A stretch of DNA of 64,000 bases from a virus, in IMG/VR virus record IMGVR_UViG_3300036985_001509, positions 1 through 64,000 of that record. The stretch is one strand, 5' to 3'. The first letter of the stretch is position 1. Each line of letters starts with the position of its first letter. The notes beneath the pieces are model-generated. The model was given only the letters and a program-made list of their open reading frames with translations. It was not told where the DNA came from and did no database searches. The position numbers and the translations under genes are program-made. This document shows, one piece after another, positions 1-64,000 of this stretch.

Positions 1-836
1 CTCGTACCACTAGAACCACTTGTTGCACTAGTACCAGAGGTGCCCGTTGTTCCACTTGTTCCAGCTGAACCTGAGGTTCCACTAGAACCGCTAGTCCCAG
101 TGGTACCACTTGTTCCACCAGTACCATTTGTCCCACTAGTACCCGATGTACCTGTTGTTCCTGATGTAGCACTAGAACCACTAGTTCCTGAACTTCCACT
201 TGTCCCAGTGGTACCTGAAGTGCCAGATGTGGCAGATGTGCCGCTCGTACCGTTTGTACCTCCTGTTCCATTTATACCTGATGTTCCACTTGACCCTGAA
301 CTACCAGATGATCCATTACTACCTGTTCCACCACTAGTTCCTGATGATCCTGAAGTTCCATCTGAACCAGAAATACCGTTTGTACCAGATGTTCCACTTG
401 TTCCTGTAGTGCCACTAGTTCCGTTAGTTCCAGATGTTCCTGAGATGCCACTAGTACCCGATGTACCAGAGCTTCCTGCAAGACCATTTGCAAAAGCTTC
501 CTCTATCTTCTCAATAACCACCTGGAGGTTGTCATTGGTGTTAATCTTTGTATAGATGAGGTTGGGTCCTTCATAGAATACACAAGTGGCATTCAGAATG
601 ACGGGACAAGGATCAGCGCTACAGATTACTGGGTTTGAACAAGAAGTGTTCTGGCTATGATTGCCAAAAAGTTTAGACAAGAACGGTACCTTATCTGTAT
701 CATTAACTGGTTCAGAATCAGGAATGGGCGTATATACAAAGGACACATCGTCCAAAAACTCAGGGACTTGAGACTCTCCTGAGGTTCCAGACGTACCATT
801 GTCCCCATAATTAAGTATAGTGGGAAATACGTTCAT
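1..836 (-). CDS. Collagen-like tail fibre / appendage protein (C-terminus beyond window)
   Basis: The gene starts at the ATG complementary to 834-836, stays open to the left edge and has lost its 3' end. Residues 1-118 form a non-repetitive head. Within it, a CVFYEGPNL...D-N-L...KI stretch matches the N-terminal module of three other appendage proteins here (starts at 1240, 42626 and 41489). From about residue 119 to the edge the protein is a pure Gly-X-Y array, mostly GTS, GTN, GTT and GSS, about 160 residues long. This is the pattern of phage collagen-like triple helices, with Thr/Ser in place of Pro. Such arrays form the trimeric stalk of tail fibres. The missing C-terminus should carry the tip or receptor-binding domain. 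Codons for identical triplets are shuffled, so there is no exact DNA tandem repeat. The opposite strand also reads open (Val/Pro-rich), but only as a shadow. Function is inferred from architecture. Confidence 0.8.
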   Translation of the reverse strand, partial: MNVFPTILNYGDNGTSGTSGESQVPEFLDDVSFVYTPIPDSEPVNDTDKVPFLSKLFGNHSQNTSCSNPVICSADPCPVILNATCVFYEGPNLIYTKINTNDNLQVVIEKIEEAFANGLAGSSGTSGTSGISGTSGTNGTSGTTGTSGTSGTNGISGSDGTSGSSGTSGGTGSNGSSGSSGSSGTSGINGTGGTNGTSGTSATSGTSGTTGTSGSSGTSGSSATSGTTGTSGTSGTNGTGGTSGTTGTSGSSGTSGSAGTSGTTGTSGTSATSGSSGT

Positions 837-844
837 GTCTTAAA

Positions 845-1240
845 TTAGTGTACGATTTTCAATACATCACCTGTACGGTAAACCTGGCCTGCGAGGAGGC
901 CACCTGCAATAGCAGCAGCATTATCAGCATATTCGGAAGCCCCTGTATAGGGAATAGACAAAACAATTCTCCAATCCAAGGCACCTGTGCCTGTGGTTTG
1001 AGCATAGTAAAGGTTCTTGGCCCCACTAGTTCTTACAAAAAGTTGGCCTAGATAAGTACCAGCAATAGTGGGAGCTCCAGTTCCCGTTTTGGGAACTAGG
1101 TTATTATTTATCTTACCCAACGCAACCTCCAGAGAATCAAGAGGGTTGATATCAGCATTGGCAAGATAGGGACCATTATAGAGTACGCACAGAGCGTTCT
1201 CATAGGTGGCACATGTTGGGCAAATTGCAGCGGTTCTCAT
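845..1240 (-). CDS. Small appendage protein with shared N-terminal anchor module
   Basis: A 131-residue protein. Residues 6-45 carry two Cys pairs and a CVLYNGPYL...D-S-L...KI stretch that aligns with the same stretch in the collagen-like fibre next door and in the two tail appendages at 39.9-42.6 kb. The remainder is Gly/Thr/Ala-rich and probably beta-structured, ending in a short hydrophobic tail. The family is not recognised. The likely role is a short virion appendage or fibre adaptor that docks through the shared module. The gene begins after a 76-bp gap that contains a GCTATATTAT element (1299-1308, minus strand), and it precedes the collagen fibre by only 8 bp, so the two are probably co-transcribed. 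Confidence 0.65.
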   Translation of the reverse strand: MRTAAICPTCATYENALCVLYNGPYLANADINPLDSLEVALGKINNNLVPKTGTGAPTIAGTYLGQLFVRTSGAKNLYYAQTTGTGALDWRIVLSIPYTGASEYADNAAAIAGGLLAGQVYRTGDVLKIVH

Positions 1241-1298
1241 AGCGAGCGAAATTAGTTATTAGTTATTAATATTCAATGAGTTAAAACAAAAATACAGC

Positions 1299-1308
1299 AT
1301 AATATAGC
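1299..1308 (-). promoter_or_regulatory. GCTATATTAT element upstream of the appendage genes
   Basis: The minus strand reads GCTATATTAT 59-68 nt before the ATG of the 131-residue protein. The identical 10-mer lies before the scaffold gene (49702-49711, minus strand) and in the divergent region (56893-56902, plus strand). It is AT-rich and resembles a -10 element, so it is a promoter candidate, unproven. Confidence 0.3.
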
Positions 1309-1316
1309 AATCACAT

Positions 1317-4300
1317 CTACCTTATTCCTGACTGAGAAGGCATCCTGATTCCTAGGTCTTTGGCGGTCTCAGGAGAGAACATAGGAAGGAGCTGAGCCCC
1401 CTGACTAGTGATGGGGAAAGACTTCATCAGGTACTTAATTACCTGGTTCTTTTCCACCAGTTCTTCATCTCCCACAGATAGTCCGTACATCTCCTTTCCA
1501 AAATTGACCAGGGTTTTCTTATAGTTTTCTATCAGTCCTAAGGATGGGAATACGCCCTGGGATACCAGGTTGAATATATTGGTAGGGTTGTAGAAGTAGG
1601 CAATCTCATCTGTGAACTTGTCCGTAGCCTTGAGCATGAACTTCCATCTGTTCCTTACAATTGGGTCCTCATCCTCATCAGGCATATTTGCCTTAAGTCC
1701 GAAGTAGATAGCCAGGAGACCTAGGAAGATGAGCAAGTCCAGCATCTGATTTTTCATGTTCATTCTGACCAAGTCTATGAATTCATCCTCAGTCATTTCG
1801 AGCTCCTTACCAGTGTCCTTTTCATAGTCAGCCTTCTTCTGCTCATACAGAGTACGTATCTGTTGGACAAACTTATCATCATTACCAAGGATGGCACTTT
1901 TGAGGCTGTCTAAAGCATTGATGGTGTCTGTGGCTACAAATCTAAATAGCATTCTCATTCTACCCCACTCATAAGCATCTGAGGCAGAGTTGTATTTAAG
2001 ATTACCAAAACGTACATCAATCAGACGAGGAATCCAGTTCTTGAACACCATGAATGAGTTGCTGTATACATTAAGGTTGATGAGACGTTTGTTAGCTTCT
2101 GACATGTTACCCAGAGCATCTGCTGTAACCTGTTGCACCTTCCTTCTGAGCTCAACAACACTTTCGGATTTCTGCTCTACACCAGGGATTGTAAACTGAT
2201 CACCTTCAATCTTAGCAACTTTCAACACACCCTTCTCTTCAATCAGCTTCTGTACATCCTGCTCAAACTTATCAGCTCTAGCTTTTCTTTCCTCTCTTGT
2301 TCCGTCGTACATCTTGCCAAGATAATCAGGTTGTTTTCTGACGTATTCTCTAGCGTTAACCACCTGACCATCAACCACTATGCTGTTCTCGAGGAAGGCA
2401 TAGAAGTTAACAGCCTGTACAGCACGATCAGATTTTCTCATGAGTATCATGAGCCAATCCTGAATACTCTCCTGACTCATACTGCTCAGAGACAAACTCT
2501 TAGCCAGGTCTCTATTATAGTTCTCTGTGAAAGGCATGAAATAGTTCATGGCTGCCACATACTTTTTAGCATCCTCTCCACCCAGTTTGTTCCACAGGAG
2601 CTTACCCTCAGCCTTTACAAAGTCAGACTTGGTGAAATATTTACCCGAGTTAATCAAAGACTGAGTAGTACCACCAAACAAGTTAGACATGGAGGACAAC
2701 ACGTTCAGACCAAGAGCCTGCAGTTGGAAGGTAGTATTAAGAGCATCAATACTCTTGTTCATACTTATCTGTCTGCCACCTAATCCTTCAGGCATAAGCT
2801 TGAATCCAAGCTTCTTGTTTATCTTCTCTCCTACACCACCAATCTTTCCAAGCACCTGGTCGAATGTATCGCTCTCAATAAACTTCTGCTGGTAGATGAT
2901 TGCCTTGGTCATGTTCTCTATGATCTGGGCATTCTCACTATTGTCAGGATTATACTGGAGCTCACCATCTTTGTATTCTGTCTTTCCCCAGAACGAAGAG
3001 GCAATTGATCTCTTGTTTCTTTCGAGTCTGTTTAATGCAAGTGCCTGATCCTCAATCTCACTGAGGTATTTATATCTAAGAGCAAACTCATTGTACAGTG
3101 CCATTGTACGGAATAAATCCGTACTAACCTCACTTTCCAGTTCTCTGGTAAAGTAGATGGGAATCTTGTCTATCAACTTACCGCTGATAGGGTCACGCTG
3201 CCCATATCCTACATCACCCTCATCAATGGATATTGTCCTGAGGAACTGCTCACCTACGGTGACATCACCACCCAGTGCTAGTTTCTCCGTCAGTCCTTTT
3301 CTCACCCAGGGCAGGAACACTCTGGACTGTTTAGCATTAATATACCCTAAGTCTCTGTACATCTCGTTTCTCTCACGGATGTAGTTATAGAAATCAATAG
3401 CTGGTTGGTTAAGATATTTACCAGAGGCGTCTTTCTTTGTAAGTTCTTTCCACTCTTTAGACTCCCAAGTTTCCTTATTAGGAAACTGTTTCACCTCATC
3501 GTACAGCAACCATCCCAAGGACTGGTCTGTGCTGATGTTGTACAGTTCTTTTGCTCTTTTCAGTTCATTCTTGATCTGGTTAGCAATGTCTTCTTCTGTA
3601 CCAATACGAGCTTTATCAAATATGCGTGCCTCTTCCTCAGTGAGTTTCTTGCGTAGATGTTCAGCATAAGCCGCTCTATCTACATTCTCCTTAATCCACT
3701 TATAGTCTTTCTGGGCTACAGCGCTGTTCAGTTTGGAGTAGAACTGAGGGTCAAACTCATCAATCAGTTCATTCTTATCTTTGATAGCACGTTGGTAGCG
3801 CTCCTCAATTTTGTCTACCTCCTGCTTATATGATTCTTCAGTGAGCTCAGGTTTCATCTTGTTGAGCTCATCCATTTCAGCTTTCTTGCGAGTCTCAGCA
3901 TCCTTCTGATATGAATCAGCTTTCTTTCTGATAATATCAAAGTAGTTCTTGGCAGTGAGGCCTTTTCCTCTAGCCCATGCATCGTATGCTTTCTTCATCT
4001 CCAGGAGCTTTCTGCTCTCTGCAGCTGTGTCCTGACCTGCATAAGTGAATGCACGGGTGGCTTTTCTAAATAGAACACTAGCAGCCTTAAGCTGTATAGT
4101 GGCTGTACTACTAAACCATTTACTTACGCCTCTTACAGATTTCTCTCCTTCCTTCACACCCTTCACCTTTTCAGAAAGCGCAATGAAGTCGTTAGTAAAA
4201 CTCTTATCAAGACGTAACAGTCTAGATCTCAACAGCTTAGCTTCAGAGCTAGCCTTGTAGATGTCACTCTTAACATCCTCAGTGGCTTTATCAAGTGTGC

Positions 4301-6431
4301 CTCTGAACAAGAAGTCAAGTTCTGTAGCCAAATCAGAATAAGTATCTAATGCATCCAATCCATCGTCTATCTCTTTTGTAAATGCACTGCGCTCTGGTTC
4401 TGTGAAGCTTGCAGGATCTTTACCCTTGAACTTCTCATCAAACTTGGTGAATATATCGTTGATCTGCTTATTGATTACACGAGCTTGATAAACAAGAGCT
4501 TTAGCATCTCTTCTCATCTGCAGGTGACGAATAGCTTTGTAGAGAGAGTTAAGTTGCTCAGCCTTAGTGAGTTTCTCACCAGGCACCACCTTTCTCTCAG
4601 ATATTCTCTTGTAGATGCTATTAAGTTTAGCCAATAGATCATCCAGTTCTTCTTCTCCTGTAGCTTCTTCCTCTAGACCAACAGGGAGAAGGTAGTCTTC
4701 CTGGATGTTCTTTATGTCTACATCCCCAATCTTTATACTAGAAAGACGTGGTAGGATTTCCTTTTTGTAGTCAGCTTCTGTATACACAGCCTGAATGGGA
4801 ATCATTCTGGTCTGGTCAAACTGATCTTCCTTAATACCATATGCTGTCTTGAGGATTAACTTGTACTGGTTCATCTGTGTACGCCATGCGTTCACTTTGT
4901 ACCAGGGAATGTCCTCATACTTATTTGTGTTCAAATTAGTAAACTTCCAGTCAAGGATGTTCACCTTACCATCTTCTGTGATAGCAATGAAGTCAATGGT
5001 ACCAGCAATACCACCTCCTGGTCTCTTAGCATCATACACCACAGCTTCAGAAAGGAATCTTGCATTAGGACCAAATGAGTCCAGACGCTTCTTCAGATTG
5101 TCTCTGAGGATGGTGTAATACTTGCGGTCCTGATTGTTTAGCTGAGAGACGTAAGCACTATCATCCAAAGGCTCAGGTCTCATTATACCTGTCTGAGGAT
5201 CAACGTATACACTAAATGCATACTCCAAATCAGCGTGTCCAGCCGTACCCTTGTCAGCCTTCATGGCATCAATAGACTTCTGGAACTCTGTGTCTGTTAA
5301 CTTCTTCTCTCTAAATCTACGTTCGTACCAGTCGTTAACTAAATCTGTTACACGTCTGGGAACTTTTTTACCATTCACATAGTAGCCATCTCCACGTTTC
5401 TCAACAGCCATGGAGCCACTCTTGATGGTGTTAAATATCTGCTCCTGTTTAGATTGCTGCAGGAACACCTCGTTCTCATTAGCACGAATATCATCAGCTG
5501 TACCAATTTCCTTACCAGAGATGATGTCCATAGCAGCCTGATCAAACCCGCTTCTAGAGAACAGCCCCTTGAGCCACTCCAGGATTTGAGCCCACCAACC
5601 TTGCACCTTGGCTAGCTTCTCAGCACTTTCTGTATTGTTCTCAGCTTGGTAAATGATAGTTTCAGAAAGCACCTTACCAATAGCCTCATCCTTGATTTTC
5701 AATACATTAGGCTTACCATCCTTGGTTTGATAGAGAGGATTGTTGCTATACTCAGCAAACGTATCTCTCAATATCTGATAGTTGTTAATCTCACTAAGTA
5801 GTTTCTGATAAAGCTTGGGGTTAGTTTGCTTGATGATCTCTACAACAAAGTGCATAGCTTCCTCAGGAAGTGCTCTAGATTCCATGCCGTTCACAACCTG
5901 GATGAGCTTCTGTGTTACAATGGCTGCAGCGTTAGCATCCATCTGTTTACCATTCACAACAATAGCATTAACATTCTTAGTGCTAACACCAATACGACCA
6001 AGGAAGTCCTTGATCATTGCAATGGTTCTAGGGGATGCATTAGATGTTACAGTGCCACCACGTAATTGAAAAAGTGTGCCTTGTTCAGGTTTCTGTAGCT
6101 TAGCCAACTCTCCTGGCGCCAGAGGGTGGACATTGACCAATACCTTCTTGTTATTACCAGCCTGTGTAAACGCGCTCTTTATTAATGTCTGACCTTGAGG
6201 AGCTCCATACTTAGCATTCAGCTCAGCAATAAAGTTGATTTGCTTTTGGTTTTGCTCAGTGTCAATCTTTGAAAATAAGTAGGTGGCCGTTTGACCATCT
6301 CCATATTTTCTAAATAGATTAGAGTTGGCAATATCTTTCCAGATGGCTGCATACTTCTCGTTAAGTTTGTCAGCCAGCTCAGGATAGTTCTTTCTATACT
6401 CTTGCTCTATATATCTAACTTTACAGGCCAT
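1317..6431 (-). CDS. Giant virion cargo protein with PD-(D/E)XK nuclease-like domain
   Basis: A 1704-residue protein directly after the 4346-residue RNA polymerase protein (5-bp gap) in the cargo block. Residues about 400-500 look like a RecB/Cas4-type PD-(D/E)XK nuclease: GHADLE near 400, then GTIDF (D480), then ILDWKF (D494, K496), the usual D...(D/E)XK spacing. The middle third (about 600-1000) is highly charged and helical, consistent with coiled coil. Close to the C-terminus a hydrophobic run (LLIFLGLLAIYFGL, about 1570) could span a membrane. Crassvirales typically encode several such giant proteins beside the virion RNA polymerase, and they are packaged and probably ejected with DNA. 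The nuclease substrate (host DNA or phage DNA processing) is unknown. The gene ends in TAG followed two codons later by TGA, which gives no sign of recoding. Confidence 0.75.
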   Translation of the reverse strand: MACKVRYIEQEYRKNYPELADKLNEKYAAIWKDIANSNLFRKYGDGQTATYLFSKIDTEQNQKQINFIAELNAKYGAPQGQTLIKSAFTQAGNNKKVLVNVHPLAPGELAKLQKPEQGTLFQLRGGTVTSNASPRTIAMIKDFLGRIGVSTKNVNAIVVNGKQMDANAAAIVTQKLIQVVNGMESRALPEEAMHFVVEIIKQTNPKLYQKLLSEINNYQILRDTFAEYSNNPLYQTKDGKPNVLKIKDEAIGKVLSETIIYQAENNTESAEKLAKVQGWWAQILEWLKGLFSRSGFDQAAMDIISGKEIGTADDIRANENEVFLQQSKQEQIFNTIKSGSMAVEKRGDGYYVNGKKVPRRVTDLVNDWYERRFREKKLTDTEFQKSIDAMKADKGTAGHADLEYAFSVYVDPQTGIMRPEPLDDSAYVSQLNNQDRKYYTILRDNLKKRLDSFGPNARFLSEAVVYDAKRPGGGIAGTIDFIAITEDGKVNILDWKFTNLNTNKYEDIPWYKVNAWRTQMNQYKLILKTAYGIKEDQFDQTRMIPIQAVYTEADYKKEILPRLSSIKIGDVDIKNIQEDYLLPVGLEEEATGEEELDDLLAKLNSIYKRISERKVVPGEKLTKAEQLNSLYKAIRHLQMRRDAKALVYQARVINKQINDIFTKFDEKFKGKDPASFTEPERSAFTKEIDDGLDALDTYSDLATELDFLFRGTLDKATEDVKSDIYKASSEAKLLRSRLLRLDKSFTNDFIALSEKVKGVKEGEKSVRGVSKWFSSTATIQLKAASVLFRKATRAFTYAGQDTAAESRKLLEMKKAYDAWARGKGLTAKNYFDIIRKKADSYQKDAETRKKAEMDELNKMKPELTEESYKQEVDKIEERYQRAIKDKNELIDEFDPQFYSKLNSAVAQKDYKWIKENVDRAAYAEHLRKKLTEEEARIFDKARIGTEEDIANQIKNELKRAKELYNISTDQSLGWLLYDEVKQFPNKETWESKEWKELTKKDASGKYLNQPAIDFYNYIRERNEMYRDLGYINAKQSRVFLPWVRKGLTEKLALGGDVTVGEQFLRTISIDEGDVGYGQRDPISGKLIDKIPIYFTRELESEVSTDLFRTMALYNEFALRYKYLSEIEDQALALNRLERNKRSIASSFWGKTEYKDGELQYNPDNSENAQIIENMTKAIIYQQKFIESDTFDQVLGKIGGVGEKINKKLGFKLMPEGLGGRQISMNKSIDALNTTFQLQALGLNVLSSMSNLFGGTTQSLINSGKYFTKSDFVKAEGKLLWNKLGGEDAKKYVAAMNYFMPFTENYNRDLAKSLSLSSMSQESIQDWLMILMRKSDRAVQAVNFYAFLENSIVVDGQVVNAREYVRKQPDYLGKMYDGTREERKARADKFEQDVQKLIEEKGVLKVAKIEGDQFTIPGVEQKSESVVELRRKVQQVTADALGNMSEANKRLINLNVYSNSFMVFKNWIPRLIDVRFGNLKYNSASDAYEWGRMRMLFRFVATDTINALDSLKSAILGNDDKFVQQIRTLYEQKKADYEKDTGKELEMTEDEFIDLVRMNMKNQMLDLLIFLGLLAIYFGLKANMPDEDEDPIVRNRWKFMLKATDKFTDEIAYFYNPTNIFNLVSQGVFPSLGLIENYKKTLVNFGKEMYGLSVGDEELVEKNQVIKYLMKSFPITSQGAQLLPMFSPETAKDLGIRMPSQSGIR

Positions 6432-6436
6432 ATTGG

Positions 6437-9400
6437 TTATCGTTTACAAGGGTTAGATTCATCTGCCCCTTCAAGGTTTTCATTGTTAACATCAAACAAA
6501 GAAATCTGTGCAGTGTCCACTTCTTTTTCATATTTTTTAAGAAGAATCTCTGCAAGCTCTTGCATAGTCTTACCATCTGCATCTTCACCAGTAAGATACA
6601 TATCTATAAATCTAGTAGCAAACTCTGGATTATCTCTTAGGAACTCTGCCTCAGGAATAGATATTTCGCTATTTGTTTCACCAACATAATCTCCAGCAGC
6701 TTGTCCATATTTCTTTCTAATAGCCTCAGCATAATCACCAGCTACGTTTGCTGGTTCAGCTATCCTAGAACCATCAAAAGGAGTGTTAGCCATCTTCAAT
6801 ATCAATTCTGTAGGCAGTCCTTCTATCTCTGCAGGATAGTCTAGTCTGATTCTCTTCTCCTTGTCTTTATATCTCACTTCTACAGGACCTTCTGGGATAG
6901 GAGCTGTTGCTGCAGGTGTATCTACCTTCACATCAGTGGTGGGGGCAGGAGACTGCTGAATAACATCATCCACCTTAATGTTCTGAGACAGAGCAGCAAT
7001 GATGTCATTGTTAGGAATCTCGTTCTTGATTCTAACAGTGTTGTTATCCACCACAGAAGGCTTGAAGTCTGTGTAATACTCTGATCCAAAGGCTCCCTCA
7101 CCATACAGGTTGATGAGTTTGTATACATACTTGTTCTCTATCTCACCCTTGTAATTTTTTATACCAATTGTTACAGGAGTGCCATCTGGATAGGTAACCT
7201 TCTGATAACCAAGCACTTGTGTGATAAGTGGGTTACCAGCTTTCTTCATTATAGCGTATGCCTTCTTGGAAATACCTACACCCTTCAGAACATCTACAAG
7301 CTCTCCTCCGTTTTTGTTAGCCACCACTCTTTTGATCTTTACGTAGTCACCGCTAGAAATAGCATCGTTGTCATAATTCTCATCCAAATATAGGATTTTT
7401 CTGTCAGTGGACTTGATCTTAAGTGCTTCATTATTAGGGAAAACAGGAGAGTAGTATTGATACACTTCCTCACCAGCGATGTCTGAGAAGATGGGTTGCT
7501 GAGTGGTAGAAATGAAGAACACCTTTTTCAGCGGATAGAATGCCATGTTATCATCCCAGTTGTTACGCTGGAACATACCCTGAGCAAATGCTTCCATGTC
7601 TTCTGTCACTCTGAGTCCAGCAATTACAGGAGCCACAATAGCGCTGTAGTCCTCAATTGGAATGATGTTTCTGATAGACACCCCAGTCTGATATGTGCCC
7701 TGAAGGATGGACAGTGTAACAAGATCTTTGTACAGCTGGTTGGTTTTGGGGTTATTTCTAAGCTCCCTCATCATACCAATGTACATGTTCTCACTAGCAG
7801 CATCCTTCACATTTGCCATCAGCATCACTGTATGGATACCGTTCTCTTTATTGAATCTCACCTCAAGCTGTCTGAGGATAGGTAACTCGTTGGCATATAA
7901 CGTTTTAGCTTCTGCCAGACGTGTAGCCACAGATGTGTTAGCATCAATGAGTAGGGGCTTGATAGAAGCATTCAGTCCTGTTCTAGTCTGTATGATGTAG
8001 TCTAGGAAGGATGCTCTTATCTTGTTTGCTATACGAGCGTAGTCATCCTCAGATATGAAGTCTCTCTTTTTGTACTGGTCGAGGATCTGGTTTGTGATAG
8101 CCTTGAACCTGTCTTGGTCCAATACAAAGATGGAACCAACAGCATCCACGGACATGCTAAGGATTCTCTTCTGCTTTCCAATGTGAGAGTTATCAAGAAC
8201 CTCCTGGGGCGATGTGAAGATGTTGTTCTCAATAGCCATGTCAGTCTTCATAACCTTCTTACCCAGGGCATCAGAGCTCTTGAACTTGGTAGTGTCATAG
8301 TTGATGGCCTGTGTGAAGTTGAAGTTGTACTGGGCCATCTTAGCCAGTCTCAAGAACTGCTCAAATATCAACTGCTGCTCAGCATTCTTCTTAAGGGTGC
8401 TAAGCTTGTTATTCTCCGCAAACTCACGGATATTCTCCGCAAGAGCCTCTGTATCAATTGCATCAGCCACCTCAACATTATCTCCATCCTTTACAGGGAA
8501 CCTATTCTTGATGTTCTTTATGTTGTTAGCGCCAAACAGTCCACGAGATCCTGTTCCTTCTACAAGCTCCAAGTATTGCTTGATGATCGGTTGGTTCATG
8601 AACAGAGCTGCTGTACGAAGAGGAACACCAATTCTCTGCATGAGCATGAACGTACCTACAGCCTTATCACTTCTGATAATCTTCATGATGTAGGGGTTCT
8701 TAGCCACGTCCACAAAGGAGGTGATGTATCCAGACAGACCATCAGAGATGTACATCTTACCATCTGCGTCCAGTACACCAGACATAGATATGTACTCTTT
8801 TCCGTTGATAGTCACCTTGTTATGAGGCAACAGAAGAGTGCCATCACCCAAGAACTTCTGGTCAAATGCAGGAGAGTTCTTTATTCTCTCAGGATCCATG
8901 ATCACCGTAACCTTCTGAGACAAAGAGTGGTTGGTGATGTTTACAGCACCAATACCCACCCAGCGCTTAGCAGTTAAGAATGCATGTCTGAGGGTGGTCA
9001 TGTAGTTGGGATCAATGATCTTGTTCTTTACATCCGCCTCTTTATCATTAGTAAGATCTTCAATCTCTAAAGCAATCTCTTCCAGGCCACCATCTCCTAC
9101 AGGAGTGATTAGGCGTTGGAAGTTTTCAGGAAGTGTGAGCAGCTCCTCAAAGGAATCGTAGTATTCATTCTCGAGGGAGCGCTTGTACATATCCTCTACA
9201 TAAGATGTCTTGAGCTTCTCGTTCAGGATCTTTTTGGTCAGTTTTGTCTTCTTATCTGCCAGATTCTCAACCTGTTGTGCAATGTACTCACTTGCAGAAA
9301 CATTGTTCTCAGCAGCTTGATTTACAATCTCCTTAAACATGTTAAGGTGGTCGTAGAAGAAATCAATGTCTTGCTCATCCAGGGCTGCATTTATAGACTC

Positions 9401-12400
9401 TGGAGAGAAGTCTGACAGATCCTCCAGGTCAATTAGCACCTTGAACATTCTATCTCTAAACTCTTCAAACTTATCTATTCTATCAATCTCAGCCTGGATG
9501 GTGTCCTCATACACCTTTGTAAAGAACTGCTTTGTAGCTTCCTCAGACCCTTTGTGTTTAACGAGTCTAACGTTACCTGTAGCATCTACATATACGTTTC
9601 TCAGGTAGGTGTTGAGTTTATCTATGTCAAAGTCAGATCCTGCCTTGGTAACTAGCTCTGTGGGAACCACTACGGTATCACCCATGTAGGAGGGAAGGAA
9701 CCCTACCACCTTAAATGAATCTATGGAAGACAGAGACTGTGTAGGAATACGGAACCCGAGACCTCTCAGTATCTTGGCACCATCAGGACTGTTATTGATG
9801 TAATCAAATATCTCCTGGTCAGTCTTGAACTTCTTAGCAGCCAGCTTATCTCTAAACCAGTGAGGCAGTAACACCTCCATATAAGGCTTGTCCTTTGTGT
9901 AGAACTTAAGGGTGTCACTTGTCATGCGCACCTTCTTCTTCTGAGCATCATCTAGCGCTTCATACTGCTCTCTAGATATCTTCTTCCATCCATCTTCGGT
10001 CTTTTGAACCAGGCTTCTTCCTTTCTCAGCATTCTCCCACATAGTTACAGGAGCCTGAACCAAAGGTTTACCACCCATTGAAGGGGAAAGGATAGACTTC
10101 TCAATCATCGAGTAGATGATGTATCTGATCTGTACGTAGGAAGGAGACGCCTCAAAAGGAATATTGAACTCGTCGTTATCATTCAGTCTCACTGTATCTT
10201 TGGCATTCTGAGAGAGCTCTCTACGGAACATCTCATATACCAGCACCTCAGACAGAGCCTGCTTGTCCTCAAGGGTGAACCCTTGACCATTGTCTACAAT
10301 ACCCAGCTTGTTCAGCAAACGGTTGTATGCGTTTGCGTGCATTCTATCCAGGTCTCTAACATTACGCTTATACAGCTCCTTGATATATTCAGCACGTTGG
10401 CCTGTAGCTCCAAACACCTGACCGTTAGCAAACAGGTCGATGCTGATAAGCTTGGTTGACTGAGACCCACGGGTTTGTTCCTTGCCCTCATCATAGATGT
10501 TCTCCACCTGGATACCATATGCCTTCCAAGGAACATCAACAAAGTTGTTAAATGCTTCCTCGTTAAATGTACCATCAGCGTTGTACAGGTTGTGCAAGCC
10601 TTCAGCTCCCACCTTTCTTCCTGATTCTACGATAGCATATCCATATCCTTGCTCCAACATTTGTATGTAGAACTTCTCCAAACTCTTTCCTTCCACCATA
10701 CTATAGTAGATGGGCATTTGAGAGAACTTATCCAATACCAGATTGATATTGTTTGCGTTGTATTTAACACCAGATACAATAGGCTTTAATATTTCCAGTA
10801 CATTTTTAGGGGAAGGAGTGGATGTAAGCTTCTCATCGTAAGCCTTTAGTTCAGGACTACGATATGTATACTTACCCTTGGCAGCTAGCTTCTTTCTAGT
10901 GTAAGCCATTTGCCACTGGTGGAAAGCTTCAGCCTCATCAGACCACTGACCATTCTTCAGCTTAATCTCTCTGAAGGTATTGTCCATTAACCAAGAGGCA
11001 GCATCAGCTTCCTTAATACCTACATACGCAGGAATAGTGTTAGCTAATACGCTAGCTATCTTAGGATCTACAAGGGTAACAGTTCTTGTATAGGCCTTGT
11101 GATTATGATAGCCAGGATCACCAGGCTGGAGCATAATACCAGCCACCTCGTTCAAGTTGTCATTCAAGAAGGCATCAAACTCAGCCTGGTCAAACGTAGT
11201 TCTACGTGGGGACAGGAAGCTCTTGATACGCTTGGTCTCATCAAACTTACCATCCTCTGTAGAGAACTGAAGAGGATCACCAAAGAGCATTTTGTGATAC
11301 TCAATGTTATTAATGGTGTAGTTGGCTGTTCTGAACATCAACACCTGCTTCAGAACATCTTCCACCATGGGCTTGTTCTTATTGATTCCAAACTTACGAG
11401 CAAACGTGTCATCCAGACTCTCCCACATCCAGCCACTTTCAACAGGAGTGATCTGACTGTTTCTCTGCAGGATGTTCATGGTCTTTGTAGAGATGCCATC
11501 CAAGAAAACAGCCACATCCTGGTTTATAGAACTCTCGTTCTCGTTTACATACTTTGTAATCTCATCCATAGAAACTGACTTGTCAGCAATCATGCTGTTC
11601 AGTTTCTCCAGGGTCTTGGGACGCAGGATGTCATTAAAGAAGCGCAACTCCTTAGCTCTTGCTTTAACATTGTTGAGCTTGCCACGATTCTTGAAGTCAC
11701 GGGCTAGAGCAATGTCATCCATCAGATAGCCCTTGTAGATTTTGTAGATCTTGTTCCAGGCTTTACCGTCTACAAACTCCTGATAACCAACCTGATTGCC
11801 CACATTCATCATCCATTCTGTAGAGCTATCTGCAGGGATGAGAATATAGAAGTCACCGTTCAGGTTCTGGTTTATCTCAAGGGATGTTCTTTCTCCCAGT
11901 CCAAGTTTGGAGATGGACGTACTATCAGAGTCATCAGTATTATCCACCCCTTGAATGGTCATCACTTTAATGTCTCTGATTCTATTACCATCCTTGTCAA
12001 AATACAAACCACCCTTCTTCAGTATTTGAGAGTTGGTGGAGAATGTATCTCTCAGCTCAGGACGCTTCTCAAGAAGCTCATCCAGTGTAGCTGCCTCATT
12101 AAACTCGTTCTCAAACACTGATGCAGTGTTGTTATCAATATAGGCCTGCATTCTCTTTCTCTCAATACCAAAGTAGGTGATGTCCTGGTTGGGGTTGTTT
12201 GCATTTACATACAAACGACCGAGAGTATTGAGCTGTGTGGTGATACCTAGTGTCTGGCTGGTCACAGTGAGCAGGTCATCAGCTTCCTGTAAGAAGGAAC
12301 GGATCTCTCTTACAGCATCAGCAAATTGACTCTTCTGACTCTTTGCACCACCATAACTTTTCAGCTTCTTATAGGTGTCCATATCAAAGGTGACACCAAT

Positions 12401-15400
12401 CTGGGACAGAAACTCCATCATCTCCTTAGGAGACTTGATAGACATTTCCTTCAGCTTCTTGGTGTTAGCCTTATATGTTTCAGTCTTACCATTGTAAACA
12501 ACAGCCCCTTTATCTGTTCTAGCCAACACCTTCATGTTGTTCACCCAAGTGTCAACTTGTTGTCTAGCAGCAGTTTGTACGTTAGCAGCGGTGGTGAAGG
12601 TTTGATCTCCAGCAACACGCTGCACCATAGCATCAGGTCTCTGTCTAGTGAAGGTTTGCATGAAGCTGATGAAGAATCTCCAGTCCTCAGCTTTGAAGTT
12701 GCCATATGGAACAGACTTATCTTTCTTTCCACCCAGGCGTGTGAACATGCGAACGTAGTCAGAATCATTGGTTGCAAGCTCTATAAGCTTGTCCATTGTC
12801 TTATTTACATCACTGGTGTTAGACAGTCTCTCAAGCAGTGTGGCAAATGCTGTGCTGAAGTTGAGCAGCTTATATCCCAACACCTCTGGATCTACCTGAG
12901 CTTCAGGCATTTCCAAGGTGAGAGAGTTGCTCTGGTCCATAGCCTTAGCCTTGAACAGGGTGGCCAGGGTGAACTTAACATCAAAAGATGCTCCCTTCTT
13001 GATATCTATAGTGAATGCTTCAGGCGCATAGTCATTCTTATTGGTGTCCTCACCATTAAGACTCAGTCTATCCTCCAGATCAAAGTTCACTCCGAGTGTG
13101 CGGAGCTTCTCTTTTGTTCTTTCTACAAGAGCATTCCAGCGAGCGTCTCCAAGCTTGGTGCGTTTGTTTACACCATTCCATCCTTGAGTCTCACCTTCTC
13201 TCAAATACATCTCTTCCACCTCACCAAAGATCTGTTTGCTGGTGAGCTTCTGGGGGCTGTACAAAAACTTCTTTGCCTTGAGGAACACCAGACCAGCAAC
13301 TCTGGCTGTCATGTCCTCAACAAACTTCTGAGCTTGTTGCTCAGACAGTCCTTCAATCTCTTTATACTCAGCAGCATCGTTCTTCACAGTGTCAGGAAGT
13401 ACACTCTCCTTATACTTACCCATATCGATTGCATCAAACAATTGTTGTTTGAGCGTGGGTTTAGCATTGAAGCTCTTAAAGAAGTTGATGATTGATCTGA
13501 AGAATCTGAGAATCAACTCCTTAAGACTTCTAGCAGGGAGCTTCCCAACTCTGAAATCACCAAAGTCATCAGCAATCCTTTCCTTAGCTTGTGTATCTGT
13601 AGCAGCAGCGTATTCAATATCACGTCCGCTAGCTCTGTCTCTAAAGGTGCCAGACTGGCTTCTGAACTCGTTCAGGAGATCTTGTCTCTCACCAGGGGAC
13701 AGGAAGCCCTTCCATATACCCTCAAAGATTTCATGGTATTCTGTACCACGCGTAGCACTTCTGTAGAACTTGGCCACACCATTCTCAAATACACCCCAAG
13801 CTGTAATGCCTGGGTTTCTGCGGATGATGTTTTCCAACACCTCAAAAGGAATAAAAGGAACGTTGGCAGCATGCCACTTCCTAAACTCAGCTAGGTCTAG
13901 GTCATCCATTCTATCTTCCTTCTTCTCACCTTTAGCAATCACACGAAACTCTGTGCTGGGCCCTGTTGTACCCTTATTATCATAAGGTTGAGCAGCAGCA
14001 GGTTTTTCAAGAGCTCTATTGTTAATAATATCCTCATACTCACCAACAGTGGTGGCACCAGACTCTTGGTAGGAAAGAAGGCTGTGTTGGAACTCGTGCT
14101 CAATTACAAACTTCTCAAACTCTTCGTATGTAGCAAATGCGTTCTCAGGCAGAGCTGTGGCAAAAGAGCCATCCTTTTGCTTACGGGGCTTGGTCCAAGC
14201 TTTCTCATCAAACTTCTTCTGAAGAAGCTCTCTGTTTACCAATATCTTATTCTCAGTACGATTGTACTGTGCAGCACCAGGTTCTCCTGTAGCTGTTTTG
14301 ATAGAGGTTGTGTTGATTACCTCTATGCCCTTGTAGGTTTCAGCAGGTTTAGCTCCTTCTAAAGCAGCTAGTTTTTTGGCAATATTAACATCACCAATAA
14401 CATCTTTAACTGCTTGAGACTGATTATCAACTGCTTCATTCAGATTAGGTAAAGAGAAAAACATACTCTTTCCTTCTGGTGTAATAACATTCAAAAGAGA
14501 CTTACCGTTGTCTACATTTTTTATTTCTCTTTCAATGTTACCCTTACTATTTACTTTCTGTGTAATTTCTAAATTGGCTATTTTTATACTCTTCTCTATA
14601 TCAGAAACAGGAGCTGCTGTAACAACAGGTTGTGTGCGAGCTGTACCCTGTGCTTGAGCAACAGCAGATTCATCTGGTTGCAGAACAGCAGCAGTGGTGG
14701 GCTTTTCCTTCAGCTTCTTCTCTAATGATGTAGCAGCTATAAGAGCAATGTAATCACCAGCAATATCCTCATCCGTCTTAGCAACATCTCTTACGGGATC
14801 ATAGATGCCAAGTTGTTTAAGCTGGGGAACTATCGAACCGTTTATCAGTTCTTTGTTCTTTGCAATCCTAGCTACAGTGTTCTTAGTCAGTTGACTATCA
14901 ACTAGTTCCACTGTAACGGAACCATTGGGCTCAACGCTAGCTGTGAACTCAAAGTCTCCAAACTCTTTTCTGAGAGGGAACACACCAGTGGTCTTACCAT
15001 CTAGCACATAACCATCCACTGTGGGAACACCCTCTGCCTCAGCTTGTTGGGCAGGGGCTGTGTATTGTACATCCAGTTCCAGTCCTTCCAATACAGCATA
15101 CTTCTGCATGTAGGAATAGGGAATGGATTGTGTGGGCTTAGATACAGACGTGAATAAAGGAGTGTCCTTTACAGCACGCTTGCTACCATCAGGATAGCTA
15201 GCAGACAACAAATAGGAGTTGTAGCTAGACCACTCTCTGGAAGCAATCTGATTGTTATCATCTATGAAGTATTCAGTGAACCCATAGTCACTGTAAATAG
15301 TCTTATTGTTTACGTTAGAGAAGGTCTTCTGGAGTTCTTCCATTATCTCTGCTTCTCTCTCATCCACCTCAGTCAAGGGAATATCCTTGCCTGCAATGCG

Positions 15401-18400
15401 GAGCTCCATGGTATCAGGGTTGATATACACCTGATTCTTGGAGGGGCTCTTTCCTTGCTTCCAGTGAAGGATGTTCTGAAGGAAGCTTGTATAAGACTCT
15501 TCTAGATTACTGTTTAATGCAAATCCTTTGGATAGTTCGCTGAGTAGACGGAAGATTGTTTTGGCCTCAGCCTTGGTGAATCTTCTATTGTTCAATACCT
15601 GGAGGGTGTCGCCATCTTGCAGAACGGGCGTACCTCTCAACACGTTGACAGGCAATCCGTTATGCACAATCTCACCTGTAACAGAGATTACAATCAATCC
15701 TTTGTTACCAGTCTTCTCTTCAGGAACCAACACCTCACCCACGTGGTTTCTCTCAAAGGTCATCACAGGTTTACCTTCTGCATTACGAACAGGATTACCA
15801 TCCTCATCTAGTGCAGGGGTGTCATTGATAATAGGAATACCACGGGATATGCGGAAGTCATGGATAGTGAATGCTGTAGCAGGAGCACCCATGAGTTGCT
15901 CTCTGTATTTAGACCAGGCTTCTGAATAAGCTTTAGCCTCAGCTTCCTGGCCAGCTCTGTAACGAGGATTGCCCTTGCTATCATTGAGTTCAGCTGTAGG
16001 CATTGTTTGGAACACCACCTTGTTCAGATCCACTTGTGTTCCCACCTCATTCATAGGATTACCAGCCTCATCTGCAAAGAACAGCTTGTTGCCTTTTTGG
16101 ACAACAAACACCTGTGCTATAAATCCTGTGTCAGGCTTTCTAACTGTCGCATTGAACTCATTAAGTTCAGCCTCAGTCATCTTAGTGGTGTCCACTTTGT
16201 ATGACAGGGCAGCAAGTCCTGTAAGTCCCAGACCAGCTTCCTGATTAGGAGTCACAAGGATGGCTTTAACATTAGCTCTGTTCTTGTTGTTCTTTACATT
16301 ATTTAAGAACTTTCTAGAACGTACAACATGAGGGGCTGACTTAGTAGGATCGTTGTAAGTCTCCGATTCAGTGATGCCTCCAGTGAATAGAACAGATACC
16401 TCTCTTTTAGCAGGCTCTCTTTCACCAAACTCCTGAGAGGAATCAATAGTGGTTACACTACCAGAGTTCTTCTCTAGCTCATCTTGTTGACGTGTAAGTT
16501 CTTCTTTCTTCTCAATTAGTTTTTCCTGAGCAGTTTGAACTCTCTCATATCCAGTGAGTTGTTTAGATTGGATATTCTGGATGTTACCAGCCATATCCTC
16601 CACCTTCACTGTACCATCCTCATTGATTTCCAACACCTTAACCTTTTGCAGGTCTTTGATGTCTTCATTCATATCTTCTGCAGCTTGATCAGCATCCTCC
16701 TTATTATCATAGAATGTGCTTTCGCCAAGTGGGGATACCACCTCGTAGCGATCATCTGCAACCTTATTAACCTTGGCTAGCTTAAGTCCTTCCAGCTGAT
16801 ATTCTCTATCTGTCTGCGGGGCTTCTTTTGCACCAGCTTTGTTTATAAACTCTACAGGTTCTGGTACAACAGGTTCTGCTTCTTCTTTAGAAGCTTCTTC
16901 CTCTTGTTCATCAGCCATCTTATCCGCCTGGTCAAAGAACTTATTGAACCCTTCCTCAGAAGCTAGATTATCAAATGACTCAGATGCATCTTCTCTAAGT
17001 TGCACCAGTCCATTTATATCTGCACCAAGGGTGTATATCTCAGCAATTTTTTCTGCAGGAATAACCTTTGTGTCAGCACTTTCCTGACCACTCATTTCAA
17101 AGTTGAGCAGGCTCTCAAAGGTTTTGAGATCAAGATCGTTCTTATTCAGAGCGATATTGATACGCTCAGATAGTGTACGTAAAGTTTTGATCTTATCTCT
17201 AGTAGCTCTTTTATCTGCAGGGGTGGTAAATTCTGTAATAGTATCTCCCAGTGTTTTAGCTTGCTGTTCATAAGTTTCAGCAAGCTCTTTCAGGCTATCT
17301 CTTCTAGTAAGATCTGATACAGTGTCGTTGCTAAGAAGAGGGTTGATTGCAGACAGACTGTTTTGAATATTGTTCAGTCTATCTCTAACGTCAGGAGCAA
17401 CACTAGCATAGTATACCAGGTTGTTTTTCCAATCATTAAATGTATCGAACTTAAAGTTTTCTTCAAGTTGCTCTTCTGTGGTGGGATTGATGTGAGAAAC
17501 AAAAGGACTCTTGAAAGTGAAATTGACACTCTCGTACGTATCCTTAATCTCATTAGCTTTCTCAATCAGAGAGTCTACATACTCGTTTACAGTTTTCTTG
17601 CTAGACTCATTGAAGTCCATTCCAAAGGTCTTCTCAAACTCTGCTTTGTCCAGGTCCTTGAGCATTTCTAATTGCTCAATTGTAACATCATGTAAACCAC
17701 TAGGAATGCGTGAGTTTACAAATCCAAAGAACTGGTCATGCTTCAGGTTCTTATACTTGAATATGTTTCCACTCTTTGCAGCATCCTCCATCTCTCTAAC
17801 GTTGTTTGCAGCATTGAGAGTGTTAGAGTATTGATCTTGCAGGATGCCTGTAAGTCCGTAGCGGTTTAGAACATTAATGGTGCTCTGCAGTCTTTGATCC
17901 TTAGTAGGCTGGCCCATTGACTTCTGGATTCTACCAGTGATGCCTCCTGCAATGATGGCAGATATGCCACCAATGAGCATGTTCTGTATACCTTCTGAGC
18001 TACCGAACTGTTCAGCCAATCCTTTGTTGGTAGACACCAGAGCCTCATTTAAAGTGTCCCAAGTCTTTCTATTGTTGGGATCTTTTAGGTTCTTATACTT
18101 TCTGGTGTAGTAGTCATACACACCTTTCTCTACAGCATACTGTCCACCTTCCTCATATATACCCTCAGTGAGTACGTTCTTCAGGGTGGGTTTTACAGCA
18201 TCCCATGCTTTAGCACCTACACCTGTAATTGCCTTCTTTTCAAATACATCCAAAGAACCTTGAGCAAGACCGATTCTACCTGCGTCATCAAGACTTCTCT
18301 CGATTGTACCTGGTACACCTTTAGCTGCATTAGTGAACGACTTGAAGAATGTACCAAACTGAACAGCATTGGACACAGTGAGCAAAGCCATGTTAGCACC

Positions 18401-19477
18401 AAATCTAACATTCATTGCATCTGTTGCATATCCTTCAATCTCATCTAGTGCTGCCCCTTCAGGTTCCCTTCCCCCATTCTCACTCTTGTATTGGTTAACG
18501 AGTTCATCTCTTGTTTGTCTGTAGGAATCTCTAGCCTCAACAGCAGCTTCTGTTCTGGCAGATCCGTACAGTGTAAGACCATAACGAAACCCACTAGTAA
18601 GTTTTGTTGCTGCAGCAGCTCTTCCTAGGTCAGTGAGATTGTCAATAAATCTCTCTGACTTTCCAAGCACCCTTGCTTTGTCCAGCACTTTATCAAGCCT
18701 GTTTGTGCCTGTAAAAAGTTTATTAAGATAGAGAGATGCTCTACCTATCTGATTGGCAACTAATGGGATTTCACCAAGACCGCCTGTAACATACGCTACA
18801 GCAGCATCTTGTACCAAAGCACCACCAATAGCACCAGCCGTAAAACCTAGATTACTGATAACCTTATCTCCCCAGAAGTTTGCAGACCCACGCATGAAAG
18901 GAATCATGGATCTATAAGGATGTTCTTTTTCCCATCTACTTACATAGTTAGGAAATGTATTTTCTAGATTCTTGAGCCACAGATCAATGTCAGACTCATA
19001 TCCGTCTTTTCCTGAGAGCTCAGAAAGGCTACCGTTCTTTACAGCAGCTACGGTGTTTGGAATGGTAGCAAACGACTGGGCAAAAGTTCCTATACCTCTA
19101 GCAAAGAACTTAGCCACACCATTACCCATTTGATCATACCAGGGTTGGTTTAAGCTGTATATATTCTCAAGATCAACACCTCTCAGATAGGTTCCATAGC
19201 GTTGATTATTAAGAAGTTCACTTCTTGGAACCATTGACATAGGTCCACTAAAACTTCTTGTTTGGTTTGAAGCAAGACCAATTTTAGATAAGTCACTAAT
19301 CCTCATTCCACCAAAATTCCCACCAGAAGGATTACCTCCTGAAGGAAGTCCTAAAGGTCGCAAGGTGACATCAACGTCCCTAATAGCAGGAGACCCCAGA
19401 TAAGAGGTTGGGGTTCCTGGTAGCTGGGGGTTCGGGTCGCGAGAGTTATCTATAAGTTCGTTGTCAAAAATTGGCAT
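6437..19477 (-). CDS. Giant virion-packaged RNA polymerase polyprotein-like protein
   Basis: One uninterrupted 4346-residue frame. At residues 3282-3286 it reads DFDID in the context GSDFDIDKLNT. This is the metal-binding motif of the crAss-like virion RNA polymerase (characterised as gp66 of Cellulophaga phage phi14:2), which is related to the double-psi-barrel polymerases of eukaryotic RNA interference. Such enzymes are ejected with DNA and transcribe early genes. The N-terminal 250 residues include Gly/Ala-rich hydrophobic segments that could insert in a membrane. At 1794-1798 there is HEFQH, a zincin-type HEXXH motif, and at about 1915 a second HEIFE site. The middle part is acidic and rich in Glu/Ala. 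At roughly twice the length of the phi14:2 protein, it looks like a fusion of polymerase with one or two cargo proteins. Proteolytic processing in the virion is plausible but not shown. Confidence 0.85.
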   Translation of the reverse strand: MPIFDNELIDNSRDPNPQLPGTPTSYLGSPAIRDVDVTLRPLGLPSGGNPSGGNFGGMRISDLSKIGLASNQTRSFSGPMSMVPRSELLNNQRYGTYLRGVDLENIYSLNQPWYDQMGNGVAKFFARGIGTFAQSFATIPNTVAAVKNGSLSELSGKDGYESDIDLWLKNLENTFPNYVSRWEKEHPYRSMIPFMRGSANFWGDKVISNLGFTAGAIGGALVQDAAVAYVTGGLGEIPLVANQIGRASLYLNKLFTGTNRLDKVLDKARVLGKSERFIDNLTDLGRAAAATKLTSGFRYGLTLYGSARTEAAVEARDSYRQTRDELVNQYKSENGGREPEGAALDEIEGYATDAMNVRFGANMALLTVSNAVQFGTFFKSFTNAAKGVPGTIERSLDDAGRIGLAQGSLDVFEKKAITGVGAKAWDAVKPTLKNVLTEGIYEEGGQYAVEKGVYDYYTRKYKNLKDPNNRKTWDTLNEALVSTNKGLAEQFGSSEGIQNMLIGGISAIIAGGITGRIQKSMGQPTKDQRLQSTINVLNRYGLTGILQDQYSNTLNAANNVREMEDAAKSGNIFKYKNLKHDQFFGFVNSRIPSGLHDVTIEQLEMLKDLDKAEFEKTFGMDFNESSKKTVNEYVDSLIEKANEIKDTYESVNFTFKSPFVSHINPTTEEQLEENFKFDTFNDWKNNLVYYASVAPDVRDRLNNIQNSLSAINPLLSNDTVSDLTRRDSLKELAETYEQQAKTLGDTITEFTTPADKRATRDKIKTLRTLSERINIALNKNDLDLKTFESLLNFEMSGQESADTKVIPAEKIAEIYTLGADINGLVQLREDASESFDNLASEEGFNKFFDQADKMADEQEEEASKEEAEPVVPEPVEFINKAGAKEAPQTDREYQLEGLKLAKVNKVADDRYEVVSPLGESTFYDNKEDADQAAEDMNEDIKDLQKVKVLEINEDGTVKVEDMAGNIQNIQSKQLTGYERVQTAQEKLIEKKEELTRQQDELEKNSGSVTTIDSSQEFGEREPAKREVSVLFTGGITESETYNDPTKSAPHVVRSRKFLNNVKNNKNRANVKAILVTPNQEAGLGLTGLAALSYKVDTTKMTEAELNEFNATVRKPDTGFIAQVFVVQKGNKLFFADEAGNPMNEVGTQVDLNKVVFQTMPTAELNDSKGNPRYRAGQEAEAKAYSEAWSKYREQLMGAPATAFTIHDFRISRGIPIINDTPALDEDGNPVRNAEGKPVMTFERNHVGEVLVPEEKTGNKGLIVISVTGEIVHNGLPVNVLRGTPVLQDGDTLQVLNNRRFTKAEAKTIFRLLSELSKGFALNSNLEESYTSFLQNILHWKQGKSPSKNQVYINPDTMELRIAGKDIPLTEVDEREAEIMEELQKTFSNVNNKTIYSDYGFTEYFIDDNNQIASREWSSYNSYLLSASYPDGSKRAVKDTPLFTSVSKPTQSIPYSYMQKYAVLEGLELDVQYTAPAQQAEAEGVPTVDGYVLDGKTTGVFPLRKEFGDFEFTASVEPNGSVTVELVDSQLTKNTVARIAKNKELINGSIVPQLKQLGIYDPVRDVAKTDEDIAGDYIALIAATSLEKKLKEKPTTAAVLQPDESAVAQAQGTARTQPVVTAAPVSDIEKSIKIANLEITQKVNSKGNIEREIKNVDNGKSLLNVITPEGKSMFFSLPNLNEAVDNQSQAVKDVIGDVNIAKKLAALEGAKPAETYKGIEVINTTSIKTATGEPGAAQYNRTENKILVNRELLQKKFDEKAWTKPRKQKDGSFATALPENAFATYEEFEKFVIEHEFQHSLLSYQESGATTVGEYEDIINNRALEKPAAAQPYDNKGTTGPSTEFRVIAKGEKKEDRMDDLDLAEFRKWHAANVPFIPFEVLENIIRRNPGITAWGVFENGVAKFYRSATRGTEYHEIFEGIWKGFLSPGERQDLLNEFRSQSGTFRDRASGRDIEYAAATDTQAKERIADDFGDFRVGKLPARSLKELILRFFRSIINFFKSFNAKPTLKQQLFDAIDMGKYKESVLPDTVKNDAAEYKEIEGLSEQQAQKFVEDMTARVAGLVFLKAKKFLYSPQKLTSKQIFGEVEEMYLREGETQGWNGVNKRTKLGDARWNALVERTKEKLRTLGVNFDLEDRLSLNGEDTNKNDYAPEAFTIDIKKGASFDVKFTLATLFKAKAMDQSNSLTLEMPEAQVDPEVLGYKLLNFSTAFATLLERLSNTSDVNKTMDKLIELATNDSDYVRMFTRLGGKKDKSVPYGNFKAEDWRFFISFMQTFTRQRPDAMVQRVAGDQTFTTAANVQTAARQQVDTWVNNMKVLARTDKGAVVYNGKTETYKANTKKLKEMSIKSPKEMMEFLSQIGVTFDMDTYKKLKSYGGAKSQKSQFADAVREIRSFLQEADDLLTVTSQTLGITTQLNTLGRLYVNANNPNQDITYFGIERKRMQAYIDNNTASVFENEFNEAATLDELLEKRPELRDTFSTNSQILKKGGLYFDKDGNRIRDIKVMTIQGVDNTDDSDSTSISKLGLGERTSLEINQNLNGDFYILIPADSSTEWMMNVGNQVGYQEFVDGKAWNKIYKIYKGYLMDDIALARDFKNRGKLNNVKARAKELRFFNDILRPKTLEKLNSMIADKSVSMDEITKYVNENESSINQDVAVFLDGISTKTMNILQRNSQITPVESGWMWESLDDTFARKFGINKNKPMVEDVLKQVLMFRTANYTINNIEYHKMLFGDPLQFSTEDGKFDETKRIKSFLSPRRTTFDQAEFDAFLNDNLNEVAGIMLQPGDPGYHNHKAYTRTVTLVDPKIASVLANTIPAYVGIKEADAASWLMDNTFREIKLKNGQWSDEAEAFHQWQMAYTRKKLAAKGKYTYRSPELKAYDEKLTSTPSPKNVLEILKPIVSGVKYNANNINLVLDKFSQMPIYYSMVEGKSLEKFYIQMLEQGYGYAIVESGRKVGAEGLHNLYNADGTFNEEAFNNFVDVPWKAYGIQVENIYDEGKEQTRGSQSTKLISIDLFANGQVFGATGQRAEYIKELYKRNVRDLDRMHANAYNRLLNKLGIVDNGQGFTLEDKQALSEVLVYEMFRRELSQNAKDTVRLNDNDEFNIPFEASPSYVQIRYIIYSMIEKSILSPSMGGKPLVQAPVTMWENAEKGRSLVQKTEDGWKKISREQYEALDDAQKKKVRMTSDTLKFYTKDKPYMEVLLPHWFRDKLAAKKFKTDQEIFDYINNSPDGAKILRGLGFRIPTQSLSSIDSFKVVGFLPSYMGDTVVVPTELVTKAGSDFDIDKLNTYLRNVYVDATGNVRLVKHKGSEEATKQFFTKVYEDTIQAEIDRIDKFEEFRDRMFKVLIDLEDLSDFSPESINAALDEQDIDFFYDHLNMFKEIVNQAAENNVSASEYIAQQVENLADKKTKLTKKILNEKLKTSYVEDMYKRSLENEYYDSFEELLTLPENFQRLITPVGDGGLEEIALEIEDLTNDKEADVKNKIIDPNYMTTLRHAFLTAKRWVGIGAVNITNHSLSQKVTVIMDPERIKNSPAFDQKFLGDGTLLLPHNKVTINGKEYISMSGVLDADGKMYISDGLSGYITSFVDVAKNPYIMKIIRSDKAVGTFMLMQRIGVPLRTAALFMNQPIIKQYLELVEGTGSRGLFGANNIKNIKNRFPVKDGDNVEVADAIDTEALAENIREFAENNKLSTLKKNAEQQLIFEQFLRLAKMAQYNFNFTQAINYDTTKFKSSDALGKKVMKTDMAIENNIFTSPQEVLDNSHIGKQKRILSMSVDAVGSIFVLDQDRFKAITNQILDQYKKRDFISEDDYARIANKIRASFLDYIIQTRTGLNASIKPLLIDANTSVATRLAEAKTLYANELPILRQLEVRFNKENGIHTVMLMANVKDAASENMYIGMMRELRNNPKTNQLYKDLVTLSILQGTYQTGVSIRNIIPIEDYSAIVAPVIAGLRVTEDMEAFAQGMFQRNNWDDNMAFYPLKKVFFISTTQQPIFSDIAGEEVYQYYSPVFPNNEALKIKSTDRKILYLDENYDNDAISSGDYVKIKRVVANKNGGELVDVLKGVGISKKAYAIMKKAGNPLITQVLGYQKVTYPDGTPVTIGIKNYKGEIENKYVYKLINLYGEGAFGSEYYTDFKPSVVDNNTVRIKNEIPNNDIIAALSQNIKVDDVIQQSPAPTTDVKVDTPAATAPIPEGPVEVRYKDKEKRIRLDYPAEIEGLPTELILKMANTPFDGSRIAEPANVAGDYAEAIRKKYGQAAGDYVGETNSEISIPEAEFLRDNPEFATRFIDMYLTGEDADGKTMQELAEILLKKYEKEVDTAQISLFDVNNENLEGADESNPCKR

Positions 19478-19483
19478 TACTAA

Positions 19484-22117
19484 TTATTTTTGGCTGAGAA
19501 CATCTTGTACAGTGAGAGGTCCTATTTCTTTTAGAATTGCTTCCACCCCAGATGCACTAACAAATCCTTGTTGATTCAGATAGGCATCTTTCCAAACACC
19601 TTTATCGTAAACATACATTCTCACTGCAAATCTATCGGACTCACTTCCATCATTGTTAGAAGATCCTTCAATATCTAATCTGGTAAAAGGTGCATATCCG
19701 CCAGACTGCAATCCAGGAATATCATATCCCGTCATAGGAGCACCTACAGGCTTTCCTCTTCCTATGATGTTTGTTGTCAACTCTGGAGAACTTAGAACAT
19801 CAAACTTCACTTTAGTCATGAAGCTAGACTTGGCCATAGAAGGGAAGTACGCATTCAAGTCTGACTGACTCATAGGAATCACCTGCTTACTACCACTTTC
19901 ACCAAACAATATCAGCTTTCCTGTACCGTCAAAATTCTTCTCTATTACAAACTTTGACTTTGCCTCTTTTTGTATTTCAGTTGCCTTTGATGGTGAAAAG
20001 TCTCCAGGATTGTTTACATCCAAACTACCAAACTCATCATAATATCTTGTAGCATTTCCTATAAGCTCATTTACTCTTTGCTTAGTGACATCATCACTCA
20101 TATTCAGAGTTCCAAACGTGGTTTGGAATTCAGGCATACGTTTAGCTAGAAATGCACTTGCAGTGGATTGTGCTTGCGCATAAGTGTTCGCAATCTGTGG
20201 TTTGTAGTTTGTAACAATTTCTCCAGATCTATTCCAAAGTGTTTGTTGTCTTGATGTTAGTGATGCTTTCTTTTGTAATTGTTCTTGCGTAGGATATCTT
20301 CCAGGTTGGGCTTCATAAACAGCCACTAGATCATTTGCTAATCCTCTAAGTTTGGCAGGGACAGCTTTCAAGAATCCTTGTTTATCTAATGTTGATCCAC
20401 CAACACCAGCCGCTGCACCAGAAGGATCTATTTTTACATACTCACCAAGCATTGACCTAACCTTGTATAGTTCTTCTGCACTATACACTTCTTCTCCAGC
20501 AGTATTGTTATAACCTGCAACACCTCTAAACATGTCTGTCACCTTGGTTTGGAAAGGTGCCATCACCTTTTGAGTGGACAAAAGTAGATTCTCTCTTCTA
20601 CTCTTTTCATCATTCAGTGCGCCAATGCCCTGCAGATACTCAATTTGATTAGGGTCTTTAATACTAAACGGATTAGCCCTATACTTTTCTTCAAGGTCTT
20701 TTAATGACTTTAATCTTTGATCAGCGGGAAGATCTCCAAACAAAAGAGCTCCGTATTGATCTCTCAACTTTCCTGCATCTACACTCAAGTTGGTGATAGA
20801 GTTTTCTAGGTCAGATACAGTGGGAACCTTTACACCTGTTCCTAATCCACCATAGCTCGCAATTGGTAACTTTGCTGCAGCTTCAGCAGCTTTGTCTGCT
20901 CTCTCTGTATTAAACTTAAGTACATCAAGATCATATTGCTTTTGTCTTAACCCAAATCCTGCCCAGAACTGAGCATCTTCCACCTTTGCTCTATTCACCT
21001 GAAACTCAAGCTTCTTCTTCTCCATGTTCATTTGAGCATAGGGATTGCTGAGTATTTCCTCTGTATAGCTTTGGTTGGACAAATCTTGAGCAAGTCCTGT
21101 TAAATACTTCTGTGTGTATATACGGTATTTGTAATCCTCTAGATTGCTCACCTTACCTATCTCATCAATGTTTCTAGCAGCTTCTTTCTCAAAGTAGCCG
21201 CTGTTTAACTTATCAACCCCATTGGTAATAGCAGTTTCTATTTCTGCTCTCTGGGATGATGTTAGGTTATCGTTAGTTTTAAGCTCTACAGCTAGCTTAC
21301 TTAAATTGTCCGATAGAGCTTTCTTCTGAGTTTCGTAAGTGCCAATGATATCATTTTGGAATGTCACCTTTGTAGCATTCCTATAATGATAGTTACCTGT
21401 AATCATGAGCTGCTGCTTGTCACCCTCATCCAGGCTAGAGTAGAAGTTGTTCAGGATTTTTTCAGCGGGTGTACCTTTCACCTTGATGCGAAGCATGGCA
21501 TCATCAATCATAGGTTTACCATCACTACCCAGAAGAACTTTACCATCAGCACCTCTAACATAAGGAATGTCTACGGATTTCTCCATATCCTTGATCTTGG
21601 AGGCAACATCTCTTAGCTTTCCACCAACATCTCTATACTCAGTGTATTCTCCTGTGAACTTCTTCATCAAGTCAGAGTCATTGTCCCATCTGTTTATCTG
21701 ACTAGAAAACCACCATTCGTTCTCTGGAGAAGATTTACCTTTTCTCTTAGCTTCCTCCATATACCCCTGCTGTTTTCTGATCAGCTGGGTGGATTCATAG
21801 GCGTTCTTAACCACTGGGTCCTTGACCACCTGTCCTATCATTCCCCCTACTGAGTTGACCAGCTGGAAGTTAGAAAAGTCACCAGCAGCCACCATAGAAA
21901 GGTTGTTACCCAATTCATTCAGTTTAGACTGTAGATAGGCCTTGTGTTTTGAACTATAAATGTCCATCCCACCTATCTGATCTATTTGAGTCTGAATCTT
22001 TTGGATGCCCTCATCGTAGCGCTTCTGCTTTTCCATACCCACCTGCACCATAGCCTCCACAGGAAGCTGCTGGACGTAGGGGGTAAATTGGGGTATTATG
22101 TCAGTAAATGAAGCCAT
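19484..22117 (-). CDS. Virion cargo protein, helical, crAss-like
   Basis: An 877-residue protein ending 6 bp before the RNA polymerase gene. The N-terminus (FTDIIPQFTPYVQQLP, then a charged helical stretch with MEKQKRYDEGI) resembles a recurrent cargo protein of crAss-like phages. The protein is mostly alpha-helical, Gln/Lys/Glu-rich and without signal peptide or clear transmembrane helix. No catalytic motif was seen. By position and family resemblance it is probably packaged inside head or tail and ejected with the polymerase. The upstream 87 bp before its ATG contain no strong hairpin. Confidence 0.65.
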   Translation of the reverse strand: MASFTDIIPQFTPYVQQLPVEAMVQVGMEKQKRYDEGIQKIQTQIDQIGGMDIYSSKHKAYLQSKLNELGNNLSMVAAGDFSNFQLVNSVGGMIGQVVKDPVVKNAYESTQLIRKQQGYMEEAKRKGKSSPENEWWFSSQINRWDNDSDLMKKFTGEYTEYRDVGGKLRDVASKIKDMEKSVDIPYVRGADGKVLLGSDGKPMIDDAMLRIKVKGTPAEKILNNFYSSLDEGDKQQLMITGNYHYRNATKVTFQNDIIGTYETQKKALSDNLSKLAVELKTNDNLTSSQRAEIETAITNGVDKLNSGYFEKEAARNIDEIGKVSNLEDYKYRIYTQKYLTGLAQDLSNQSYTEEILSNPYAQMNMEKKKLEFQVNRAKVEDAQFWAGFGLRQKQYDLDVLKFNTERADKAAEAAAKLPIASYGGLGTGVKVPTVSDLENSITNLSVDAGKLRDQYGALLFGDLPADQRLKSLKDLEEKYRANPFSIKDPNQIEYLQGIGALNDEKSRRENLLLSTQKVMAPFQTKVTDMFRGVAGYNNTAGEEVYSAEELYKVRSMLGEYVKIDPSGAAAGVGGSTLDKQGFLKAVPAKLRGLANDLVAVYEAQPGRYPTQEQLQKKASLTSRQQTLWNRSGEIVTNYKPQIANTYAQAQSTASAFLAKRMPEFQTTFGTLNMSDDVTKQRVNELIGNATRYYDEFGSLDVNNPGDFSPSKATEIQKEAKSKFVIEKNFDGTGKLILFGESGSKQVIPMSQSDLNAYFPSMAKSSFMTKVKFDVLSSPELTTNIIGRGKPVGAPMTGYDIPGLQSGGYAPFTRLDIEGSSNNDGSESDRFAVRMYVYDKGVWKDAYLNQQGFVSASGVEAILKEIGPLTVQDVLSQK

Positions 22118-22204
22118 GGCATATCAAGTTAGCAAATGTAATATGAATAATTATAATTTCCAAGAGGTATAACGAGTTTTGGTAAATCGCTATAACTGAG
22201 TTGA

Positions 22205-25200
22205 TTAGAGATTTTTAAATGCTCTTACAATTGAGCTGTTCAGACGCTTCTTTTTGCTCACTTTAATCCCCTTTTTTCCATATCCCTTCAGCTCGTCTTC
22301 TGTCAATACCTCCTCCTCAAAATCAATAGGAGCTGGTTGAACTGGTTGAGCTGGTCTAATACTGGTTGGGGCGATAGGAGTAAAATCAGCAGGAGGAGGA
22401 CCAATTGTTCCTGGAGCTGGTTCAGCACCACCTGGAGGAGGAACTTGTGTAACTGCAGGAGCTCCAGGAGCTGCTGCTGGTACTCTTCCTGTAGGCACAA
22501 TTCCAGGAGTAGCCATGGAAGGAGCTCCATTACCCACCACCTGATACTGCTTTCCATCAGGCCCAGTATACACTGTAGGTATCTGGGGTTGGAAAGGAGC
22601 GTTCATGTTAATAGCTCTAAAGCGTGGGTCATAACGATAGTTGTACAAGTTCTCCATTGTAGCTAACGTTCTGTTTTCCAATCTGTTACGAAGGAACTTA
22701 TCACTGATTGAGTTGAGAGCAGCCTGTGTAGTGGCCTTTGTTTTAGACAAAGCCTCAGCCTGTCTTACATATTGTCTATCAAAAATGTTTAGTTTCTGTA
22801 AACCAAACTGATTGAGCAAGTTTCTGTTCTCTCCATACACTTGATCTCTTTTAGCTTGATTCAGTCTAAACTGCTCAGCCAGCACCTTCTGATTAGCAGC
22901 ATATTTCTGTGCACTCAGCTGACCTTGAATAGCGGGGTTGTAACCAACCATTCTCTGTTGGGATCTGTAGGTAGCCTCATTTTCATTCAGAATATCCTGT
23001 AAAGAAATATCGTAAGGGCTAGACAACTGAGGTTGTACTGTTTGAGCCTGTACAGGTTCCACCTGATTATTGGACAGCGCGTACATCTCACCCATCAACT
23101 GCATTGGGTTGAGGGATTCTGAATCTGAAGGTCTTAGATAAGGCACCACCTGACCAAGAACATCTACCAACGTGTTCCTTTTGTAAGGAGTAATTGGGGG
23201 AATCTGAGCAGCAGTTGGGGCTTGTTGAGGGAGTTCTTGCAACCTTGAGATATTAAGCGTGCCTCCTGGGATTGTGGGTATTGGCTTACTCTCACCATAC
23301 AAAGATTCTGCACTTACGGTTTGCTCACCAAAATCACCATCTACTTGCAAACGAGTGTCAACACCCAATTTCTTAGCCTCTCTATTAAATGCTTTTTGGA
23401 AGTCTCTAACATCAGCATCACTAGAAGGATCAAAGTTTTCCCAATCATACCAAGGGTTTCTGGCCATCATGGCCTCAAAGTCTGCTTGGGTAACATTTCC
23501 ATAAAACACATCACCCTTTTGTTGTCCTGCAGGTACATTAGGAAGAGCCTTCACCTTCTTAAGTTTCTTACCACCCTGAGCTGTATCTTTAAATGCCTCT
23601 TTATCAATCTTCACCTTACCTCTAGCCAAGTCATCAGCAACAATGCCCATTTCCTCAGCTGTGTCATTGATAGCATTTTGCAAGGAGGCAGCTGCCATCT
23701 TCTTATCAGCAATCTCTTTCAGTTTGCTGTTTGCTCCTAACATAGTGTATTGCAACGAGTTAAGGGTCATTCTATCTATAGGGGTGCTCACCTCCAAATC
23801 CTCTAACATCTTTGTAGCGTTGTCAATTTTCTTGTTTTGATTGTTCTCTTTCTTAGACAGATCAGCCACATAGGTTTTGAACTTCTTACCCTTTGCATCA
23901 TTTCCAAGGAACGGCAGATAGGACTTTGGTATCTTGAGGTTGCCAAATACCACTAGGTTGGAGTCAGGGCTGCTACCATCTTTTAGCTTCATGGCAGGTT
24001 CACCTCTTTCCACTTCTACAGGATTCTCACCATAGGTGATACCGATACCAGTGTTTCCTCTTCCATCAGACTCATCGTGAGATTGGCCTCTGAACATAAC
24101 TGTCTCACCACCATCTGGTAGATAGGGGTTGTAGGACATAGGTTCTGCATATCCACCCCAGTGTGTCTGGAGCTCACCACCCATTTGCATTACAGGTCTT
24201 TCTGTAGACATAGCTGCTGCACTAGGAGGAGTGTAAGCTTTTAGATGACCACCAGCTCTGAGCATTTCTGCATCATGAGGAGGTTTAAGAAGGTCTTTTA
24301 AATTGCGTCCTCCAAAGGACGCAATTACTTGTGGTTGCCATGTATGGCTCACCCATTGATAATCAGAAGTTTGTCCACCATCTTCCATCGAAGGTCTACC
24401 GTAAGATCCAGAAAGTTTAACGTTAGTTTTTCCAATTTTTTTATTCCACTCTAAAGAAGCATTTGCTTTTCCTTTTTTTGATGGTGGTTCAACTCTCATA
24501 AAATCAGCATTGGTTTGTTCTTGAGGTTTACCAAAATTTTGATCATATCCACCTTTAATACCTAGTGTACCCCCAAAAAGTGGGAGTGTTGCACTAGTAC
24601 GTAACCTTAAATTATTCCTATCATAATCACCTGTTACTGATAATGCTCTATCTTTACCAAATATTTTTGGAAAATTAAAAGCAAGGTTGTAAGCAGAACT
24701 TCCAAGTTTATCTTTATCAATCATTCCTCTATACCCACCTTCTATATTAAATCTGTTAGGTTGTCCAACATTAAATCCAAGTGACAAAGGTGATCCAATA
24801 CCACCAAATCTAATATCACCCATCCCATCTAAAGTGGGCATTGGAGGTCTAATGCCAGTTCTATTAACAGGAACACAATCTCCATCAGATTCACTATATT
24901 CAAATCCTGGTGGACAGTTTTCTACAGAGGTTCCCTCTTCAGCTTTAGTAACTCCACCATCTTCCATGTAGCTAGCAAACTGACTCTGTATACCCATTCC
25001 GAAGTTTCTTCCCATGATGTCGCCCATGTTTCTTTTGGACTCAGCTTGGTATTTTTTGATTTTCTCCTCGCTTCTATCTATAATTCCACCTACAGCACCT
25101 CCAAGCAAGCCACCAATAGCACCACCGATAGGACCACCAATAGCAGTACCAGCAGCTGTACCAATACCCTTACCTATCTTGTTACCAGCTTCCACCTCAC

Positions 25201-26254
25201 TACCTGTAATCACATTTCCAAGAGTGCCAGCCAAAGCATTTCCGCCTTGGTTATTCATAAAGTTTGTAAAGTCAAATCCACCTTCAGCCTTGTGAAGTTT
25301 GCCACCGTGATAGAATTGCTTATAGCGTTCGCTATCGTTCAAGGGTTCATATCCAAGATTGTCATATAATGTATTGGGAGCGAACGTGTTAGCTATTTCT
25401 CCCCCTCCCACAGATGCGCCAAACTCAGCAAGCACATTTGTACCTACACCATAAGATGGGAACATTTGCTCAGGCTGTATAACTACATCCTCTGGTCTAA
25501 CATATTGACGTCTATTGAGTTGTGCAGGAACACTAGCGGCAGCAAGACCCATAGCATTTGTAAGGGCGGACATTTGCTTAGCCTCTTTAACAGCATCTTG
25601 TTGCTGTTTAATCATGCTAAGTCCCTGTATGACATCTACGCCAGATTGTACAAACATTCCAGTTTTATCGGTTGGTGTTTTAGCACCAATAGGTGCAGCA
25701 GTGGTGCTAGTAGATGTGCTAGGAGCATAGAGAGTTGTAGTGGGAGTTCCACCTCCTGTTGCTCCAGTGCTAGACATTCTGCCTTGATCCCAAGCATCCC
25801 AATCAGACTTCCAAGAGTTATAGTCAGGGTAATTCTCAATCTTTGGCTCAATGTCAATTCCAGTTTGAGCTTTCTTAATCTTCCTACCACGCTTGGCAGG
25901 AGGTGGTACAACCTCCTCACTTAATGTTTGTGGTTTAGTAAACAGTTCTTCTGAGGCTGCCTGCAATACAGTAGGGTCTATGCCATACTGATCAGCAACT
26001 CCTCCAAGAGCTTCTAGCTTTTCTCGGTCATAACTGGTCATTCCTGTAAGCTGATATTCAAGCTCATCGTACATCCCACGGACATCTGCAGGACTGTAGA
26101 CAGGCATTTCAGCCTGACTGGTCATATAGGTGCCTATCTGGGCTTTCTTGAAAGCTTTACCATGTGCCTTCATAAACGATGCCTCATCAGGAAACTTCTT
26201 GTAGAACTCCTTCTCAGACTTAACACCAGCAATTTTCAGGATCTGTTTTTTCAT
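22205..26254 (-). CDS. Mosaic virion cargo protein with beta-barrel-like insert
   Basis: A 1349-residue protein. The start (MKKQILKIAGV, then EKEFYKKFP and KKAQIG at 36-41) is a signature I associate with cargo proteins of Bacteroidota phages. KKAQTG recurs near residue 130. A Gly/Ala/Pro hydrophobic segment around 350-390 (GTAIGGPIGGAIGG) looks membrane-active. Residues 435-625 are different in kind: short alternating strands rich in Gly, Asn and aromatics (for example NASLEWNKKIG and TNVKLSGSYG), like an outer-membrane beta-barrel. They are encoded by DNA of about 30% GC against 43-53% on either side, and flanked by an identical 15-nt repeat. Residues 900-1010 resemble a peptidoglycan-binding-like stretch (DFQKAFNREAKKLGVD, then DGDFGEQT). 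The C-terminus is Pro/Gln-rich and ends in a basic tail. Function is inferred as an ejected virion protein. Confidence 0.7.
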   Translation of the reverse strand: MKKQILKIAGVKSEKEFYKKFPDEASFMKAHGKAFKKAQIGTYMTSQAEMPVYSPADVRGMYDELEYQLTGMTSYDREKLEALGGVADQYGIDPTVLQAASEELFTKPQTLSEEVVPPPAKRGRKIKKAQTGIDIEPKIENYPDYNSWKSDWDAWDQGRMSSTGATGGGTPTTTLYAPSTSTSTTAAPIGAKTPTDKTGMFVQSGVDVIQGLSMIKQQQDAVKEAKQMSALTNAMGLAAASVPAQLNRRQYVRPEDVVIQPEQMFPSYGVGTNVLAEFGASVGGGEIANTFAPNTLYDNLGYEPLNDSERYKQFYHGGKLHKAEGGFDFTNFMNNQGGNALAGTLGNVITGSEVEAGNKIGKGIGTAAGTAIGGPIGGAIGGLLGGAVGGIIDRSEEKIKKYQAESKRNMGDIMGRNFGMGIQSQFASYMEDGGVTKAEEGTSVENCPPGFEYSESDGDCVPVNRTGIRPPMPTLDGMGDIRFGGIGSPLSLGFNVGQPNRFNIEGGYRGMIDKDKLGSSAYNLAFNFPKIFGKDRALSVTGDYDRNNLRLRTSATLPLFGGTLGIKGGYDQNFGKPQEQTNADFMRVEPPSKKGKANASLEWNKKIGKTNVKLSGSYGRPSMEDGGQTSDYQWVSHTWQPQVIASFGGRNLKDLLKPPHDAEMLRAGGHLKAYTPPSAAAMSTERPVMQMGGELQTHWGGYAEPMSYNPYLPDGGETVMFRGQSHDESDGRGNTGIGITYGENPVEVERGEPAMKLKDGSSPDSNLVVFGNLKIPKSYLPFLGNDAKGKKFKTYVADLSKKENNQNKKIDNATKMLEDLEVSTPIDRMTLNSLQYTMLGANSKLKEIADKKMAAASLQNAINDTAEEMGIVADDLARGKVKIDKEAFKDTAQGGKKLKKVKALPNVPAGQQKGDVFYGNVTQADFEAMMARNPWYDWENFDPSSDADVRDFQKAFNREAKKLGVDTRLQVDGDFGEQTVSAESLYGESKPIPTIPGGTLNISRLQELPQQAPTAAQIPPITPYKRNTLVDVLGQVVPYLRPSDSESLNPMQLMGEMYALSNNQVEPVQAQTVQPQLSSPYDISLQDILNENEATYRSQQRMVGYNPAIQGQLSAQKYAANQKVLAEQFRLNQAKRDQVYGENRNLLNQFGLQKLNIFDRQYVRQAEALSKTKATTQAALNSISDKFLRNRLENRTLATMENLYNYRYDPRFRAINMNAPFQPQIPTVYTGPDGKQYQVVGNGAPSMATPGIVPTGRVPAAAPGAPAVTQVPPPGGAEPAPGTIGPPPADFTPIAPTSIRPAQPVQPAPIDFEEEVLTEDELKGYGKKGIKVSKKKRLNSSIVRAFKNL
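24301..24326. repeat. Perfect 10-bp inverted repeat inside the cargo gene
   Basis: AATTGCGTCC, a 6-nt TCCAAA spacer, then GGACGCAATT. It lies within coding sequence (residues about 643-651), 48 bp beyond one edge of the low-GC cassette. It would form a strong hairpin in mRNA. It may be a footprint of recombination or coincidence. Confidence 0.5.
24374..24967 (-). other. In-frame low-GC cassette bounded by 15-nt direct repeats
   Basis: The plus-strand sequence TCCACCATCTTCCAT occurs at 24374-24388 and again at 24953-24967, encoding SMEDGG and YMEDGG on the minus strand. The distance between copies is 579 nt, a multiple of three, so the intervening 188 codons add or remove a domain without shifting frame. 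Sample lines inside are 27-33% G+C, while lines just outside are 43-53%. The encoded segment reads as beta-barrel-like. This has the form of a domain acquired by, or capable of being lost through, recombination between the repeats. Confidence 0.6.
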
Positions 26255-26255
26255 A

Positions 26256-29200
26256 TTAGTTATATTTGTCTAACCATCCACCCTTGGTTGGTTTGTTATA
26301 GTTTGTAAAGTTAAGCAATTGGTCTAGCTTCTTAAGGGGTTGAGCGTCAGCATTATTCACACTAATGCCCTTTTTAGCCACAGGGTATTCTGTTACATAT
26401 TCTCCATCAAACTCATAATCTTCCCCAGGCATCATGTATTGGACATCTCCTGTATCAGATACACCAACTAGGGGTTGATCTACACCCTCCATAGTGATTA
26501 CATTTGAAGGGATAATGACAGGACTTCCTACATTCTCAGGGTTCCAATATCCCATGGGATCTATAGGAATATCTCCGCCATACTGAAAAGCTCTTTTAGG
26601 AGACTCTTCTGACTCACCACCTAACATAGACGCTGCTCCCACTGCAGGAACAGCTGCTGGTAATAAACGAATAAGTGCACGTTTTTCTTCTATCGGTGTG
26701 TCTTTCTTAAAGAATCTATTTAAACTACCTTGACGTATTAACTCATCAACCATTGCATCGTCCGTCATAGTTTCCTTCTGAATCTTGTTTATTGCAGTTT
26801 GATAGTCAAGTCCCTGTTTCATAAGATTCTCATGAGTTCGTCTTCTTGCTATCATTAAATCTGAATGGAGCTCATTGGGCGATGCTTCCCATGTATATTT
26901 TCCTTTCTCAGGTTCAATCATTGCTTTACCAAATCTTTGACCAAGCTCGGTTGTAGGGTTTGGTATATAATATTCATAATCAGGAGATGTAGATGTAGTC
27001 ACTTCTCCCCACGTATCTTTTTTGTAACCATGGTAAGGCACTCCTGTTCTAGGATCATATGATATTCCTCCAAGATTCTGTGCTGTATGACCCGCCTCAT
27101 GTGCTCCTATATCTCCAACAGAACTAGGTCTAAAATAATGAGGACCTTGTCCAAAAAGCGTCATACTTGGACCTGGTCCATATGCATTGACAAAATTAAC
27201 TCCTCCTATCTTATGTCTTTCTTCAAGAAGATATTTTTTAGCATCATCTGAAAGACCAGACTCTAAAATAGATTTTGTGCTACTACCAACTACAACATCA
27301 GGTGAATCTGCAAATGGATTTGTTATAAAACGATAAGAGTCTATTCCAGTGATAGGGTCAGTAGACTTATACGAACTAGTTCCAGAAGTTTTGTAGTTTG
27401 AATAGTATGGATAATTTTCAAGAGGAGCACCTTTTGATTTTAAAATGCTTTCGATTTTCTGTTCTACCTCTGGTCTAATTGCTCCTTTTGAATCGTAGTA
27501 CCAGTCTCTAGCAAATCTAGCTCCTTGAGTATGTTCTTGTGTAGCTTTTTGTTTTGCTAACTGTACTTGTTTTTTAGTGATGGGAAAGGTCTCAGATATA
27601 GGTCTTCCTGATAAAACATCACCAATCCCACGATCTAGTCCACGATTAAAAGATTTAATAGCAGATTGTGTAGATTTAGAAAAAGGAGATAGCATTGCGT
27701 TTGTTATCTTCTTTCCTATTTTGTTGAATGATAAATCCATGCCTGCAACAGGATTCAGCATGTTGTTTGCAAACTGTCCTGTACTTCTAGTTCCAGCTCC
27801 TCCAAGAGCTCCTGTCAGCAATGGACTTACTATTCCAGCAATATAAGGTAGATTAGAATCTGTTTCTCTAGCCATGTATGGGGCTGTAGCCAATCCCTCA
27901 CCCATCTCTCCAAACATTGTGATCGGATTAATCCAGTCAGTCCAATTATTAGACCTAGACATAGATCCTAGGTTTCTACCAGACACATACTGTTGCTCTC
28001 TCCAGTCCATATCCTTCCACAACTTGCTCTCACCAGTTGGGAATGTAAATGGAACGTTAGGATTTTCTCTTGTAGCTTCAGCCGCTTTGCCTTCAGCCAT
28101 TGCTTGTCTATCATATTCCTTGTTCTCTTCTATAACACGCAAGTTTTCAGCTCTACCTCTTTCTACAGCTTGTTCACGTGTATTAGTTGCAGTGAGTGGT
28201 TTGTTCTTTTGAGTTTGTCTTCTAAGTGTCTCAGTTGTAATGCGCTTTTGCATTTCCTCTGACATGGGTTCACCCTTAGTAACAACAGGAGCAGTCTTCT
28301 TACTCTTTAAGTATTCCAACATCTTACCTGTCTGAGCCTGGGGAACATCATACTTATCCAACCAACCGCCATTCTTGCTGATTGTCTTGGGGGTGAAATC
28401 AAGTCCCTCTTGATAGAACTTCATCTCTTGGCCATTCTGTGCACTAGCTTTGGTCTTCTTAGCATAGGGACCGTTAGCAGGAGCAGGACTCTGTGTACGT
28501 GCGTACGTGAATCCTACAGAACCAGGAAGACTTCCACCCATTGCAAACTGTCCTGTAGCAGATCCATAATCTTTTCCTTCCTGAGAACTAGTAAATCTTT
28601 GTTGTTCTACAAATGTTTTCCAGCTATTTCTGTCAGGGAAGTACATTGTCTTCTGAACATCCTTATCAAATGTGGGATAGGTGTAGCTGTATTTAGTAGG
28701 CTTAGACATATCCACTCTTGCCTGTTCAAACGTGGGTTGAGTTATAGTAGGTCTAACATCAGTGAGTTCAATATTAGGAAGATCGACACTAAGATTTGGT
28801 TTTTCTAGTACACGTTTTTTATATTCTACTGGTTGTACTGGTTTTTTGTAAATAGGACTATTAGCAGTGCCATCAAAGTAAGTACCAATAGCTCTAATCT
28901 TATCACTAACTACATCTGGAGAAGAATGATACATTATTTGATTAGGTCCAAATCCCAAACTCTTATAATAATCTATTAATTTTTTATCTTCTCGTCTAGA
29001 TGAGAAATCATTAAAACCTCCTTCAAACTGATCTTTTTCGCTTTGAAAATCTTTAGATATTGGACCAAACTCTTCTAATCCTTTGACAATTTTCTTAACT
29101 CTTCCTTTTTTAAGTTCATCTGTAGTCCATTCAATATTATATTTACTAGTTTCACTACCAGGTCCCATTAACTTATCCTGCATTTGATAAGCTTTGTACA

Positions 29201-30023
29201 AATTCAAACTGTCCTGGTAACTTCTTAGTCTAGGATCTCTAGGATCTGATGTATAGATGGGTTGTCTGATTCCTTTTTGAGCCATGGGAACGGTCTGGTT
29301 AGCTCCAGCCATAGGAGGCTGTAGAATGCCACCACTTTTAAAATTAAACTTTACATCTCTATTCCAAACAGGTTTACGACTTTCAGCATTTCTAATAGAT
29401 TTTATAAGTCTAGTGTATTCCCGTATTTGTGAATCATCTCTGAAAGGACCAGTTCTATAGTTCTCAACCCACTCATAACCTTTTGCAAGTTTACCCATAG
29501 ATTTTGGAGGAGTGTTTTTGTCTCCTTCTCTGTATTCTTCCATACCTGTACCAAGTCCTCTTACCCATCCAGATTTAGTTTCATAGTATTCTGGAACAGT
29601 TGCTCTTTTCTCAAGATAGAATTTATCAAATCTATCATCTGTTGGTAAAGCATATGGAATAGGCTGGTTATAGGACTTTACCCACTCATCACGAAAGTTT
29701 GTAAGATAGTCTCTTGAATATGGTGTGAACGTATCTCCAGTTTGATATTTTGGTAAATCACCACCATCTCTCCAAGCACCACCCCAGGCAGGATTGAAAT
29801 TGAATCCTTTATCTGTTAGTCCTCCCATTGTTCCCTCAATACCATTCTGTGCTTGGGGAGCATCAAATTTATCTAACCAGCCACCAGACTCAACTTTATA
29901 AGGTTTAGCCCCACCAGCAATAGCTCCAAAGAACTTACGTTGTTGTTCTGTAAGAGGATGCCCATGCACCTCCTTGTCGTGAAGGATCTTCTTTGCTTTT
30001 GTGGATGTGAGCTTCTTTGCCAT
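26256..30023 (-). CDS. Mosaic virion cargo protein with HEAGH metallopeptidase-like domain
   Basis: A 1255-residue protein. Residues 21-38 (HGHPLTEQQRKFFGAIAGG) form a motif recurrent in crAss-like cargo proteins. The segment GGWLDK(F/Y)D(A/V)PQAQ(N/T)G appears at 47-61 and 552-566, and its first half again as the last eight residues (1248-1255), dividing the protein into two large blocks. In the second block HEAGH at 975-979 is a zinc-peptidase motif, and ELHSD around 1051 may supply a further ligand. Parts of both blocks (about 108-414 and 714-1128) are encoded by AT-rich DNA (27-37% GC in lines sampled), unlike the flanks, suggesting acquired modules. The stop is 1 bp before the next gene's start. 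The protein is probably packaged and ejected. The peptidase could act on the cell wall, on other cargo proteins or on host targets; the sequence does not tell. Confidence 0.7.
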   Translation of the reverse strand: MAKKLTSTKAKKILHDKEVHGHPLTEQQRKFFGAIAGGAKPYKVESGGWLDKFDAPQAQNGIEGTMGGLTDKGFNFNPAWGGAWRDGGDLPKYQTGDTFTPYSRDYLTNFRDEWVKSYNQPIPYALPTDDRFDKFYLEKRATVPEYYETKSGWVRGLGTGMEEYREGDKNTPPKSMGKLAKGYEWVENYRTGPFRDDSQIREYTRLIKSIRNAESRKPVWNRDVKFNFKSGGILQPPMAGANQTVPMAQKGIRQPIYTSDPRDPRLRSYQDSLNLYKAYQMQDKLMGPGSETSKYNIEWTTDELKKGRVKKIVKGLEEFGPISKDFQSEKDQFEGGFNDFSSRREDKKLIDYYKSLGFGPNQIMYHSSPDVVSDKIRAIGTYFDGTANSPIYKKPVQPVEYKKRVLEKPNLSVDLPNIELTDVRPTITQPTFEQARVDMSKPTKYSYTYPTFDKDVQKTMYFPDRNSWKTFVEQQRFTSSQEGKDYGSATGQFAMGGSLPGSVGFTYARTQSPAPANGPYAKKTKASAQNGQEMKFYQEGLDFTPKTISKNGGWLDKYDVPQAQTGKMLEYLKSKKTAPVVTKGEPMSEEMQKRITTETLRRQTQKNKPLTATNTREQAVERGRAENLRVIEENKEYDRQAMAEGKAAEATRENPNVPFTFPTGESKLWKDMDWREQQYVSGRNLGSMSRSNNWTDWINPITMFGEMGEGLATAPYMARETDSNLPYIAGIVSPLLTGALGGAGTRSTGQFANNMLNPVAGMDLSFNKIGKKITNAMLSPFSKSTQSAIKSFNRGLDRGIGDVLSGRPISETFPITKKQVQLAKQKATQEHTQGARFARDWYYDSKGAIRPEVEQKIESILKSKGAPLENYPYYSNYKTSGTSSYKSTDPITGIDSYRFITNPFADSPDVVVGSSTKSILESGLSDDAKKYLLEERHKIGGVNFVNAYGPGPSMTLFGQGPHYFRPSSVGDIGAHEAGHTAQNLGGISYDPRTGVPYHGYKKDTWGEVTTSTSPDYEYYIPNPTTELGQRFGKAMIEPEKGKYTWEASPNELHSDLMIARRRTHENLMKQGLDYQTAINKIQKETMTDDAMVDELIRQGSLNRFFKKDTPIEEKRALIRLLPAAVPAVGAASMLGGESEESPKRAFQYGGDIPIDPMGYWNPENVGSPVIIPSNVITMEGVDQPLVGVSDTGDVQYMMPGEDYEFDGEYVTEYPVAKKGISVNNADAQPLKKLDQLLNFTNYNKPTKGGWLDKYN

Positions 30024-30024
30024 G

Positions 30025-30891
30025 TTACTTGTAAGAGATTTGGGCTGGTGTAATGATAAACTGTGATGTCAGGTGGGCATCATACCTATTATCTAGAATA
30101 TGTCTCACCTTCAGTTCCTTAGCTCTTAGAGGTTCCTTCTTAAAGGATCTCTTGCCATAGTCCATGTTGGCTTGATTCACCACCTTGTCTATAGACAGAG
30201 ATTCACATGTACGTACAAAAAGAGGTTCCTGCTTATACTTAACCAATGACCAGAATGTGTTGTACTGATAGAAGTTATCGCTCTTGGTGAACGTAATTGT
30301 CTTACTGTCAGTGTTGTATACAGGATACTTCAAGTAGTCCTTCAGGTTGTTGATTGGTTTGGGAACCAGTTCAAGAACACCAGTGGACTGCTGACCGTTA
30401 TACAAAACAGCTTTGTTAAACCAAGCATTGTCAGTTTCTATCTTACGACTGTCATCAGACACACCGTCTGGATCAGAGAAGTATCTATATGCCTTAGTGT
30501 AATCTTGCACGCTCTGAAGGATTTCATCCTGGAAAGAATAGGCAAACGGATACTCAATGATGTAGGGTTCGATGTTTCCGTAGAAGTAGTTGTATATCAC
30601 TGGATTCTTTAGGTGCCTCCAGATACAAGCTGTTCTGGTTCTTGTGTATTCTGTGGCTGCTAAAGCTACAATGTTTGTAACAGTGATTGGGAATGTTTTC
30701 TTGTTCTTACACTTACCAGTGGACTCAACAGTCACCATAATAACATTATCATCTACAACATAGCTCACCCCCTGAATCAGCAAATCTCTGGGAACATCTG
30801 TTGCCAGGATGGTACCATATTCAGTGCTGATTGTGAAGGGTCCTGCTGTAGGCCCTGAGCTAGTCAACTTTATGATGATTGTCTTTGGCAT
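30025..30891 (-). CDS. Conserved crAss-like tail protein
   Basis: A 288-residue protein between the stabilization protein and the first cargo protein. The N-terminal 90 residues are beta-rich (an Ig-like appearance, with Thr/Val/Ile strands and a Lys/Cys turn CKNKK). The rest is mixed and contains many aromatic residues (YNYFYGNIEPY, YRYFSDPDG). No catalytic motif was seen. Gene position immediately after the P22 gp10-like protein suggests a tail muzzle or nozzle-associated component. Spacing to both neighbours is tight (12 bp and 1 bp), indicating a single transcript. Confidence 0.55.
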   Translation of the reverse strand: MPKTIIIKLTSSGPTAGPFTISTEYGTILATDVPRDLLIQGVSYVVDDNVIMVTVESTGKCKNKKTFPITVTNIVALAATEYTRTRTACIWRHLKNPVIYNYFYGNIEPYIIEYPFAYSFQDEILQSVQDYTKAYRYFSDPDGVSDDSRKIETDNAWFNKAVLYNGQQSTGVLELVPKPINNLKDYLKYPVYNTDSKTITFTKSDNFYQYNTFWSLVKYKQEPLFVRTCESLSIDKVVNQANMDYGKRSFKKEPLRAKELKVRHILDNRYDAHLTSQFIITPAQISYK

Positions 30892-30903
30892 TTGATTAGT
30901 CTT

Positions 30904-33900
30904 TTACACTCCACAAGAACCACTAGTAGAGACAGTACCAGATCCACCAGTGATTGCTATAGAACCAGTGATTGCACAAACATTCGCAGTGGTGGTGAAT
31001 GAGCCCAAGGCAGGTTCACCAGTTCCACACTCTGACCAGGTTAGCTGGATTGAACCAACTGGCTCAACAAGATAGTTTGTACAATTATCTAAGTAAGAGG
31101 TAGTTGTAGTTGTGGTTGTGCTGCTACTTGTAGTGGTAGTGGTAGTAGGTGTTATAGTTGTTGTGGTGGTGGTAGTTGGGACGCAAGGTGTACAGTCTTC
31201 ATCAGATGTACAAGTTGTTCCACAGTTATACTTATACAATGTACCACCACTTGGACTAGTAACTATAAACAAGCTTCCAGCTTTAATACAATGAACTGTT
31301 GAACCACCAATAACCAGAGTGTTAGTCTGCTGAATACCCTCACAATCTGTATGTATGTAAGTGATTGGTAGATCCTCTCCATTCACCACCGTCCAGCATT
31401 GACAAGGTAGTGTTGTAGTGGTAGTAGTGGTTGTTGGAACAGCTGTAGTGGTTGTGCTAGTTGTTGATGTAGTGGATGTACTTGTTGTAGTAGTTGATGT
31501 GGTGGAGCTTGTAGATGTACTAGATGTAGTGGTAGTTGTTGGAACAGGTCCAATTGTAGCAGCCAATATATCAAAATCATCACAACATCCATTGATACCA
31601 GAATAAAAGAAGTTGTTCTCACCAATGTACCAGTTGGGCAGATAGCTGTGGAAGCTTATCCAGCTCTTGGTATTGAAGTTGAAAGACACTGTCCAACTCT
31701 TGTTACAGAAGTATTCTGTGTCTGTCAGATATACCACCTTACGTGTAACTAAAGGAGCAACGGTGGTTGTAGTGGTGAGAGTGCCTGGTTTGGTCGTTGT
31801 ACTAGTGGTGGTTCCTGCGGATGTAGTAGTGCTAGTAGTAGTAGGAGGGTTCTGAGGATAACTACTGTCTATGTAGAACTCATTAGTTACAGGGTCCCAC
31901 TTAATATCAGCGCTCTTTGGAATATAGTCAAGCTTAGTGATAATAACACGGTCATATTTACTATCGTACACACCATGTAAACCAATACCATTGAAGTGGT
32001 TATCAATAGGCACATCGGGGAAGTAACGCAAGATCTCAAAGGCCAGGTGGTCTGTAAAGAACCTGTTCATTCCTGATCCAAAGGCTGACAGGTCTGTAAC
32101 CTGTGTACCAGCAACCAAGAACACCTGACCACGTTTAGCATCTATTGTAATCTGTCCCTGTGGAATCTTAAGGAGCATCTTGTGCTGGGTTCCTACATAT
32201 CCCAAATCAGTTTCAGCAAAATCAATTGGAGGAGCTCCTCTAAACAGAGAAGGATTACCAACATAAGCTGCCTGAGGGTTACTAGTGTCAATTGTCAACA
32301 GGTTGTTGTACAACAAACTCTTGTTCTCAAATCTAGCCAGAATAGCTCTGTTCTGAATTCCGTCCAGAGAAATAAGATCTCCAAAGTTCTGAGGGAAGTC
32401 AAAATAGGAAATAGCTCTGTAAGTGAGCCAGTTATTTACTGTGTTATCAGCATCTATATTCTGTGCGTCTGAATAGATTGCTCTAAACGGATACTGTGTA
32501 AAACATATAGCCTTCCAGTCATACGGCAGGTGTGTAAATACGTTCTCTTTGTTTTGCTTGGAGAAGGTTACATTGTAATAGTAGGTATTGTCCTGAGCAA
32601 TAGAAACATAGTCTTCTTGTACCCAATCATCAGGAATACCTGTACTTACATGTGGCCAGAAGTCTCCTTCTCTGTTGTTGAAAGCCTGACGTAAGTCAAC
32701 ATTGTAAGAGCTCTCACAGTAGAAATACGGAATGCCGTACGCAAACACATACATCTTACCATCATAGTAGGTTCTGCCAGGACTTGTAATAGGTGTTTGA
32801 CTATTAGGACAGTCTAACTGGTTAGCCTTGATGGATATGAAGTTTGTAAGGTTTTGTTGAGCCGCTACTGCTGTAGTGAGGATGGAACGTGCGGAGTGCC
32901 AATACTTTGGATAGGCCACATTACCAATCTCATCGTAGAAGATATCACTATCATCAGGAGCATTCACCCTGTTATCAATAAAGAAAGGTATCTTGGTCTT
33001 GAAGGCAAATTTGCTAATAAACGTATCACCTCCAAAGAAGGTAGCACTGCTAACTGTCAGAGGGGTGATATCTCTTTGGAATCCTGTATCTACAGTTGCA
33101 TAAGAATACATCTGCCCATACTGATTAGCATATATATTCTTCAGAGATCCATAGTAGCATATTGTACTTATGTATTCTTCCTTAGCAGGAGTGCCACAGT
33201 TATTACTAGTTCCATTAACACCAGCCGCACTGAGAGTCATTCTAGACCTATCGTTAACCGTTCCACCAATAGTGGGAGTTTGGTTGGGTAACGGAAGGGG
33301 AGGTCTGTTACCATCTGTCTTCAGATATACAGAACTCTCTCTGTTCCAGTTATTTACATTTCTATCATCTCCTACCCCCTGTACACCAGGAATGAGGTAT
33401 TGTTTTAAATCAAGCTCACGTTGCTTAATACCTAGGTTGTTGTTAATATCATTACCATAGTCATAACTGGCTATAGAGTTGTAGGAATAAGCATAGTTAC
33501 GTCTGGTGATACCATTAACGTAAATAGTAAGATAGGCCTGATAAGCAGCAAACAGAGCACTTGCATTAGCAGGATCTGTAATGTTTGCTATATTAGTAGC
33601 ACTGTTTAACGCATCCTGTTGAGCCTCAGCACTTAGGAGTCTGTACATGGCGTTCTTGTTCACCTGTACAAAGTGAGCCCTACCAGCACCATATATTACA
33701 TTCTCTAGCTTAAGAATGCTACCCAGGAATGGCTGTCCAAAAGAAGTTTCAGGAGAGTTAAATACATGTCTGTACTGAGACGCAGGATCACTAAAAGCAT
33801 CTAGTTTATCTGGATAGCAATTATCATTTCCTACAGAGCGTACAAATTCCACCTTGAAAATTGTACCTTCTCCTAGGGTGCTTTGATCAAACGTTGGTGT

Positions 33901-36279
33901 TGTAAGTGAAGCAATATTAAATACAAACTGTCTTGCTTCTCCAGGAACAAATCCAGGAACTACTGCTACATACTGATTGCTTAGGTCAAGAGGTTTATTA
34001 AAAATCGAGGTGCAGCAAGGTAATAATGGATCTTCTACAAGCGTAAGAGCACAATATTTTGTCCAACCATCAATAGGACCTCCAGGCATAGTAAATCCTG
34101 TAGGAGGAGGAAGTGGGTTTCCTTGACGTAGTCCGCATCTAGTAATAGGCCAAACTAGTCTAAACACAACATTTTGTGGTGTTGCATTAACCTTATCAAT
34201 TGTAATTTTATATACATTATAAGTATTAGAACCAATTGCTCCTGTAGCACCTCCTTTAAATATGGGCTTTGGATAGTCAAGAGCACAGAGATGAATAATA
34301 GTATTCACCTCAGCAAGCGTAATATCTCTAGTGGCTGTTTCTCCTGTGTAGCAGTCAAGATATTCAATCTGACCAGCAGCTGTTGGATAGATGCTAAAAT
34401 CTCTACACTGGGACGTAGTGCTTGTTGCAGCAAGAGGAATAGTATAAGCGTTGCTCTTCTCTAACAGGAACGGGTCCTGTCTAAGATCGTTATAAGGATA
34501 GTTGGGGAAGTAGTATTCTGTACCCTCACGGTCATACTTACCCATGTTTCTAAGAATACCCTTAGCTACGATAGATCTGTTGGTGCTTCTGTCACCACGG
34601 ATAATCTTAAATCCAGCTATCTGATTCTTCTGTTCAGTGGTTAGACCAGACGCTTGGATGAGAGACTGTACCTGTTGTACATCTATTTTTACACCCATTG
34701 GGAAAATAGCATCCTTTTGAATCACCATTGTATCTTGTCCTGTAAATAGAGCAGACTCAAATATGGGACTCACTAGCACATCTGGGAACTTGTGGTGTCT
34801 AATCTTCTGACCTGCCAGAGTTCCCCACAACTCATCATTACAAGGATACTCTTCTAAAGACTCCCAGTAGGCAAAATCACCATATTGATAAGGACCTTTA
34901 TAGGCTACTGCTGGGGAATAACCAGGAGAGAATCCTGAAACAGTACCTGTATTATATATCTTCCAATAGGGACTAGTTCCTGTAATAGGATCTGGGTCAC
35001 CTACAAAATCATCGTTTGTTTGAGGAACAGGAGCTAAGTCATTGCTAACTGCAACTCTTCCTGGAATGTGGAACCCATCAGTTTGTTTACCGTTATTGAG
35101 GAGGAATACAATCTCAAAGGCATACACCTCATCCCTCAGATATCCTCTGAAGTTGGTGGCATTTAGCTCATCTGCATAATTCTCATTAGCAGGAATACGG
35201 TAGGTTTCCCATTGCAAGGTGATACCAGTAGCTATCTGCTGGTAGTTAATTCTTTCAACAGACGTAAGCTGATCCCAAACCAGAATATCGCGTACAGCCG
35301 TTACGTCCTGAGCAATCTCGTAATAGGGGAACTTCTCAAATATGTCATCAACTGTCAGACGAATGGCAGTTTTGTTCTGACCTGAATAGGTAATCACCTG
35401 ACCTGGACCATCAATAAAATATGTACCTATCAACTCTACAGAGGTGATAGCATTTACAGTTCTAATAACTGCTACATTAAAATATTGGTAGAGTCCTGTA
35501 TTATCTAAGTTGCTGACAGTGAGTTCAATAGATCTACCCACTGGATAATTAAAATTAGCAGTGGTGATACTTGGGTCAGCAATAGGGGTGGGGTTAGTAA
35601 CAGAGTAGTAGGAAGTGTAAGGATTGGAAGCAGAGTCACAATACTGAATAGCAAACTGATATGTGCCTGCCTGTAGCTCACCACCTGAAACTATATTTGT
35701 AACGTCCAGTTGGGGAATGACAAAGTCAGGTTGTACATTTAGTCCGTTACAATCTATATCACTGCTGTAAACAGGATCGCACGCGGGCGTACCCCCTATA
35801 AGAATATAGGGTAGATTCTCAGGATTGAGATCAATATATCTACGGGGATTGAGTCCATCTGTCCAATATACCTCTGTGGTACACTCTGTAATCTTGTGAA
35901 CAGATTTATGGATTGGATTATTAATGTTGAAATTGAGACAAGGGGCATTTACATACTTACGGTAAACGCAGTCATTATTATCCATGTATCCTATCTCAGA
36001 ATCACCTGTTTCTGGATTAGTAATGAAGAATACATGTTTGTTCTTCTCTTGGATGAAATGGGTACCAATTAATACAAAGCCAGAAGGGAATGTAACGCAA
36101 AGTTCATTCCCTGGCTCATTCTGATAGTTTACAGAATTAGCATCAAAGTTTTCGACAGCAGCATTCAGCGCGTACGTTAGCTTACCTTTACCAACCTGGT
36201 TGAGGGTCTGATCGAGGTTTAAGCCAGTGGTAGCGTTGTTGAACTCCTGTCTTATACTGCCTTGTTCTTGCTCAGCCAT
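30904..36279 (-). CDS. Tail stabilization / muzzle protein (P22 gp10-like) with Thr-rich appendix
   Basis: A 1791-residue protein. Position directly after the tail tubular protein, large size and beta-rich propeller-like composition match the 'stabilization' or muzzle protein that closes the short tail of crAss-like phages. The first 1470 residues resemble that family. The C-terminal 320 residues carry three polythreonine linkers (about 1476-1503, 1576-1623 and 1699-1726) separated by compact domains. Two of these domains (about 1628-1690 and 1730-1791) share a pattern of C..(W/Y).V..., then (Y/W)..(D/E)C.G, then a further Cys, with the domain at 107-170 of the 529-residue appendage. The Thr linkers resemble mucin-like, possibly glycosylated stalks. 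I infer that the core gates DNA release while the appendix displays adhesion domains at the tail tip. Confidence 0.7.
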   Translation of the reverse strand: MAEQEQGSIRQEFNNATTGLNLDQTLNQVGKGKLTYALNAAVENFDANSVNYQNEPGNELCVTFPSGFVLIGTHFIQEKNKHVFFITNPETGDSEIGYMDNNDCVYRKYVNAPCLNFNINNPIHKSVHKITECTTEVYWTDGLNPRRYIDLNPENLPYILIGGTPACDPVYSSDIDCNGLNVQPDFVIPQLDVTNIVSGGELQAGTYQFAIQYCDSASNPYTSYYSVTNPTPIADPSITTANFNYPVGRSIELTVSNLDNTGLYQYFNVAVIRTVNAITSVELIGTYFIDGPGQVITYSGQNKTAIRLTVDDIFEKFPYYEIAQDVTAVRDILVWDQLTSVERINYQQIATGITLQWETYRIPANENYADELNATNFRGYLRDEVYAFEIVFLLNNGKQTDGFHIPGRVAVSNDLAPVPQTNDDFVGDPDPITGTSPYWKIYNTGTVSGFSPGYSPAVAYKGPYQYGDFAYWESLEEYPCNDELWGTLAGQKIRHHKFPDVLVSPIFESALFTGQDTMVIQKDAIFPMGVKIDVQQVQSLIQASGLTTEQKNQIAGFKIIRGDRSTNRSIVAKGILRNMGKYDREGTEYYFPNYPYNDLRQDPFLLEKSNAYTIPLAATSTTSQCRDFSIYPTAAGQIEYLDCYTGETATRDITLAEVNTIIHLCALDYPKPIFKGGATGAIGSNTYNVYKITIDKVNATPQNVVFRLVWPITRCGLRQGNPLPPPTGFTMPGGPIDGWTKYCALTLVEDPLLPCCTSIFNKPLDLSNQYVAVVPGFVPGEARQFVFNIASLTTPTFDQSTLGEGTIFKVEFVRSVGNDNCYPDKLDAFSDPASQYRHVFNSPETSFGQPFLGSILKLENVIYGAGRAHFVQVNKNAMYRLLSAEAQQDALNSATNIANITDPANASALFAAYQAYLTIYVNGITRRNYAYSYNSIASYDYGNDINNNLGIKQRELDLKQYLIPGVQGVGDDRNVNNWNRESSVYLKTDGNRPPLPLPNQTPTIGGTVNDRSRMTLSAAGVNGTSNNCGTPAKEEYISTICYYGSLKNIYANQYGQMYSYATVDTGFQRDITPLTVSSATFFGGDTFISKFAFKTKIPFFIDNRVNAPDDSDIFYDEIGNVAYPKYWHSARSILTTAVAAQQNLTNFISIKANQLDCPNSQTPITSPGRTYYDGKMYVFAYGIPYFYCESSYNVDLRQAFNNREGDFWPHVSTGIPDDWVQEDYVSIAQDNTYYYNVTFSKQNKENVFTHLPYDWKAICFTQYPFRAIYSDAQNIDADNTVNNWLTYRAISYFDFPQNFGDLISLDGIQNRAILARFENKSLLYNNLLTIDTSNPQAAYVGNPSLFRGAPPIDFAETDLGYVGTQHKMLLKIPQGQITIDAKRGQVFLVAGTQVTDLSAFGSGMNRFFTDHLAFEILRYFPDVPIDNHFNGIGLHGVYDSKYDRVIITKLDYIPKSADIKWDPVTNEFYIDSSYPQNPPTTTSTTTSAGTTTSTTTKPGTLTTTTTVAPLVTRKVVYLTDTEYFCNKSWTVSFNFNTKSWISFHSYLPNWYIGENNFFYSGINGCCDDFDILAATIGPVPTTTTTSSTSTSSTTSTTTTSTSTTSTTSTTTTAVPTTTTTTTTLPCQCWTVVNGEDLPITYIHTDCEGIQQTNTLVIGGSTVHCIKAGSLFIVTSPSGGTLYKYNCGTTCTSDEDCTPCVPTTTTTTTITPTTTTTTSSSTTTTTTTSYLDNCTNYLVEPVGSIQLTWSECGTGEPALGSFTTTANVCAITGSIAITGGSGTVSTSGSCGV

Positions 36280-36284
36280 TTGTA

Positions 36285-37256
36285 TTAATTATTACGTCTC
36301 CAACCGTATCTATTGCTACGATTAGGTAATTCGTACATATTGAATCTGTTCAGATCGTTCTTAATTCTACGTTGCTTAGCCCACGGATCTTGTTTCTTAA
36401 TCTCAATGTCAGCCATAATGAACGCCTCCTCAGCTTGTTGTTTGTAATATCCGAGCTTTTGTTGGAGCTGATTAAAGGTTTCATCATTGGTCTGATTGGT
36501 GAGAGTTTCCATCATTTTATACTTGATGAAAGCCTCAATATATTCCCTGATACGGAAGTTGTCAGGGACCATCTGATTTCCACCAGCATCATATTCTGTA
36601 GCATAGAATATCAAGTGTACCACTCCGTTGCGGAAGTTGGTTACAAACTTGTTGTCTCTGATGTCAAATGAGTCATACCCAGCAGAACCAGGGGTAAACT
36701 CACGAAGAGGAGGTGCCTCTTGATAAAACTCCCAATTACTGGTATAGTCCACACCACAGTTATTCTGAGCAGAAATGTTTCCTGGTTTTAGCAGATACTC
36801 TCTTGTGTAAAGTACGGGAGCTTGGTTGTTTGTTTTGTATACAGACTGAACCAGGTTGGGCATGCACTTAGGGCAGAACTCCAGACCACAGTTACCAGCC
36901 TCACAGGGATTACCATACACAATTACAGGGCTCACCTGAATAGTTGTAGAGGTGGCAGCCTGTGAGTAGAAAGAGTTAGCTTGTTGATAAGGGAAACCGT
37001 TTACAGCTGTACACATCCATGCCTCACGAACAGCATAAAAGTTATCAGGAAGTCTAGCCTCGTAGTCACAGATGTATAACGCCTGCTCTTGAATCACATA
37101 TGTTGCTCTACCCAGCTTTCTAAGACACTTGTCCAGATAGGTGGGGAACATAAGATCGTCAATAGCCCCTGTATCGAAATAGCTTTTAAACTCTTCCTTT
37201 ACAGTGGAATAGACAACCTCAGGAGAGATGAAATTATATTTATAGTAGTATGACAT
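36285..37256 (-). CDS. Tail tubular protein (P22 gp4 / T7 gp11-like)
   Basis: A 323-residue protein. The N-terminal 75 residues (ISPEVVYSTVKEEFKSYF, then KCLRKLG and LPDNFYAVREAW) follow the helical-bundle-plus-strand layout of the gp4/gp11 family of head-tail adaptor and tail tube proteins. They are what crAss-like annotations call 'tail tubular protein'. A Cys-rich loop around residues 118-132 may bind a metal. The C-terminal 90 residues are helical and end in an Arg/Asn-rich tail. It lies between the IHF-like 158-residue protein and the stabilization protein, the usual crAss-like order, and is expected to form a ring under the portal. Confidence 0.7.
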   Translation of the reverse strand: MSYYYKYNFISPEVVYSTVKEEFKSYFDTGAIDDLMFPTYLDKCLRKLGRATYVIQEQALYICDYEARLPDNFYAVREAWMCTAVNGFPYQQANSFYSQAATSTTIQVSPVIVYGNPCEAGNCGLEFCPKCMPNLVQSVYKTNNQAPVLYTREYLLKPGNISAQNNCGVDYTSNWEFYQEAPPLREFTPGSAGYDSFDIRDNKFVTNFRNGVVHLIFYATEYDAGGNQMVPDNFRIREYIEAFIKYKMMETLTNQTNDETFNQLQQKLGYYKQQAEEAFIMADIEIKKQDPWAKQRRIKNDLNRFNMYELPNRSNRYGWRRNN

Positions 37257-37261
37257 CTAGT

Positions 37262-37738
37262 TTACTTTTTCCATTCGTGATAAATATGCTGATATCTATC
37301 GTCGGTTTTGATGTAGTGAGACAACAATCTTGATGTGTTTCTGGAGGGTTTGAAATACCACAGTCCTGAGTGTCTAAACCTAGCTGTGTCTTTAAACCAA
37401 ATCCATCCGAAGAAATACCCCTCTGTGTGGAAATTGAAGTTGTAGATGCGCTTGCCCTTTTCCTTGGTCTTCTTCCAATCTATGGGCAGGTTGACAAACT
37501 CTTTACCATCCACCCCCTTCATCTTTCTGCGCTTCTTCTTATTAATAGAGAACTCACCAAACCCAAACGGAAGCTTTGCTCTTTCCCCTGTCTCCAGGAT
37601 GTATTCTTTGAAAGCTTCGTTATAGGTGTAGATGATATCTCTCCATTCATCAAACGTAAGTTTGATAGAAGGATTCTTCTTACAGAAATTGTTGTAGTTT
37701 TCTTTGCTGGCGCTTCTCCAGTCTATTTTGATTCGCAT
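37262..37738 (-). CDS. Conserved virion/connector protein, possibly HU/IHF-like
   Basis: A 158-residue basic protein. Residues 27-65 read as helix-helix then KLPFGFGEFSINKKK, resembling the beta-arm entry of HU/IHF proteins (GFG.F.v). The rest contains DWKKTKEKGK and an aromatic stretch EGYFFGWIWF. Crassvirales conserve IHF-like subunits in this interval between portal/capsid and tail genes. They may serve structural ring roles instead of binding DNA. It starts 3 bp after the upstream gene. The assignment rests on motif and position only. Confidence 0.45.
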   Translation of the reverse strand: MRIKIDWRSASKENYNNFCKKNPSIKLTFDEWRDIIYTYNEAFKEYILETGERAKLPFGFGEFSINKKKRRKMKGVDGKEFVNLPIDWKKTKEKGKRIYNFNFHTEGYFFGWIWFKDTARFRHSGLWYFKPSRNTSRLLSHYIKTDDRYQHIYHEWKK

Positions 37739-37741
37739 GGC

Positions 37742-38470
37742 TTATCTCAAGTTTGGAGCGTTTGGTGCTTGACCATCAACTCCATCACTTGTGATGTCTG
37801 TCTTCAACCTGAAGTAGGTAGTTAATAACTTCTGAGAAGTTAATTCAAGAACTTGCTTTTCTAGATAACCAGGAACAGGAGACTCTTTATCAAGAGGATT
37901 CTTGCAGAGTTCTTCTGTTGTATATTCTGGTGTGCCACAGCCACACTCTGGATACATAATGGAATTAGGAACATCCTCCTCGAACAAAGCAACAAGTCTG
38001 ATGGCTTTCAGGAGGGGGTTGTTCACATAGAGATACCCATTAGAAATCCAGTAGTATTCTTCCTTCTTAATGATAGGAAGCTTAAGCAAGTTAATGTATC
38101 TGTTGATGGTTATTTCTTTTAGTTTCTTTCCCTGTCCACTCATGGCATTAATAGAGTAGACACCCTGTATAACATACTGGTAGTTACCCTCTGTAACGCG
38201 TGGAAGTTTGAACCTGGTTCTAGCCACGGAACAAGGATCTACGTAGTCACAACATTCAGAAATAGGAACTTCCACCATCTCCAGACAGGGAACGGTGGTG
38301 AATACTGTGTCAGTAGCCCAAAGCTTCCTCAGATTAGTCTCACGTTTAATCAGGAGGAAGGCATTGTTCTTAATCTCAGACATGACAGCTCTGTCCGTGA
38401 TCAAGCTATCTGTAGACAGAAGCTTGTGCATGGAGCGCACGTCTGAAACTAATTTCCTAAAAGTAGCCAT
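37742..38470 (-). CDS. Conserved crAss-like connector (ring) protein
   Basis: A 242-residue protein. The first 60 residues are helical (SDVRSMHKLLSTDSLITDRAVMSEIKNN style), followed by a beta-rich part with Cys clusters (ECCDYVDPCS near 74-83 and ECGCGTPEYTTEELC near 175-190) that could bind metal. No enzyme motif was seen. It is conserved in position between capsid and tail tubular genes in crAss-like phages and is therefore a likely ring or collar protein. Its ATG overlaps the stop of the phosphoesterase by one base (TAATG), suggesting translational coupling. Confidence 0.5.
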   Translation of the reverse strand: MATFRKLVSDVRSMHKLLSTDSLITDRAVMSEIKNNAFLLIKRETNLRKLWATDTVFTTVPCLEMVEVPISECCDYVDPCSVARTRFKLPRVTEGNYQYVIQGVYSINAMSGQGKKLKEITINRYINLLKLPIIKKEEYYWISNGYLYVNNPLLKAIRLVALFEEDVPNSIMYPECGCGTPEYTTEELCKNPLDKESPVPGYLEKQVLELTSQKLLTTYFRLKTDITSDGVDGQAPNAPNLR

Positions 38471-39720
38471 TATAAATACTGTTTGAATATATTCGTCATC
38501 CCGTCTCTAACATCTATAAGGAACCCTGTCACCTCGCTCTTACTCACTGTGTATCCATTCTTGTCATCCCAAGAGCTCTTGGCTGATGAAAAGGCGGGAA
38601 GCTGATAGAACTTAATACCATTGAAATCTAAACTTAATTCATGGTGTTTGTCTCCTGTGAAAATGTAGAAGTTATCATGGCGTGACCACTCTTCTTTATA
38701 CTCCATGGGAAACAGATTAGCAAGCTTGGCAGGTTTGATAGCATCTCCGTGGTTAAACATCATAGCTGACTTTCCGTAGCTCAGATACTTTCTGTACTTA
38801 GGGGAGATGTCAAATATCACACGATGCTGATTTCTGTAGTAGGTTTGTAACCAACTGGCCAAGTGCCATCCTACATATTCATCGTGATTACCTGCTACAA
38901 ACACAACCTCTACTGTCTCACTGTGGTGGAGAAGTAGGTTGATAACACTTATCTCATGATCACAAATGGCTTCAAAAGCTTCATGATAGGATAGGATGTT
39001 CTGTTGCGGGGTTCCTTTTGTAGTTGAATTGGTGAACTCGCTATTAAACTCGTCCGAACCAATTATGTATTTTGTCTCTGAGAGATTGTTTGAGAGACCT
39101 GCCTGGATTAAGATGATTTCCACCTTTTGGATGAAATCACCGAATCTCTCATCAATATCATTGTTCCCATTAATGTCCAGCTTATTTAGGTGGGAGTCCT
39201 GTTTGTTGATAATCAAGCACCCTTCTCTTTTACCAGGCTCGTAGGTAGGAGCCATTATATCAGGAGAAGAAGGCTGGTAGTTCCCAAGGAAGGATATAAA
39301 GTTGTCCTGGAATAGCTGATCTTCTTTTTTCTTACCCAACCAGGCTTTTACCTGGTAGTGAGGTGTTTCAGCATTACCCCAGTAGTTTTGGACGTATTTA
39401 GTTATCTCCCACTTGTCCGTATCAATCTTGCACTTTTCAATTAACTCATCTAAACTCTTGATTTCTTCCTTACTATTGAAGACCACCTCACCAGTTCCTT
39501 TCTGCACATCCTCAAAGAATCTTACAATTTGATCCTCTAGTTCTCCAATATAGTTCCCAATCTCCGCATCATTCTCCGCAGTTTCTGCGTTTCTCAACTC
39601 TCTAATCAACGCATCCACCTCATCCTCTGTAGTGTTTAGTTTGTCTGCATAGAACTTTTTGCTCTTTTTCCAGTGGAGCATTTGCTCTAGCTGGTGCAGA
39701 AGAGATTGATTTTCAGGCAT
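38470..39720 (-). CDS. Calcineurin-like metallophosphoesterase
   Basis: A 416-residue protein. The conserved metal-binding series is visible in order: DSH (D175, H177), GSDEF (D223), GNHDE (277-281), NHGD (323-326) and GDKHHE (356-361). These are the motifs of the calcineurin-like phosphoesterase superfamily (two-metal hydrolases of phosphomono- or diesters). Residues 1-60 contain a short helical segment (FYADKLNTTEDEVDALIREL) reminiscent of a helix-turn-helix. It is unusual to see the gene amid virion genes. It may act on nucleic-acid ends or nucleotides during assembly or entry, or simply share the late transcript. The gene is the first after the terminator at 39.83-39.89 kb, with an AT-rich leader. 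Confidence 0.85.
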   Translation of the reverse strand: MPENQSLLHQLEQMLHWKKSKKFYADKLNTTEDEVDALIRELRNAETAENDAEIGNYIGELEDQIVRFFEDVQKGTGEVVFNSKEEIKSLDELIEKCKIDTDKWEITKYVQNYWGNAETPHYQVKAWLGKKKEDQLFQDNFISFLGNYQPSSPDIMAPTYEPGKREGCLIINKQDSHLNKLDINGNNDIDERFGDFIQKVEIILIQAGLSNNLSETKYIIGSDEFNSEFTNSTTKGTPQQNILSYHEAFEAICDHEISVINLLLHHSETVEVVFVAGNHDEYVGWHLASWLQTYYRNQHRVIFDISPKYRKYLSYGKSAMMFNHGDAIKPAKLANLFPMEYKEEWSRHDNFYIFTGDKHHELSLDFNGIKFYQLPAFSSAKSSWDDKNGYTVSKSEVTGFLIDVRDGMTNIFKQYL

Positions 39721-39827
39721 TTATAATTTTGTTTAATTAAAATTGCCCTAAAGGTACGATACTTTTTGATATTTTCCAAATTATTTTAACCACTCAGGTT
39801 AGCGTGAATAACCAAGTTGGTTATAAA

Positions 39828-39893
39828 TAAAAAACTCCCCAGGGTAGAAACCCCAGGGAGAACGCCCTGAAAACCAACAAACAGGGAGTTTTT
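39828..39893 (-). terminator. Intrinsic terminator after the Thr-stalk appendage gene
   Basis: On the minus strand, AAAAACTCCC pairs with GGGAGTTTTTT, enclosing a smaller CAGGG/CCCTG hairpin, and the distal arm ends in a T6 tract. It begins 7 bp past the stop of the 529-residue protein. Confidence 0.7.
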
Positions 39894-39899
39894 GATTAG

Positions 39900-41489
39900 T
39901 TACGGAGTCTCATCAACCGTTACCGTAATGCTATGATTGCTGTCTAGGAAGTAGTTCTTAACAGAATTCACAGATGTTGATATCGCAGAAGGTACAGTGA
40001 TTGTCTCACCAGAGCTGCCATCATTAGCAGTTCCTACAATTGTTATCGTGTATGCCTGTGCTAATACCAATTCACGTATTGTTACATTACAGTATCCAGC
40101 AATATTTGATTGAGTGATAGGACCAGCCTGACCACCGTTTATGATCACCTCAATAGGTGTGCCTGTTCCAGGCGAGTATAAACAGTTAGCCAAGTCTGCT
40201 GTGTAATCATTTGTTGTAGGATCTCCAGCTCCTCTTTGAATTATCATGTCACCATCTCCCAGTGTAGGAGAAGTTACCACTGTAAAGCAAGTGTTAGCAC
40301 TTAAGGTAGGAAGAGGCACAAATACTGTTTCACCAGGTATACAAGTGACAGGATCAAGAGGATTAGAAGAATAAGGGAAGTAGTCAATGAAGTATGCATA
40401 TTCTGTAGTTCCTCCTCCAATAGAATATGGAGTACCACCCACAGTAACAGAATAGCTATTCAGAGTGACACCCAACGGAGTTGTCAAACCTGCATCAGAG
40501 AAGAACGCAATCCATACAGATTTAGATTGAGAAGGTTCTGCTACAGGACCTCCATCACAAGTAACATTTGTTGTGGTATCTACCTCTCCTTGAGACCAGA
40601 ACAATGCTGCATAGGCATCTTCAGGGAAGCCACTGGTAATACAGAAAGCAACAGTGGTCGTGGTTGTAGTTGTAGGAGGAATGCCAGTAGTAGTTGTGGT
40701 AGTTGTTGTAGGAGGCTCAATAGTGGTTGTAGTAGTGGTAGTGGGTGATTCAATAGTTGTAGTGGTAGTTGTTGTAGGAGGTATTAATGTGGTTGTAGTT
40801 GTGGTAGTAGGTGGTACTAAAGTAGTTGTAGTAGTAGTGGTTGGAGGCTCAATAGTGGTTGTAGTTGTGGTGGTTGGGGGAATAAGAGTAGTTGTAGTAG
40901 TTGTAGTTGTGGGCGGTACAGCTGTTGTAGTTGTAGTTGTTGTAGGTGGTGTAGTGGTAGTTGTTGTTGTAGTTGTGGGACACGCGCCAAGAGTTGAAAG
41001 CGTTACACCAGGGATGGGTGGTACAACAACAGATCCTGTACAAGCACACACATAAATAGTGCTAGGTCCTGCGACACATGTTTGAATGTATATTCCTCCA
41101 CAAGCGTAGTAAACAATGTCAACACTTGAAACAGTGGAATTGGTTACAGAATAGAATGTACAAGAAGGACATGCTATTGTAGTGGTGGTAGTAGTAGTTG
41201 GAACTACAGTTGTGGTGGTGCTGGTTGTTGTTGGGCAACAGTTGTTCAGAGAAGCTTGAAGAATACTGATTTGTTGCTTCAACAAACATATTTGAGCATC
41301 AACCTTTTGAAACGCTACAGTTACTGTGTCACAGGTCTTGATTTGTGTACAAGGTAGATTGGGACCACTATAAGAAACGTTATTTGTTGGTATAGGAGAT
41401 GCATTACAAGGATCGCATCCACCATATCCACCACAGGGAGATGGAGGTGGGGTTGGTGTGCAGCACGGGTTTGGTGGTAGGAATATCAT
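39900..41489 (-). CDS. Tail appendage with polythreonine stalk
   Basis: A 529-residue protein. Residues 1-32 are Pro/Cys/Gly-rich. Residues 38-68 (VSYSGPNLP...D-T-V...KVD) match the N-terminal module shared by four appendage proteins in this window. Two short Thr runs (86-104) precede a small Cys domain (107-170) like those at the end of the stabilization protein. Residues 171-280 are a stalk of ten PP/EP-plus-T(6-8) units with two-residue spacers such as LI, IE and AV. Residues 281-529 form a Thr/Ser/Gly/Val-rich beta-structured tip. The design (anchor, rigid and possibly O-glycosylated stalk, tip) suggests a receptor- or mucus-binding fibre. Thr codons in the stalk are mixed (ACA/ACT/ACC), which limits slippage. 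No known domain was recognised in the tip. Confidence 0.7.
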   Translation of the reverse strand: MIFLPPNPCCTPTPPPSPCGGYGGCDPCNASPIPTNNVSYSGPNLPCTQIKTCDTVTVAFQKVDAQICLLKQQISILQASLNNCCPTTTSTTTTVVPTTTTTTTIACPSCTFYSVTNSTVSSVDIVYYACGGIYIQTCVAGPSTIYVCACTGSVVVPPIPGVTLSTLGACPTTTTTTTTTPPTTTTTTTAVPPTTTTTTTTLIPPTTTTTTTIEPPTTTTTTTLVPPTTTTTTTLIPPTTTTTTTIESPTTTTTTTIEPPTTTTTTTTGIPPTTTTTTTVAFCITSGFPEDAYAALFWSQGEVDTTTNVTCDGGPVAEPSQSKSVWIAFFSDAGLTTPLGVTLNSYSVTVGGTPYSIGGGTTEYAYFIDYFPYSSNPLDPVTCIPGETVFVPLPTLSANTCFTVVTSPTLGDGDMIIQRGAGDPTTNDYTADLANCLYSPGTGTPIEVIINGGQAGPITQSNIAGYCNVTIRELVLAQAYTITIVGTANDGSSGETITVPSAISTSVNSVKNYFLDSNHSITVTVDETP

Positions 41490-41510
41490 TTTATATAACG
41501 AGTTTAACTA

Positions 41511-42626
41511 TTAAGGAATGTACATGATGTAATAGCATCCCAGACCAGGCTGGAAGTTAGGGTGGCTTAGTCCACCTCCTGCAGAAGCAACTGTAACAGT
41601 GGTTGCTACAGTGATGCCTGTTAGTGCTGTATCTACAACATCAACTCTTACCTTTCCATTTTCCCAGTCAAATGCATCAGAGCCACTAGTGCTAATGCCA
41701 GTTCCTCTTCCATCATTACCAGCGTATGTGTCTGGAATAAGACTATGTTGGTGACCAGGGTCTGTTGGGGTACTTACAGCAGTGGCAGGGTGCGTGTGGG
41801 AAGGAATCTGATTAGTAGTGAGGACTACAGAGTTAGTTCCTTGTGCTCCGAATAATGCATAAGCAGGGTTACCAAGAGCTGGATCAACAACAGGACTTAA
41901 AGCACCCCCACCCATACCAGATGTAACACCAACTGGTACACGTCCTCTTTTATCAGGAGTACCGTTGTTACCATTACAGAGGTAGATTTTATCCCAAAGA
42001 CCAAGTCCAGCACCTGTAGCGTCAAAGTTACCTGTTAAGCTACCATAGTATTCAACAACAGTGAAAGGCACCATTCTAGTATTGTAGTTGGTACCACCTC
42101 CACTGATTGATGCTAAATATGCAGCAATCAGTGTGTTTAGGTTTGCAAGCTGTACATAGTTGGTACTTACGTTCAAAGCAAGTGCGTCCAACTCAACCTC
42201 CAGACCGCAAATCTTAGTAATGGCTGCCTGAAGGATGGCATGTGTTCCAGAAGTGCTGGTTACACCAGTGAGACATCCAATTGTATAAGGTCCTTCTAGT
42301 GCAGCAAAGTCAGCCTCTAATTCTGTCAGACGTTCGTCTAATTCACAGATGGCTTTAATTAGAGCACTAATTACATTAGGAAGTGTAAGGTCTTCACAAG
42401 CGATTAAGTTTTTCTTTACAATATCGCAAATGATGGCAGGATTAATATCCAACGTAATACCTTCACCATTCAGTGTAGATGTAAGAAATCCAATCAATGC
42501 TTGCTCTACATATGAGAGCGAATCACCAGTCTTGATTCCCAAAATGGGAACATCAATCCCTGTATATCTTACACACTGATCAGATACTATCTCCGTACAT
42601 CCATTATAGCAGTTAGAACAAGACAT
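41511..42626 (-). CDS. Short tail fibre with phage tail-collar domain
   Basis: A 371-residue protein. Residues 18-48 (CVRYTGIDVP...GDSLSYV) match the shared appendage anchor module. Residues 60-175 are helical with heptad-like spacing, probably a trimeric coiled stalk. The C-terminal half is a tail-collar/microcystin-dependent-protein-like domain: WDKIYLCNG (211-219), PDKRGRVPVG (224-233), HTHP (277-280), HQH (292-294) and the terminal YYIMYIP. The His clusters in this family bind metal ions at the trimer axis. Likely role: receptor-binding short fibre. Confidence 0.85.
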   Translation of the reverse strand: MSCSNCYNGCTEIVSDQCVRYTGIDVPILGIKTGDSLSYVEQALIGFLTSTLNGEGITLDINPAIICDIVKKNLIACEDLTLPNVISALIKAICELDERLTELEADFAALEGPYTIGCLTGVTSTSGTHAILQAAITKICGLEVELDALALNVSTNYVQLANLNTLIAAYLASISGGGTNYNTRMVPFTVVEYYGSLTGNFDATGAGLGLWDKIYLCNGNNGTPDKRGRVPVGVTSGMGGGALSPVVDPALGNPAYALFGAQGTNSVVLTTNQIPSHTHPATAVSTPTDPGHQHSLIPDTYAGNDGRGTGISTSGSDAFDWENGKVRVDVVDTALTGITVATTVTVASAGGGLSHPNFQPGLGCYYIMYIP

Positions 42627-42893
42627 TTATCTAAATTTTAGAATTTTAACTCTGCTGGCAATCATGTTTACACTGAATGCAGCGTTATAATCGGGATTGC
42701 AATACTTATAAACAAGAATCCTCCTGTAGTTCAGAAGGTCCAACATTGTTCCACCAGGAACAGGTTGGTTCAAAATAAATACAACATTGTTGTATAAATT
42801 GTTAGCCAGGTCAGCTAGTCTGCAATCTATCTCAGCAATAAGTGCTGGGATACTAGCGCACTCTGGACAATTTGTAAGCCTGGGTGATAACAT
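42627..42893 (-). CDS. Small conserved virion protein
   Basis: An 88-residue protein. It begins with a CPEC-containing stretch (residues 9-12), then a helix (LIAEIDCRLADLANNLYNN), then strands and a basic end. Its start overlaps the end of the upstream zinc-ribbon gene by 41 bp in another frame, and its stop abuts the collar fibre's start. No family was recognised beyond its constant place in the structural cluster. It may be a head-tail or fibre accessory. Confidence 0.5.
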   Translation of the reverse strand: MLSPRLTNCPECASIPALIAEIDCRLADLANNLYNNVVFILNQPVPGGTMLDLLNYRRILVYKYCNPDYNAAFSVNMIASRVKILKFR

Positions 42894-43005
42894 TTGTTAT
42901 AATTTTTCGTCCTTGCTTAGTGGCTGCATTACACAACGCACAAAGACCATTAATCAATTGACATCCACACCCAACGTTAGCTCCGCAGTTTCTACATTTT
43001 GCCAT
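42853..43005 (-). CDS. Tiny zinc-ribbon protein
   Basis: A 50-residue protein starting at the ATG complementary to 43003-43005 and ending in TAG. Cysteines form a CRNCG pair at residues 4-7, GCGC at 12-15 and CALC at 22-25, consistent with a zinc knuckle, followed by a basic tail. Proteins with a start like MAKCRNCG and a GCGCQL-NG-C core occur in crAss-like structural clusters, from memory. It is too short for typical ORF cut-offs. It overlaps the next gene's start, implying coupled translation. Function is unknown. Confidence 0.6.
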   Translation of the reverse strand: MAKCRNCGANVGCGCQLINGLCALCNAATKQGRKIITNVITQAYKLSRVR

Positions 43006-43006
43006 A

Positions 43007-43570
43007 TTAATAGAAATTTATTACGTAGTTGTTCCCAGAGCAACCGCAGTTATTTCTGAGGAAGTTATCAAGCATCATGTCTGCCTGGTTATATAACCTC
43101 ATCGCATCCTGTGTAGCGCAGTTGTTAGCTGCTGCTATAGATCCTTGGATGAAGAAATATATGGAAGTGAGGTTCACCTTTGCTTGTGTTTTAATAGCTC
43201 TATCACATTCCATCATATCAAGCTTCATGAATGCGCCATCAAACTTTTCTTGTAATCTCTCAACACGCATAATTGACTTTTCTACAAAGTTTACATATGC
43301 AGGTGCCACTGAGTATTTTAGAAAATACACACCATCAGGAAGTGGTTGTTCCACTCCTGGTGCAGTGATACCCAAGTTTGAAGAGTTGAAAACATTAAAA
43401 TCGTTAACGCTGAAAGGTCTAAACACAATACCAAAACCAGGAACATTAATCTCAATAGTAGCTCCAGAAACAACAGGGGGGTTTGTAGGATAGACAGATG
43501 CATCAGCAACTCCCAACGTAAGTGTGTTGTACGTAGGAATCACTAGTATGTCTAGTTTCAAGTCTGCCAT
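43007..43570 (-). CDS. Virion structural protein (connector/ring candidate)
   Basis: A 187-residue protein. The N-terminal 95 residues are a beta-sandwich-like region (LDILVIPTYNT; INVPGFGIVFRPF). The C-terminal 90 residues are helical (IMRVERLQEKFDGAFMKLDMMECDRAI) and end in NNCGCSGNN. No named domain was recognised. It follows a terminator hairpin and the Thr-tailed virion protein in the capsid-to-tail interval. It is probably a head-tail joining or decoration protein. Confidence 0.5.
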   Translation of the reverse strand: MADLKLDILVIPTYNTLTLGVADASVYPTNPPVVSGATIEINVPGFGIVFRPFSVNDFNVFNSSNLGITAPGVEQPLPDGVYFLKYSVAPAYVNFVEKSIMRVERLQEKFDGAFMKLDMMECDRAIKTQAKVNLTSIYFFIQGSIAAANNCATQDAMRLYNQADMMLDNFLRNNCGCSGNNYVINFY

Positions 43571-43586
43571 GTTGTTTTAAATAAAT

Positions 43587-43627
43587 AAGCCAGAGGATCT
43601 GAGTTTGTATCCTCTCACCTCTGGCTT
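43587..43627 (-). terminator. Intrinsic terminator after the Thr-tailed virion protein
   Basis: AAGCCAGAGG and CCTCTGGCTT form a perfect 10-bp stem. On the minus strand the stem is followed by ATTTATTTAAA. It lies 36 bp beyond the stop at 43664, in the only intergenic gap there. The inner part (GAGGAT...ATCCTC) can extend the stem. Confidence 0.65.
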
Positions 43628-43663
43628 AGGTTAATATAATATTTCTATGTATCTACCCTACTA

Positions 43664-44851
43664 TTACGGAATCAAAGTTGATGTAGTAGTAGTAGAAGGC
43701 CATACAGTGGTGGTGGTAGATGTAGTGGTGATACAAGAGTTATCAGCAGTTACAGTACCCAAACCAGCCTCAAGAACAGCCTCAATGAGTCCACCAATCG
43801 GATTAGCAGAACCATTCGCTTGTGTTTGAGGAACAGCGATGATTACAGTGCTATCTTCATAGATGTAGTCACCCCACTGATACTCAGACTTGTTGTACTC
43901 GTTGAACTTGATGTAGTAGGTATCATAGGTAGTACCATCAGATACCCAGCTTTCAAAGTTCTCATTGTAGCCACCCATTCTGTAGAGGTGCTTCAAATAT
44001 CCAGCTTGGTAGCTGTAGAAGTTCTTCTCCAGTTGAGCGATTTCAGCAGATGTACCAACGGCATAAGAAGAACGCTGTTGGATAACTGGATCAGCTACAA
44101 TGTTACAATTGTCTGCTACGATGAAGTCAGCTGTGGTAGCGGGACCGCTATACACGAATGTACGGAACCACATTCTGTCATACTCGAAAGGGAATGCAGC
44201 AACATCACAAGGCTGACCATATTTGGTAAGAGGCTTACCAGTGATACGCAAGAGTGCGTCTTGGTTGTTACCAATTCTCTGGAACTGATAGAAGTCAGAG
44301 AAAGTGATGTTGTCAGGGTTGTTACCAGGAGCCTGATACAAGAAGTGAAGGATGATGTCATCGATCAAAGCAGGCACATCAACAGTAGTACAAGGATCTC
44401 CACCACAATCGCAACAAGGTGCGTTCACAGTGATAGAACGAGTGAAACCGTTGAAATACAGGGTATCCAAGTAGCTAGAGTGGGCACGGAGAGTGATGGT
44501 AACAATGTCACCACACTGTACGTTCCAGTTTCCTACGTCTGTAATCTGAGTTACAGGAGTAGGGCAACCTTGCACCTTGTACCACTCAGTTACGTTGCTG
44601 TTGCAACCAGATCCTGAAGGACAACCTTTAATCTTATCAGAACGCTTGGAGCCTTGCAGATAAGTGTTAGTACGGCCCTGCGCAACATAAAAATAGGGAG
44701 CAGCGGCAATATTGCCAGCTGTGGCAAGGGTGTAATCATTTCTGAAGATACCCACTTGGCCAGCGCTCAAGTTTTGCGTAGATCCAGAACTAGGGAGCGC
44801 AGTTTGCCCTACTGGTACTACGAAGAGCGTAGTTAATGAAAAATCAGCCAT
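43664..44851 (-). CDS. Virion structural protein with Thr-rich C-terminus
   Basis: A 395-residue protein, third gene after the major capsid protein. It is beta-rich with several Cys motifs (CPSGSGC about 77-83, and CCDCGGDPC about 144-152) and ends with a Thr-rich tail (about 372-395, TTTSTTTT and TTTTS) like the linkers in the muzzle and appendage proteins. Position and strong, regular codon use suggest an abundant structural protein, perhaps capsid auxiliary or fibre-bearing. No family was recognised with certainty. A terminator follows. Confidence 0.55.
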   Translation of the reverse strand: MADFSLTTLFVVPVGQTALPSSGSTQNLSAGQVGIFRNDYTLATAGNIAAAPYFYVAQGRTNTYLQGSKRSDKIKGCPSGSGCNSNVTEWYKVQGCPTPVTQITDVGNWNVQCGDIVTITLRAHSSYLDTLYFNGFTRSITVNAPCCDCGGDPCTTVDVPALIDDIILHFLYQAPGNNPDNITFSDFYQFQRIGNNQDALLRITGKPLTKYGQPCDVAAFPFEYDRMWFRTFVYSGPATTADFIVADNCNIVADPVIQQRSSYAVGTSAEIAQLEKNFYSYQAGYLKHLYRMGGYNENFESWVSDGTTYDTYYIKFNEYNKSEYQWGDYIYEDSTVIIAVPQTQANGSANPIGGLIEAVLEAGLGTVTADNSCITTTSTTTTVWPSTTTTSTLIP

Positions 44852-44880
44852 TTTTCTTTATTTTAGGTGATTAAAAAAAT

Positions 44881-45612
44881 TTATTCGTTTGTTTGAATTC
44901 TGTATATCGAGTTCTGTACAGCAGGTTGATTCTCAGTGTACATTGCAAGATTCTGTACTGTTAAGTCTAATAGCTCATCCTCCAGATATAGTTCAAGTTC
45001 GCAGTCTTGATCAAATGATGGTTCTCCATCTAGCATGATGTATCCTGTCTTATTTATATACAAAGGATAACGCATGTAGGATATGTAAATCTTGCTCGGA
45101 GTGAAGGTACCATCAGTGAAGATGGATATTTCATCTGTCGAAAGGAAGTTGAAAGTCTCCTGATATTCAAAGGAAGGCCTGTAGTGATCGTTATTCAGGA
45201 TGAACTGTAGGTCACCGTGTTTAGCCAAGTCTCTGTTAATCCAGATCTTTCTATCCTTACACACCCCCTTGTCAGCCAGTATATAACTATCAATGTAGAA
45301 CATATACTTGGGAACAAGCAGGTGCAGATTAGCAAACCATTGATTTAGTTCAACGTTCTTGAGAGTGAGGTCAAGAGGTTGACTGTTATAGGTAACCACT
45401 AAGCTTTGGAGGTCCTCGTAACGCTTCTTAAAAGCATCAAGTCCCATCCCGCTCACTACACTAAAACCATCAACCTTTTGTTTTATCAGCTTAATCTGGG
45501 CTTCATTCAAAGCCAAGATCTTATCTTCTAAGTTTATCTGCTGGTGTATGTTGGTCGATAGTTTATTTAGTTTTTGGTCAATCTTATATAATAAACTATC
45601 TACTGGTATCAT
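44881..45612 (-). CDS. Conserved crAss-like structural protein downstream of capsid
   Basis: A 243-residue protein with a helical N-terminus (DSLLYKIDQKLNKLS... LNEAQIKLIKQK, coiled-coil-like) and a mixed alpha/beta remainder. It has no catalytic motif. It overlaps the preceding gene by 4 bp (ATGA), so the pair is translationally coupled. By order (two genes after the capsid) it matches a conserved crAss-like head or connector protein. Confidence 0.55.
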   Translation of the reverse strand: MIPVDSLLYKIDQKLNKLSTNIHQQINLEDKILALNEAQIKLIKQKVDGFSVVSGMGLDAFKKRYEDLQSLVVTYNSQPLDLTLKNVELNQWFANLHLLVPKYMFYIDSYILADKGVCKDRKIWINRDLAKHGDLQFILNNDHYRPSFEYQETFNFLSTDEISIFTDGTFTPSKIYISYMRYPLYINKTGYIMLDGEPSFDQDCELELYLEDELLDLTVQNLAMYTENQPAVQNSIYRIQTNE

Positions 45613-46577
45613 ACTGCAGCTAATTTCTTAGTTTTCAGCTTACCTTCAAGAGTCAGAAGCAAGTCCTGATTATCGTCGTCAGCAAGCAGTTTAATTAAAT
45701 CATCTTCGTCCTTAGCTACTTCAAATTCACCCTCATAAACCTTACCGTTAGGTCTGAGTCGGTATATGGAATGAGTGATTGCTTGTTTCACTAAGTCCTT
45801 GATATGGAGTAAGTTATCCCTCATATCTGCGAAGCGTGTGAACACTTCAACAGGATTTAACCCTTGATACTTACCGTTCTTAAACTCGGTTTGTTTGAGG
45901 ACATTGTCTACAAGGTTGTAAACTGCTTCCTCTTTAGTATCATCAGTTACAGGTAATCCCAACAAGCGAGCCACTTTTCTTTTTCTCTCAGGGGTCATAC
46001 TGTCAAACTTGACAATAGCCTTGTTGATGAGTTGCTTCTTCTTGAACATCACTGCGTTCTCAATATCCTCGTCAGCCACATAAAACTGTGTATCTGCAGG
46101 AAACTCACCACGCTCCCAAGCTTGATAAGAGCTTGCAATTGTGGGGTGAACACGCAACCAAGAGAAAGCTAATTCCTGAAGAGGAATAGAAAGATCGAAG
46201 AAGTTATCTCCATCCAACAACTTCACAGGTTGAACATGCAACGAGTCACTTGAGGATGTAGACAATCCATAGTTCCAGAAATTGGAACGAGGACCTAAGT
46301 CAACATCTCCTAACGCAGCCTGAAGTTTGTCTCTCAAAGCTGTCACACGCTCAGTCTCCATTTCTCTCTCAAGAGGATCAGAGATTCTGCGAATGTAGGC
46401 AGCTTCAGGATCAACTCCTGTGCGGTACTTACCATCAAGCTCTCTGTAAGGATACTTGAACACCCCTGTTCCAGGGATACGTGTCAGCCCTCTAAGAGAA
46501 AGACCACCTTGCATTGTTTGCAACTGAGAGTTGTTATACTCTTTCTTAATAGTTGAGATTTTACCTAACTTACCCAT
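45609..46577 (-). CDS. Conserved crAss-like structural protein immediately downstream of capsid
   Basis: A 322-residue protein. It has a Gly-rich, extended N-terminus (GGLSLRGLTRIPGTGVF) and then a helical body with a SAP-like or helix-extended stretch (MTPERKRKVARLLGLPVTDDTKEEAVYNLV, about 193-222) that may bind DNA or protein. It has no enzyme motif. It lies 161 bp after the capsid gene, across a hairpin and a tRNA-like fold. It is probably a head component. Confidence 0.55.
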   Translation of the reverse strand: MGKLGKISTIKKEYNNSQLQTMQGGLSLRGLTRIPGTGVFKYPYRELDGKYRTGVDPEAAYIRRISDPLEREMETERVTALRDKLQAALGDVDLGPRSNFWNYGLSTSSSDSLHVQPVKLLDGDNFFDLSIPLQELAFSWLRVHPTIASSYQAWERGEFPADTQFYVADEDIENAVMFKKKQLINKAIVKFDSMTPERKRKVARLLGLPVTDDTKEEAVYNLVDNVLKQTEFKNGKYQGLNPVEVFTRFADMRDNLLHIKDLVKQAITHSIYRLRPNGKVYEGEFEVAKDEDDLIKLLADDDNQDLLLTLEGKLKTKKLAAV

Positions 46578-46604
46578 ATGTAGTTTATTTATTTGGTTTA
46601 TTAG

Positions 46605-46661
46605 CAGAGATGTGAGGATCGAACCTCTGGCAAACGAGAGACACCTCGTTCCCCATCTCTG
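46605..46661 (-). ncRNA. tRNA-like fold lacking a D-arm
   Basis: On the minus strand CAGAGATG...CATCTCTG gives an 8-bp acceptor-like stem. Inside are an ACGAG/CTCGT hairpin with a 6-nt loop in the anticodon position, and GAGG/CCTC with a TTCGAT loop, close to a T-arm but one nucleotide short. There is no D-arm and the total is only about 57 nt. It could be a decayed tRNA, an RNA-stability element or a processing signal between the capsid gene and its neighbour. It does not meet normal tRNA criteria. Confidence 0.35.
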
Positions 46662-46667
46662 TAGTTT

Positions 46668-46710
46668 GAGAAGAGCTCCCCCACCCTGAAGTGGGGGGCA
46701 CTCTCTTCTC
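46668..46710 (-). terminator. Strong GC hairpin after the capsid gene
   Basis: GAGAAGAG pairs with CTCTTCTC, and inside it CCCCCAC pairs with GTGGGGG around a TTCAGG loop. It starts 29 bp past the capsid stop. No T-tract follows, so it may be a partial terminator or a 3'-end stabiliser that raises capsid mRNA relative to downstream genes. Confidence 0.45.
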
Positions 46711-46738
46711 GGATATAGTGCAGCTAAGCTGCAGCAGT

Positions 46739-48292
46739 TTAGAACTGCGGGATTTCTTCAATCAACACTGTACGAGACAGGTCTTCGATGAATACATCAC
46801 AACGGTCCTTCATCCAGATTTCATATCCTGGGAATTTGTTCGCAGAGCTCATACCCTGAGACTTAGCAAAGCCTAAGTGATGGCGAGTTCCATCGATATA
46901 TCCCCAAGTCATAGAAGGTGCACCCTTCATACGAACTTCACGGATGTTATTAACCATAGAACCATCAGACATCGGAGATACGTCAAACACCATGAATACA
47001 GGGGTAGACTTCTTGTTCTGTCCGAATTCCAGGTTAGATTGAGGCAGGTCAAGTTCTTTCAGGTGAATCAGTTCAACACGACCAGTCTCACGAGTTACCA
47101 TTGCATCGAATGCAAAGTTGTAAGTGATGTGTTGTCCTTCGCCTTGCAGGTAACGGTTTCCGCTATCAGCCATGAAGGTCAGACCGCTGTTCAAAGCGTC
47201 AGTCTTCAAAGCTTGTTGGAACACGTCAAAACCTGCTTCGTTTGTATACATTTTGACACGACGGTCTTTAACATCCACACGACGGTAGAACAGGTCACCA
47301 AACACAGCACGGATCAAGTTCGCAGTGAACTCACCACGGTTGTACTGTACGAGGTTACCGTTGTTACGCATACGATGGTAAACACCAGCAGATGTACGCT
47401 TCAGTTCTTGCTTGCTACCGTTAGTCTTAACAGTACCAGGACGAGACCAAATCATACGCTTAACTTTCAACTCAAGCATAGACTTACGCATCCAGAACTC
47501 AATAAATGGCTCCCACTTAACATCATTACGAGTCAAGGGAAGTTGGTTACGACGCTGAGGTGCATATACAAGGATATCCAAAGGACGTCCTGCAGAGTCA
47601 CGCATCATTTTGTCATCAGCCCACTCAGTGATCTTGTGCTCGAAACCATATGCAGAACCCAAAGATTCAAACATAGTGATTTGCTCACCCAAACGGGGAA
47701 GACCAAGCAGATCCTGATCGAATTCACCGATTGCAGCATCTACCAGCTCAAGCTCAATACCCACTTGCAAGAATGTAGAACTTACAAAATCTACAGTGGG
47801 GTTGTCAGTCACAAGTGTGAAACTGTACAAGAATCCCATGTTCCAAGGAATAGGGTCCTTGATAACATAGAAGCGAGGACCATACTGACGGCTACCAACA
47901 GAAACGATTGCGTTCTTAGAGAACTCGTTTGTGTCAAGCACCAATTGGAACTCTTGACCATCGATACCAGGCTTGCTCAACTCGAGAGTGGAGTTAGGTA
48001 CGTCGATAATTTTAGGGAATTTGTAGGGAACAGCTACTTGCCATTTCCAAGCATCGCTATTATTATCAATGTAATAAGGCGTGCTTTTGTTGATCATGTC
48101 GAGGAAGTCATTGCTATACAGAGAGCTCTGCGTGTAGAGACTGATGATCTTCTTGTCGTAATCAGCAGGCTCGGTTGAGTGAAAGCTCTCCAGGTGGTTA
48201 GCGTCAGTTAGCTTACCTACAGCACGCTTGTCCATAGAAGCGACACGAGCATACGTGAAGCCAGTTAGACCTGGGATTGTTTGAATTGCCAT
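46739..48292 (-). CDS. Major capsid protein (HK97 fold, crAss-like)
   Basis: A 517-residue protein, close to the usual length for Crassvirales capsid proteins (about 490-520). The sequence is even in composition with regularly spaced aromatic and charged residues. The stretch LFYRRVDVKDRRVKMYTNEAGF and the neighbourhood (portal and scaffold candidate upstream, two conserved head genes downstream) fit the family. It has no signal peptide, Cys cluster or repeat. Codon choice looks more GC-ending than in neighbours, consistent with high expression. The protein assembles the icosahedral shell. A strong hairpin and a tRNA-like fold follow. The minus-strand leader is A-rich and lacks a strong Shine-Dalgarno site, normal for Bacteroidota. 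Confidence 0.85.
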   Translation of the reverse strand: MAIQTIPGLTGFTYARVASMDKRAVGKLTDANHLESFHSTEPADYDKKIISLYTQSSLYSNDFLDMINKSTPYYIDNNSDAWKWQVAVPYKFPKIIDVPNSTLELSKPGIDGQEFQLVLDTNEFSKNAIVSVGSRQYGPRFYVIKDPIPWNMGFLYSFTLVTDNPTVDFVSSTFLQVGIELELVDAAIGEFDQDLLGLPRLGEQITMFESLGSAYGFEHKITEWADDKMMRDSAGRPLDILVYAPQRRNQLPLTRNDVKWEPFIEFWMRKSMLELKVKRMIWSRPGTVKTNGSKQELKRTSAGVYHRMRNNGNLVQYNRGEFTANLIRAVFGDLFYRRVDVKDRRVKMYTNEAGFDVFQQALKTDALNSGLTFMADSGNRYLQGEGQHITYNFAFDAMVTRETGRVELIHLKELDLPQSNLEFGQNKKSTPVFMVFDVSPMSDGSMVNNIREVRMKGAPSMTWGYIDGTRHHLGFAKSQGMSSANKFPGYEIWMKDRCDVFIEDLSRTVLIEEIPQF

Positions 48293-48320
48293 TTTTTATC
48301 CTTTTGTGTTTAAGAAAAAA

Positions 48321-49607
48321 TTATAAAAACCATGAATTTTGTTTAGAAGGCTGAGAGCCATTGCTAGTTGACGACTTAGCTTTAGTCACTTGCCTAGCCA
48401 CTTCCCCAAACAGCTCGTTAGATTTCTTTGTAACGCCTGTCTTTTGGATGGTAGATAGAGTGGGATCTTTTTCCAAGATCTTCAGTAGCAATGCAACCTT
48501 TACTTTAGTTGCATGGTTTTCAGGTCTTTTCAACTCTAAGATGGTACGGTCGAAATCTGTGAGAGTTTCTCCTGATGCTGTTTTGTACTTATCTACCAGC
48601 AGGAAGTCTTGTAGTTCGTTTGCCAACTTAGGGTTGAGGGGGATTCCGTCAAACTCCTTGGATTTCAGTTTATCCTGAAGGACTTGCTGAACGTTATTAA
48701 TATACTGATTCTTTACAGCTTGTTTCTGTTGTAGCTCCACCTCAGCCTTTTGCTCCATTTGGGCAAGTTTCTGGGCTTCCTTTTTAACAAGCACTTTGTG
48801 GTGCTTTGTTGCTACGCTTTCCAGATCGCCATAGTTTTTGAGTCTTTCAACCTCTGTGTTGATGTCTTCAGTCTCAAATCCTTGATCAGCTAGAGCTTGC
48901 TTAATCACTGACACTTGATTATTCTCTTGTGACAGATCCATATCAGCGAAGCTCACTACGTTATTATATGTACCAAAGTATTCCTTTGGATTAACACCTT
49001 TTACGAATATAGCCTCGAACGCTTGTTGATAATCTTCACCAAATTGACCAATGAAGTTATTTACTACCTCAATTGCTCCCTTTTTCTTTTCTTCTTGGAA
49101 ACGTGCCAGGAATTCTTCAGGGGTGGAGATGTTAATCTCTTCTTCCTCATCATCCTGTGAAAACACTCCAAGTTTGAGAAGATCGCGGGACAGAGCTGTG
49201 AATTGACTCAATTCATCTTCTCCCTCTTCAGCAGGTTCTTCAGAAGCTTGCTCTGCAGGTTTAGCTTCAGCAGCAGGAGCTTTCTTCTTAACTGGTTGAG
49301 GATCAGCATCTTCTGCATCTTCCTCAGTTCCACTATTGTCTCCTAAGAAACTAGAAATAAGTTCTTGACCTGAAAGATCTTTACCATCTTCTTTAGGAAC
49401 AACCTCTTTACCCTTTGGAACATCTGGTGTTTTAGGGGCTTCAGGAGGAGTGGCCTCTTTTACAATCTCCTGAAGTTGATCAGGACTGCTTGTAGAGGTT
49501 TCGGGAGACAAAAGATCACTAAGAAGTTCTGCACTACCAGGACCCATCTCCATAGTGTTCTCAATACTAAAGTTGCCAAAGGATGGCGTCTCAAGGTTCT
49601 CAGCCAT
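48321..49607 (-). CDS. Scaffold-like protein between portal and capsid genes
   Basis: A 428-residue, very acidic protein. Residues 1-150 are low complexity, rich in Glu, Pro, Ser and Ala. Residues about 240-330 are a Gln/Lys/Glu coiled coil (KHHKVLVKKEAQKLAQMEQKAEV). The C-terminus is Ser/Lys-rich. Acidic, helical, disordered proteins in this place are typical assembly scaffolds, consumed or cleaved as the capsid matures. The family was not recognised by motif, so the role is inferred from context. It is the first gene after a 129-bp gap containing a GCTATATTAT element, perhaps a promoter for the head genes. Confidence 0.55.
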   Translation of the reverse strand: MAENLETPSFGNFSIENTMEMGPGSAELLSDLLSPETSTSSPDQLQEIVKEATPPEAPKTPDVPKGKEVVPKEDGKDLSGQELISSFLGDNSGTEEDAEDADPQPVKKKAPAAEAKPAEQASEEPAEEGEDELSQFTALSRDLLKLGVFSQDDEEEEINISTPEEFLARFQEEKKKGAIEVVNNFIGQFGEDYQQAFEAIFVKGVNPKEYFGTYNNVVSFADMDLSQENNQVSVIKQALADQGFETEDINTEVERLKNYGDLESVATKHHKVLVKKEAQKLAQMEQKAEVELQQKQAVKNQYINNVQQVLQDKLKSKEFDGIPLNPKLANELQDFLLVDKYKTASGETLTDFDRTILELKRPENHATKVKVALLLKILEKDPTLSTIQKTGVTKKSNELFGEVARQVTKAKSSTSNGSQPSKQNSWFL

Positions 49608-49701
49608 ATGTAGTTGTTTTTGAATGGTTTATAAGAAGTAAAAATATACAAAGGTCATTGAATCACAAAGAGTTAGAGGGCTATATTGGCTGTTTTCGTA
49701 G

Positions 49702-49711
49702 ATAATATAGC
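49702..49711 (-). promoter_or_regulatory. GCTATATTAT element upstream of the scaffold gene
   Basis: The minus strand reads GCTATATTAT 95-104 nt before the scaffold-like gene's ATG, in the only sizeable gap (49608-49736) between the portal cluster and the head genes. Identical to elements at 1299-1308 and 56893-56902. Promoter candidate only. Confidence 0.3.
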
Positions 49712-49736
49712 ATTAATGTTTTTTACTCTAACCAAA

Positions 49737-49991
49737 TCACTTTAACTCCACCCACCTGAAACCCATTTTCCATAGGAATCTGGCTGTCAAGGAGGACTCT
49801 TTGCGGATCTTTGTTTCGCTCCAGTCAGGGTGTTTTAGGTGGAAGTGTTCATGCAGGGCGATAAGTAGATACCTGTATCCAGTCAATCTTATATCTATTT
49901 CTATCTTATTCTTTTCATCCCAGGCAAGTCCATGGGCTTTTTCTCTACCTAACTTACGATGCTCAACCTTGTGGGGATTCTTGATTTCCAT
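49737..49991 (-). CDS. Small HEXXH metallopeptidase-like protein
   Basis: An 84-residue protein if it starts at MEIKNPHKVEHRK (49991). An ATG 15 nt further upstream (50006) would add MNLII. The motif HEHFH sits in ALHEHFHLKHPDWSE, a zincin HEXXH core followed by a conserved-looking tail (SLTARFLWKMGFRWVE). The protein is only large enough for a minimal metallopeptidase fold. It ends the portal cluster and overlaps the upstream 80-residue gene by 29 bp. The target is unknown. Maturation of scaffold or capsid would be attractive but is inference. Confidence 0.6.
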   Translation of the reverse strand: MEIKNPHKVEHRKLGREKAHGLAWDEKNKIEIDIRLTGYRYLLIALHEHFHLKHPDWSETKIRKESSLTARFLWKMGFRWVELK

Positions 49992-50205
49992 AATGATTAG
50001 ATTCAAATATCTCTTTAAGAGCGGTGTAAGTAATTAGTAATGACATCCTCTTTATCTTGTCTACCATCTCAGCTTCTTCCTCAGATAGCAAAACTGTGTC
50101 CAGGTCCTCAATCACACCAACAGCCTGGATGCAGGCTGTGATGTCTTCATGAGGCGTGGGGTCAAATGGGAAAATTTCGTCAGTGATGATTTCGTCTTTA
50201 TCCAT
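49963..50205 (-). CDS. Small acidic protein after portal
   Basis: An 80-residue, Asp/Glu-rich protein. Residues 42-70 may form a helix (SEEEAEMVDKIKRMSLLITYTALKEIF type). It shares TAATG overlap with the portal stop (1 bp), so it is probably translated by re-initiation. No family was recognised. Confidence 0.5.
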   Translation of the reverse strand: MDKDEIITDEIFPFDPTPHEDITACIQAVGVIEDLDTVLLSEEEAEMVDKIKRMSLLITYTALKEIFESNHYGNQESPQG

Positions 50206-52799
50206 TATTCTTTCTTAGGTTTTTTAGCTCTACCTTTTGCGTTCTCTTTAGCTATGGCCAAGTCATTTCTCTGGTTCTCACGATCTACCTTAAGTTTCTC
50301 TCTTTCAAGAGATATCTTCTCAGCGGCCAGTCTGTTCTTGGTGCTAATGTCTGCCATCTTCATCTGATAGTCCTTAGCCGTTCTGTCTTGCTCTGCACTT
50401 ATCTTACTGATTTCCAACACATCAGGAACTCCTGACTCATCTACATCAGAGAGTCCCATGCCCATAGACTTGGCTTCAGCAGCAATCAGTGCCACCTCTT
50501 TCTTGTTTATGCGGTCAAGCTCGTTCTGGTAGTTTTCATTAGCAATATCCTGCTCCTTCTGCATCTGAGCCTGTTGCATTTGAGCTTGAGCAATTTGACT
50601 CTGCTGTTCAACCTGCTGCTGTTGCATGTCAAGTTTCTGCTGCTCCATTTTCTGCTGTCTGTCACGCAAGTCTTTAAACACCTTCTTCATTTCTCTCATA
50701 GACTTGGTGCTGTACAGCTCAATTACGTCATACAGAGATCCACCATTCTGCATCAAAGGTTGTGCCAGCTGACGAAGCTCATTGAACATCTGTGTATCCT
50801 CAGGACGATTTGTCAAGAATACCTTCAGGTCACGGAACTTAAGATCAGAACCGTTCACTGATACAAAAGCGCTCTCACCCTCGCTAGTGATATAGCTGAG
50901 AGTGGACTGGGGCTTCTTGCTTTCTACATACAGGGCAGCATCAATGATGGCCTGGTAGAGTTGACCCATAACATACTCATGGGCTATGAACAGGGGCTCT
51001 GTTTGAGAATAAGATTGTTGTACGGCTGTGTTTACACCTGTAGCAGATTCGCTAGATGTAATAGATCCCATACGTTGTCTACTCATCCCCACGAGTTCCC
51101 AACATTCGCTCTTTAACTGTTGGGCTAGGGTATAACGAGATTGGATTTCCTGTGTACGTGTAAGGTCAATATCTCTAAACTGGTTGAATGAGCTTGGGCT
51201 CTTCAGGTTTTCAGGGCTGTCGTCAATAAAGACAACACCTCTGTTTCTTGCTTCTAATTCCCAAATGTCAAGAGCATCCTGAGCATCACCATCCTTAGGA
51301 ACAGGAATATGTCTGATGGATGTTAAATACACCTTACCCACTTCCTTCTCCAGCAGCTTATAGAGCTGGTTCATACATACATTATACAACACCTGGAAAG
51401 GCTTCATTAAATCCACCAGAGACTTAGCTTCTGTGTTCTTCACCTCAAAGGTGATACCAATAAGAGGGCAGTAGTTGAGGAGCTTGAAAGGTTTAACGTG
51501 GTAGATATCTGGACCAATCTTGGTGCCCTGATACCACTGGTTAATCCAGCCCCATTCCAAACTTTGCTGTGTAGGAATGGTGCCGCTCTTGTAGTTTTCA
51601 TCTACCAGAACTGACTGTTCGTTACCCATCTCGTCTACATAGATGAGTTTACCAATCTTCTTCTTGCTCAACCAGTAACCTCTAACAACAACATACTTAT
51701 ATCCAAAGGATGATACGTTGGAGGTGAGTCCCAAGAAATCCTTGAGACCATCATTGTTCTCCTTCATTTCACTCTCGATAATCATACGGGTTTGAAGGAC
51801 CAGTGGATCAAATGTATCATAGGTAACTGAGTCAATACCAGGAACAGCGTTGGGGTTACCCAGATTTGATTCACGGACGTTAATTAGTCCATAGTCTTGC
51901 AGAGAACTTCTTAGATGGTCTATTTCTTCTTTAGTAAGATCAGGAATGCTTTCAATGATCTCTGAAAGCTCCATAACTTGAACAGTACCTGCAGCATACG
52001 CACCTTGAGCTCGCCCTGTAGGGTCAGAGATATATTTTCTATCAGGCGTTGTAAGGAACCATGTGTTTTTCGGGTTAGCCACCTCGATATTGAATCCCAG
52101 CTTAGAATTGTCCTCATAGATGTGATAGAATTCTCTTCCAGAAATAAGCATGTCTCTAAACGCGTCCTCACTTTTCTCCTTCAGGTTGAACTCAGCCTTC
52201 TGGCAAGTGAGCACATGATTGGCCCATTTCTCAGCTACAGAAGTGTAGCTATCTAGGACATCCTGTACTTCCTCCATTGTCATCTGTTGAACTTCCTCTT
52301 CAGAAAGCTCCTCACCATTCATAGCAGCGTTTGCCAATATCTGCTGTCTAGCTCTACCCAGAACATATTGTTGAAGTATATCTGTCTTAAACTCCAGCTC
52401 TTCAGACTTACTATCATCATCAAACGCCTTCACCCTGAATGTATCAGGGCGTTTACTAATCTCACCCACCAGCTCGTTTACAGGAGTGGTGATGATGGAA
52501 TACATCTTAACATACGCAGGCAATTGTAGATCGGCTGTAAGCACATCTGTAAAACTTCTCACCTGAGGCTCCTGATAGAAATCTTCCATCCTCAGGATGC
52601 CTTTCATTAGGTCGTAGTTTTTGACAAATGTATCTCGGTTCTTTACATACTCAGCATAAGCCTTGTTTGCAAAGTAGTCCATAGTGTTCTTAATCCAGCT
52701 CTCATCTTGCTTCTCCTTATCAGTCTTGAACTGATCAGGGAAGATGTTAAGATAGGCATACCTAATGGTAGCATCTTTCGTATATCTAATAATTGCCAT
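50205..52799 (-). CDS. Portal protein
   Basis: An 864-residue protein directly after TerL with TAATG overlap at 52799, the usual crAss-like order. The N-terminal 120 residues and central crown region contain the scattered aromatic/charged pattern of portal proteins. About residues 560-620 hold LTRTQEIQSRYTLAQQLKSE, then SRQRMGSITSSESATG, as in phage portals. The C-terminus (about 700-860) is Gln/Met/Lys/Glu coiled coil, forming the barrel. Twelve copies would form the dodecameric DNA channel. It has no catalytic motif. Confidence 0.8.
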   Translation of the reverse strand: MAIIRYTKDATIRYAYLNIFPDQFKTDKEKQDESWIKNTMDYFANKAYAEYVKNRDTFVKNYDLMKGILRMEDFYQEPQVRSFTDVLTADLQLPAYVKMYSIITTPVNELVGEISKRPDTFRVKAFDDDSKSEELEFKTDILQQYVLGRARQQILANAAMNGEELSEEEVQQMTMEEVQDVLDSYTSVAEKWANHVLTCQKAEFNLKEKSEDAFRDMLISGREFYHIYEDNSKLGFNIEVANPKNTWFLTTPDRKYISDPTGRAQGAYAAGTVQVMELSEIIESIPDLTKEEIDHLRSSLQDYGLINVRESNLGNPNAVPGIDSVTYDTFDPLVLQTRMIIESEMKENNDGLKDFLGLTSNVSSFGYKYVVVRGYWLSKKKIGKLIYVDEMGNEQSVLVDENYKSGTIPTQQSLEWGWINQWYQGTKIGPDIYHVKPFKLLNYCPLIGITFEVKNTEAKSLVDLMKPFQVLYNVCMNQLYKLLEKEVGKVYLTSIRHIPVPKDGDAQDALDIWELEARNRGVVFIDDSPENLKSPSSFNQFRDIDLTRTQEIQSRYTLAQQLKSECWELVGMSRQRMGSITSSESATGVNTAVQQSYSQTEPLFIAHEYVMGQLYQAIIDAALYVESKKPQSTLSYITSEGESAFVSVNGSDLKFRDLKVFLTNRPEDTQMFNELRQLAQPLMQNGGSLYDVIELYSTKSMREMKKVFKDLRDRQQKMEQQKLDMQQQQVEQQSQIAQAQMQQAQMQKEQDIANENYQNELDRINKKEVALIAAEAKSMGMGLSDVDESGVPDVLEISKISAEQDRTAKDYQMKMADISTKNRLAAEKISLEREKLKVDRENQRNDLAIAKENAKGRAKKPKKE

Positions 52800-54823
52800 T
52801 ATGTAAACAATTTACTTTTTTTCCTTGGGAATAGTCCTCTTGATTCTGTAAATAGCTGGTTTTTCTTGTTTGGTCTAAAGAATGCTTTTAGTCTGTCATC
52901 TCCTGAACCTCCCACCTTTCCAAGTATTGGGTCCATTTTAAGAGCCTGAGCTATTGCTAACTCTGCTGCTACAATACGGTCAAAGTTACCTTGATCGTTA
53001 TACTGAATAATCTCTTCCAGTAGAACAGGATCAAATATCTTTGACACACCCAGTACCTCTTTAATGATATCACCATCCTCGTTCTTTTCCTGATATACAA
53101 CAGCCTCCATATACTTCTTGAGACAGTTGTGCAGATAGTCTCTTATCTTATCTGCTGAGCGGTGCACCCCATACTCACGTTTAACGGTGGTACCAGGCAC
53201 CACTTCCTTCAACCATTCAGGTTGCTTCTCGAGGTAGTGTGCATCTCCTTTAGCTTTCATGTATTCTATGAAGGAGATGTCATCATTTTCACAGAGCGTA
53301 CGTGCATTATAATACTTAATGAGAAGACGAGCTTGTTCTTCCCAGGTTTCTTTCTTCTCAGGCCTTGCACAATACGAAGCTACGAACATATCCTGGTACT
53401 TCTCACCAGTTATGTCGTGCATTCTCTTATAAATATATACAGACCCTAAGGATGTAGAATAGGCAGCTTGCCCCTGTCTGTAAGGGTCAACTCCTGCTAC
53501 ATAGAGTCCGTACGGAGGGTTTTCCAGAGGAAACTCATATATCACTACAGGAGCATCCTTCAGATCCGTATTCTTTAGGGGGAAGTTAGTGATGGGTTGT
53601 TTATCTGTAAACTCATGACTAATCTTCTCTCCATCATGGAACAGAATAACAGGTGTGCCTGTACGTTCCTGATTAATAAGCCTAGCTTTCTGTCGCTTGG
53701 CTCCCTCAATATCAAATATGTTTGTGTCCTCGTTCAGGAAGATATCATCCACTTCCATGGGATAGTACATCTTCTCTTTTAGGTAGGCCACTCTATCTCC
53801 AGCCTTCTTAAGGCGTTCTAGATTACCTTCTGTAATTTGTTTAGCTTTCTCCTCATTACTCACCAACATCTTAACGTCATGACTATCGCTTCCTTCAGGC
53901 TCTCCCAGAAATGCACCCAGCGTGCTCTCTTCCTTAGCCTCCATTCGATACTTATACGAAATAAACAAGCCATGAATACGTTTCTCATCCTTTTCATTGT
54001 TGTAGGTTAAGAAGTTGAAATTATCTACATCAAACATCAGGGACTTGGCGTCCATGAATCGCTTCATGTCACCACCAGTACCTGTAAGAATGGGAGAACA
54101 ACCCCATCCATAAGGGGTTGTGAAACCTGGTACAGCAGCCTGGAAACCTCTAAGGAAATTACCTTTACCAATCTCATCGATAATTAGTTTACGTGGTTTT
54201 GTACCAGCAATTGCTTCCTCATTGTTACCCTCGTCAAGGTTACGAATGAGTATCTGGGAGAACGGTATACGCTCTCCTGATTTGGTCTTAATACCTAGGG
54301 TGACTTGGTTTTTCCAGTTGTCCTCAACTCTCTGCCATCTCCATGCTTCAGGTAGGAAGTTCAGGCCCTTGTCCAGCTTATCTGTGATCAGCTTTATATC
54401 GGGGGCATTCAACCCAGCGATCACATTCTGGGAATTCTCATCAAATGTAGCGCCCCACCCTATGTAAGAAGCCTCTAAAACAGACTTAGCGAAACGTCGT
54501 ATACCTAGTATCACCAAGCCCTTTTTATCTTGTTGTGCTCTATCTATCTCATTGGTCACTATCCACTCATTGTCACGCAGGAGAGGATTGGCATATTTCT
54601 GGGAGATTCTCCCACGCTCATCTATCACATCCACCTCTGTGTGCCAAACATTTAGATGCCAGTAGAGAAACGGGTTGATATACACCCCGCCCATCATAGC
54701 ACCGTTTAAGCATATGTCTCTGTGGAAGTCAAAGAAAGGCTTAAACTCTGCAGACTCACGGTCAGGCAGACGCCCCTGGTTGATAAACCAGTCTTTGTAA
54801 TCTATGCTTTGTATGTTGATCAT
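52799..54823 (-). CDS. terL: Terminase large subunit
   Basis: A 674-residue protein. The ATPase half contains a Walker-A-like GIRRFAKS (107-114), Walker B LIIDE (213-217) and the coupling motif PILTGTGG (244-251). The nuclease half contains GVDPY (D446), CEND (E512) and NFDRIVAAE (D615), the acidic triad of the RNase-H-like fold. The enzyme cuts concatemeric DNA and drives it into the procapsid through the portal. It starts by 1-bp overlap with the upstream 111-residue gene. Confidence 0.9.
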   Translation of the reverse strand: MINIQSIDYKDWFINQGRLPDRESAEFKPFFDFHRDICLNGAMMGGVYINPFLYWHLNVWHTEVDVIDERGRISQKYANPLLRDNEWIVTNEIDRAQQDKKGLVILGIRRFAKSVLEASYIGWGATFDENSQNVIAGLNAPDIKLITDKLDKGLNFLPEAWRWQRVEDNWKNQVTLGIKTKSGERIPFSQILIRNLDEGNNEEAIAGTKPRKLIIDEIGKGNFLRGFQAAVPGFTTPYGWGCSPILTGTGGDMKRFMDAKSLMFDVDNFNFLTYNNEKDEKRIHGLFISYKYRMEAKEESTLGAFLGEPEGSDSHDVKMLVSNEEKAKQITEGNLERLKKAGDRVAYLKEKMYYPMEVDDIFLNEDTNIFDIEGAKRQKARLINQERTGTPVILFHDGEKISHEFTDKQPITNFPLKNTDLKDAPVVIYEFPLENPPYGLYVAGVDPYRQGQAAYSTSLGSVYIYKRMHDITGEKYQDMFVASYCARPEKKETWEEQARLLIKYYNARTLCENDDISFIEYMKAKGDAHYLEKQPEWLKEVVPGTTVKREYGVHRSADKIRDYLHNCLKKYMEAVVYQEKNEDGDIIKEVLGVSKIFDPVLLEEIIQYNDQGNFDRIVAAELAIAQALKMDPILGKVGGSGDDRLKAFFRPNKKNQLFTESRGLFPRKKSKLFT

Positions 54824-55158
54824 TATCTTCTGCTCCTGAGGAAGTCTTCAGCCATAGAGCTTAACTCTCCATTACCTCTCACTTCCACCTTAGCTTCTTC
54901 TTTCTCACGCAGTTTCTCTACAACCTCCAGAAGAGCCAAGTAATTTTTCATTGTTTCTTGGATGAACTTACCCTGGGCCTCAATAGAGGCAATTACCATG
55001 GGAAGCATACCTCCTTTGGCTGTAGGTTTCCACTCAATCCTGTCCTTCAGTTCATGAAGAGGATTGGCATCAACATATGCTTTCCAGCTTTTGAGCTGTT
55101 CTTCAGCCCAGTCAAGCTCAGCATTTATGTATGTAGTTTTTTTAATAGTCTTCGCCAT
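54823..55158 (-). CDS. Possible small terminase subunit
   Basis: A 111-residue protein ending in a TAATG overlap with TerL. The sequence is helical and charged, with Glu/Lys heptads at 70-95 and a C-terminal SSMAEDFLRSRR. Many TerS proteins are short, helical and placed just before TerL, so this is the best local candidate. However, no DNA-binding helix-turn-helix is obvious. Confidence 0.35.
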   Translation of the reverse strand: MAKTIKKTTYINAELDWAEEQLKSWKAYVDANPLHELKDRIEWKPTAKGGMLPMVIASIEAQGKFIQETMKNYLALLEVVEKLREKEEAKVEVRGNGELSSMAEDFLRSRR

Positions 55159-55423
55159 CTTGCTCTTTTAAAATGTCATCCAGATTCATGCCATCCTTAA
55201 TAATCTGGTCAAGTTCGTTCTCATCTGTATGAGGAACGTCTAGCTCCAGTTCAGATTTATACTTCTCTAGAGCAAAAAGAATCTCTTTGTCAGTCAGTCC
55301 CCACACATCCCCATACCCATCAAGGGCTGTGGCTATGTGCCTACCCATATTATAGTTGGGATAGGCAGCATGTAGTTGTTGGAGAACAATCAGTACCTGA
55401 CTGTAATGGCTAGACTTTCTCAT
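55142..55423 (-). CDS. Conserved small protein of crAss-like late cluster
   Basis: A 93-residue protein. The stretch YPNYNMGRHIATALDGYGDVWGLTDKEILFALEKY (given as its parts NMGRHIATAL, YGDVWG and DKEILFALEKY) is strikingly conserved in my memory of large Bacteroidota phages. The C-terminus is acidic. It overlaps the next gene by 17 bp. Function is unknown. Confidence 0.55.
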   Translation of the reverse strand: MRKSSHYSQVLIVLQQLHAAYPNYNMGRHIATALDGYGDVWGLTDKEILFALEKYKSELELDVPHTDENELDQIIKDGMNLDDILKEQDGEDY

Positions 55424-55427
55424 CAGT

Positions 55428-55610
55428 TTATTTTACTATCAAGCCAACACTTGTGGCAGATAGCTTTTCTAATCCTGGAGAAACTACATCCTTGATTAGC
55501 TTAGCTATTTGCTCATTAGCTAACGTTTTTACTTCTTCTGAAATTCCTGGGGTTGCTACCAAAGCTCCGAGCTTCTCAATAACAATCCATGCTTCTACTA
55601 TTGGGTTCAT
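55428..55610 (-). CDS. Very small helical protein
   Basis: A 60-residue protein with Ala/Val/Leu/Glu/Lys composition, predicted fully helical (EAWIVIEKLGALVAT; EVKTLANEQIAKLI). It overlaps the previous gene by 4 bp (ATGA). Not recognised. Confidence 0.5.
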   Translation of the reverse strand: MNPIVEAWIVIEKLGALVATPGISEEVKTLANEQIAKLIKDVVSPGLEKLSATSVGLIVK

Positions 55611-55855
55611 ATTAATTGGTTTAAATCGTCGTCATTAAGTTCTTTAGAGGGGTCTATCTCTATCTCTACATCAAAATTTTCTTCCTCTTTATTGTAATAC
55701 TCTTCCTTGATGGCAATTCCTATATTGTCCTGGAAGTCGTTTGCTATGCCTATAATATCTACAAAGTCAGCACCCTTGTTCCAGGCATCTGTCAGCACAT
55801 CAATGAGCACCTTTACAGGTATCTTTCTAAGGGTAACTTCTTGTCTATTTTCCAT
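55607..55855 (-). CDS. Small acidic protein
   Basis: An 82-residue protein. Its second half is Glu/Asp-rich (EEYYNKEEENFDVEIEIDP). The first half contains VTLRKIPVKVLIDVLTDAW, probably a strand-helix element. It overlaps both neighbours by a few bases within the tightly packed late leader cluster. Not recognised. Confidence 0.5.
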   Translation of the reverse strand: MENRQEVTLRKIPVKVLIDVLTDAWNKGADFVDIIGIANDFQDNIGIAIKEEYYNKEEENFDVEIEIDPSKELNDDDLNQLI

Positions 55856-56141
55856 GGCTTTTCATTTCTTCTTCCTGATCTGGCGTAACCAAAGCCACCC
55901 ATTTGTTTAAAGGGCAGCTGCACGAGAGACATTTGGTTTTGGCAGACAGGGTACATCCACAATGTGTGCAATGTGCGTCTGGCCTGATGGTTTTATAATT
56001 TTTACGATTTGCCGAGTGGTATTCACAACCCTCACAAATAGTAAGTCTTTCTTTACTCGTATCCTTTATCGTCTTCTTCAGCTCTTTGGGAGGCAGGAGG
56101 TTGTTCCTCCACCCCTCGTAAATTTGAGACATTAGATTCAT
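55845..56141 (-). CDS. Zinc-ribbon protein
   Basis: A 98-residue protein. Cysteines at 36, 39, 58, 61, 63, 71, 74 and 76 form CEGC, CTHCGC and CLSCSC groups able to hold one or two zinc ions. The start IYEGWRNNLLPP followed by a helix and SKERLTICEGC is a pattern I recall from diverse phage proteins of unknown function. The ATG lies 89 nt inside the previous gene (different frame), so either the two genes overlap or the HU-like protein ends in a non-conserved tail. Confidence 0.6.
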   Translation of the reverse strand: MNLMSQIYEGWRNNLLPPKELKKTIKDTSKERLTICEGCEYHSANRKNYKTIRPDAHCTHCGCTLSAKTKCLSCSCPLNKWVALVTPDQEEEMKSHGK

Positions 56142-56520
56142 ATATCTTTGGTTTTAAGTCTCTTATCCCGTCAAGGGCTATTTGAAGCTTCAGGGCTGCC
56201 GACTTCCTTTTGGCTTCTGGCAGCGTTTCGTCATTTGCCCATTTCTCAAACAAGGCTTTCTGACTCAGAAACTTCTCCATCGTCTTGTGCGCCTTCTTCT
56301 CATTAAAAAACAACTTCCCAAATCCACTGATTTCCAAGCTTTTATGCTGTGTCAGCGCCTCGTTGGCGCTTTGGAACTGGTGGTTAATAATGGTCTCCAG
56401 TGTCTTCTCGCTCATCCTCATCTTGACTGCCATCTTTCTGATGATCCAGTCCTTGACGGATAGGCTCATTGGCTTATTATCCGTGAACAAGTCTGATTTC
56501 AAGGGTGATGTCATGGTCAA
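56053..56520 (-). CDS. HU/IHF-like DNA-binding protein
   Basis: 155 residues from 56520. An internal ATG at 56469 (MSLSVKDWIIRKM) would avoid the 44-bp overlap with the preceding gene and could be the true start. The body shows two helices, then a KSLEISGFGKLFFNEKKA stretch, the helix-helix-GFG-beta pattern of HU/IHF proteins. Crassvirales conserve IHF-like subunits. It could shape DNA for packaging or transcription. The C-terminal tail is acidic and overlaps the zinc-ribbon gene by 89 bp. Confidence 0.6.
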   Translation of the reverse strand: MTMTSPLKSDLFTDNKPMSLSVKDWIIRKMAVKMRMSEKTLETIINHQFQSANEALTQHKSLEISGFGKLFFNEKKAHKTMEKFLSQKALFEKWANDETLPEAKRKSAALKLQIALDGIRDLKPKIYESNVSNLRGVEEQPPASQRAEEDDKGYE

Positions 56521-56827
56521 AGTTTAACAGGATTTGAGGGTTCACCTTCACCTTTGTCCCATCCTTCACCAGCACCCCTATCTTCTTGAGCCTAGAAATG
56601 ATGTTATTTATGGAGGCATTGGTGGTGCCATATCTCTCACAGAAATCCTTACGTATGTTAGCATAAGAGATGTTACCCCTTACAGCAGCAAAAGCCAGAA
56701 GTTGTATTTCTCTCTGTGTTAGCTTCAAATCGTTCACAGCAGACAGAATAGTGTAATACCTCTCCGCTAAGAGTGTACTATCCACCTCTTGTTTCTTCAG
56801 CTTCTGTAAGACGATTGTGGCTTTCAT
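56477..56827 (-). CDS. Winged-helix-like regulator
   Basis: A 116-residue protein. Residues 35-95 show LTQREIQLLAFAAVRG, then YANIRKDFCERYGTTNASINNIISRLKKIGVLV: a helix-turn-helix with an expected wing (KDGTKVKVNPQIL). It is the first gene of the leftward block, so a switch regulator of late expression is a reasonable inference. It starts 399 bp from the divergent early gene, sharing an intergenic region with likely promoters. Confidence 0.6.
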   Translation of the reverse strand: MKATIVLQKLKKQEVDSTLLAERYYTILSAVNDLKLTQREIQLLAFAAVRGNISYANIRKDFCERYGTTNASINNIISRLKKIGVLVKDGTKVKVNPQILLNFDHDITLEIRLVHG

Positions 56828-56892
56828 AAATTTAGTTAGTACAAAGATAAGGGGTTATTCTAACATATTCAAACACAATCTTTTATGCTATA

Positions 56893-56902
56893 GCTATATT
56901 AT
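56893..56902 (+). promoter_or_regulatory. GCTATATTAT element in the divergent region
   Basis: The third identical copy of the 10-mer also found at 1299 and 49702 (both minus strand). Here it faces right and overlaps a palindromic TATAGCTATA. It lies 66-75 bp upstream of the winged-helix gene (in reverse orientation) and over 300 bp before the first rightward gene. Promoter function is unproven. Confidence 0.3.
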
Positions 56903-57029
56903 GTCTTATTTCCAACTTAATCCCGTAAATAGGCTTTCTATCTACAGGGTGAATAGATCCCATAACCCACCCACCACCCCAAAGCTACAACATCCTTAGG
57001 ATAGATTCCAAATTTTTTTTCGTAAACCC

Positions 57030-57215
57030 CCACCCTTACTTTTTGCCCCCTAGGGTGAGCCCCTAGTTTGACCATCCCCCCTGGTTTGTTCCACGTGAAA
57101 AAACCCCCCTATCCGTGAGGGGACGGGTTACTCCACACCAAGGACCCAGGGGCAGGATGCGCGGTGGGAGCCACCCCCCGTGCTTCGTTAACAAGGAGTC
57201 ACCTTGTAAAAAACT
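57030..57215. other. GC-rich, hairpin-rich segment
   Basis: Four inverted repeats in under 200 bp: CTAGGG/CCCTAG near 57050-57066; AACCC...GGGTT with inner CCCCT/AGGGG near 57102-57129; GGTGG/CCACC with a GAG loop near 57163-57175; and ACAAGG/CCTTGT at 57191-57207. The segment has several C or G runs of 5-6, unlike the rest of the genome. It could be a structured 5' leader RNA, a small noncoding RNA or a replication or packaging site. Confidence 0.35.
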
Positions 57216-57226
57216 GTCGAAAAATC

Positions 57227-57646
57227 ATGGCACAAGAACTGCGTATCAAATCAGGCGTATGGTCAGCGAAAGGCAACTTCACAGCCAAAACTGCGTACGG
57301 CAAAACTTTCTTCATCCACAAGAACACCATGGCAGAGTTGGGCTACGAGCCTAATGCTGAGGTTAAGTACCCATTTTATGCAGTGGTAGACACCACCATG
57401 ATCGGTCAGCTTGACCAGAATGGCGATCCTCTAATGGGAGAAGATGGCAAGCCCGTACAGGTTGCTCGTGAGAGCGCATTGAGCGTGTTCGCCACACTGG
57501 AAGAGTTGCAGGCTTGCGCAATCGAAGAGCGTACCATCGGTGCGGACATCGAGATTGCTGTTCAGCAGCACGTTCGCAGCAAGGTTAGCACCAGCGGTCT
57601 GAGCGAGTCTGCTGTCAACAGCATTCTTGCAAGCTCACTCGTGTAA
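57227..57646 (+). CDS. First rightward gene; conserved hypothetical protein
   Basis: 139 residues from the ATG at 57227 (MAQELRIKSG). An earlier in-frame ATG at 57164 would add 21 Arg/Ser-rich residues from the GC-rich region and is unlikely. The protein is even and soluble, with an N-terminal beta-rich half (GNFTAKTAYGKTFFIH; YPFYAVVDTTM) and a C-terminal helical half. Codons are more GC-rich than in other rightward genes, suggesting high expression. A strong terminator follows immediately, so it is monocistronic. It resembles no family I can name. Expression from its own promoter and high codon quality hint at an abundant early or DNA-coating protein. Confidence 0.75.
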   Translation: MAQELRIKSGVWSAKGNFTAKTAYGKTFFIHKNTMAELGYEPNAEVKYPFYAVVDTTMIGQLDQNGDPLMGEDGKPVQVARESALSVFATLEELQACAIEERTIGADIEIAVQQHVRSKVSTSGLSESAVNSILASSLV

Positions 57647-57654
57647 GATTATTC

Positions 57655-57687
57655 GGAAGTGTTCTCAATCAGGGAACACTTCCTTTT
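57655..57687 (+). terminator. Intrinsic terminator
   Basis: GGAAGTGTTC and GAACACTTCC form a perfect 10-bp stem with a short loop, followed by TTTT. It sits 9 bp past the stop of the first rightward gene. Confidence 0.85.
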
Positions 57688-57876
57688 ATACCTTATATAT
57701 ATGGGTGGGTAAACATGAAATGTTACGTTGGGTGGGACATATTATGATGCATAACGCATTGATTCTCTGTGAGTTAGAGAGTGGTAGTGTCACCCATATA
57801 CACTTTTAGGGGGTAAAATCACAATTGCTCATATTGAGCGCTTATAGCTATAAATATAGCATTAACTAACCAAAAA

Positions 57877-57890
57877 GCCTGTATACAGGC
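57877..57890. repeat. Perfect 14-bp palindrome before the next gene
   Basis: GCCTGTATACAGGC is self-complementary and ends 12 bp before the ATG at 57903. Dyads of this size often bind dimeric regulators. It could also be an mRNA hairpin in the leader. Confidence 0.45.
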
Positions 57891-57902
57891 AAAACGATAG
57901 TT

Positions 57903-58232
57903 ATGTACAAAGATATTTCTACGGAAGGTCTTTCCTTCCCTAAGACATTGGTTATTCGTAATAGTGTAGATGGTTGGATATGGCAGATATATCATGTTGA
58001 TAGTCACCAGCAAGCTTATTATATAGCTGAGAATGCTAAGAACAGTGGATATGAAGGAAGGACATTAGAGGACTATAATGGTGGTAAAGAGACATTTCCA
58101 AATTGGAGAATGGAAATGGCTAGAGAGCTTGTCAAATTACTGCCTAATCACCTTGTTCTTAAAGAGGATGCAGTGGATGTGCTTATAGATGATCCATACG
58201 AGGATGAAAGATGCTATGATGAGAGCCTGTAA
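57903..58232 (+). CDS. Hypothetical protein
   Basis: A 109-residue protein. It is mixed alpha/beta with many aromatics near the N-terminus (DGWIWQIYHVD) and an acidic C-terminal tail (DDPYEDERCYDESL). Its stop lies within a terminator stem. A perfect palindrome precedes it. Not recognised. Confidence 0.65.
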   Translation: MYKDISTEGLSFPKTLVIRNSVDGWIWQIYHVDSHQQAYYIAENAKNSGYEGRTLEDYNGGKETFPNWRMEMARELVKLLPNHLVLKEDAVDVLIDDPYEDERCYDESL

Positions 58233-58248
58233 CAGGGCTCTTTTGTTT
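58222..58248 (+). terminator. Intrinsic terminator overlapping a stop codon
   Basis: AGAGCC and GGCTCT pair around TGTAACAG, followed by TTTTG and further T residues. The TAA of the 109-residue gene is in the loop. Confidence 0.7.
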
Positions 58249-58260
58249 TAATGCACCATC

Positions 58261-58354
58261 CTAGCTTCCCAAGGGCTAGCAGAATATGTAATGAGGACTT
58301 ATGTCCTTCGTGATGGTTTATACAGAGCTGAGAATTCTGTTCATTACATATTCT
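58261..58354 (+). ncRNA. Candidate structured RNA
   Basis: A CTAGC/GCTAG hairpin (58261-58279) is followed by a 14-bp perfect long-range stem, AGAATATGTAATGA (58281-58294) with TCATTACATATTCT (58341-58354). The enclosed 46 nt contain a GGAC/GTCC hairpin and an ACAGA/TCTGT hairpin, giving a three-way junction. No good reading frame covers the interval on the plus strand. It lies between a terminator and the next gene, so it could be an independent small RNA, a leader or an element acting in DNA. Confidence 0.4.
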
Positions 58355-58474
58355 GAGTGCAGAGGGATATGTACAGGTGTTCATCTGTTCTACTTCATAG
58401 AATAGAGGCTTTTTGGTGAGGCAAAACCATATATTTTTCTCTAAATCCTTATTAATCAATTAAATACGATTGCT

Positions 58475-58750
58475 ATGTCAAAATTTACTAGAATTAAGGC
58501 ACCTAAATACAGAATAGGTAGATATGTCCTTAATGAATATGAGCTTAGATGCTTACAAGTTGAAGTGGCTAGAGGTCTTAAACAGCCTGGCATCAAGGTT
58601 AAAGATGATGCTAATCAAATAGCCACCATCCAAGCTAACGGTAGTATGGATATTAATGTTGAAGGTTATGACATAACCTCTAGGTATGCATTAAATCTAA
58701 TTGCTATCAGAAGAGACAGAGAAAGAGCGTTAAAAACAAATCCTTATTAA
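58475..58750 (+). CDS. Small basic protein
   Basis: A 91-residue, Lys/Arg-rich protein starting MSKFTRIKAPKYRIG. Helices are likely at 23-35 and 70-88. It is preceded by a 17-nt sequence (AAATCCTTATTAATCAA, 58443-58459) that recurs at its own 3' end (58738-58754) before the next gene. It could bind nucleic acid. No family was recognised. Confidence 0.6.
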   Translation: MSKFTRIKAPKYRIGRYVLNEYELRCLQVEVARGLKQPGIKVKDDANQIATIQANGSMDINVEGYDITSRYALNLIAIRRDRERALKTNPY

Positions 58751-58772
58751 TCAACAACTTAAATCAAAAAAG

Positions 58773-59021
58773 ATGAAAAAAGACCTCTTATACCCAATAT
58801 GTTTGGGTGTTACAGCTATGATAACCATATGCTGTTTGTATGTGTGCTGTAAGGCAGTTGATGCTTTGGACAGTATTAATAACAGGATGGACAGGGCTAA
58901 TGTGGAATACCAATTTGTTGTCACAGACAGTACAATTACAGTTTGGGATGATAACAGATGGGTTGGGACAGTGAAGCTAGAAGGTCAGCTAGACAGTTTA
59001 ATTACATTTGATAACCAATAA
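58773..59021 (+). CDS. Small membrane-anchored protein
   Basis: An 82-residue protein. Residues 7-27 form an N-terminal transmembrane helix rich in Cys/Ile/Leu/Val. The rest is a short soluble domain with strands (YQFVVTDSTITVWDDNRWVGTVKLEG), predicted outside the cytoplasm. Not recognised. It may alter the host envelope. Confidence 0.6.
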   Translation: MKKDLLYPICLGVTAMITICCLYVCCKAVDALDSINNRMDRANVEYQFVVTDSTITVWDDNRWVGTVKLEGQLDSLITFDNQ

Positions 59022-59159
59022 ATTAAGTGTTATGCTCACCCTTTGTATCATGCCTGTGTTTAAAGGCACAAGGAAGGAGACTATTACAGCATGTATTATA
59101 TGTCTCCTTATGGACAGTATTTATATAATTCCAATCATCAACCATTTAAATTCCTGATC

Positions 59160-59363
59160 ATGAAACAGTTATTGATCATGCTGCTGTTGACAGTAGCTTT
59201 TGTTATCATCTGCCCATTTGTGTTCATTTATTGCCTGTGGGATTTCAACTTCTCAACCGTGAGAGGGCTCAGAAGGGACTATTTGGAGACCATGAGCTAT
59301 CCTATTTATCAGTTGTTCCATTACAAGACCAAGCATTATAGAAGAGTGCCTGGTAGATTTTAG
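59160..59363 (+). CDS. Small membrane protein
   Basis: 67 residues from the ATG at 59160. An upstream in-frame ATG at 59091, preceded by AAGGAAGGAG, would add 23 residues. Residues 2-27 are a strong transmembrane segment (QLLIMLLLTVAFVIICPFVFI). The basic tail contains several Arg/Tyr/His. Function is unknown. The tRNA gene follows 18 bp after the stop. Confidence 0.6.
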   Translation: MKQLLIMLLLTVAFVIICPFVFIYCLWDFNFSTVRGLRRDYLETMSYPIYQLFHYKTKHYRRVPGRF

Positions 59364-59381
59364 TATATTTGCTTATAGGCT

Positions 59382-59455
59382 GATCCTGTAGCTCAGTTGA
59401 ATAGAGCAACAGCCTTCTAAGCTGTGGGCCATTGGTTTGAATCCAATCAGGATCA
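59382..59455 (+). tRNA. tRNA-Arg (UCU)
   Basis: The cloverleaf is complete: acceptor GATCCTG/CAGGATC (7 bp), D-stem GCTC/GAGC, anticodon stem ACAGC/GCTGT with loop CTTCTAA (anticodon TCT), and T-stem ATTGG/CCAAT with loop TTTGAAT. It is 74 nt with the discriminator A and no encoded CCA. It reads AGA (and AGG) arginine codons, which are common in this phage. A terminator follows 28 bp downstream. Confidence 0.93.
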
Positions 59456-59483
59456 CGAATTTTCATAAGCCAAGCAATCGTAC

Positions 59484-59513
59484 GGGCCTGTGTTTCCACA
59501 CTGGGCCCTTTTT
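59484..59513 (+). terminator. Intrinsic terminator after tRNA-Arg
   Basis: GGGCC/GGCCC with inner GTG/CAC pairing, followed by TTTTT. It ends the transcript that carries the tRNA. Confidence 0.8.
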
Positions 59514-59542
59514 ATTTACATCATCTATTAAATCAAATAAAC

Positions 59543-59689
59543 ATGACACCAGCACCTAAAACAGGCAGATACTTTATAGCTGCCCTCTTTGTAATCATTA
59601 TTATTGTATTGCTCTGTAGTTCTTGTGCTACACAAGGATATGGCTGCAATGGTAAAGGCAAAATCATTACACGTGTTAAACAATTCTAA
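59543..59689 (+). CDS. Tiny putative lipoprotein
   Basis: A 48-residue protein starting at ATG 59543, below usual size cut-offs. It has a hydrophobic run at 12-24 (IAALFVIIIIVLL), then a lipobox-like LLCSSC and a short tail CATQGYGCNGKGKIITR. The CATQGYGC pattern is familiar from small Bacteroidota lipoproteins. The leader AAATCAAATAAAC resembles those of neighbouring small genes. It may be an envelope component. An outer spanin role is possible but unsupported. Confidence 0.6.
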   Translation: MTPAPKTGRYFIAALFVIIIIVLLCSSCATQGYGCNGKGKIITRVKQF

Positions 59690-59700
59690 ATCAATTAGTT

Positions 59701-59850
59701 ATGAAAACCATCCTTTTTAACGACCCTCGAGAATTCATTCAGTTCAAAACCTTAGCCAACCGTATTCACCTTATTTTTATGTATAAAGTGCTGCATGGCG
59801 TATTCCATGTAGAGGCTGATGCATTACGTCTTGACGAGTTGGGTTACTAA
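59701..59850 (+). CDS. Tiny hypothetical protein
   Basis: A 49-residue protein starting MKTILFNDPREFIQ. It has a helical centre (LANRIHLIFMYKVLHG) and an acidic end. It starts 11 bp after the lipoprotein stop with the recurring AAATCAATTAGTT-type leader, and a strong terminator follows. Not recognised. Confidence 0.5.
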   Translation: MKTILFNDPREFIQFKTLANRIHLIFMYKVLHGVFHVEADALRLDELGY

Positions 59851-59858
59851 GGATGAAA

Positions 59859-59894
59859 GGACAGCTCTGAAACACGGGCTGTTCCTTTTTTTTT
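59859..59894 (+). terminator. Intrinsic terminator
   Basis: GGACAGC pairs with GCTGTTCC (one bulge), followed by a run of nine T residues. It sits 8 bp past the stop of the 49-residue gene. Confidence 0.85.
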
Positions 59895-59899
59895 GTGCC

Positions 59900-59924
59900 A
59901 CATGCGTCACATGCGACATGCGTC
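59900..59924. repeat. Three iteron-like ACATGCG repeats
   Basis: ACATGCGTC, ACATGCGAC and ATGCGTC in tandem with a 7-9-bp period, immediately after a terminator and before a long inverted repeat. Iteron arrays can be protein-binding sites for replication or transcription control. Only about three units are present. Confidence 0.4.
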
Positions 59925-59965
59925 ATAAAAAGGCCAAAAACACATCAAAATGTGCTTTTTATGAC
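59922..59965. repeat. Long inverted repeat beside the iteron-like array
   Basis: GTCATAAAAAG (59922-59932) and CTTTTTATGAC (59955-59965) are perfectly complementary over 11 bp, and an inner CACAT/ATGTG pair extends the hairpin. On either strand it ends in a T- or A-rich stretch, so it could also act as a bidirectional terminator. Confidence 0.5.
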
Positions 59966-60033
59966 ACATTTATATGCAATACCATCCATTTTACTGCAAA
60001 ATCACACTATTATATGCATTTTAATACACTTTT

Positions 60034-60183
60034 ATGAACATTACAGCACTGATCGTTTTCTTCACCATCAGCTTTGTTATAGCTGTGTTGTGGGTGAGAG
60101 GCATAGATAAAATGAAACGGGAACATCCTGACTACAAGGGTGAAGACTTTTTAAATCACGATGATAAAAACACATCCTCATGA
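60034..60183 (+). CDS. Small membrane protein
   Basis: 49 residues from ATG 60034. Residues 3-22 are one transmembrane helix (ITALIVFFTISFVIAVLWV), then a charged cytoplasm-like tail. It overlaps the next gene by 4 bp (ATGA), so the two are co-translated. The pair of anchored proteins might form a membrane complex. Confidence 0.55.
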   Translation: MNITALIVFFTISFVIAVLWVRGIDKMKREHPDYKGEDFLNHDDKNTSS

Positions 60184-60449
60184 GTAAAGTAATGATAGCA
60201 TTGGGCATTGTGCTCACTATGTCTGTTCTTCTGTACCAAGTGTCAAACAAGGACAGAAAGATTAAGGCTCTAAACCAGCAGATTGTGGAGCTAGAACAAA
60301 AAGCCAAACTTGTAGACTCTCTGGAGGCTGAGTTGTTTCCTTTAGAGACACAGCTTAGCAGATATGAGATGGCTTTTACTATAATGGCAAGACGATATCC
60401 TAAATGTGCTGATATATACAGCATGATAATATCGGAGGAAACAGAATGA
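60180..60449 (+). CDS. Membrane-anchored coiled-coil protein
   Basis: An 89-residue protein. Residues 4-20 form a transmembrane anchor, residues 24-62 a coiled coil (KIKALNQQIVELEQKAKLVDSLEAE) and the rest a short helix. The arrangement (anchor plus coiled coil) resembles inner-membrane spanins or holin-associated proteins, but this is architecture only. Its leader CACATCCTCATG also occurs, as CACATCCTTATG, before the gene at 62720. Confidence 0.55.
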   Translation: MSKVMIALGIVLTMSVLLYQVSNKDRKIKALNQQIVELEQKAKLVDSLEAELFPLETQLSRYEMAFTIMARRYPKCADIYSMIISEETE

Positions 60450-60496
60450 TAGCTAATCTTAAACGCTACGCTATGCGTAGAATAAATTTAAAACCT

Positions 60497-60655
60497 ATGG
60501 CACAACAAAATGAAAATAACGAGTTATATGACTTAGAGGATCTTCGCTCTGAATATGAATCAACTTATTTAGCATATGCTTTATTTGCAGAAAATGCTGA
60601 TTTTATGAATTTTGAGCAGTGGTTAGAAAAACATAAAGGTTTGAAAATTAAATAA
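60497..60655 (+). CDS. Small acidic protein
   Basis: 52 residues from the ATG at 60497 (MAQQNENN). The 15-nt context CTATGGCACAACAAA is identical to that of the next gene's start (60658), which argues for this ATG. An upstream start at 60446, coupled to the previous stop (ATGA), would add 17 basic residues. The protein is Glu/Asp/Tyr-rich and helical. Not recognised. Confidence 0.45.
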   Translation: MAQQNENNELYDLEDLRSEYESTYLAYALFAENADFMNFEQWLEKHKGLKIK

Positions 60656-60657
60656 CT

Positions 60658-60861
60658 ATGGCACAACAAACAGCAGTAGACTATCTGATAGAACAATTAC
60701 AAGCACCTTGTAGAGGTATACCTTCCCACATTATAGAACAAGCCAAACAAATGGAGAAGGAGCAGATAATAAAAGCTGCAAAAGTTATTCTATTTGCCTC
60801 AACAGGGCCAGGCGATACAGCTGCAGAACAATACTACAACGAAACTTATAAAACTAAATAA
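60658..60861 (+). CDS. Small helical protein
   Basis: A 67-residue protein starting MAQQTAVDYLIEQL. The sequence is alpha-helical (AKQMEKEQIIKAAKVILFA), ending in a polar tail. It shares its N-terminal MAQQ and initiation context with the preceding gene, suggesting local duplication of the start region. Function is unknown. Confidence 0.55.
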   Translation: MAQQTAVDYLIEQLQAPCRGIPSHIIEQAKQMEKEQIIKAAKVILFASTGPGDTAAEQYYNETYKTK

Positions 60862-60862
60862 C

Positions 60863-61081
60863 ATGGTAGGAACCATCTTTAGAAAACATGTCGAAAGACA
60901 TGAAATGGGCACAGCAGGCAAAACTATGTATCAGAGCTGGAAGGTTGTTAGTGACCTAGGTAATGACATATATGCCTGTGTACGCGTAGATAATACGCAA
61001 GATCCTATGGGTGCTGCTAGTCCGCAGAAGCGCACATTCAGAGGTACAGACATTCAGAAGCACCTAAAAAATAAACAATAA
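60863..61081 (+). CDS. Small hypothetical protein
   Basis: 72 residues from ATG 60863. An earlier in-frame ATG lies inside the preceding gene. It contains FRKHVERHEMG and a strand-rich centre (YQSWKVVSDLG; YACVRVDN). Its stop overlaps the next start by 1 bp (TAATG). Not recognised. Confidence 0.55.
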   Translation: MVGTIFRKHVERHEMGTAGKTMYQSWKVVSDLGNDIYACVRVDNTQDPMGAASPQKRTFRGTDIQKHLKNKQ

Positions 61082-61602
61082 TGTTTATCACCGTAGAGCT
61101 CGTATTTAAGAGCCACATGCCCAGAGCATTGGAGCCTGGACTATTGTTCATTACCAAGATCAATCCTGGCACCAGAAAAGAATATTCGGAGATATGGGCG
61201 CTTGATAAACATCCTGCAGAAAGCCTAGAGGAGTTTATTGTCAAACATGGCGCACCTGTTGAGCCCTATTTAATGTACGACGAACAAGCGTTAGCAGAAC
61301 CAGAAGAGATTGGTTGGTGGGACGTGGGTGATACTTCTGATGAGCTCAGAGACATCACACTCAAGGACATCAACTTTCTTCTAGAAAACTACGATGGGTA
61401 TGTTGACGTAGAGATTGATGATGATGCATTTGATAACGAGGATGAAATCAGTCCTGTTTTGTACATGAACAAGGTGCTATTATGTGTCCCTGGGTTGTAT
61501 GATGATGAGGATGAAGAAGAAGAGGATGATGATGATGGGTATGATGAGGGAGAAGACCCGTTCTTTGACCATATGGACGATGATTCCTGGAAAGAAATTT
61601 AA
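61081..61602 (+). CDS. Acidic hypothetical protein
   Basis: A 173-residue protein. The first 110 residues are mixed alpha/beta (FITVELVFKSH; LLFITKINPGT; ALDKHPAESLEEFIVKHG). The C-terminus is an Asp/Glu run (about 145-172). Strongly acidic tails can mimic DNA or bind basic proteins such as the Lys-rich protein at 63.2 kb, but this is speculation. It starts by TAATG overlap. Confidence 0.6.
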   Translation: MFITVELVFKSHMPRALEPGLLFITKINPGTRKEYSEIWALDKHPAESLEEFIVKHGAPVEPYLMYDEQALAEPEEIGWWDVGDTSDELRDITLKDINFLLENYDGYVDVEIDDDAFDNEDEISPVLYMNKVLLCVPGLYDDEDEEEEDDDDGYDEGEDPFFDHMDDDSWKEI

Positions 61603-61603
61603 A

Positions 61604-61783
61604 ATGAAAAATCTAATGAAACTAGTTAAAGAATTCATCTTTGGCAGGCGTGCAGAGCCTGTCTGCCAAATCAAAACCACATTACGCACTGTCTATCCTA
61701 CTAACCAACCGAGTGAGTGGGAGTGGAAACAGGAGTTTAGAGTGGGTATGATGTGTGGTAAAAAAGCAATCTATTTAAATTAA
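61604..61783 (+). CDS. Small hypothetical protein
   Basis: 59 residues from ATG 61604, 1 bp past the acidic gene. The N-terminus is basic and helical (NLMKLVKEFIFGRR), then TTLRTVYPTNQPSEWEWKQEF. Not recognised. Confidence 0.5.
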   Translation: MKNLMKLVKEFIFGRRAEPVCQIKTTLRTVYPTNQPSEWEWKQEFRVGMMCGKKAIYLN

Positions 61784-61788
61784 TATCT

Positions 61789-62364
61789 ATGGGAATGGAT
61801 GTTTATGGCAAAGCTCCTCAAACAGTTGGGGAGAGGCCTGAGAGACCAGAAGATTGGGACTCTCTAACAGAATATGAACGTGATATGTATTACAATGAGG
61901 TGAACATCTGGGAAGCTAACAATCCTGGTGTTTATTTCAGGGCTAACAATTGGTCTTGGAGGCCAATACATGCTGTGTGTGACTTTGCTATTAACATTAC
62001 AAAGCTTCCTTTTGATACTACGTATTGGGGCTCAAATGATGGCAAAGGTTTAAAGAACCAAGAAGAATGTGATATGTTAGCTGATGCTATTGAGGTGTAT
62101 CTCACCCTCAACAATGCAAACATGCATGACATGGATGACAGAATGTATCTGTGTCTTGGTTCATGGACCACCTCTAGTGGACATTTTATGCCACAAGAGC
62201 TTGAAGATGAGCTTAATGAAACCTACAAACCAGGTACAATCCTGTACAATGGTGTTGTTACAAAGGATGGTACGCTAGCATTCTCAGCACACAGTTGTCC
62301 TCTCTATCATATTAACAACTTTACAACATTCCTCCGCAAATGTGGAGGATTTGAAATCTGGTAA
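61789..62364 (+). CDS. Conserved hypothetical 'MGMDVYGK' protein
   Basis: A 191-residue protein. The start MGMDVYGKAP followed by GVYFRANNWSWRPIHAVC belongs to a widespread phage/bacterial family of unknown function, recognised from memory by MGMDVYG and (F/Y)R-NN-W-WRP. The centre contains a helix with many polar residues (GKGLKNQEECDMLADAIEVY). It has no catalytic motif that I can name. It stands alone with a long leader. Confidence 0.7.
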   Translation: MGMDVYGKAPQTVGERPERPEDWDSLTEYERDMYYNEVNIWEANNPGVYFRANNWSWRPIHAVCDFAINITKLPFDTTYWGSNDGKGLKNQEECDMLADAIEVYLTLNNANMHDMDDRMYLCLGSWTTSSGHFMPQELEDELNETYKPGTILYNGVVTKDGTLAFSAHSCPLYHINNFTTFLRKCGGFEIW

Positions 62365-62397
62365 ATCTATCAAATCACAATTTAAAATCCAAAGCAC

Positions 62398-62700
62398 ATG
62401 TCAAGAAAAAGCATCTTCAAAACCGCAGAAATCCTACAGATTAAAAAGCAAATCCGTCAGGGAGGAAAGGTAAAGCAAATGGCAAAACGCCTTGCTCCTC
62501 AGTACAATGTAACAGAGGAACAAATGCTCAACAAGCTGTATTACATATCAGCTCGCACCTACATGATGAGAGGTAGACCTAGCAAGAAGGCTAAAGCTCC
62601 TGCAGCTCCTGTAACAAGAGTAGAAAAGCCTACTGAGAACATATCAGTGGTAGGTAAAAAGGTGGTGGTATACAGCAATCACATACGTATTTATTTCTAA
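62398..62700 (+). CDS. Small basic DNA-binding-like protein
   Basis: A 100-residue protein. Residues 8-40 are helical and Lys/Arg-rich (TAEILQIKKQIRQGGKVKQMAKRL). Residues 38-50 could be a helix-turn-helix partner. The tail (RPSKKAKAPAAPV) is flexible and basic, then a short strand end. Probably binds nucleic acid. No named family. Confidence 0.55.
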   Translation: MSRKSIFKTAEILQIKKQIRQGGKVKQMAKRLAPQYNVTEEQMLNKLYYISARTYMMRGRPSKKAKAPAAPVTRVEKPTENISVVGKKVVVYSNHIRIYF

Positions 62701-62719
62701 CATCTAAATACACATCCTT

Positions 62720-62932
62720 ATGTCAGCAACACTCGTCTATCGCTCCGAATGGAGCAAAATCACACCCCTAGTTTACTCTGATGACTCTAACAATGATGCA
62801 GTTAATCGTTTGATTGACAGCATCTTTAGAGCCAAACGAACCAACAGACTTGTCCTTGATAACAACAAAATGTATTACAAGCCTAGTAACCAGTACAAAA
62901 GATTTGTTGTTCGCATGCGTAAAATTAGGTAG
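62720..62932 (+). CDS. Small hypothetical protein
   Basis: A 70-residue protein. The middle has a helix (NDAVNRLIDSIFRAKRTN) and the C-terminus is basic (YKRFVVRMRKIR). The leader CACATCCTTATG resembles that of the 60180 gene. Not recognised. A terminator follows. Confidence 0.55.
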   Translation: MSATLVYRSEWSKITPLVYSDDSNNDAVNRLIDSIFRAKRTNRLVLDNNKMYYKPSNQYKRFVVRMRKIR

Positions 62933-62944
62933 ATTTGGACTACG

Positions 62945-62977
62945 GTTCCTACTCTCATTTAGAGGGTAGGAACTTTT
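62945..62977 (+). terminator. Intrinsic terminator
   Basis: GTTCCTAC and GTAGGAAC form a perfect 8-bp stem around TCTCATTTAGAGG, followed by TTTT. Confidence 0.8.
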
Positions 62978-62990
62978 AAATCCAAACTAT

Positions 62991-63221
62991 ATGGCAAAAG
63001 ACAAATGCGTACTATGTAGCGCAGAAACTCTCTATGATGAGAGTTTGCACATAGATTATAGACATGGATATATTGAAGGAGCTGGACAGCTCTGCAAATC
63101 CTGTTATGATAGGGGAACAAAACGAACGCACATCACTATTCCTGCGGACGTTATTTATAATACCCCGAATGATCAAGAATTAGGACAGAAGGTAAGAACT
63201 ATTTATAATCAAAGCACTTAA
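62991..63221 (+). CDS. Small zinc-binding protein
   Basis: A 76-residue protein. CVLC (residues 6-9) and CKSC (35-38) form a four-cysteine zinc site separated by a His/Tyr-rich loop (HIDYRHGY). The C-terminus is polar. It is the first gene after a terminator and is followed 1 bp later by the Lys-rich protein. Role unknown. Confidence 0.6.
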   Translation: MAKDKCVLCSAETLYDESLHIDYRHGYIEGAGQLCKSCYDRGTKRTHITIPADVIYNTPNDQELGQKVRTIYNQST

Positions 63222-63222
63222 A

Positions 63223-63480
63223 ATGGCAACTAAAAAACCAGTGGTAAAAGAAACATCACGCATCACTATTATAACTAATAGTGAAGAAGAATGCATAGTA
63301 AAATTGAAAGGTGATTCAATGATAGCAACAGCAGCACTGGCAGCTCTAATGGCTGCAGACCATGAGGATAATCAATTTCGTGAGATGATGGCATTAGCTA
63401 TTCAAGTGGTGCTTCATGAAGATAAACAAAGCAAGAAGAAATCTACAAAAAAGAAAGCAGCTCCTAAAAAGAAGAAATAA
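63223..63480 (+). CDS. Small protein with Lys/Ala-rich, histone-H1-like tail
   Basis: An 85-residue protein. Residues 1-62 are a small mixed domain with a hydrophobic helix (IATAALAALMAADHEDN). The last 18 residues are almost all Lys, Ala and Pro (SKKKSTKKKAAPKKKK), able to bind DNA non-specifically. The stop TAA overlaps the polymerase ATG (TAATG), so the two are translated together, consistent with a role near DNA synthesis. Confidence 0.6.
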   Translation: MATKKPVVKETSRITIITNSEEECIVKLKGDSMIATAALAALMAADHEDNQFREMMALAIQVVLHEDKQSKKKSTKKKAAPKKKK

Positions 63481-64000
63481 TGAATGTTGTTATTTATGAC
63501 ATCGAGACCTTAAAAGAGTATTTCCTGGTGGTAGCGTTGGTTCCTCAAGAGCCATACAGAGTGTTTAAAGTGAATCGTGAAGAGAACAATCTAGGTGCAT
63601 TCATTAAGTTTGCTGAAGAGTACAAAGATTATTATTGGGTTGGCTACAATAATCTTCGTTTTGACTCTCAAGTGGTGGAATGGATAATGCGTAATTATGA
63701 ATACTGGCATGAGCTTTCCAGTTTGGAAATCACTGCTAGAATACACCAGAAGGCTGCAGATGTCATACATGATGCAAATTATGATGTTTTCCCTGAGTAC
63801 AGGGAACATGACCTCAGCCTTAAACAGCTTGATCTCTTCCGAATTCACCACTTTGACAACAAGAATAGACGCGTTAGTCTAAAGAGGTTGGAGTTTGAGA
63901 TGGACCTTGAGAACATTGAGGAGATGCCTATACACCATGACAAGACAGACATGACTAGGGATGATCTCATTCTTACGACAGAATACTGTCTTAATGATGT
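63480..64000 (+). CDS. DNA polymerase, N-terminal 3'-5' exonuclease domain (partial)
   Basis: The first 173 codons are visible and the frame runs off the right edge. The exonuclease motifs are in order: Exo I YDIET (D7, E9), Exo II GYNNLRFD (N57, D62), Exo III YCLND (Y169, D173). The N-x3-F-D and YxxxD forms resemble family-B DNA polymerases, and Crassvirales encode either family-A or family-B replicases. The polymerase module itself is outside the window, so the family is not final. The start is set by the TAATG overlap with the preceding gene. Confidence 0.8.
   Translation, partial: MNVVIYDIETLKEYFLVVALVPQEPYRVFKVNREENNLGAFIKFAEEYKDYYWVGYNNLRFDSQVVEWIMRNYEYWHELSSLEITARIHQKAADVIHDANYDVFPEYREHDLSLKQLDLFRIHHFDNKNRRVSLKRLEFEMDLENIEEMPIHHDKTDMTRDDLILTTEYCLND

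What the first reader, a model, noticed from the sequence alone, without database searches (positions are those of the whole stretch)
24374..24967. In-frame low-GC beta-barrel-like cassette flanked by 15-nt direct repeats in a virion cargo gene
The repeat TCCACCATCTTCCAT sits on both sides of 564 bp (188 codons). Lines sampled inside are 27-33% G+C against 43-53% outside. The protein switches from cargo-like to alternating strands (NASLEWNKKIG, TNVKLSGSYG) typical of outer-membrane barrels. This suggests domain gain by recombination at short repeats, and an ejected virion protein that might form an envelope channel.
Basis: partly seen in the sequence, partly recalled or inferred. Interest (0 to 1): 0.75.

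Follow-up and report, generated by a model that had tools for sequence, protein, structure and literature searches.

The report
Swappable domain gained in crassvirus cargo gene
A crAss-like phage has gained a 188-amino-acid, beta-strand-rich block in a protein predicted to be carried in its virion, inserted exactly at a short Gly-Gly motif; related phages swap many different blocks, including enzyme domains, at motifs of the same kind, so these genes look like a plug-in platform for proteins delivered into bacteria.

Summary
TCCACCATCTTCCAT occurs only at 24374 and 24953 in the 91-kb record, flanking 564 bp in frame (V435-S622 of a 1349-aa gene). The cassette has the lowest third-position GC (13%) of any 188-codon stretch tested. 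The closest relative (L007, 85-89% DNA identity) has the empty site with exactly one copy of the 15-mer. None of about 65 distinct relatives has this cassette, so it is a gain in the window lineage.

The virus is a crassvirus, and the gene lies where crassvirus cargo genes lie. The 15-mer encodes MEDGG, and an xxxGG motif is conserved at this site. In this gene and its upstream neighbour, relatives carry many other insertions (40 to over 700 aa) with ends strongly enriched for GG or AQxG motifs. Some neighbours carry enzyme domains (ADP-ribosyltransferase, histidine phosphatase, SET, amidase). A homologue in Cellulophaga phage phi4:1 is annotated as a virion protein from MS/MS. This resembles phage polyvalent proteins, with GG motifs as junctions.

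The barrel claim is not established: the segment is probably a beta meander, but both models have low confidence (pLDDT 39, 44) and no homologue was found. Verdict: domain gain supported; barrel channel unproven.

The parts
22205..26254 (-). cargo B gene, 1349 aa, host of the cassette
   Evidence: open frame; gene order after muzzle and ring genes; segment homologous to virion protein gp040 of phi4:1, hhalign E 8.5e-14
24953..24967 (-). upstream (protein N-side) copy of the repeat, ATGGAAGATGGTGGA = M430-EDG-G434; ancestral junction motif
   Evidence: exact match; same 15-mer at the empty site in L007; xxxGG conserved at this place in nearly all relatives
24389..24952 (-). cassette, 188 codons (V435-S622): KAEEG start, CPPGF..DGDCVP motif, then a beta-strand-rich region
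   Evidence: absent in L007 and all relatives examined; GC3 13%; beta meander in low-confidence models
24374..24388 (-). downstream copy of the repeat, M623-EDG-G627
   Evidence: exact match; same codons as the upstream copy
25070..25237 (-). glycine-zipper-like, probably membrane-active segment (about aa 340-395) upstream of the insertion site
   Evidence: conserved in relatives; the only part that aligns with PhicrAss001 gp45 (42 columns, probability 60%)
26256..30023 (-). cargo A gene, 1255 aa, neighbouring mosaic gene
   Evidence: 484 aa in L007; 239-1701 aa in the relatives that have it, with shared end sequences
26575..28368 (-). second insertion relative to L007, about 1,794 bp, GGCGG at both ends (KNGG and QYGG)
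   Evidence: blastn break points and junction sequences; part of it resembles L098/L099 cargo-type proteins
27087..27101 (-). HEAGH zincin-like metal-site motif inside the cargo A insertion
   Evidence: motif HExxH; weak Peptidase_M4 match, E 0.086, below cut-off

Best explanation
In a crassvirus predicted virion-cargo gene (cargo B), a 188-codon low-GC cassette was gained at a conserved xxxGG junction, most likely by recombination with another sequence that carried the same 15-nt MEDGG-coding stretch at the ends of the cassette. It is one case of a general design: the two adjacent cargo genes of this clade have conserved ends and cores, between which variable domains are exchanged at short GG or AQxG motifs. 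The product is probably packed in the virion and ejected into the cell, and the cassette rides along as an accessory module beside a membrane-active glycine-zipper segment. Shown: the gain, the empty site, and the enrichment of GG/AQxG at insertion ends. Inferred: the recombination mechanism, packing and ejection of this particular protein, and the role of the GG motifs as flexible linkers or processing sites. The cassette's own activity is undetermined; a beta-sheet module that binds a host or envelope component is my best guess.
For: Single 15-mer and no cassette in L007 with 85-89% DNA identity on either side. No such cassette in about 65 distinct relatives, with xxxGG at the same place in nearly all. 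Insertion ends lie at GG or AQxG on both sides in 59% of 318 cargo A events against 2% at random positions, and 28% of 81 against 2% in cargo B; stricter sets against outward-shifted controls give 68% vs 2.8% and 36% vs 0.1%, and with one event per insert cluster 46% vs 1.2% (13 events) and 33% vs 0.8% (9 events). Direct repeats of at least 10 nt at insertion ends: 5.9% of 185 events against 0.55% of control pairs; the window case (15 nt) ties for the longest. A second insertion in the window's cargo A ends in GGCGG on both sides. Enzyme domains in cargo A of relatives: ADP-ribosyltransferase 1.5e-12 and histidine phosphatase 7.7e-21, amidase 6.4e-20, SET 9.7e-7. Crassvirus identity from Crass_capsid, crAss_MUZ and CrAss_Ring_1. 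phi4:1 gp040 and gp041 are annotated as virion proteins by MS/MS; gp041 carries a tail lysozyme domain and two HExxH-type motifs and GG motifs.
Against: The donor of the cassette was not found. Identical codons in two MEDGG motifs occur by chance in about 4% of cases, so the DNA repeat could partly reflect selection on the peptide. Insertion events are not independent: single linkage reduces them to 22 clusters, two of them very large. Most insertion ends share only short DNA identity (mean 6.5 nt against 5.5 in controls), so homologous recombination is not shown for most. No read data were available to exclude an assembly join. No proteomics exists for this virus.
Confidence: 0.75

Rival explanations
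1. The cassette is an outer-membrane-type beta-barrel that inserts into the envelope after ejection and forms or lines a channel for phage DNA or proteins.
For: About eight amphipathic stretches of 9-12 residues; highest mean alternation index of the segments compared; the models show hairpin strands, and weak fold matches include beta-barrels (Tom complex, GFP, lipocalins), all non-significant; a glycine-zipper segment lies upstream; gp45 and gp46 of PhicrAss001 are expected to take part in channel formation (PMC10172136).
Against: Model confidence is too low to call a fold; no fold match reaches E 0.001; known barrels did not stand out in the alternation test, so it cannot discriminate; all aligned relatives do without the segment, so it is not needed for ejection.
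Confidence: 0.15
2. The cassette is a soluble beta-sheet module (binding, adhesion or decoy) carried on cargo B and acting in the periplasm or cytoplasm. This is a sub-reading of the best explanation, which leaves the activity open.
For: Beta-rich sequence with an N-terminal two-cysteine motif resembling one in a protein of L098 (E 0.006); other cassettes in the clade are soluble enzyme-like domains.
Against: No recognisable family; no homologue from which to infer activity.
Confidence: 0.45
3. The segment is ancestral and was deleted in relatives by recombination between the two 15-mers.
For: A deletion between the repeats would leave exactly the site seen in L007.
Against: It would require independent loss in every relative aligned, down to about 36% identity, and of the first 14 relatives only L007 holds the exact 15-mer; the segment also differs in GC3 from its flanks.
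Confidence: 0.05
4. The cassette is an assembly chimera joined at the 15-mer.
For: Unique in all collections searched; joined at an exact short repeat.
Against: 188 codons without a stop, in frame at both ends, on the same strand; the neighbouring gene has an independent insertion of similarly low GC3 bounded by GGCGG.
Confidence: 0.05

Closest known systems
Polyvalent proteins of phages and conjugative elements (Iyer et al. 2017, PMC5512222)
   Same: Large multidomain proteins predicted to be delivered with parasite DNA, mixing disparate domains (metallopeptidase, ADP-ribosyltransferase, kinase and others) and evolving fast by mosaicism
   Different: The term crAss does not occur in that paper's main text; here the exchange points are short GG/AQxG motifs in a conserved scaffold next to the crassvirus muzzle gene; the window cassette itself has no recognisable effector domain
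Crassvirus cargo proteins C1 (gp45) and C2 (gp46) of PhicrAss001 (PMC10172136)
   Same: Position after the muzzle gene and before large RNA-polymerase-type genes; a glycine-rich membrane segment in gp45
   Different: No match to Pfam crAss_CARG1 or crAss_CARGO2; hhalign links only 42 glycine-rich columns and nothing for gp46
Cellulophaga phage phi4:1 gp040 and gp041
   Same: gp040 shares an 83-column segment with cargo B (E 8.5e-14), has many xxxGG motifs and is annotated as MS/MS-detected; gp041, next to it, carries a lysozyme domain and two HExxH-type motifs
   Different: Homology outside the shared segment was not detected; no cassette of the window's type; gp041 was not shown to be homologous to cargo A

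Membership tests
Crassvirales (virus of the window) | Crassvirus capsid, muzzle and ring proteins | tested here: met
   Crass_capsid 1.4e-26, crAss_MUZ 1.3e-33, CrAss_Ring_1 1.4e-11
Crassvirus cargo protein 1 / 2 (Pfam PF25725, PF25712) | Match to the crAss_CARG1 or crAss_CARGO2 profile | tested here: not met
   No such hit for cargo A or B at E up to 1; both profiles detect gp45 and gp46
Crassvirus cargo protein 1 / 2 (Pfam PF25725, PF25712) | Gene position downstream of the muzzle gene | tested here: met
   Order ring, muzzle, 288-aa gene, cargo A, cargo B in the window; gp44, gp45, gp46 in crAss001
Polyvalent proteins | Several domains of disparate activity combined in one polypeptide, variable between relatives | tested here: inconclusive
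   Variation of domains between relatives is clear for cargo A: ADP-ribosyltransferase, histidine phosphatase, SET, amidase + LysM, metallopeptidase-like; two or more recognised activities in one polypeptide were seen only as LysM + amidase; no recognised enzyme domain in cargo B
Polyvalent proteins | Packed in the virion and injected with DNA | not testable with these tools
   Indirect only: phi4:1 gp040 and gp041 are annotated virion proteins by MS/MS
Outer-membrane beta-barrel | Confident barrel fold or homology to a barrel family | tested here: inconclusive
   pLDDT 39 and 44; no significant fold or sequence match
Outer-membrane beta-barrel | Membrane insertion | not testable with these tools
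   needs experiment

The most novel reading that the evidence does not exclude
Crassvirus cargo A and B are a plug-in platform for proteins delivered into the host: conserved scaffold segments carry interchangeable domain cassettes whose ends are short GG or AQxG motifs that work both as recombination points and as linkers or processing sites, and the window cassette is a newly installed beta-sheet module of this platform.
Probability: 0.4. Interest if true: 0.78.

Novelty: new variant of a known kind. Interest (0 to 1): 0.6.

Why it matters
Crassviruses are among the most abundant phages of the human gut, and how their large cargo proteins work is largely unknown. The comparison shows that two adjacent cargo genes are exchangeable mosaics with a recognisable junction motif and, in relatives, enzyme domains that could act on the host at the start of infection. 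That gives a rule for finding such modules in crassvirus genomes and a test case (filled and empty site between close relatives) for how virion proteins gain domains.

Tried and rejected
Homologues of the cassette: IMG/VR and GTDB peptide-pattern scans, whole and in parts, tblastn on phage records, whole records of 14 relatives and 8 further records, and local phmmer/blastp on all fetched loci; none. Apparent hits in L196, L134, L221, L148 and L188 were rejected on reading: the L196 stretch looks like a VanY/M15-type peptidase, and the others are the conserved cargo B C-terminus. Fold prediction of the cassette alone was too weak to use, so the fold searches are not evidence. The amphipathicity test does not discriminate known barrels. 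Homology of cargo A/B to PhicrAss001 gp45/gp46 was tested and not found beyond a glycine-rich stretch. Deletion in relatives and assembly chimera were considered and judged unlikely.

Full report
Observation. The 15-mer TCCACCATCTTCCAT lies at 24374-24388 and 24953-24967, with no other match at up to two mismatches in the window (expected 0.17) and no other exact copy in the 91-kb record. On the minus strand it reads ATGGAAGATGGTGGA, MEDGG, at residues 430-434 and 623-627 of a 1349-aa gene (22205-26254). Between the copies are 188 codons. GC is 35.6% against 44.2% in the rest of the gene, and GC3 is 13.3% against 35-37% in the flanks. No 188-codon stretch elsewhere in 21 genes has GC3 as low; the next lowest (14.9%) lies in an insertion in the neighbouring gene.

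Filled and empty sites. L007 (IMG/VR, 95 kb) aligns over the gene at 85-89% DNA identity. At the position of the cassette it has exactly one copy of the 15-mer and continues directly into the conserved WVSHTWQPQ segment. Thirteen further relatives lack the cassette, and so do the distinct cargo B proteins from a larger search, where xxxGG (often FMEDGG, FMQDGG or FMENGG) sits at the same place in nearly all. The cassette is therefore a gain in the window lineage. The whole records of L003-L016 contain no homologue elsewhere, nor do eight further records apart from a rejected match.

What the gene is. The virus is a crassvirus: Crass_capsid, crAss_MUZ and CrAss_Ring_1 match the predicted capsid, muzzle and ring proteins. 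The gene lies three genes downstream of the muzzle gene, before very large genes, much as the cargo genes gp45 and gp46 follow the muzzle gene in PhicrAss001 (PMC10172136). It does not match the Pfam models of those cargo proteins, and profile comparison links it to gp45 only through a glycine-rich stretch. A segment near residues 915-990 is homologous to gp040 of Cellulophaga phage phi4:1 (E 8.5e-14), annotated as a virion protein from MS/MS. Virion location of the window protein is thus likely but not shown. 'Cargo A' and 'cargo B' are my working names.

A general pattern. The upstream neighbour (cargo A, 26256-30023) is 1255 aa here and 484 aa in L007. The window carries an insertion of about 1.8 kb there whose two ends both read GGCGG. 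Across relatives, cargo A ranges from 239 to 1701 aa with shared end sequences. Among pairwise comparisons of cargo A and of cargo B, insertion ends coincide with GG or AQxG on both sides in 59% of 318 cargo A events and 28% of 81 cargo B events, against 2% at random positions. Stricter events compared with positions shifted outward give 68% vs 2.8% and 36% vs 0.1%; with one event per insert cluster, 46% vs 1.2% (13 events) and 33% vs 0.8% (9 events). The events are not independent and the cluster test is small, but the direction is the same in all versions. At the DNA level, direct repeats of at least 10 nt at insertion ends are about ten times more frequent than in controls, and the window's 15-nt case is tied for the longest. 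Some relatives have cargo A and cargo B sequence in one open frame (L034, L035, L066, L073).

What is carried. Cargo A of relatives includes ADP-ribosyltransferase (L201), histidine phosphatase (L180), amidase plus LysM (L161) and SET (L078) domains, and metallopeptidase-like matches. phi4:1 gp041, beside gp040 and likewise annotated as a virion protein, carries a tail lysozyme domain and two HExxH-type motifs. Disparate domains in proteins thought to be delivered with the DNA are the polyvalent-protein theme of Iyer et al. (PMC5512222), whose main text does not contain the term crAss. My literature searches found no description of this pattern in crassviruses, but the library holds open-licence papers only.

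The cassette itself. It starts with KAEEG and a two-cysteine motif (CPPGF..DGDCVP) and continues with about eight amphipathic beta-like stretches. Two single-sequence AlphaFold models have mean pLDDT 39 and 44, both with beta hairpins; fold searches gave no significant match. No homologue was found anywhere searched. A simple alternation test gave the highest mean for this segment, but known barrels did not separate from other proteins, so it does not decide. A beta-sheet module is likely; an outer-membrane barrel is possible and unproven.

Mechanism proposed. A donor carrying the cassette between MEDGG-coding stretches recombined with the ancestral MEDGG site, leaving one copy at each end. 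The motif is conserved in protein, so selection for a linker or processing site at each module border may maintain the DNA repeats that make further exchange possible; identical codons for two MEDGG motifs would arise by chance in about 4% of cases, so the repeat alone is not proof of recombination. The expected sequel (packing, ejection and action of the module in the host) is inferred from crassvirus cargo biology.

Verdict. Observation confirmed; domain gain at the repeat supported; virion-cargo assignment likely; barrel and channel not established. The broader result, cassette exchange at GG/AQxG junctions in two crassvirus cargo genes, is the more interesting outcome.

Noticed in passing
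window 26575-28368 (-): Second large insertion relative to L007, in cargo A, with GGCGG at both ends, a HEAGH motif and a membrane-like stretch (WKDMDWREQQYVSGRNLGS...) shared with cargo-type proteins of L098 and L099.
   Followed up: partly
window 27767-27783 and 28541-28557: 17-nt direct repeat TTGCAAACTGTCCTGTA within cargo A, 774 bp apart and in frame (TGQFA in both).
   Followed up: no
L201:5889-9290, L180:8025-11417, L161:372-3533, L078:3417-7973: Cargo A proteins with ADP-ribosyltransferase, histidine phosphatase, LysM plus amidase, and SET domains respectively.
   Followed up: partly
L098:5740-8253: Cargo-type protein with, by eye, ADP-ribosyltransferase-like and protein-kinase-like stretches after the shared membrane-like module; only DUF5872 was found by Pfam.
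   Followed up: no
L034, L035, L066, L073: Cargo A and cargo B sequence in a single open frame.
   Followed up: partly
L047:7377-7997, L044:183-839: Short open frames directly upstream of cargo B that look like homing endonucleases (GIY-YIG-like and HNH-like by eye).
   Followed up: no
L196:8943-12464, about residues 660-790: Stretch in a cargo B protein that looks like a VanY/M15-type peptidase by eye; no Pfam match at E 0.05.
   Followed up: no
window 39900-41489 and 30904-36279 (-): Long poly-threonine linkers with tandem PTTTTTTT units in a predicted structural protein and in the muzzle protein.
   Followed up: no
window 52799-54823 (-): The best terminase match among phage records is Leptolyngbya phage Lbo-JY46 (40.5% identity), listed with a cyanobacterial host although crassviruses are known from Bacteroidota.
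   Followed up: no

What the first reader, a model, noticed from the sequence alone, without database searches (positions are those of the whole stretch)
26256..30023. Repeated 'GGWLDKYD..QAQ.G' motif divides a mosaic cargo protein into exchangeable blocks
The motif occurs at residues 47-61 and 552-566, and in short form at 1248-1255 (the very end). The blocks between contain AT-rich stretches (27-37% GC) including the HEAGH domain, while the motif regions have normal GC. Related KKAQ-x-G motifs occur in the next cargo protein (36-41 and near 130), and AQNG/AQKG sites recur. These could be recombination joints, protease cleavage sites or sorting signals for loading cargo into virions.
Basis: partly seen in the sequence, partly recalled or inferred. 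Interest (0 to 1): 0.7.

Follow-up and report, generated by a model that had tools for sequence, protein, structure and literature searches.

The report
Swappable cargo carrier of crass-like phages
This phage protein is a flexible carrier with the same short tag at both ends, into which related viruses slot quite different enzyme modules; when the carrier is naturally fused to the next cargo protein the tags disappear, which suggests that they are plugs that attach the cargo inside the virus particle.

Summary
The motif is real and exactly placed (residues 47, 552, 1248 of the minus-strand ORF 26256-30023), and it is conserved. Relatives share a ~200-residue scaffold, predicted mostly disordered, in an invariant slot between crassvirus tail genes and RNA polymerase. 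Unrelated modules (zincins, a His-phosphatase, amidase-like and other domains) are inserted at a few fixed joints. Length runs from 193 to 1739 aa while the neighbouring virion genes vary much less. All 66 unfused crassvirus members end in GGWLxKY and most repeat it near the N-terminus. AQxG-type joints flank inserts and recur in the next protein, a probable cargo protein C1. Two viruses 99.9% identical upstream differ by one module inserted at a joint. Within-gene tag copies do not share codons, so selection acts on the peptide; scaffold segments of different viruses do share codons, as recombination anchors would. In three separate clades where the scaffold is fused to C1, every WLDKY copy and C1's N-terminal domain are gone. 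Best reading: WLDKY is a docking tag that plugs exchangeable cargo onto C1 or its site; AQxG marks joints that may be cleaved (untested). Virion presence, docking and cleavage are inferred; a distant cultured relative has MS-detected homologues.

The parts
26256..30023 (-). slot protein P0001 (1255 aa): modular cargo carrier
29886..30023 (-). N-terminal add-on (res. 1-46, MAKKLTS..FFGAIAGGAKPYK); one of three alternative N-termini in the family (this type, a zinc ribbon, or a direct start at WLDKY)
29841..29885 (-). tag copy 1 plus joint, GGWLDKFDAPQAQNG (res. 47-61)
29751..29885 (-). scaffold block B (res. 47-91)
28563..29750 (-). insert 1 (about res. 92-487), 35% GC; part shared with L002 (86% identity)
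29271..29282 (-). joint AQKG (res. 248-251) inside insert 1
28326..28562 (-). scaffold block C (res. 488-566, GSLPGSVGFTYAR..KKTKASAQNGQEMKFYQEGLD.. plus tag copy 2)
   Evidence: 280 related stretches in IMG/VR
28431..28442 (-). joint AQNG (res. 528-531), a frequent insertion point in relatives
28326..28370 (-). tag copy 2 plus joint, GGWLDKYDVPQAQTG (res. 552-566)
26604..28325 (-). insert 2 (about res. 567-1140): hydrophobic segment then zincin-like HEAGH domain, related to inserts in L096 and L093
27087..27101 (-). HEAGH zinc-binding motif (res. 975-979)
26259..26603 (-). scaffold block D (res. 1141-1255); its middle is the only part of the scaffold predicted to fold (small beta domain)
26259..26282 (-). 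C-terminal tag GGWLDKYN (res. 1248-1255)
22205..26254 (-). next protein (1349 aa), probable cargo protein C1 (crAss001 gp45 family), also with AQxG joints
26132..26254 (-). N-terminal domain of that protein (res. 1-41, ILKIAGVKSEKEFYKKFP..FKKAQIG); lost in natural fusions; proposed partner of the tag

Best explanation
P0001 is a modular virion-cargo carrier of environmental crass-like phages. Shown: a conserved ~200-residue scaffold, predicted mostly disordered, carries short GGWLDKY tags at its C-end and usually near its N-end, and unrelated folded modules are inserted and exchanged at fixed joints marked by AQxG-type peptides. Inferred: the tags are docking/loading signals that attach the carrier non-covalently to the next protein of the operon (cargo protein C1, most likely through C1's N-terminal helical domain) or to the same site in the virion, so that the inserted enzymes are packaged and ejected with C1 at the start of infection. 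Where scaffold and C1 are one polypeptide, the covalent bond replaces this plug and the tags decay. Inferred and weaker: AQxG joints are exposed linkers, possibly cut by an unidentified protease to free the modules. New modules arrive by homologous recombination through the scaffold segments.
For: Invariant slot Ring2-x-Ring1-muzzle-288aa-[slot]-C1-877aa-RNAP over nearly all of 51 loci, with the slot protein by far the most length-variable of these genes. 72 distinct complete proteins of 193-1739 aa; all 66 unfused crassvirus members end in the tag. A DNA pattern for the C-terminal tag finds 85 stretches in 2.9 million viral contigs; those with enough sequence to judge are scaffold proteins. 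Insert ends carry joint motifs in 56 of 123 cases against 3.7 in insert interiors. Modules recur at different joints or as a free gene: L033/L041 38% identity, L019/L034 47%, L021-type module/phi4:1 gp041 40%. L005 and L008 are 99.9% identical over 10.1 kb upstream and differ by one ~238-aa module that begins AQVGG and ends QNGG at a joint. Fusion to C1 in three separate clades, each without any WLDKY: W to S change in L062 against L103, and deletion of the tag in L016 against L064, with flanks kept. Of the loci compared, 62 unfused ones have both tag and C1 N-terminal domain; the five fused ones have neither apart from a 12-residue remnant in L016/L035; the one other row, L004, is a broken gene. 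AlphaFold: scaffold disordered except the D-block beta domain. phi4:1 gp040 and gp041 are annotated from experimental virion MS/MS. W22205 matches cr8_1 gp90 (probability 93%), which matches crAss001 C1 gp45.
Against: No experiment shows this family in virions of its own viruses; the phi4:1 homology is limited to one block and one module. The fused clades are only three, so a sign test on them alone would not be significant. Loss of the C-terminal tag and of C1's N-terminus could follow mechanically from any gene fusion; only the loss of the N-terminal tag needs a functional reason. No direct evidence for binding: the read-through model raises the tag only to pLDDT ~65. No protease was recognised. 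Direct comparison of the C1 family with crAss001 gp45 is weak (probability 26%).
Confidence: 0.6

Rival explanations
1. Polyprotein reading: the whole motif (WLDKY..AQxG) is a protease recognition site, and the slot protein and C1 are cut at AQxG into free modules during head maturation, as T4 gp21 cuts core and internal proteins.
For: AQxG is enriched 10.5-fold in slot proteins and 4.3-fold in C1 and not in muzzle, ring, RNAP or 877-aa proteins; it flanks inserts on both sides and can separate successive inserts (L002); a module is a free gene product in phi4:1; AQxG survives in the fusions; it separates tags and the C1 N-terminal domain from the rest of the chain.
Against: WLDKY is at the last residues of almost all members, where a cut would release nothing; it is lost in fusions, where processing should matter more; no protease was recognised among the proteins scanned; the words protease, proteolysis and cleavage do not occur in the crAss001 structure paper PMC10172136.
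Confidence: 0.25
2. Recombination reading: the conserved blocks are kept as DNA sequence, as crossover sites for swapping modules, without a peptide function.
For: Excess synonymous identity of scaffold segments between distant viruses (0.3-0.4 against ~0.1 in neighbouring genes; the folded D core shows 0.07); an exchange tract with ends in scaffold segments between L005 and L008.
Against: Within-gene copies differ by synonymous codons at chance level; tag copies are specifically lost in fusions; anchors alone do not explain a tag at the stop codon of 66 of 66 members.
Confidence: 0.08
3. The tag binds another structure (portal, capsid interior, tail barrel or DNA) independently of C1, like an encapsulin cargo-loading peptide; fusion to C1 makes it redundant because C1 is itself loaded.
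For: Same tag-loss data; terminal position; C1 of crAss001 is portal- and tail-bound (PMC10172136).
Against: Does not by itself explain why the C1 N-terminal domain occurs in all unfused loci and in none of the fused ones, although that could be mechanical.
Confidence: 0.3

Closest known systems
Phage T4 internal head proteins (IPI-III) with capsid targeting sequence
   Same: Short shared targeting peptide on otherwise different proteins that are packaged and ejected; reviewed as an evolutionary means of loading various proteins (PMC9026906)
   Different: T4 uses 10-19-residue N-terminal propeptides on separate small proteins, cut by gp21; here one large scaffold has tags at both ends and several internal slots, and no cleavage is shown
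Crassvirales cargo protein C1 (crAss001 gp45)
   Same: Neighbouring gene, probably packaged together, sometimes one polypeptide
   Different: The slot protein has no detectable homologue in crAss001 and is absent from most database phages
Encapsulin cargo-loading peptides
   Same: Short C-terminal peptide proposed to recruit unrelated enzymes (analogy only)
   Different: No sequence relation; shell binding not tested; tag also N-terminal and internal
Cellulophaga phage phi4:1 gp040/gp041
   Same: gp041 carries lysozyme and two HExxH modules joined by AQAGG; gp040 joins D-block to C1; both annotated from virion MS/MS
   Different: No WLDKY; modules are a separate gene outside any scaffold

Membership tests
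Crassvirales (the virus) | crass muzzle, ring and capsid proteins | tested here: met
   Pfam crAss_MUZ E=1.3e-33, Crass_capsid 1.4e-26, CrAss_Ring_1 1.4e-11, CrAss_Ring_2 7.2e-17
T4 internal proteins with capsid targeting sequence | shared targeting peptide, variable body | tested here: inconclusive
   tag conserved and cargo unrelated; that the tag targets is inferred
T4 internal proteins with capsid targeting sequence | cut by a gp21-type prohead protease | tested here: inconclusive
   no protease recognised by Pfam among the 30-odd proteins scanned; not every ORF was scanned and cleavage itself is not testable
T4 internal proteins with capsid targeting sequence | sequence homology | tested here: not met
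   no Pfam or PHROG match for P0001 at the cut-off
Crassvirales cargo protein C1 (slot protein) | homology to crAss001 gp45 | tested here: not met
   P0001 finds no crAss001 match by tblastn
Crassvirales cargo protein C1 (next protein, 22205-26254) | homology to gp45 and position after the muzzle | tested here: met
   position; link through cr8_1 gp90; direct comparison weak
Encapsulin-like cargo loading | terminal peptide binds an HK97-fold shell | not testable with these tools
   no complex prediction or binding data
Polymorphic toxins | variable toxin domain at the C-terminus after a fixed trafficking part | tested here: not met
   modules are internal, at several joints, with a fixed C-terminal block and tag

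The most novel reading that the evidence does not exclude
A split connector: GGWLDKY at the end of the carrier and the KIAGVKSEKEFYKK domain at the start of C1 form a plug and socket that lets crass-like phages attach interchangeable enzyme cargo to the protein that leads ejection, with gene fusion as the covalent alternative.
Probability: 0.35. Interest if true: 0.85.

Novelty: new variant of a known kind. Interest (0 to 1): 0.7.

Why it matters
Crass-like phages are very abundant, yet what they carry besides RNA polymerase, and how cargo is loaded, is almost unknown. This family gives a concrete, testable loading signal and a natural experiment (fused against unfused), and the slot is a ready catalogue of enzymes probably delivered into Bacteroidota-type cells. 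If the tag works in trans, it would also be a portable way to load proteins into such virions.

Tried and rejected
The repeated motif as a DNA-level repeat was rejected by the codon test. A D-block profile was too variable for a degenerate-pattern scan. No close relative of the HEAGH insert was found by pattern scan; relatives came from the family itself. D-block fold: only weak cupin-like matches, none with E below 0.001. Solved-structure searches gave nothing significant. A genome-contig scan gave one weak hit, probably phage sequence in a MAG. The read-through model to test docking was suggestive at most. Literature searches found no description of this motif or family.

Full report
What is there. 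The finding lies in a minus-strand gene (26256-30023) of a 91,446-base virus record. Neighbours match crassvirus ring 1, ring 2, muzzle and major capsid profiles, so the crassvirus reading is right.

Relatives. A single-protein scan of IMG/VR gave 51 loci. Gene order is the same in nearly all: ring 2, 158 aa, ring 1, muzzle, 288 aa, slot protein, next cargo protein, 877 aa, RNA polymerase. L015 departs from it. The slot protein is by far the most length-variable gene in this order. P0001 is covered by most relatives only in three stretches, around residues 47-91, 482-552 and 1142-1255. A profile from the shortest intact member of that set, L009 (204 aa), shows that these stretches form one continuous scaffold of about 201 residues and that everything else is inserted. 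Inserts enter at a handful of joints. Motifs of the type [AKMS][QKE][NDKEQ]G lie within 25 residues of 56 of 123 insert boundaries, against 3.7 for windows inside inserts. Insert boundaries come from profile matches and are approximate.

Exchange of modules. Related modules occur at different joints, and one is a free gene product in Cellulophaga phage phi4:1. Among viruses whose 288-aa gene is at least 85% identical in DNA, slot lengths differ widely, for example 335/933 and 666/1522. L005 and L008 are 99.87% identical over 10,131 bases upstream and 99.3% over 3.1 kb downstream, yet L005 has an extra module of about 238 aa that begins AQVGG and ends QNGG just before the tag. The tag next to it carries several synonymous differences between these near-identical viruses, so it came in with the module. 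Inserts are poorer in GC than the scaffold in 59 of 63 genes. Module types recognised: zincin-like HExxH domains, up to three in one protein, a histidine phosphatase in L036, an amidase-like domain below cut-off in L045, DUF6973 and others. The HEAGH domain of P0001 aligns with inserts in L096 and L093 and probably with the commoner PTE-type zincins (hhalign probability 76%).

Two elements, not one. WL[DENSQ][KR][YF] is found in the slot protein (142 against 0.2 expected) and essentially nowhere else in the cluster; AQxG is enriched in the slot protein (10.5-fold) and the next protein (4.3-fold) and not in muzzle, rings, RNAP or the 877-aa protein. Of 72 distinct complete proteins, 66 are unfused crassvirus members and all 66 end in the tag: 63 by the pattern plus three with WLTKY.

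Peptide or DNA. Copies of GGWL.K within one gene share codons no more than random codons would (0.449 against 0.420), so the peptide is selected. Between viruses, however, the scaffold segments share more codons than neighbouring genes do at the same divergence, except the folded D core at the largest distances. This fits their use as homologous crossover regions; selection on codons is not excluded.

The fusions. In L016/L035, L068/L076 and L062 the slot protein and the next protein are one chain. A tree of the next protein puts these in three separate, well-supported places; L080, L087 and L100, drawn beside them with zero-length branches, are second copies of the same contigs or near-identical ones that were not labelled as fused, so the printed count of five changes overstates the number of events. 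None keeps a WLDKY. L062 has MKNKSLNKYEQGG where unfused L103 has MANWLDKYEQGG; L016 has KAEEGGVLRQK where L064 has KAEDGGWLDKYEQGGLVLKQK. The N-terminal domain of the next protein is also gone, apart from a weak 12-residue remnant in L016/L035. The loss at the junction may be mechanical; the loss of the distant N-terminal tag is not, and it is the main reason for preferring a docking role.

A segment that changes sides. A short QLTxFxN segment is at the end of the slot protein or near the start of the next protein, never both: 29 and 24 loci by pattern, and the seven unclassified loci all show LDxLxNFTNYN at the slot protein's end when read by eye, giving 36 and 24. The tag, stop, start and C1 N-terminal domain therefore look like a cassette placed on one side or the other of this segment. 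Phylogenetic independence was not tested.

Structure. AlphaFold2 of L009 with 25 aligned sequences leaves residues 11-99 and 167-193 below pLDDT 50 and gives a beta domain at about 100-165 with pLDDT about 82. A read-through of the natural gene junction (TAA read as Q) gives a helical C1 N-terminal domain (pLDDT about 80) and a short helix at the tag (block mean 65); no contact information was returned, so this is weak.

The next protein. W22205 (the protein of 22205-26254) matches cr8_1 gp90 around SHE..GIGI..G (probability 93%), and cr8_1 gp90 is 61% identical to crAss001 gp45 over 83 residues in another region. With its position after the muzzle this makes it probably cargo protein C1, which in crAss001 is bound at the portal and in the tail (PMC10172136). 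A direct comparison with gp45 is weak.

Mechanism. Shown: scaffold, tags, joints, exchange, peptide-level conservation, tag loss with fusion. Inferred: that the protein is in the virion, that the tag docks to C1 or its site, that modules are ejected enzymes. Open: whether AQxG is cut. No protease was recognised in the proteins scanned. T4 internal proteins with their capsid targeting sequence are the nearest analogy (PMC9026906), by logic and not by homology.

Noticed in passing
slot protein C-ends and next-protein N-regions in 60 loci: A QLTxFxN segment is either at the end of the slot protein (36) or near the start of the next protein (24), never both, as if the gene boundary had moved across it (seven of the 36 read by eye)
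   Followed up: partly
L054 (Leptolyngbya phage Lbo-JY46) 8971-12482: A phage of a cyanobacterium has the D-block (51% identity) in a similar gene order but no WLDKY tag and no KIAGVK domain
   Followed up: partly
L015 9737-12253: A more distant relative with different synteny carries P0001's hydrophobic segment 642-762 (67% identity) and its N-terminal add-on at the other end of the protein
   Followed up: no
slot proteins, N-termini: Three alternative N-terminal add-ons before the tag: none (21), CxCG zinc ribbon (19), KKLT..GAIAGG (21), others 11 of 72
   Followed up: partly
window 37262-37738 and homologues: The 158-aa protein between the ring proteins is enriched in [AKMS][QKE][NDKEQ]G (31 against 4.3), probably one conserved position
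   Followed up: no
window 19484-22117: The 877-aa protein has no Pfam or PHROG match; weak tblastn relatives only in Leptolyngbya phage Lbo-JY46 and phage csAssE-Sib
   Followed up: no
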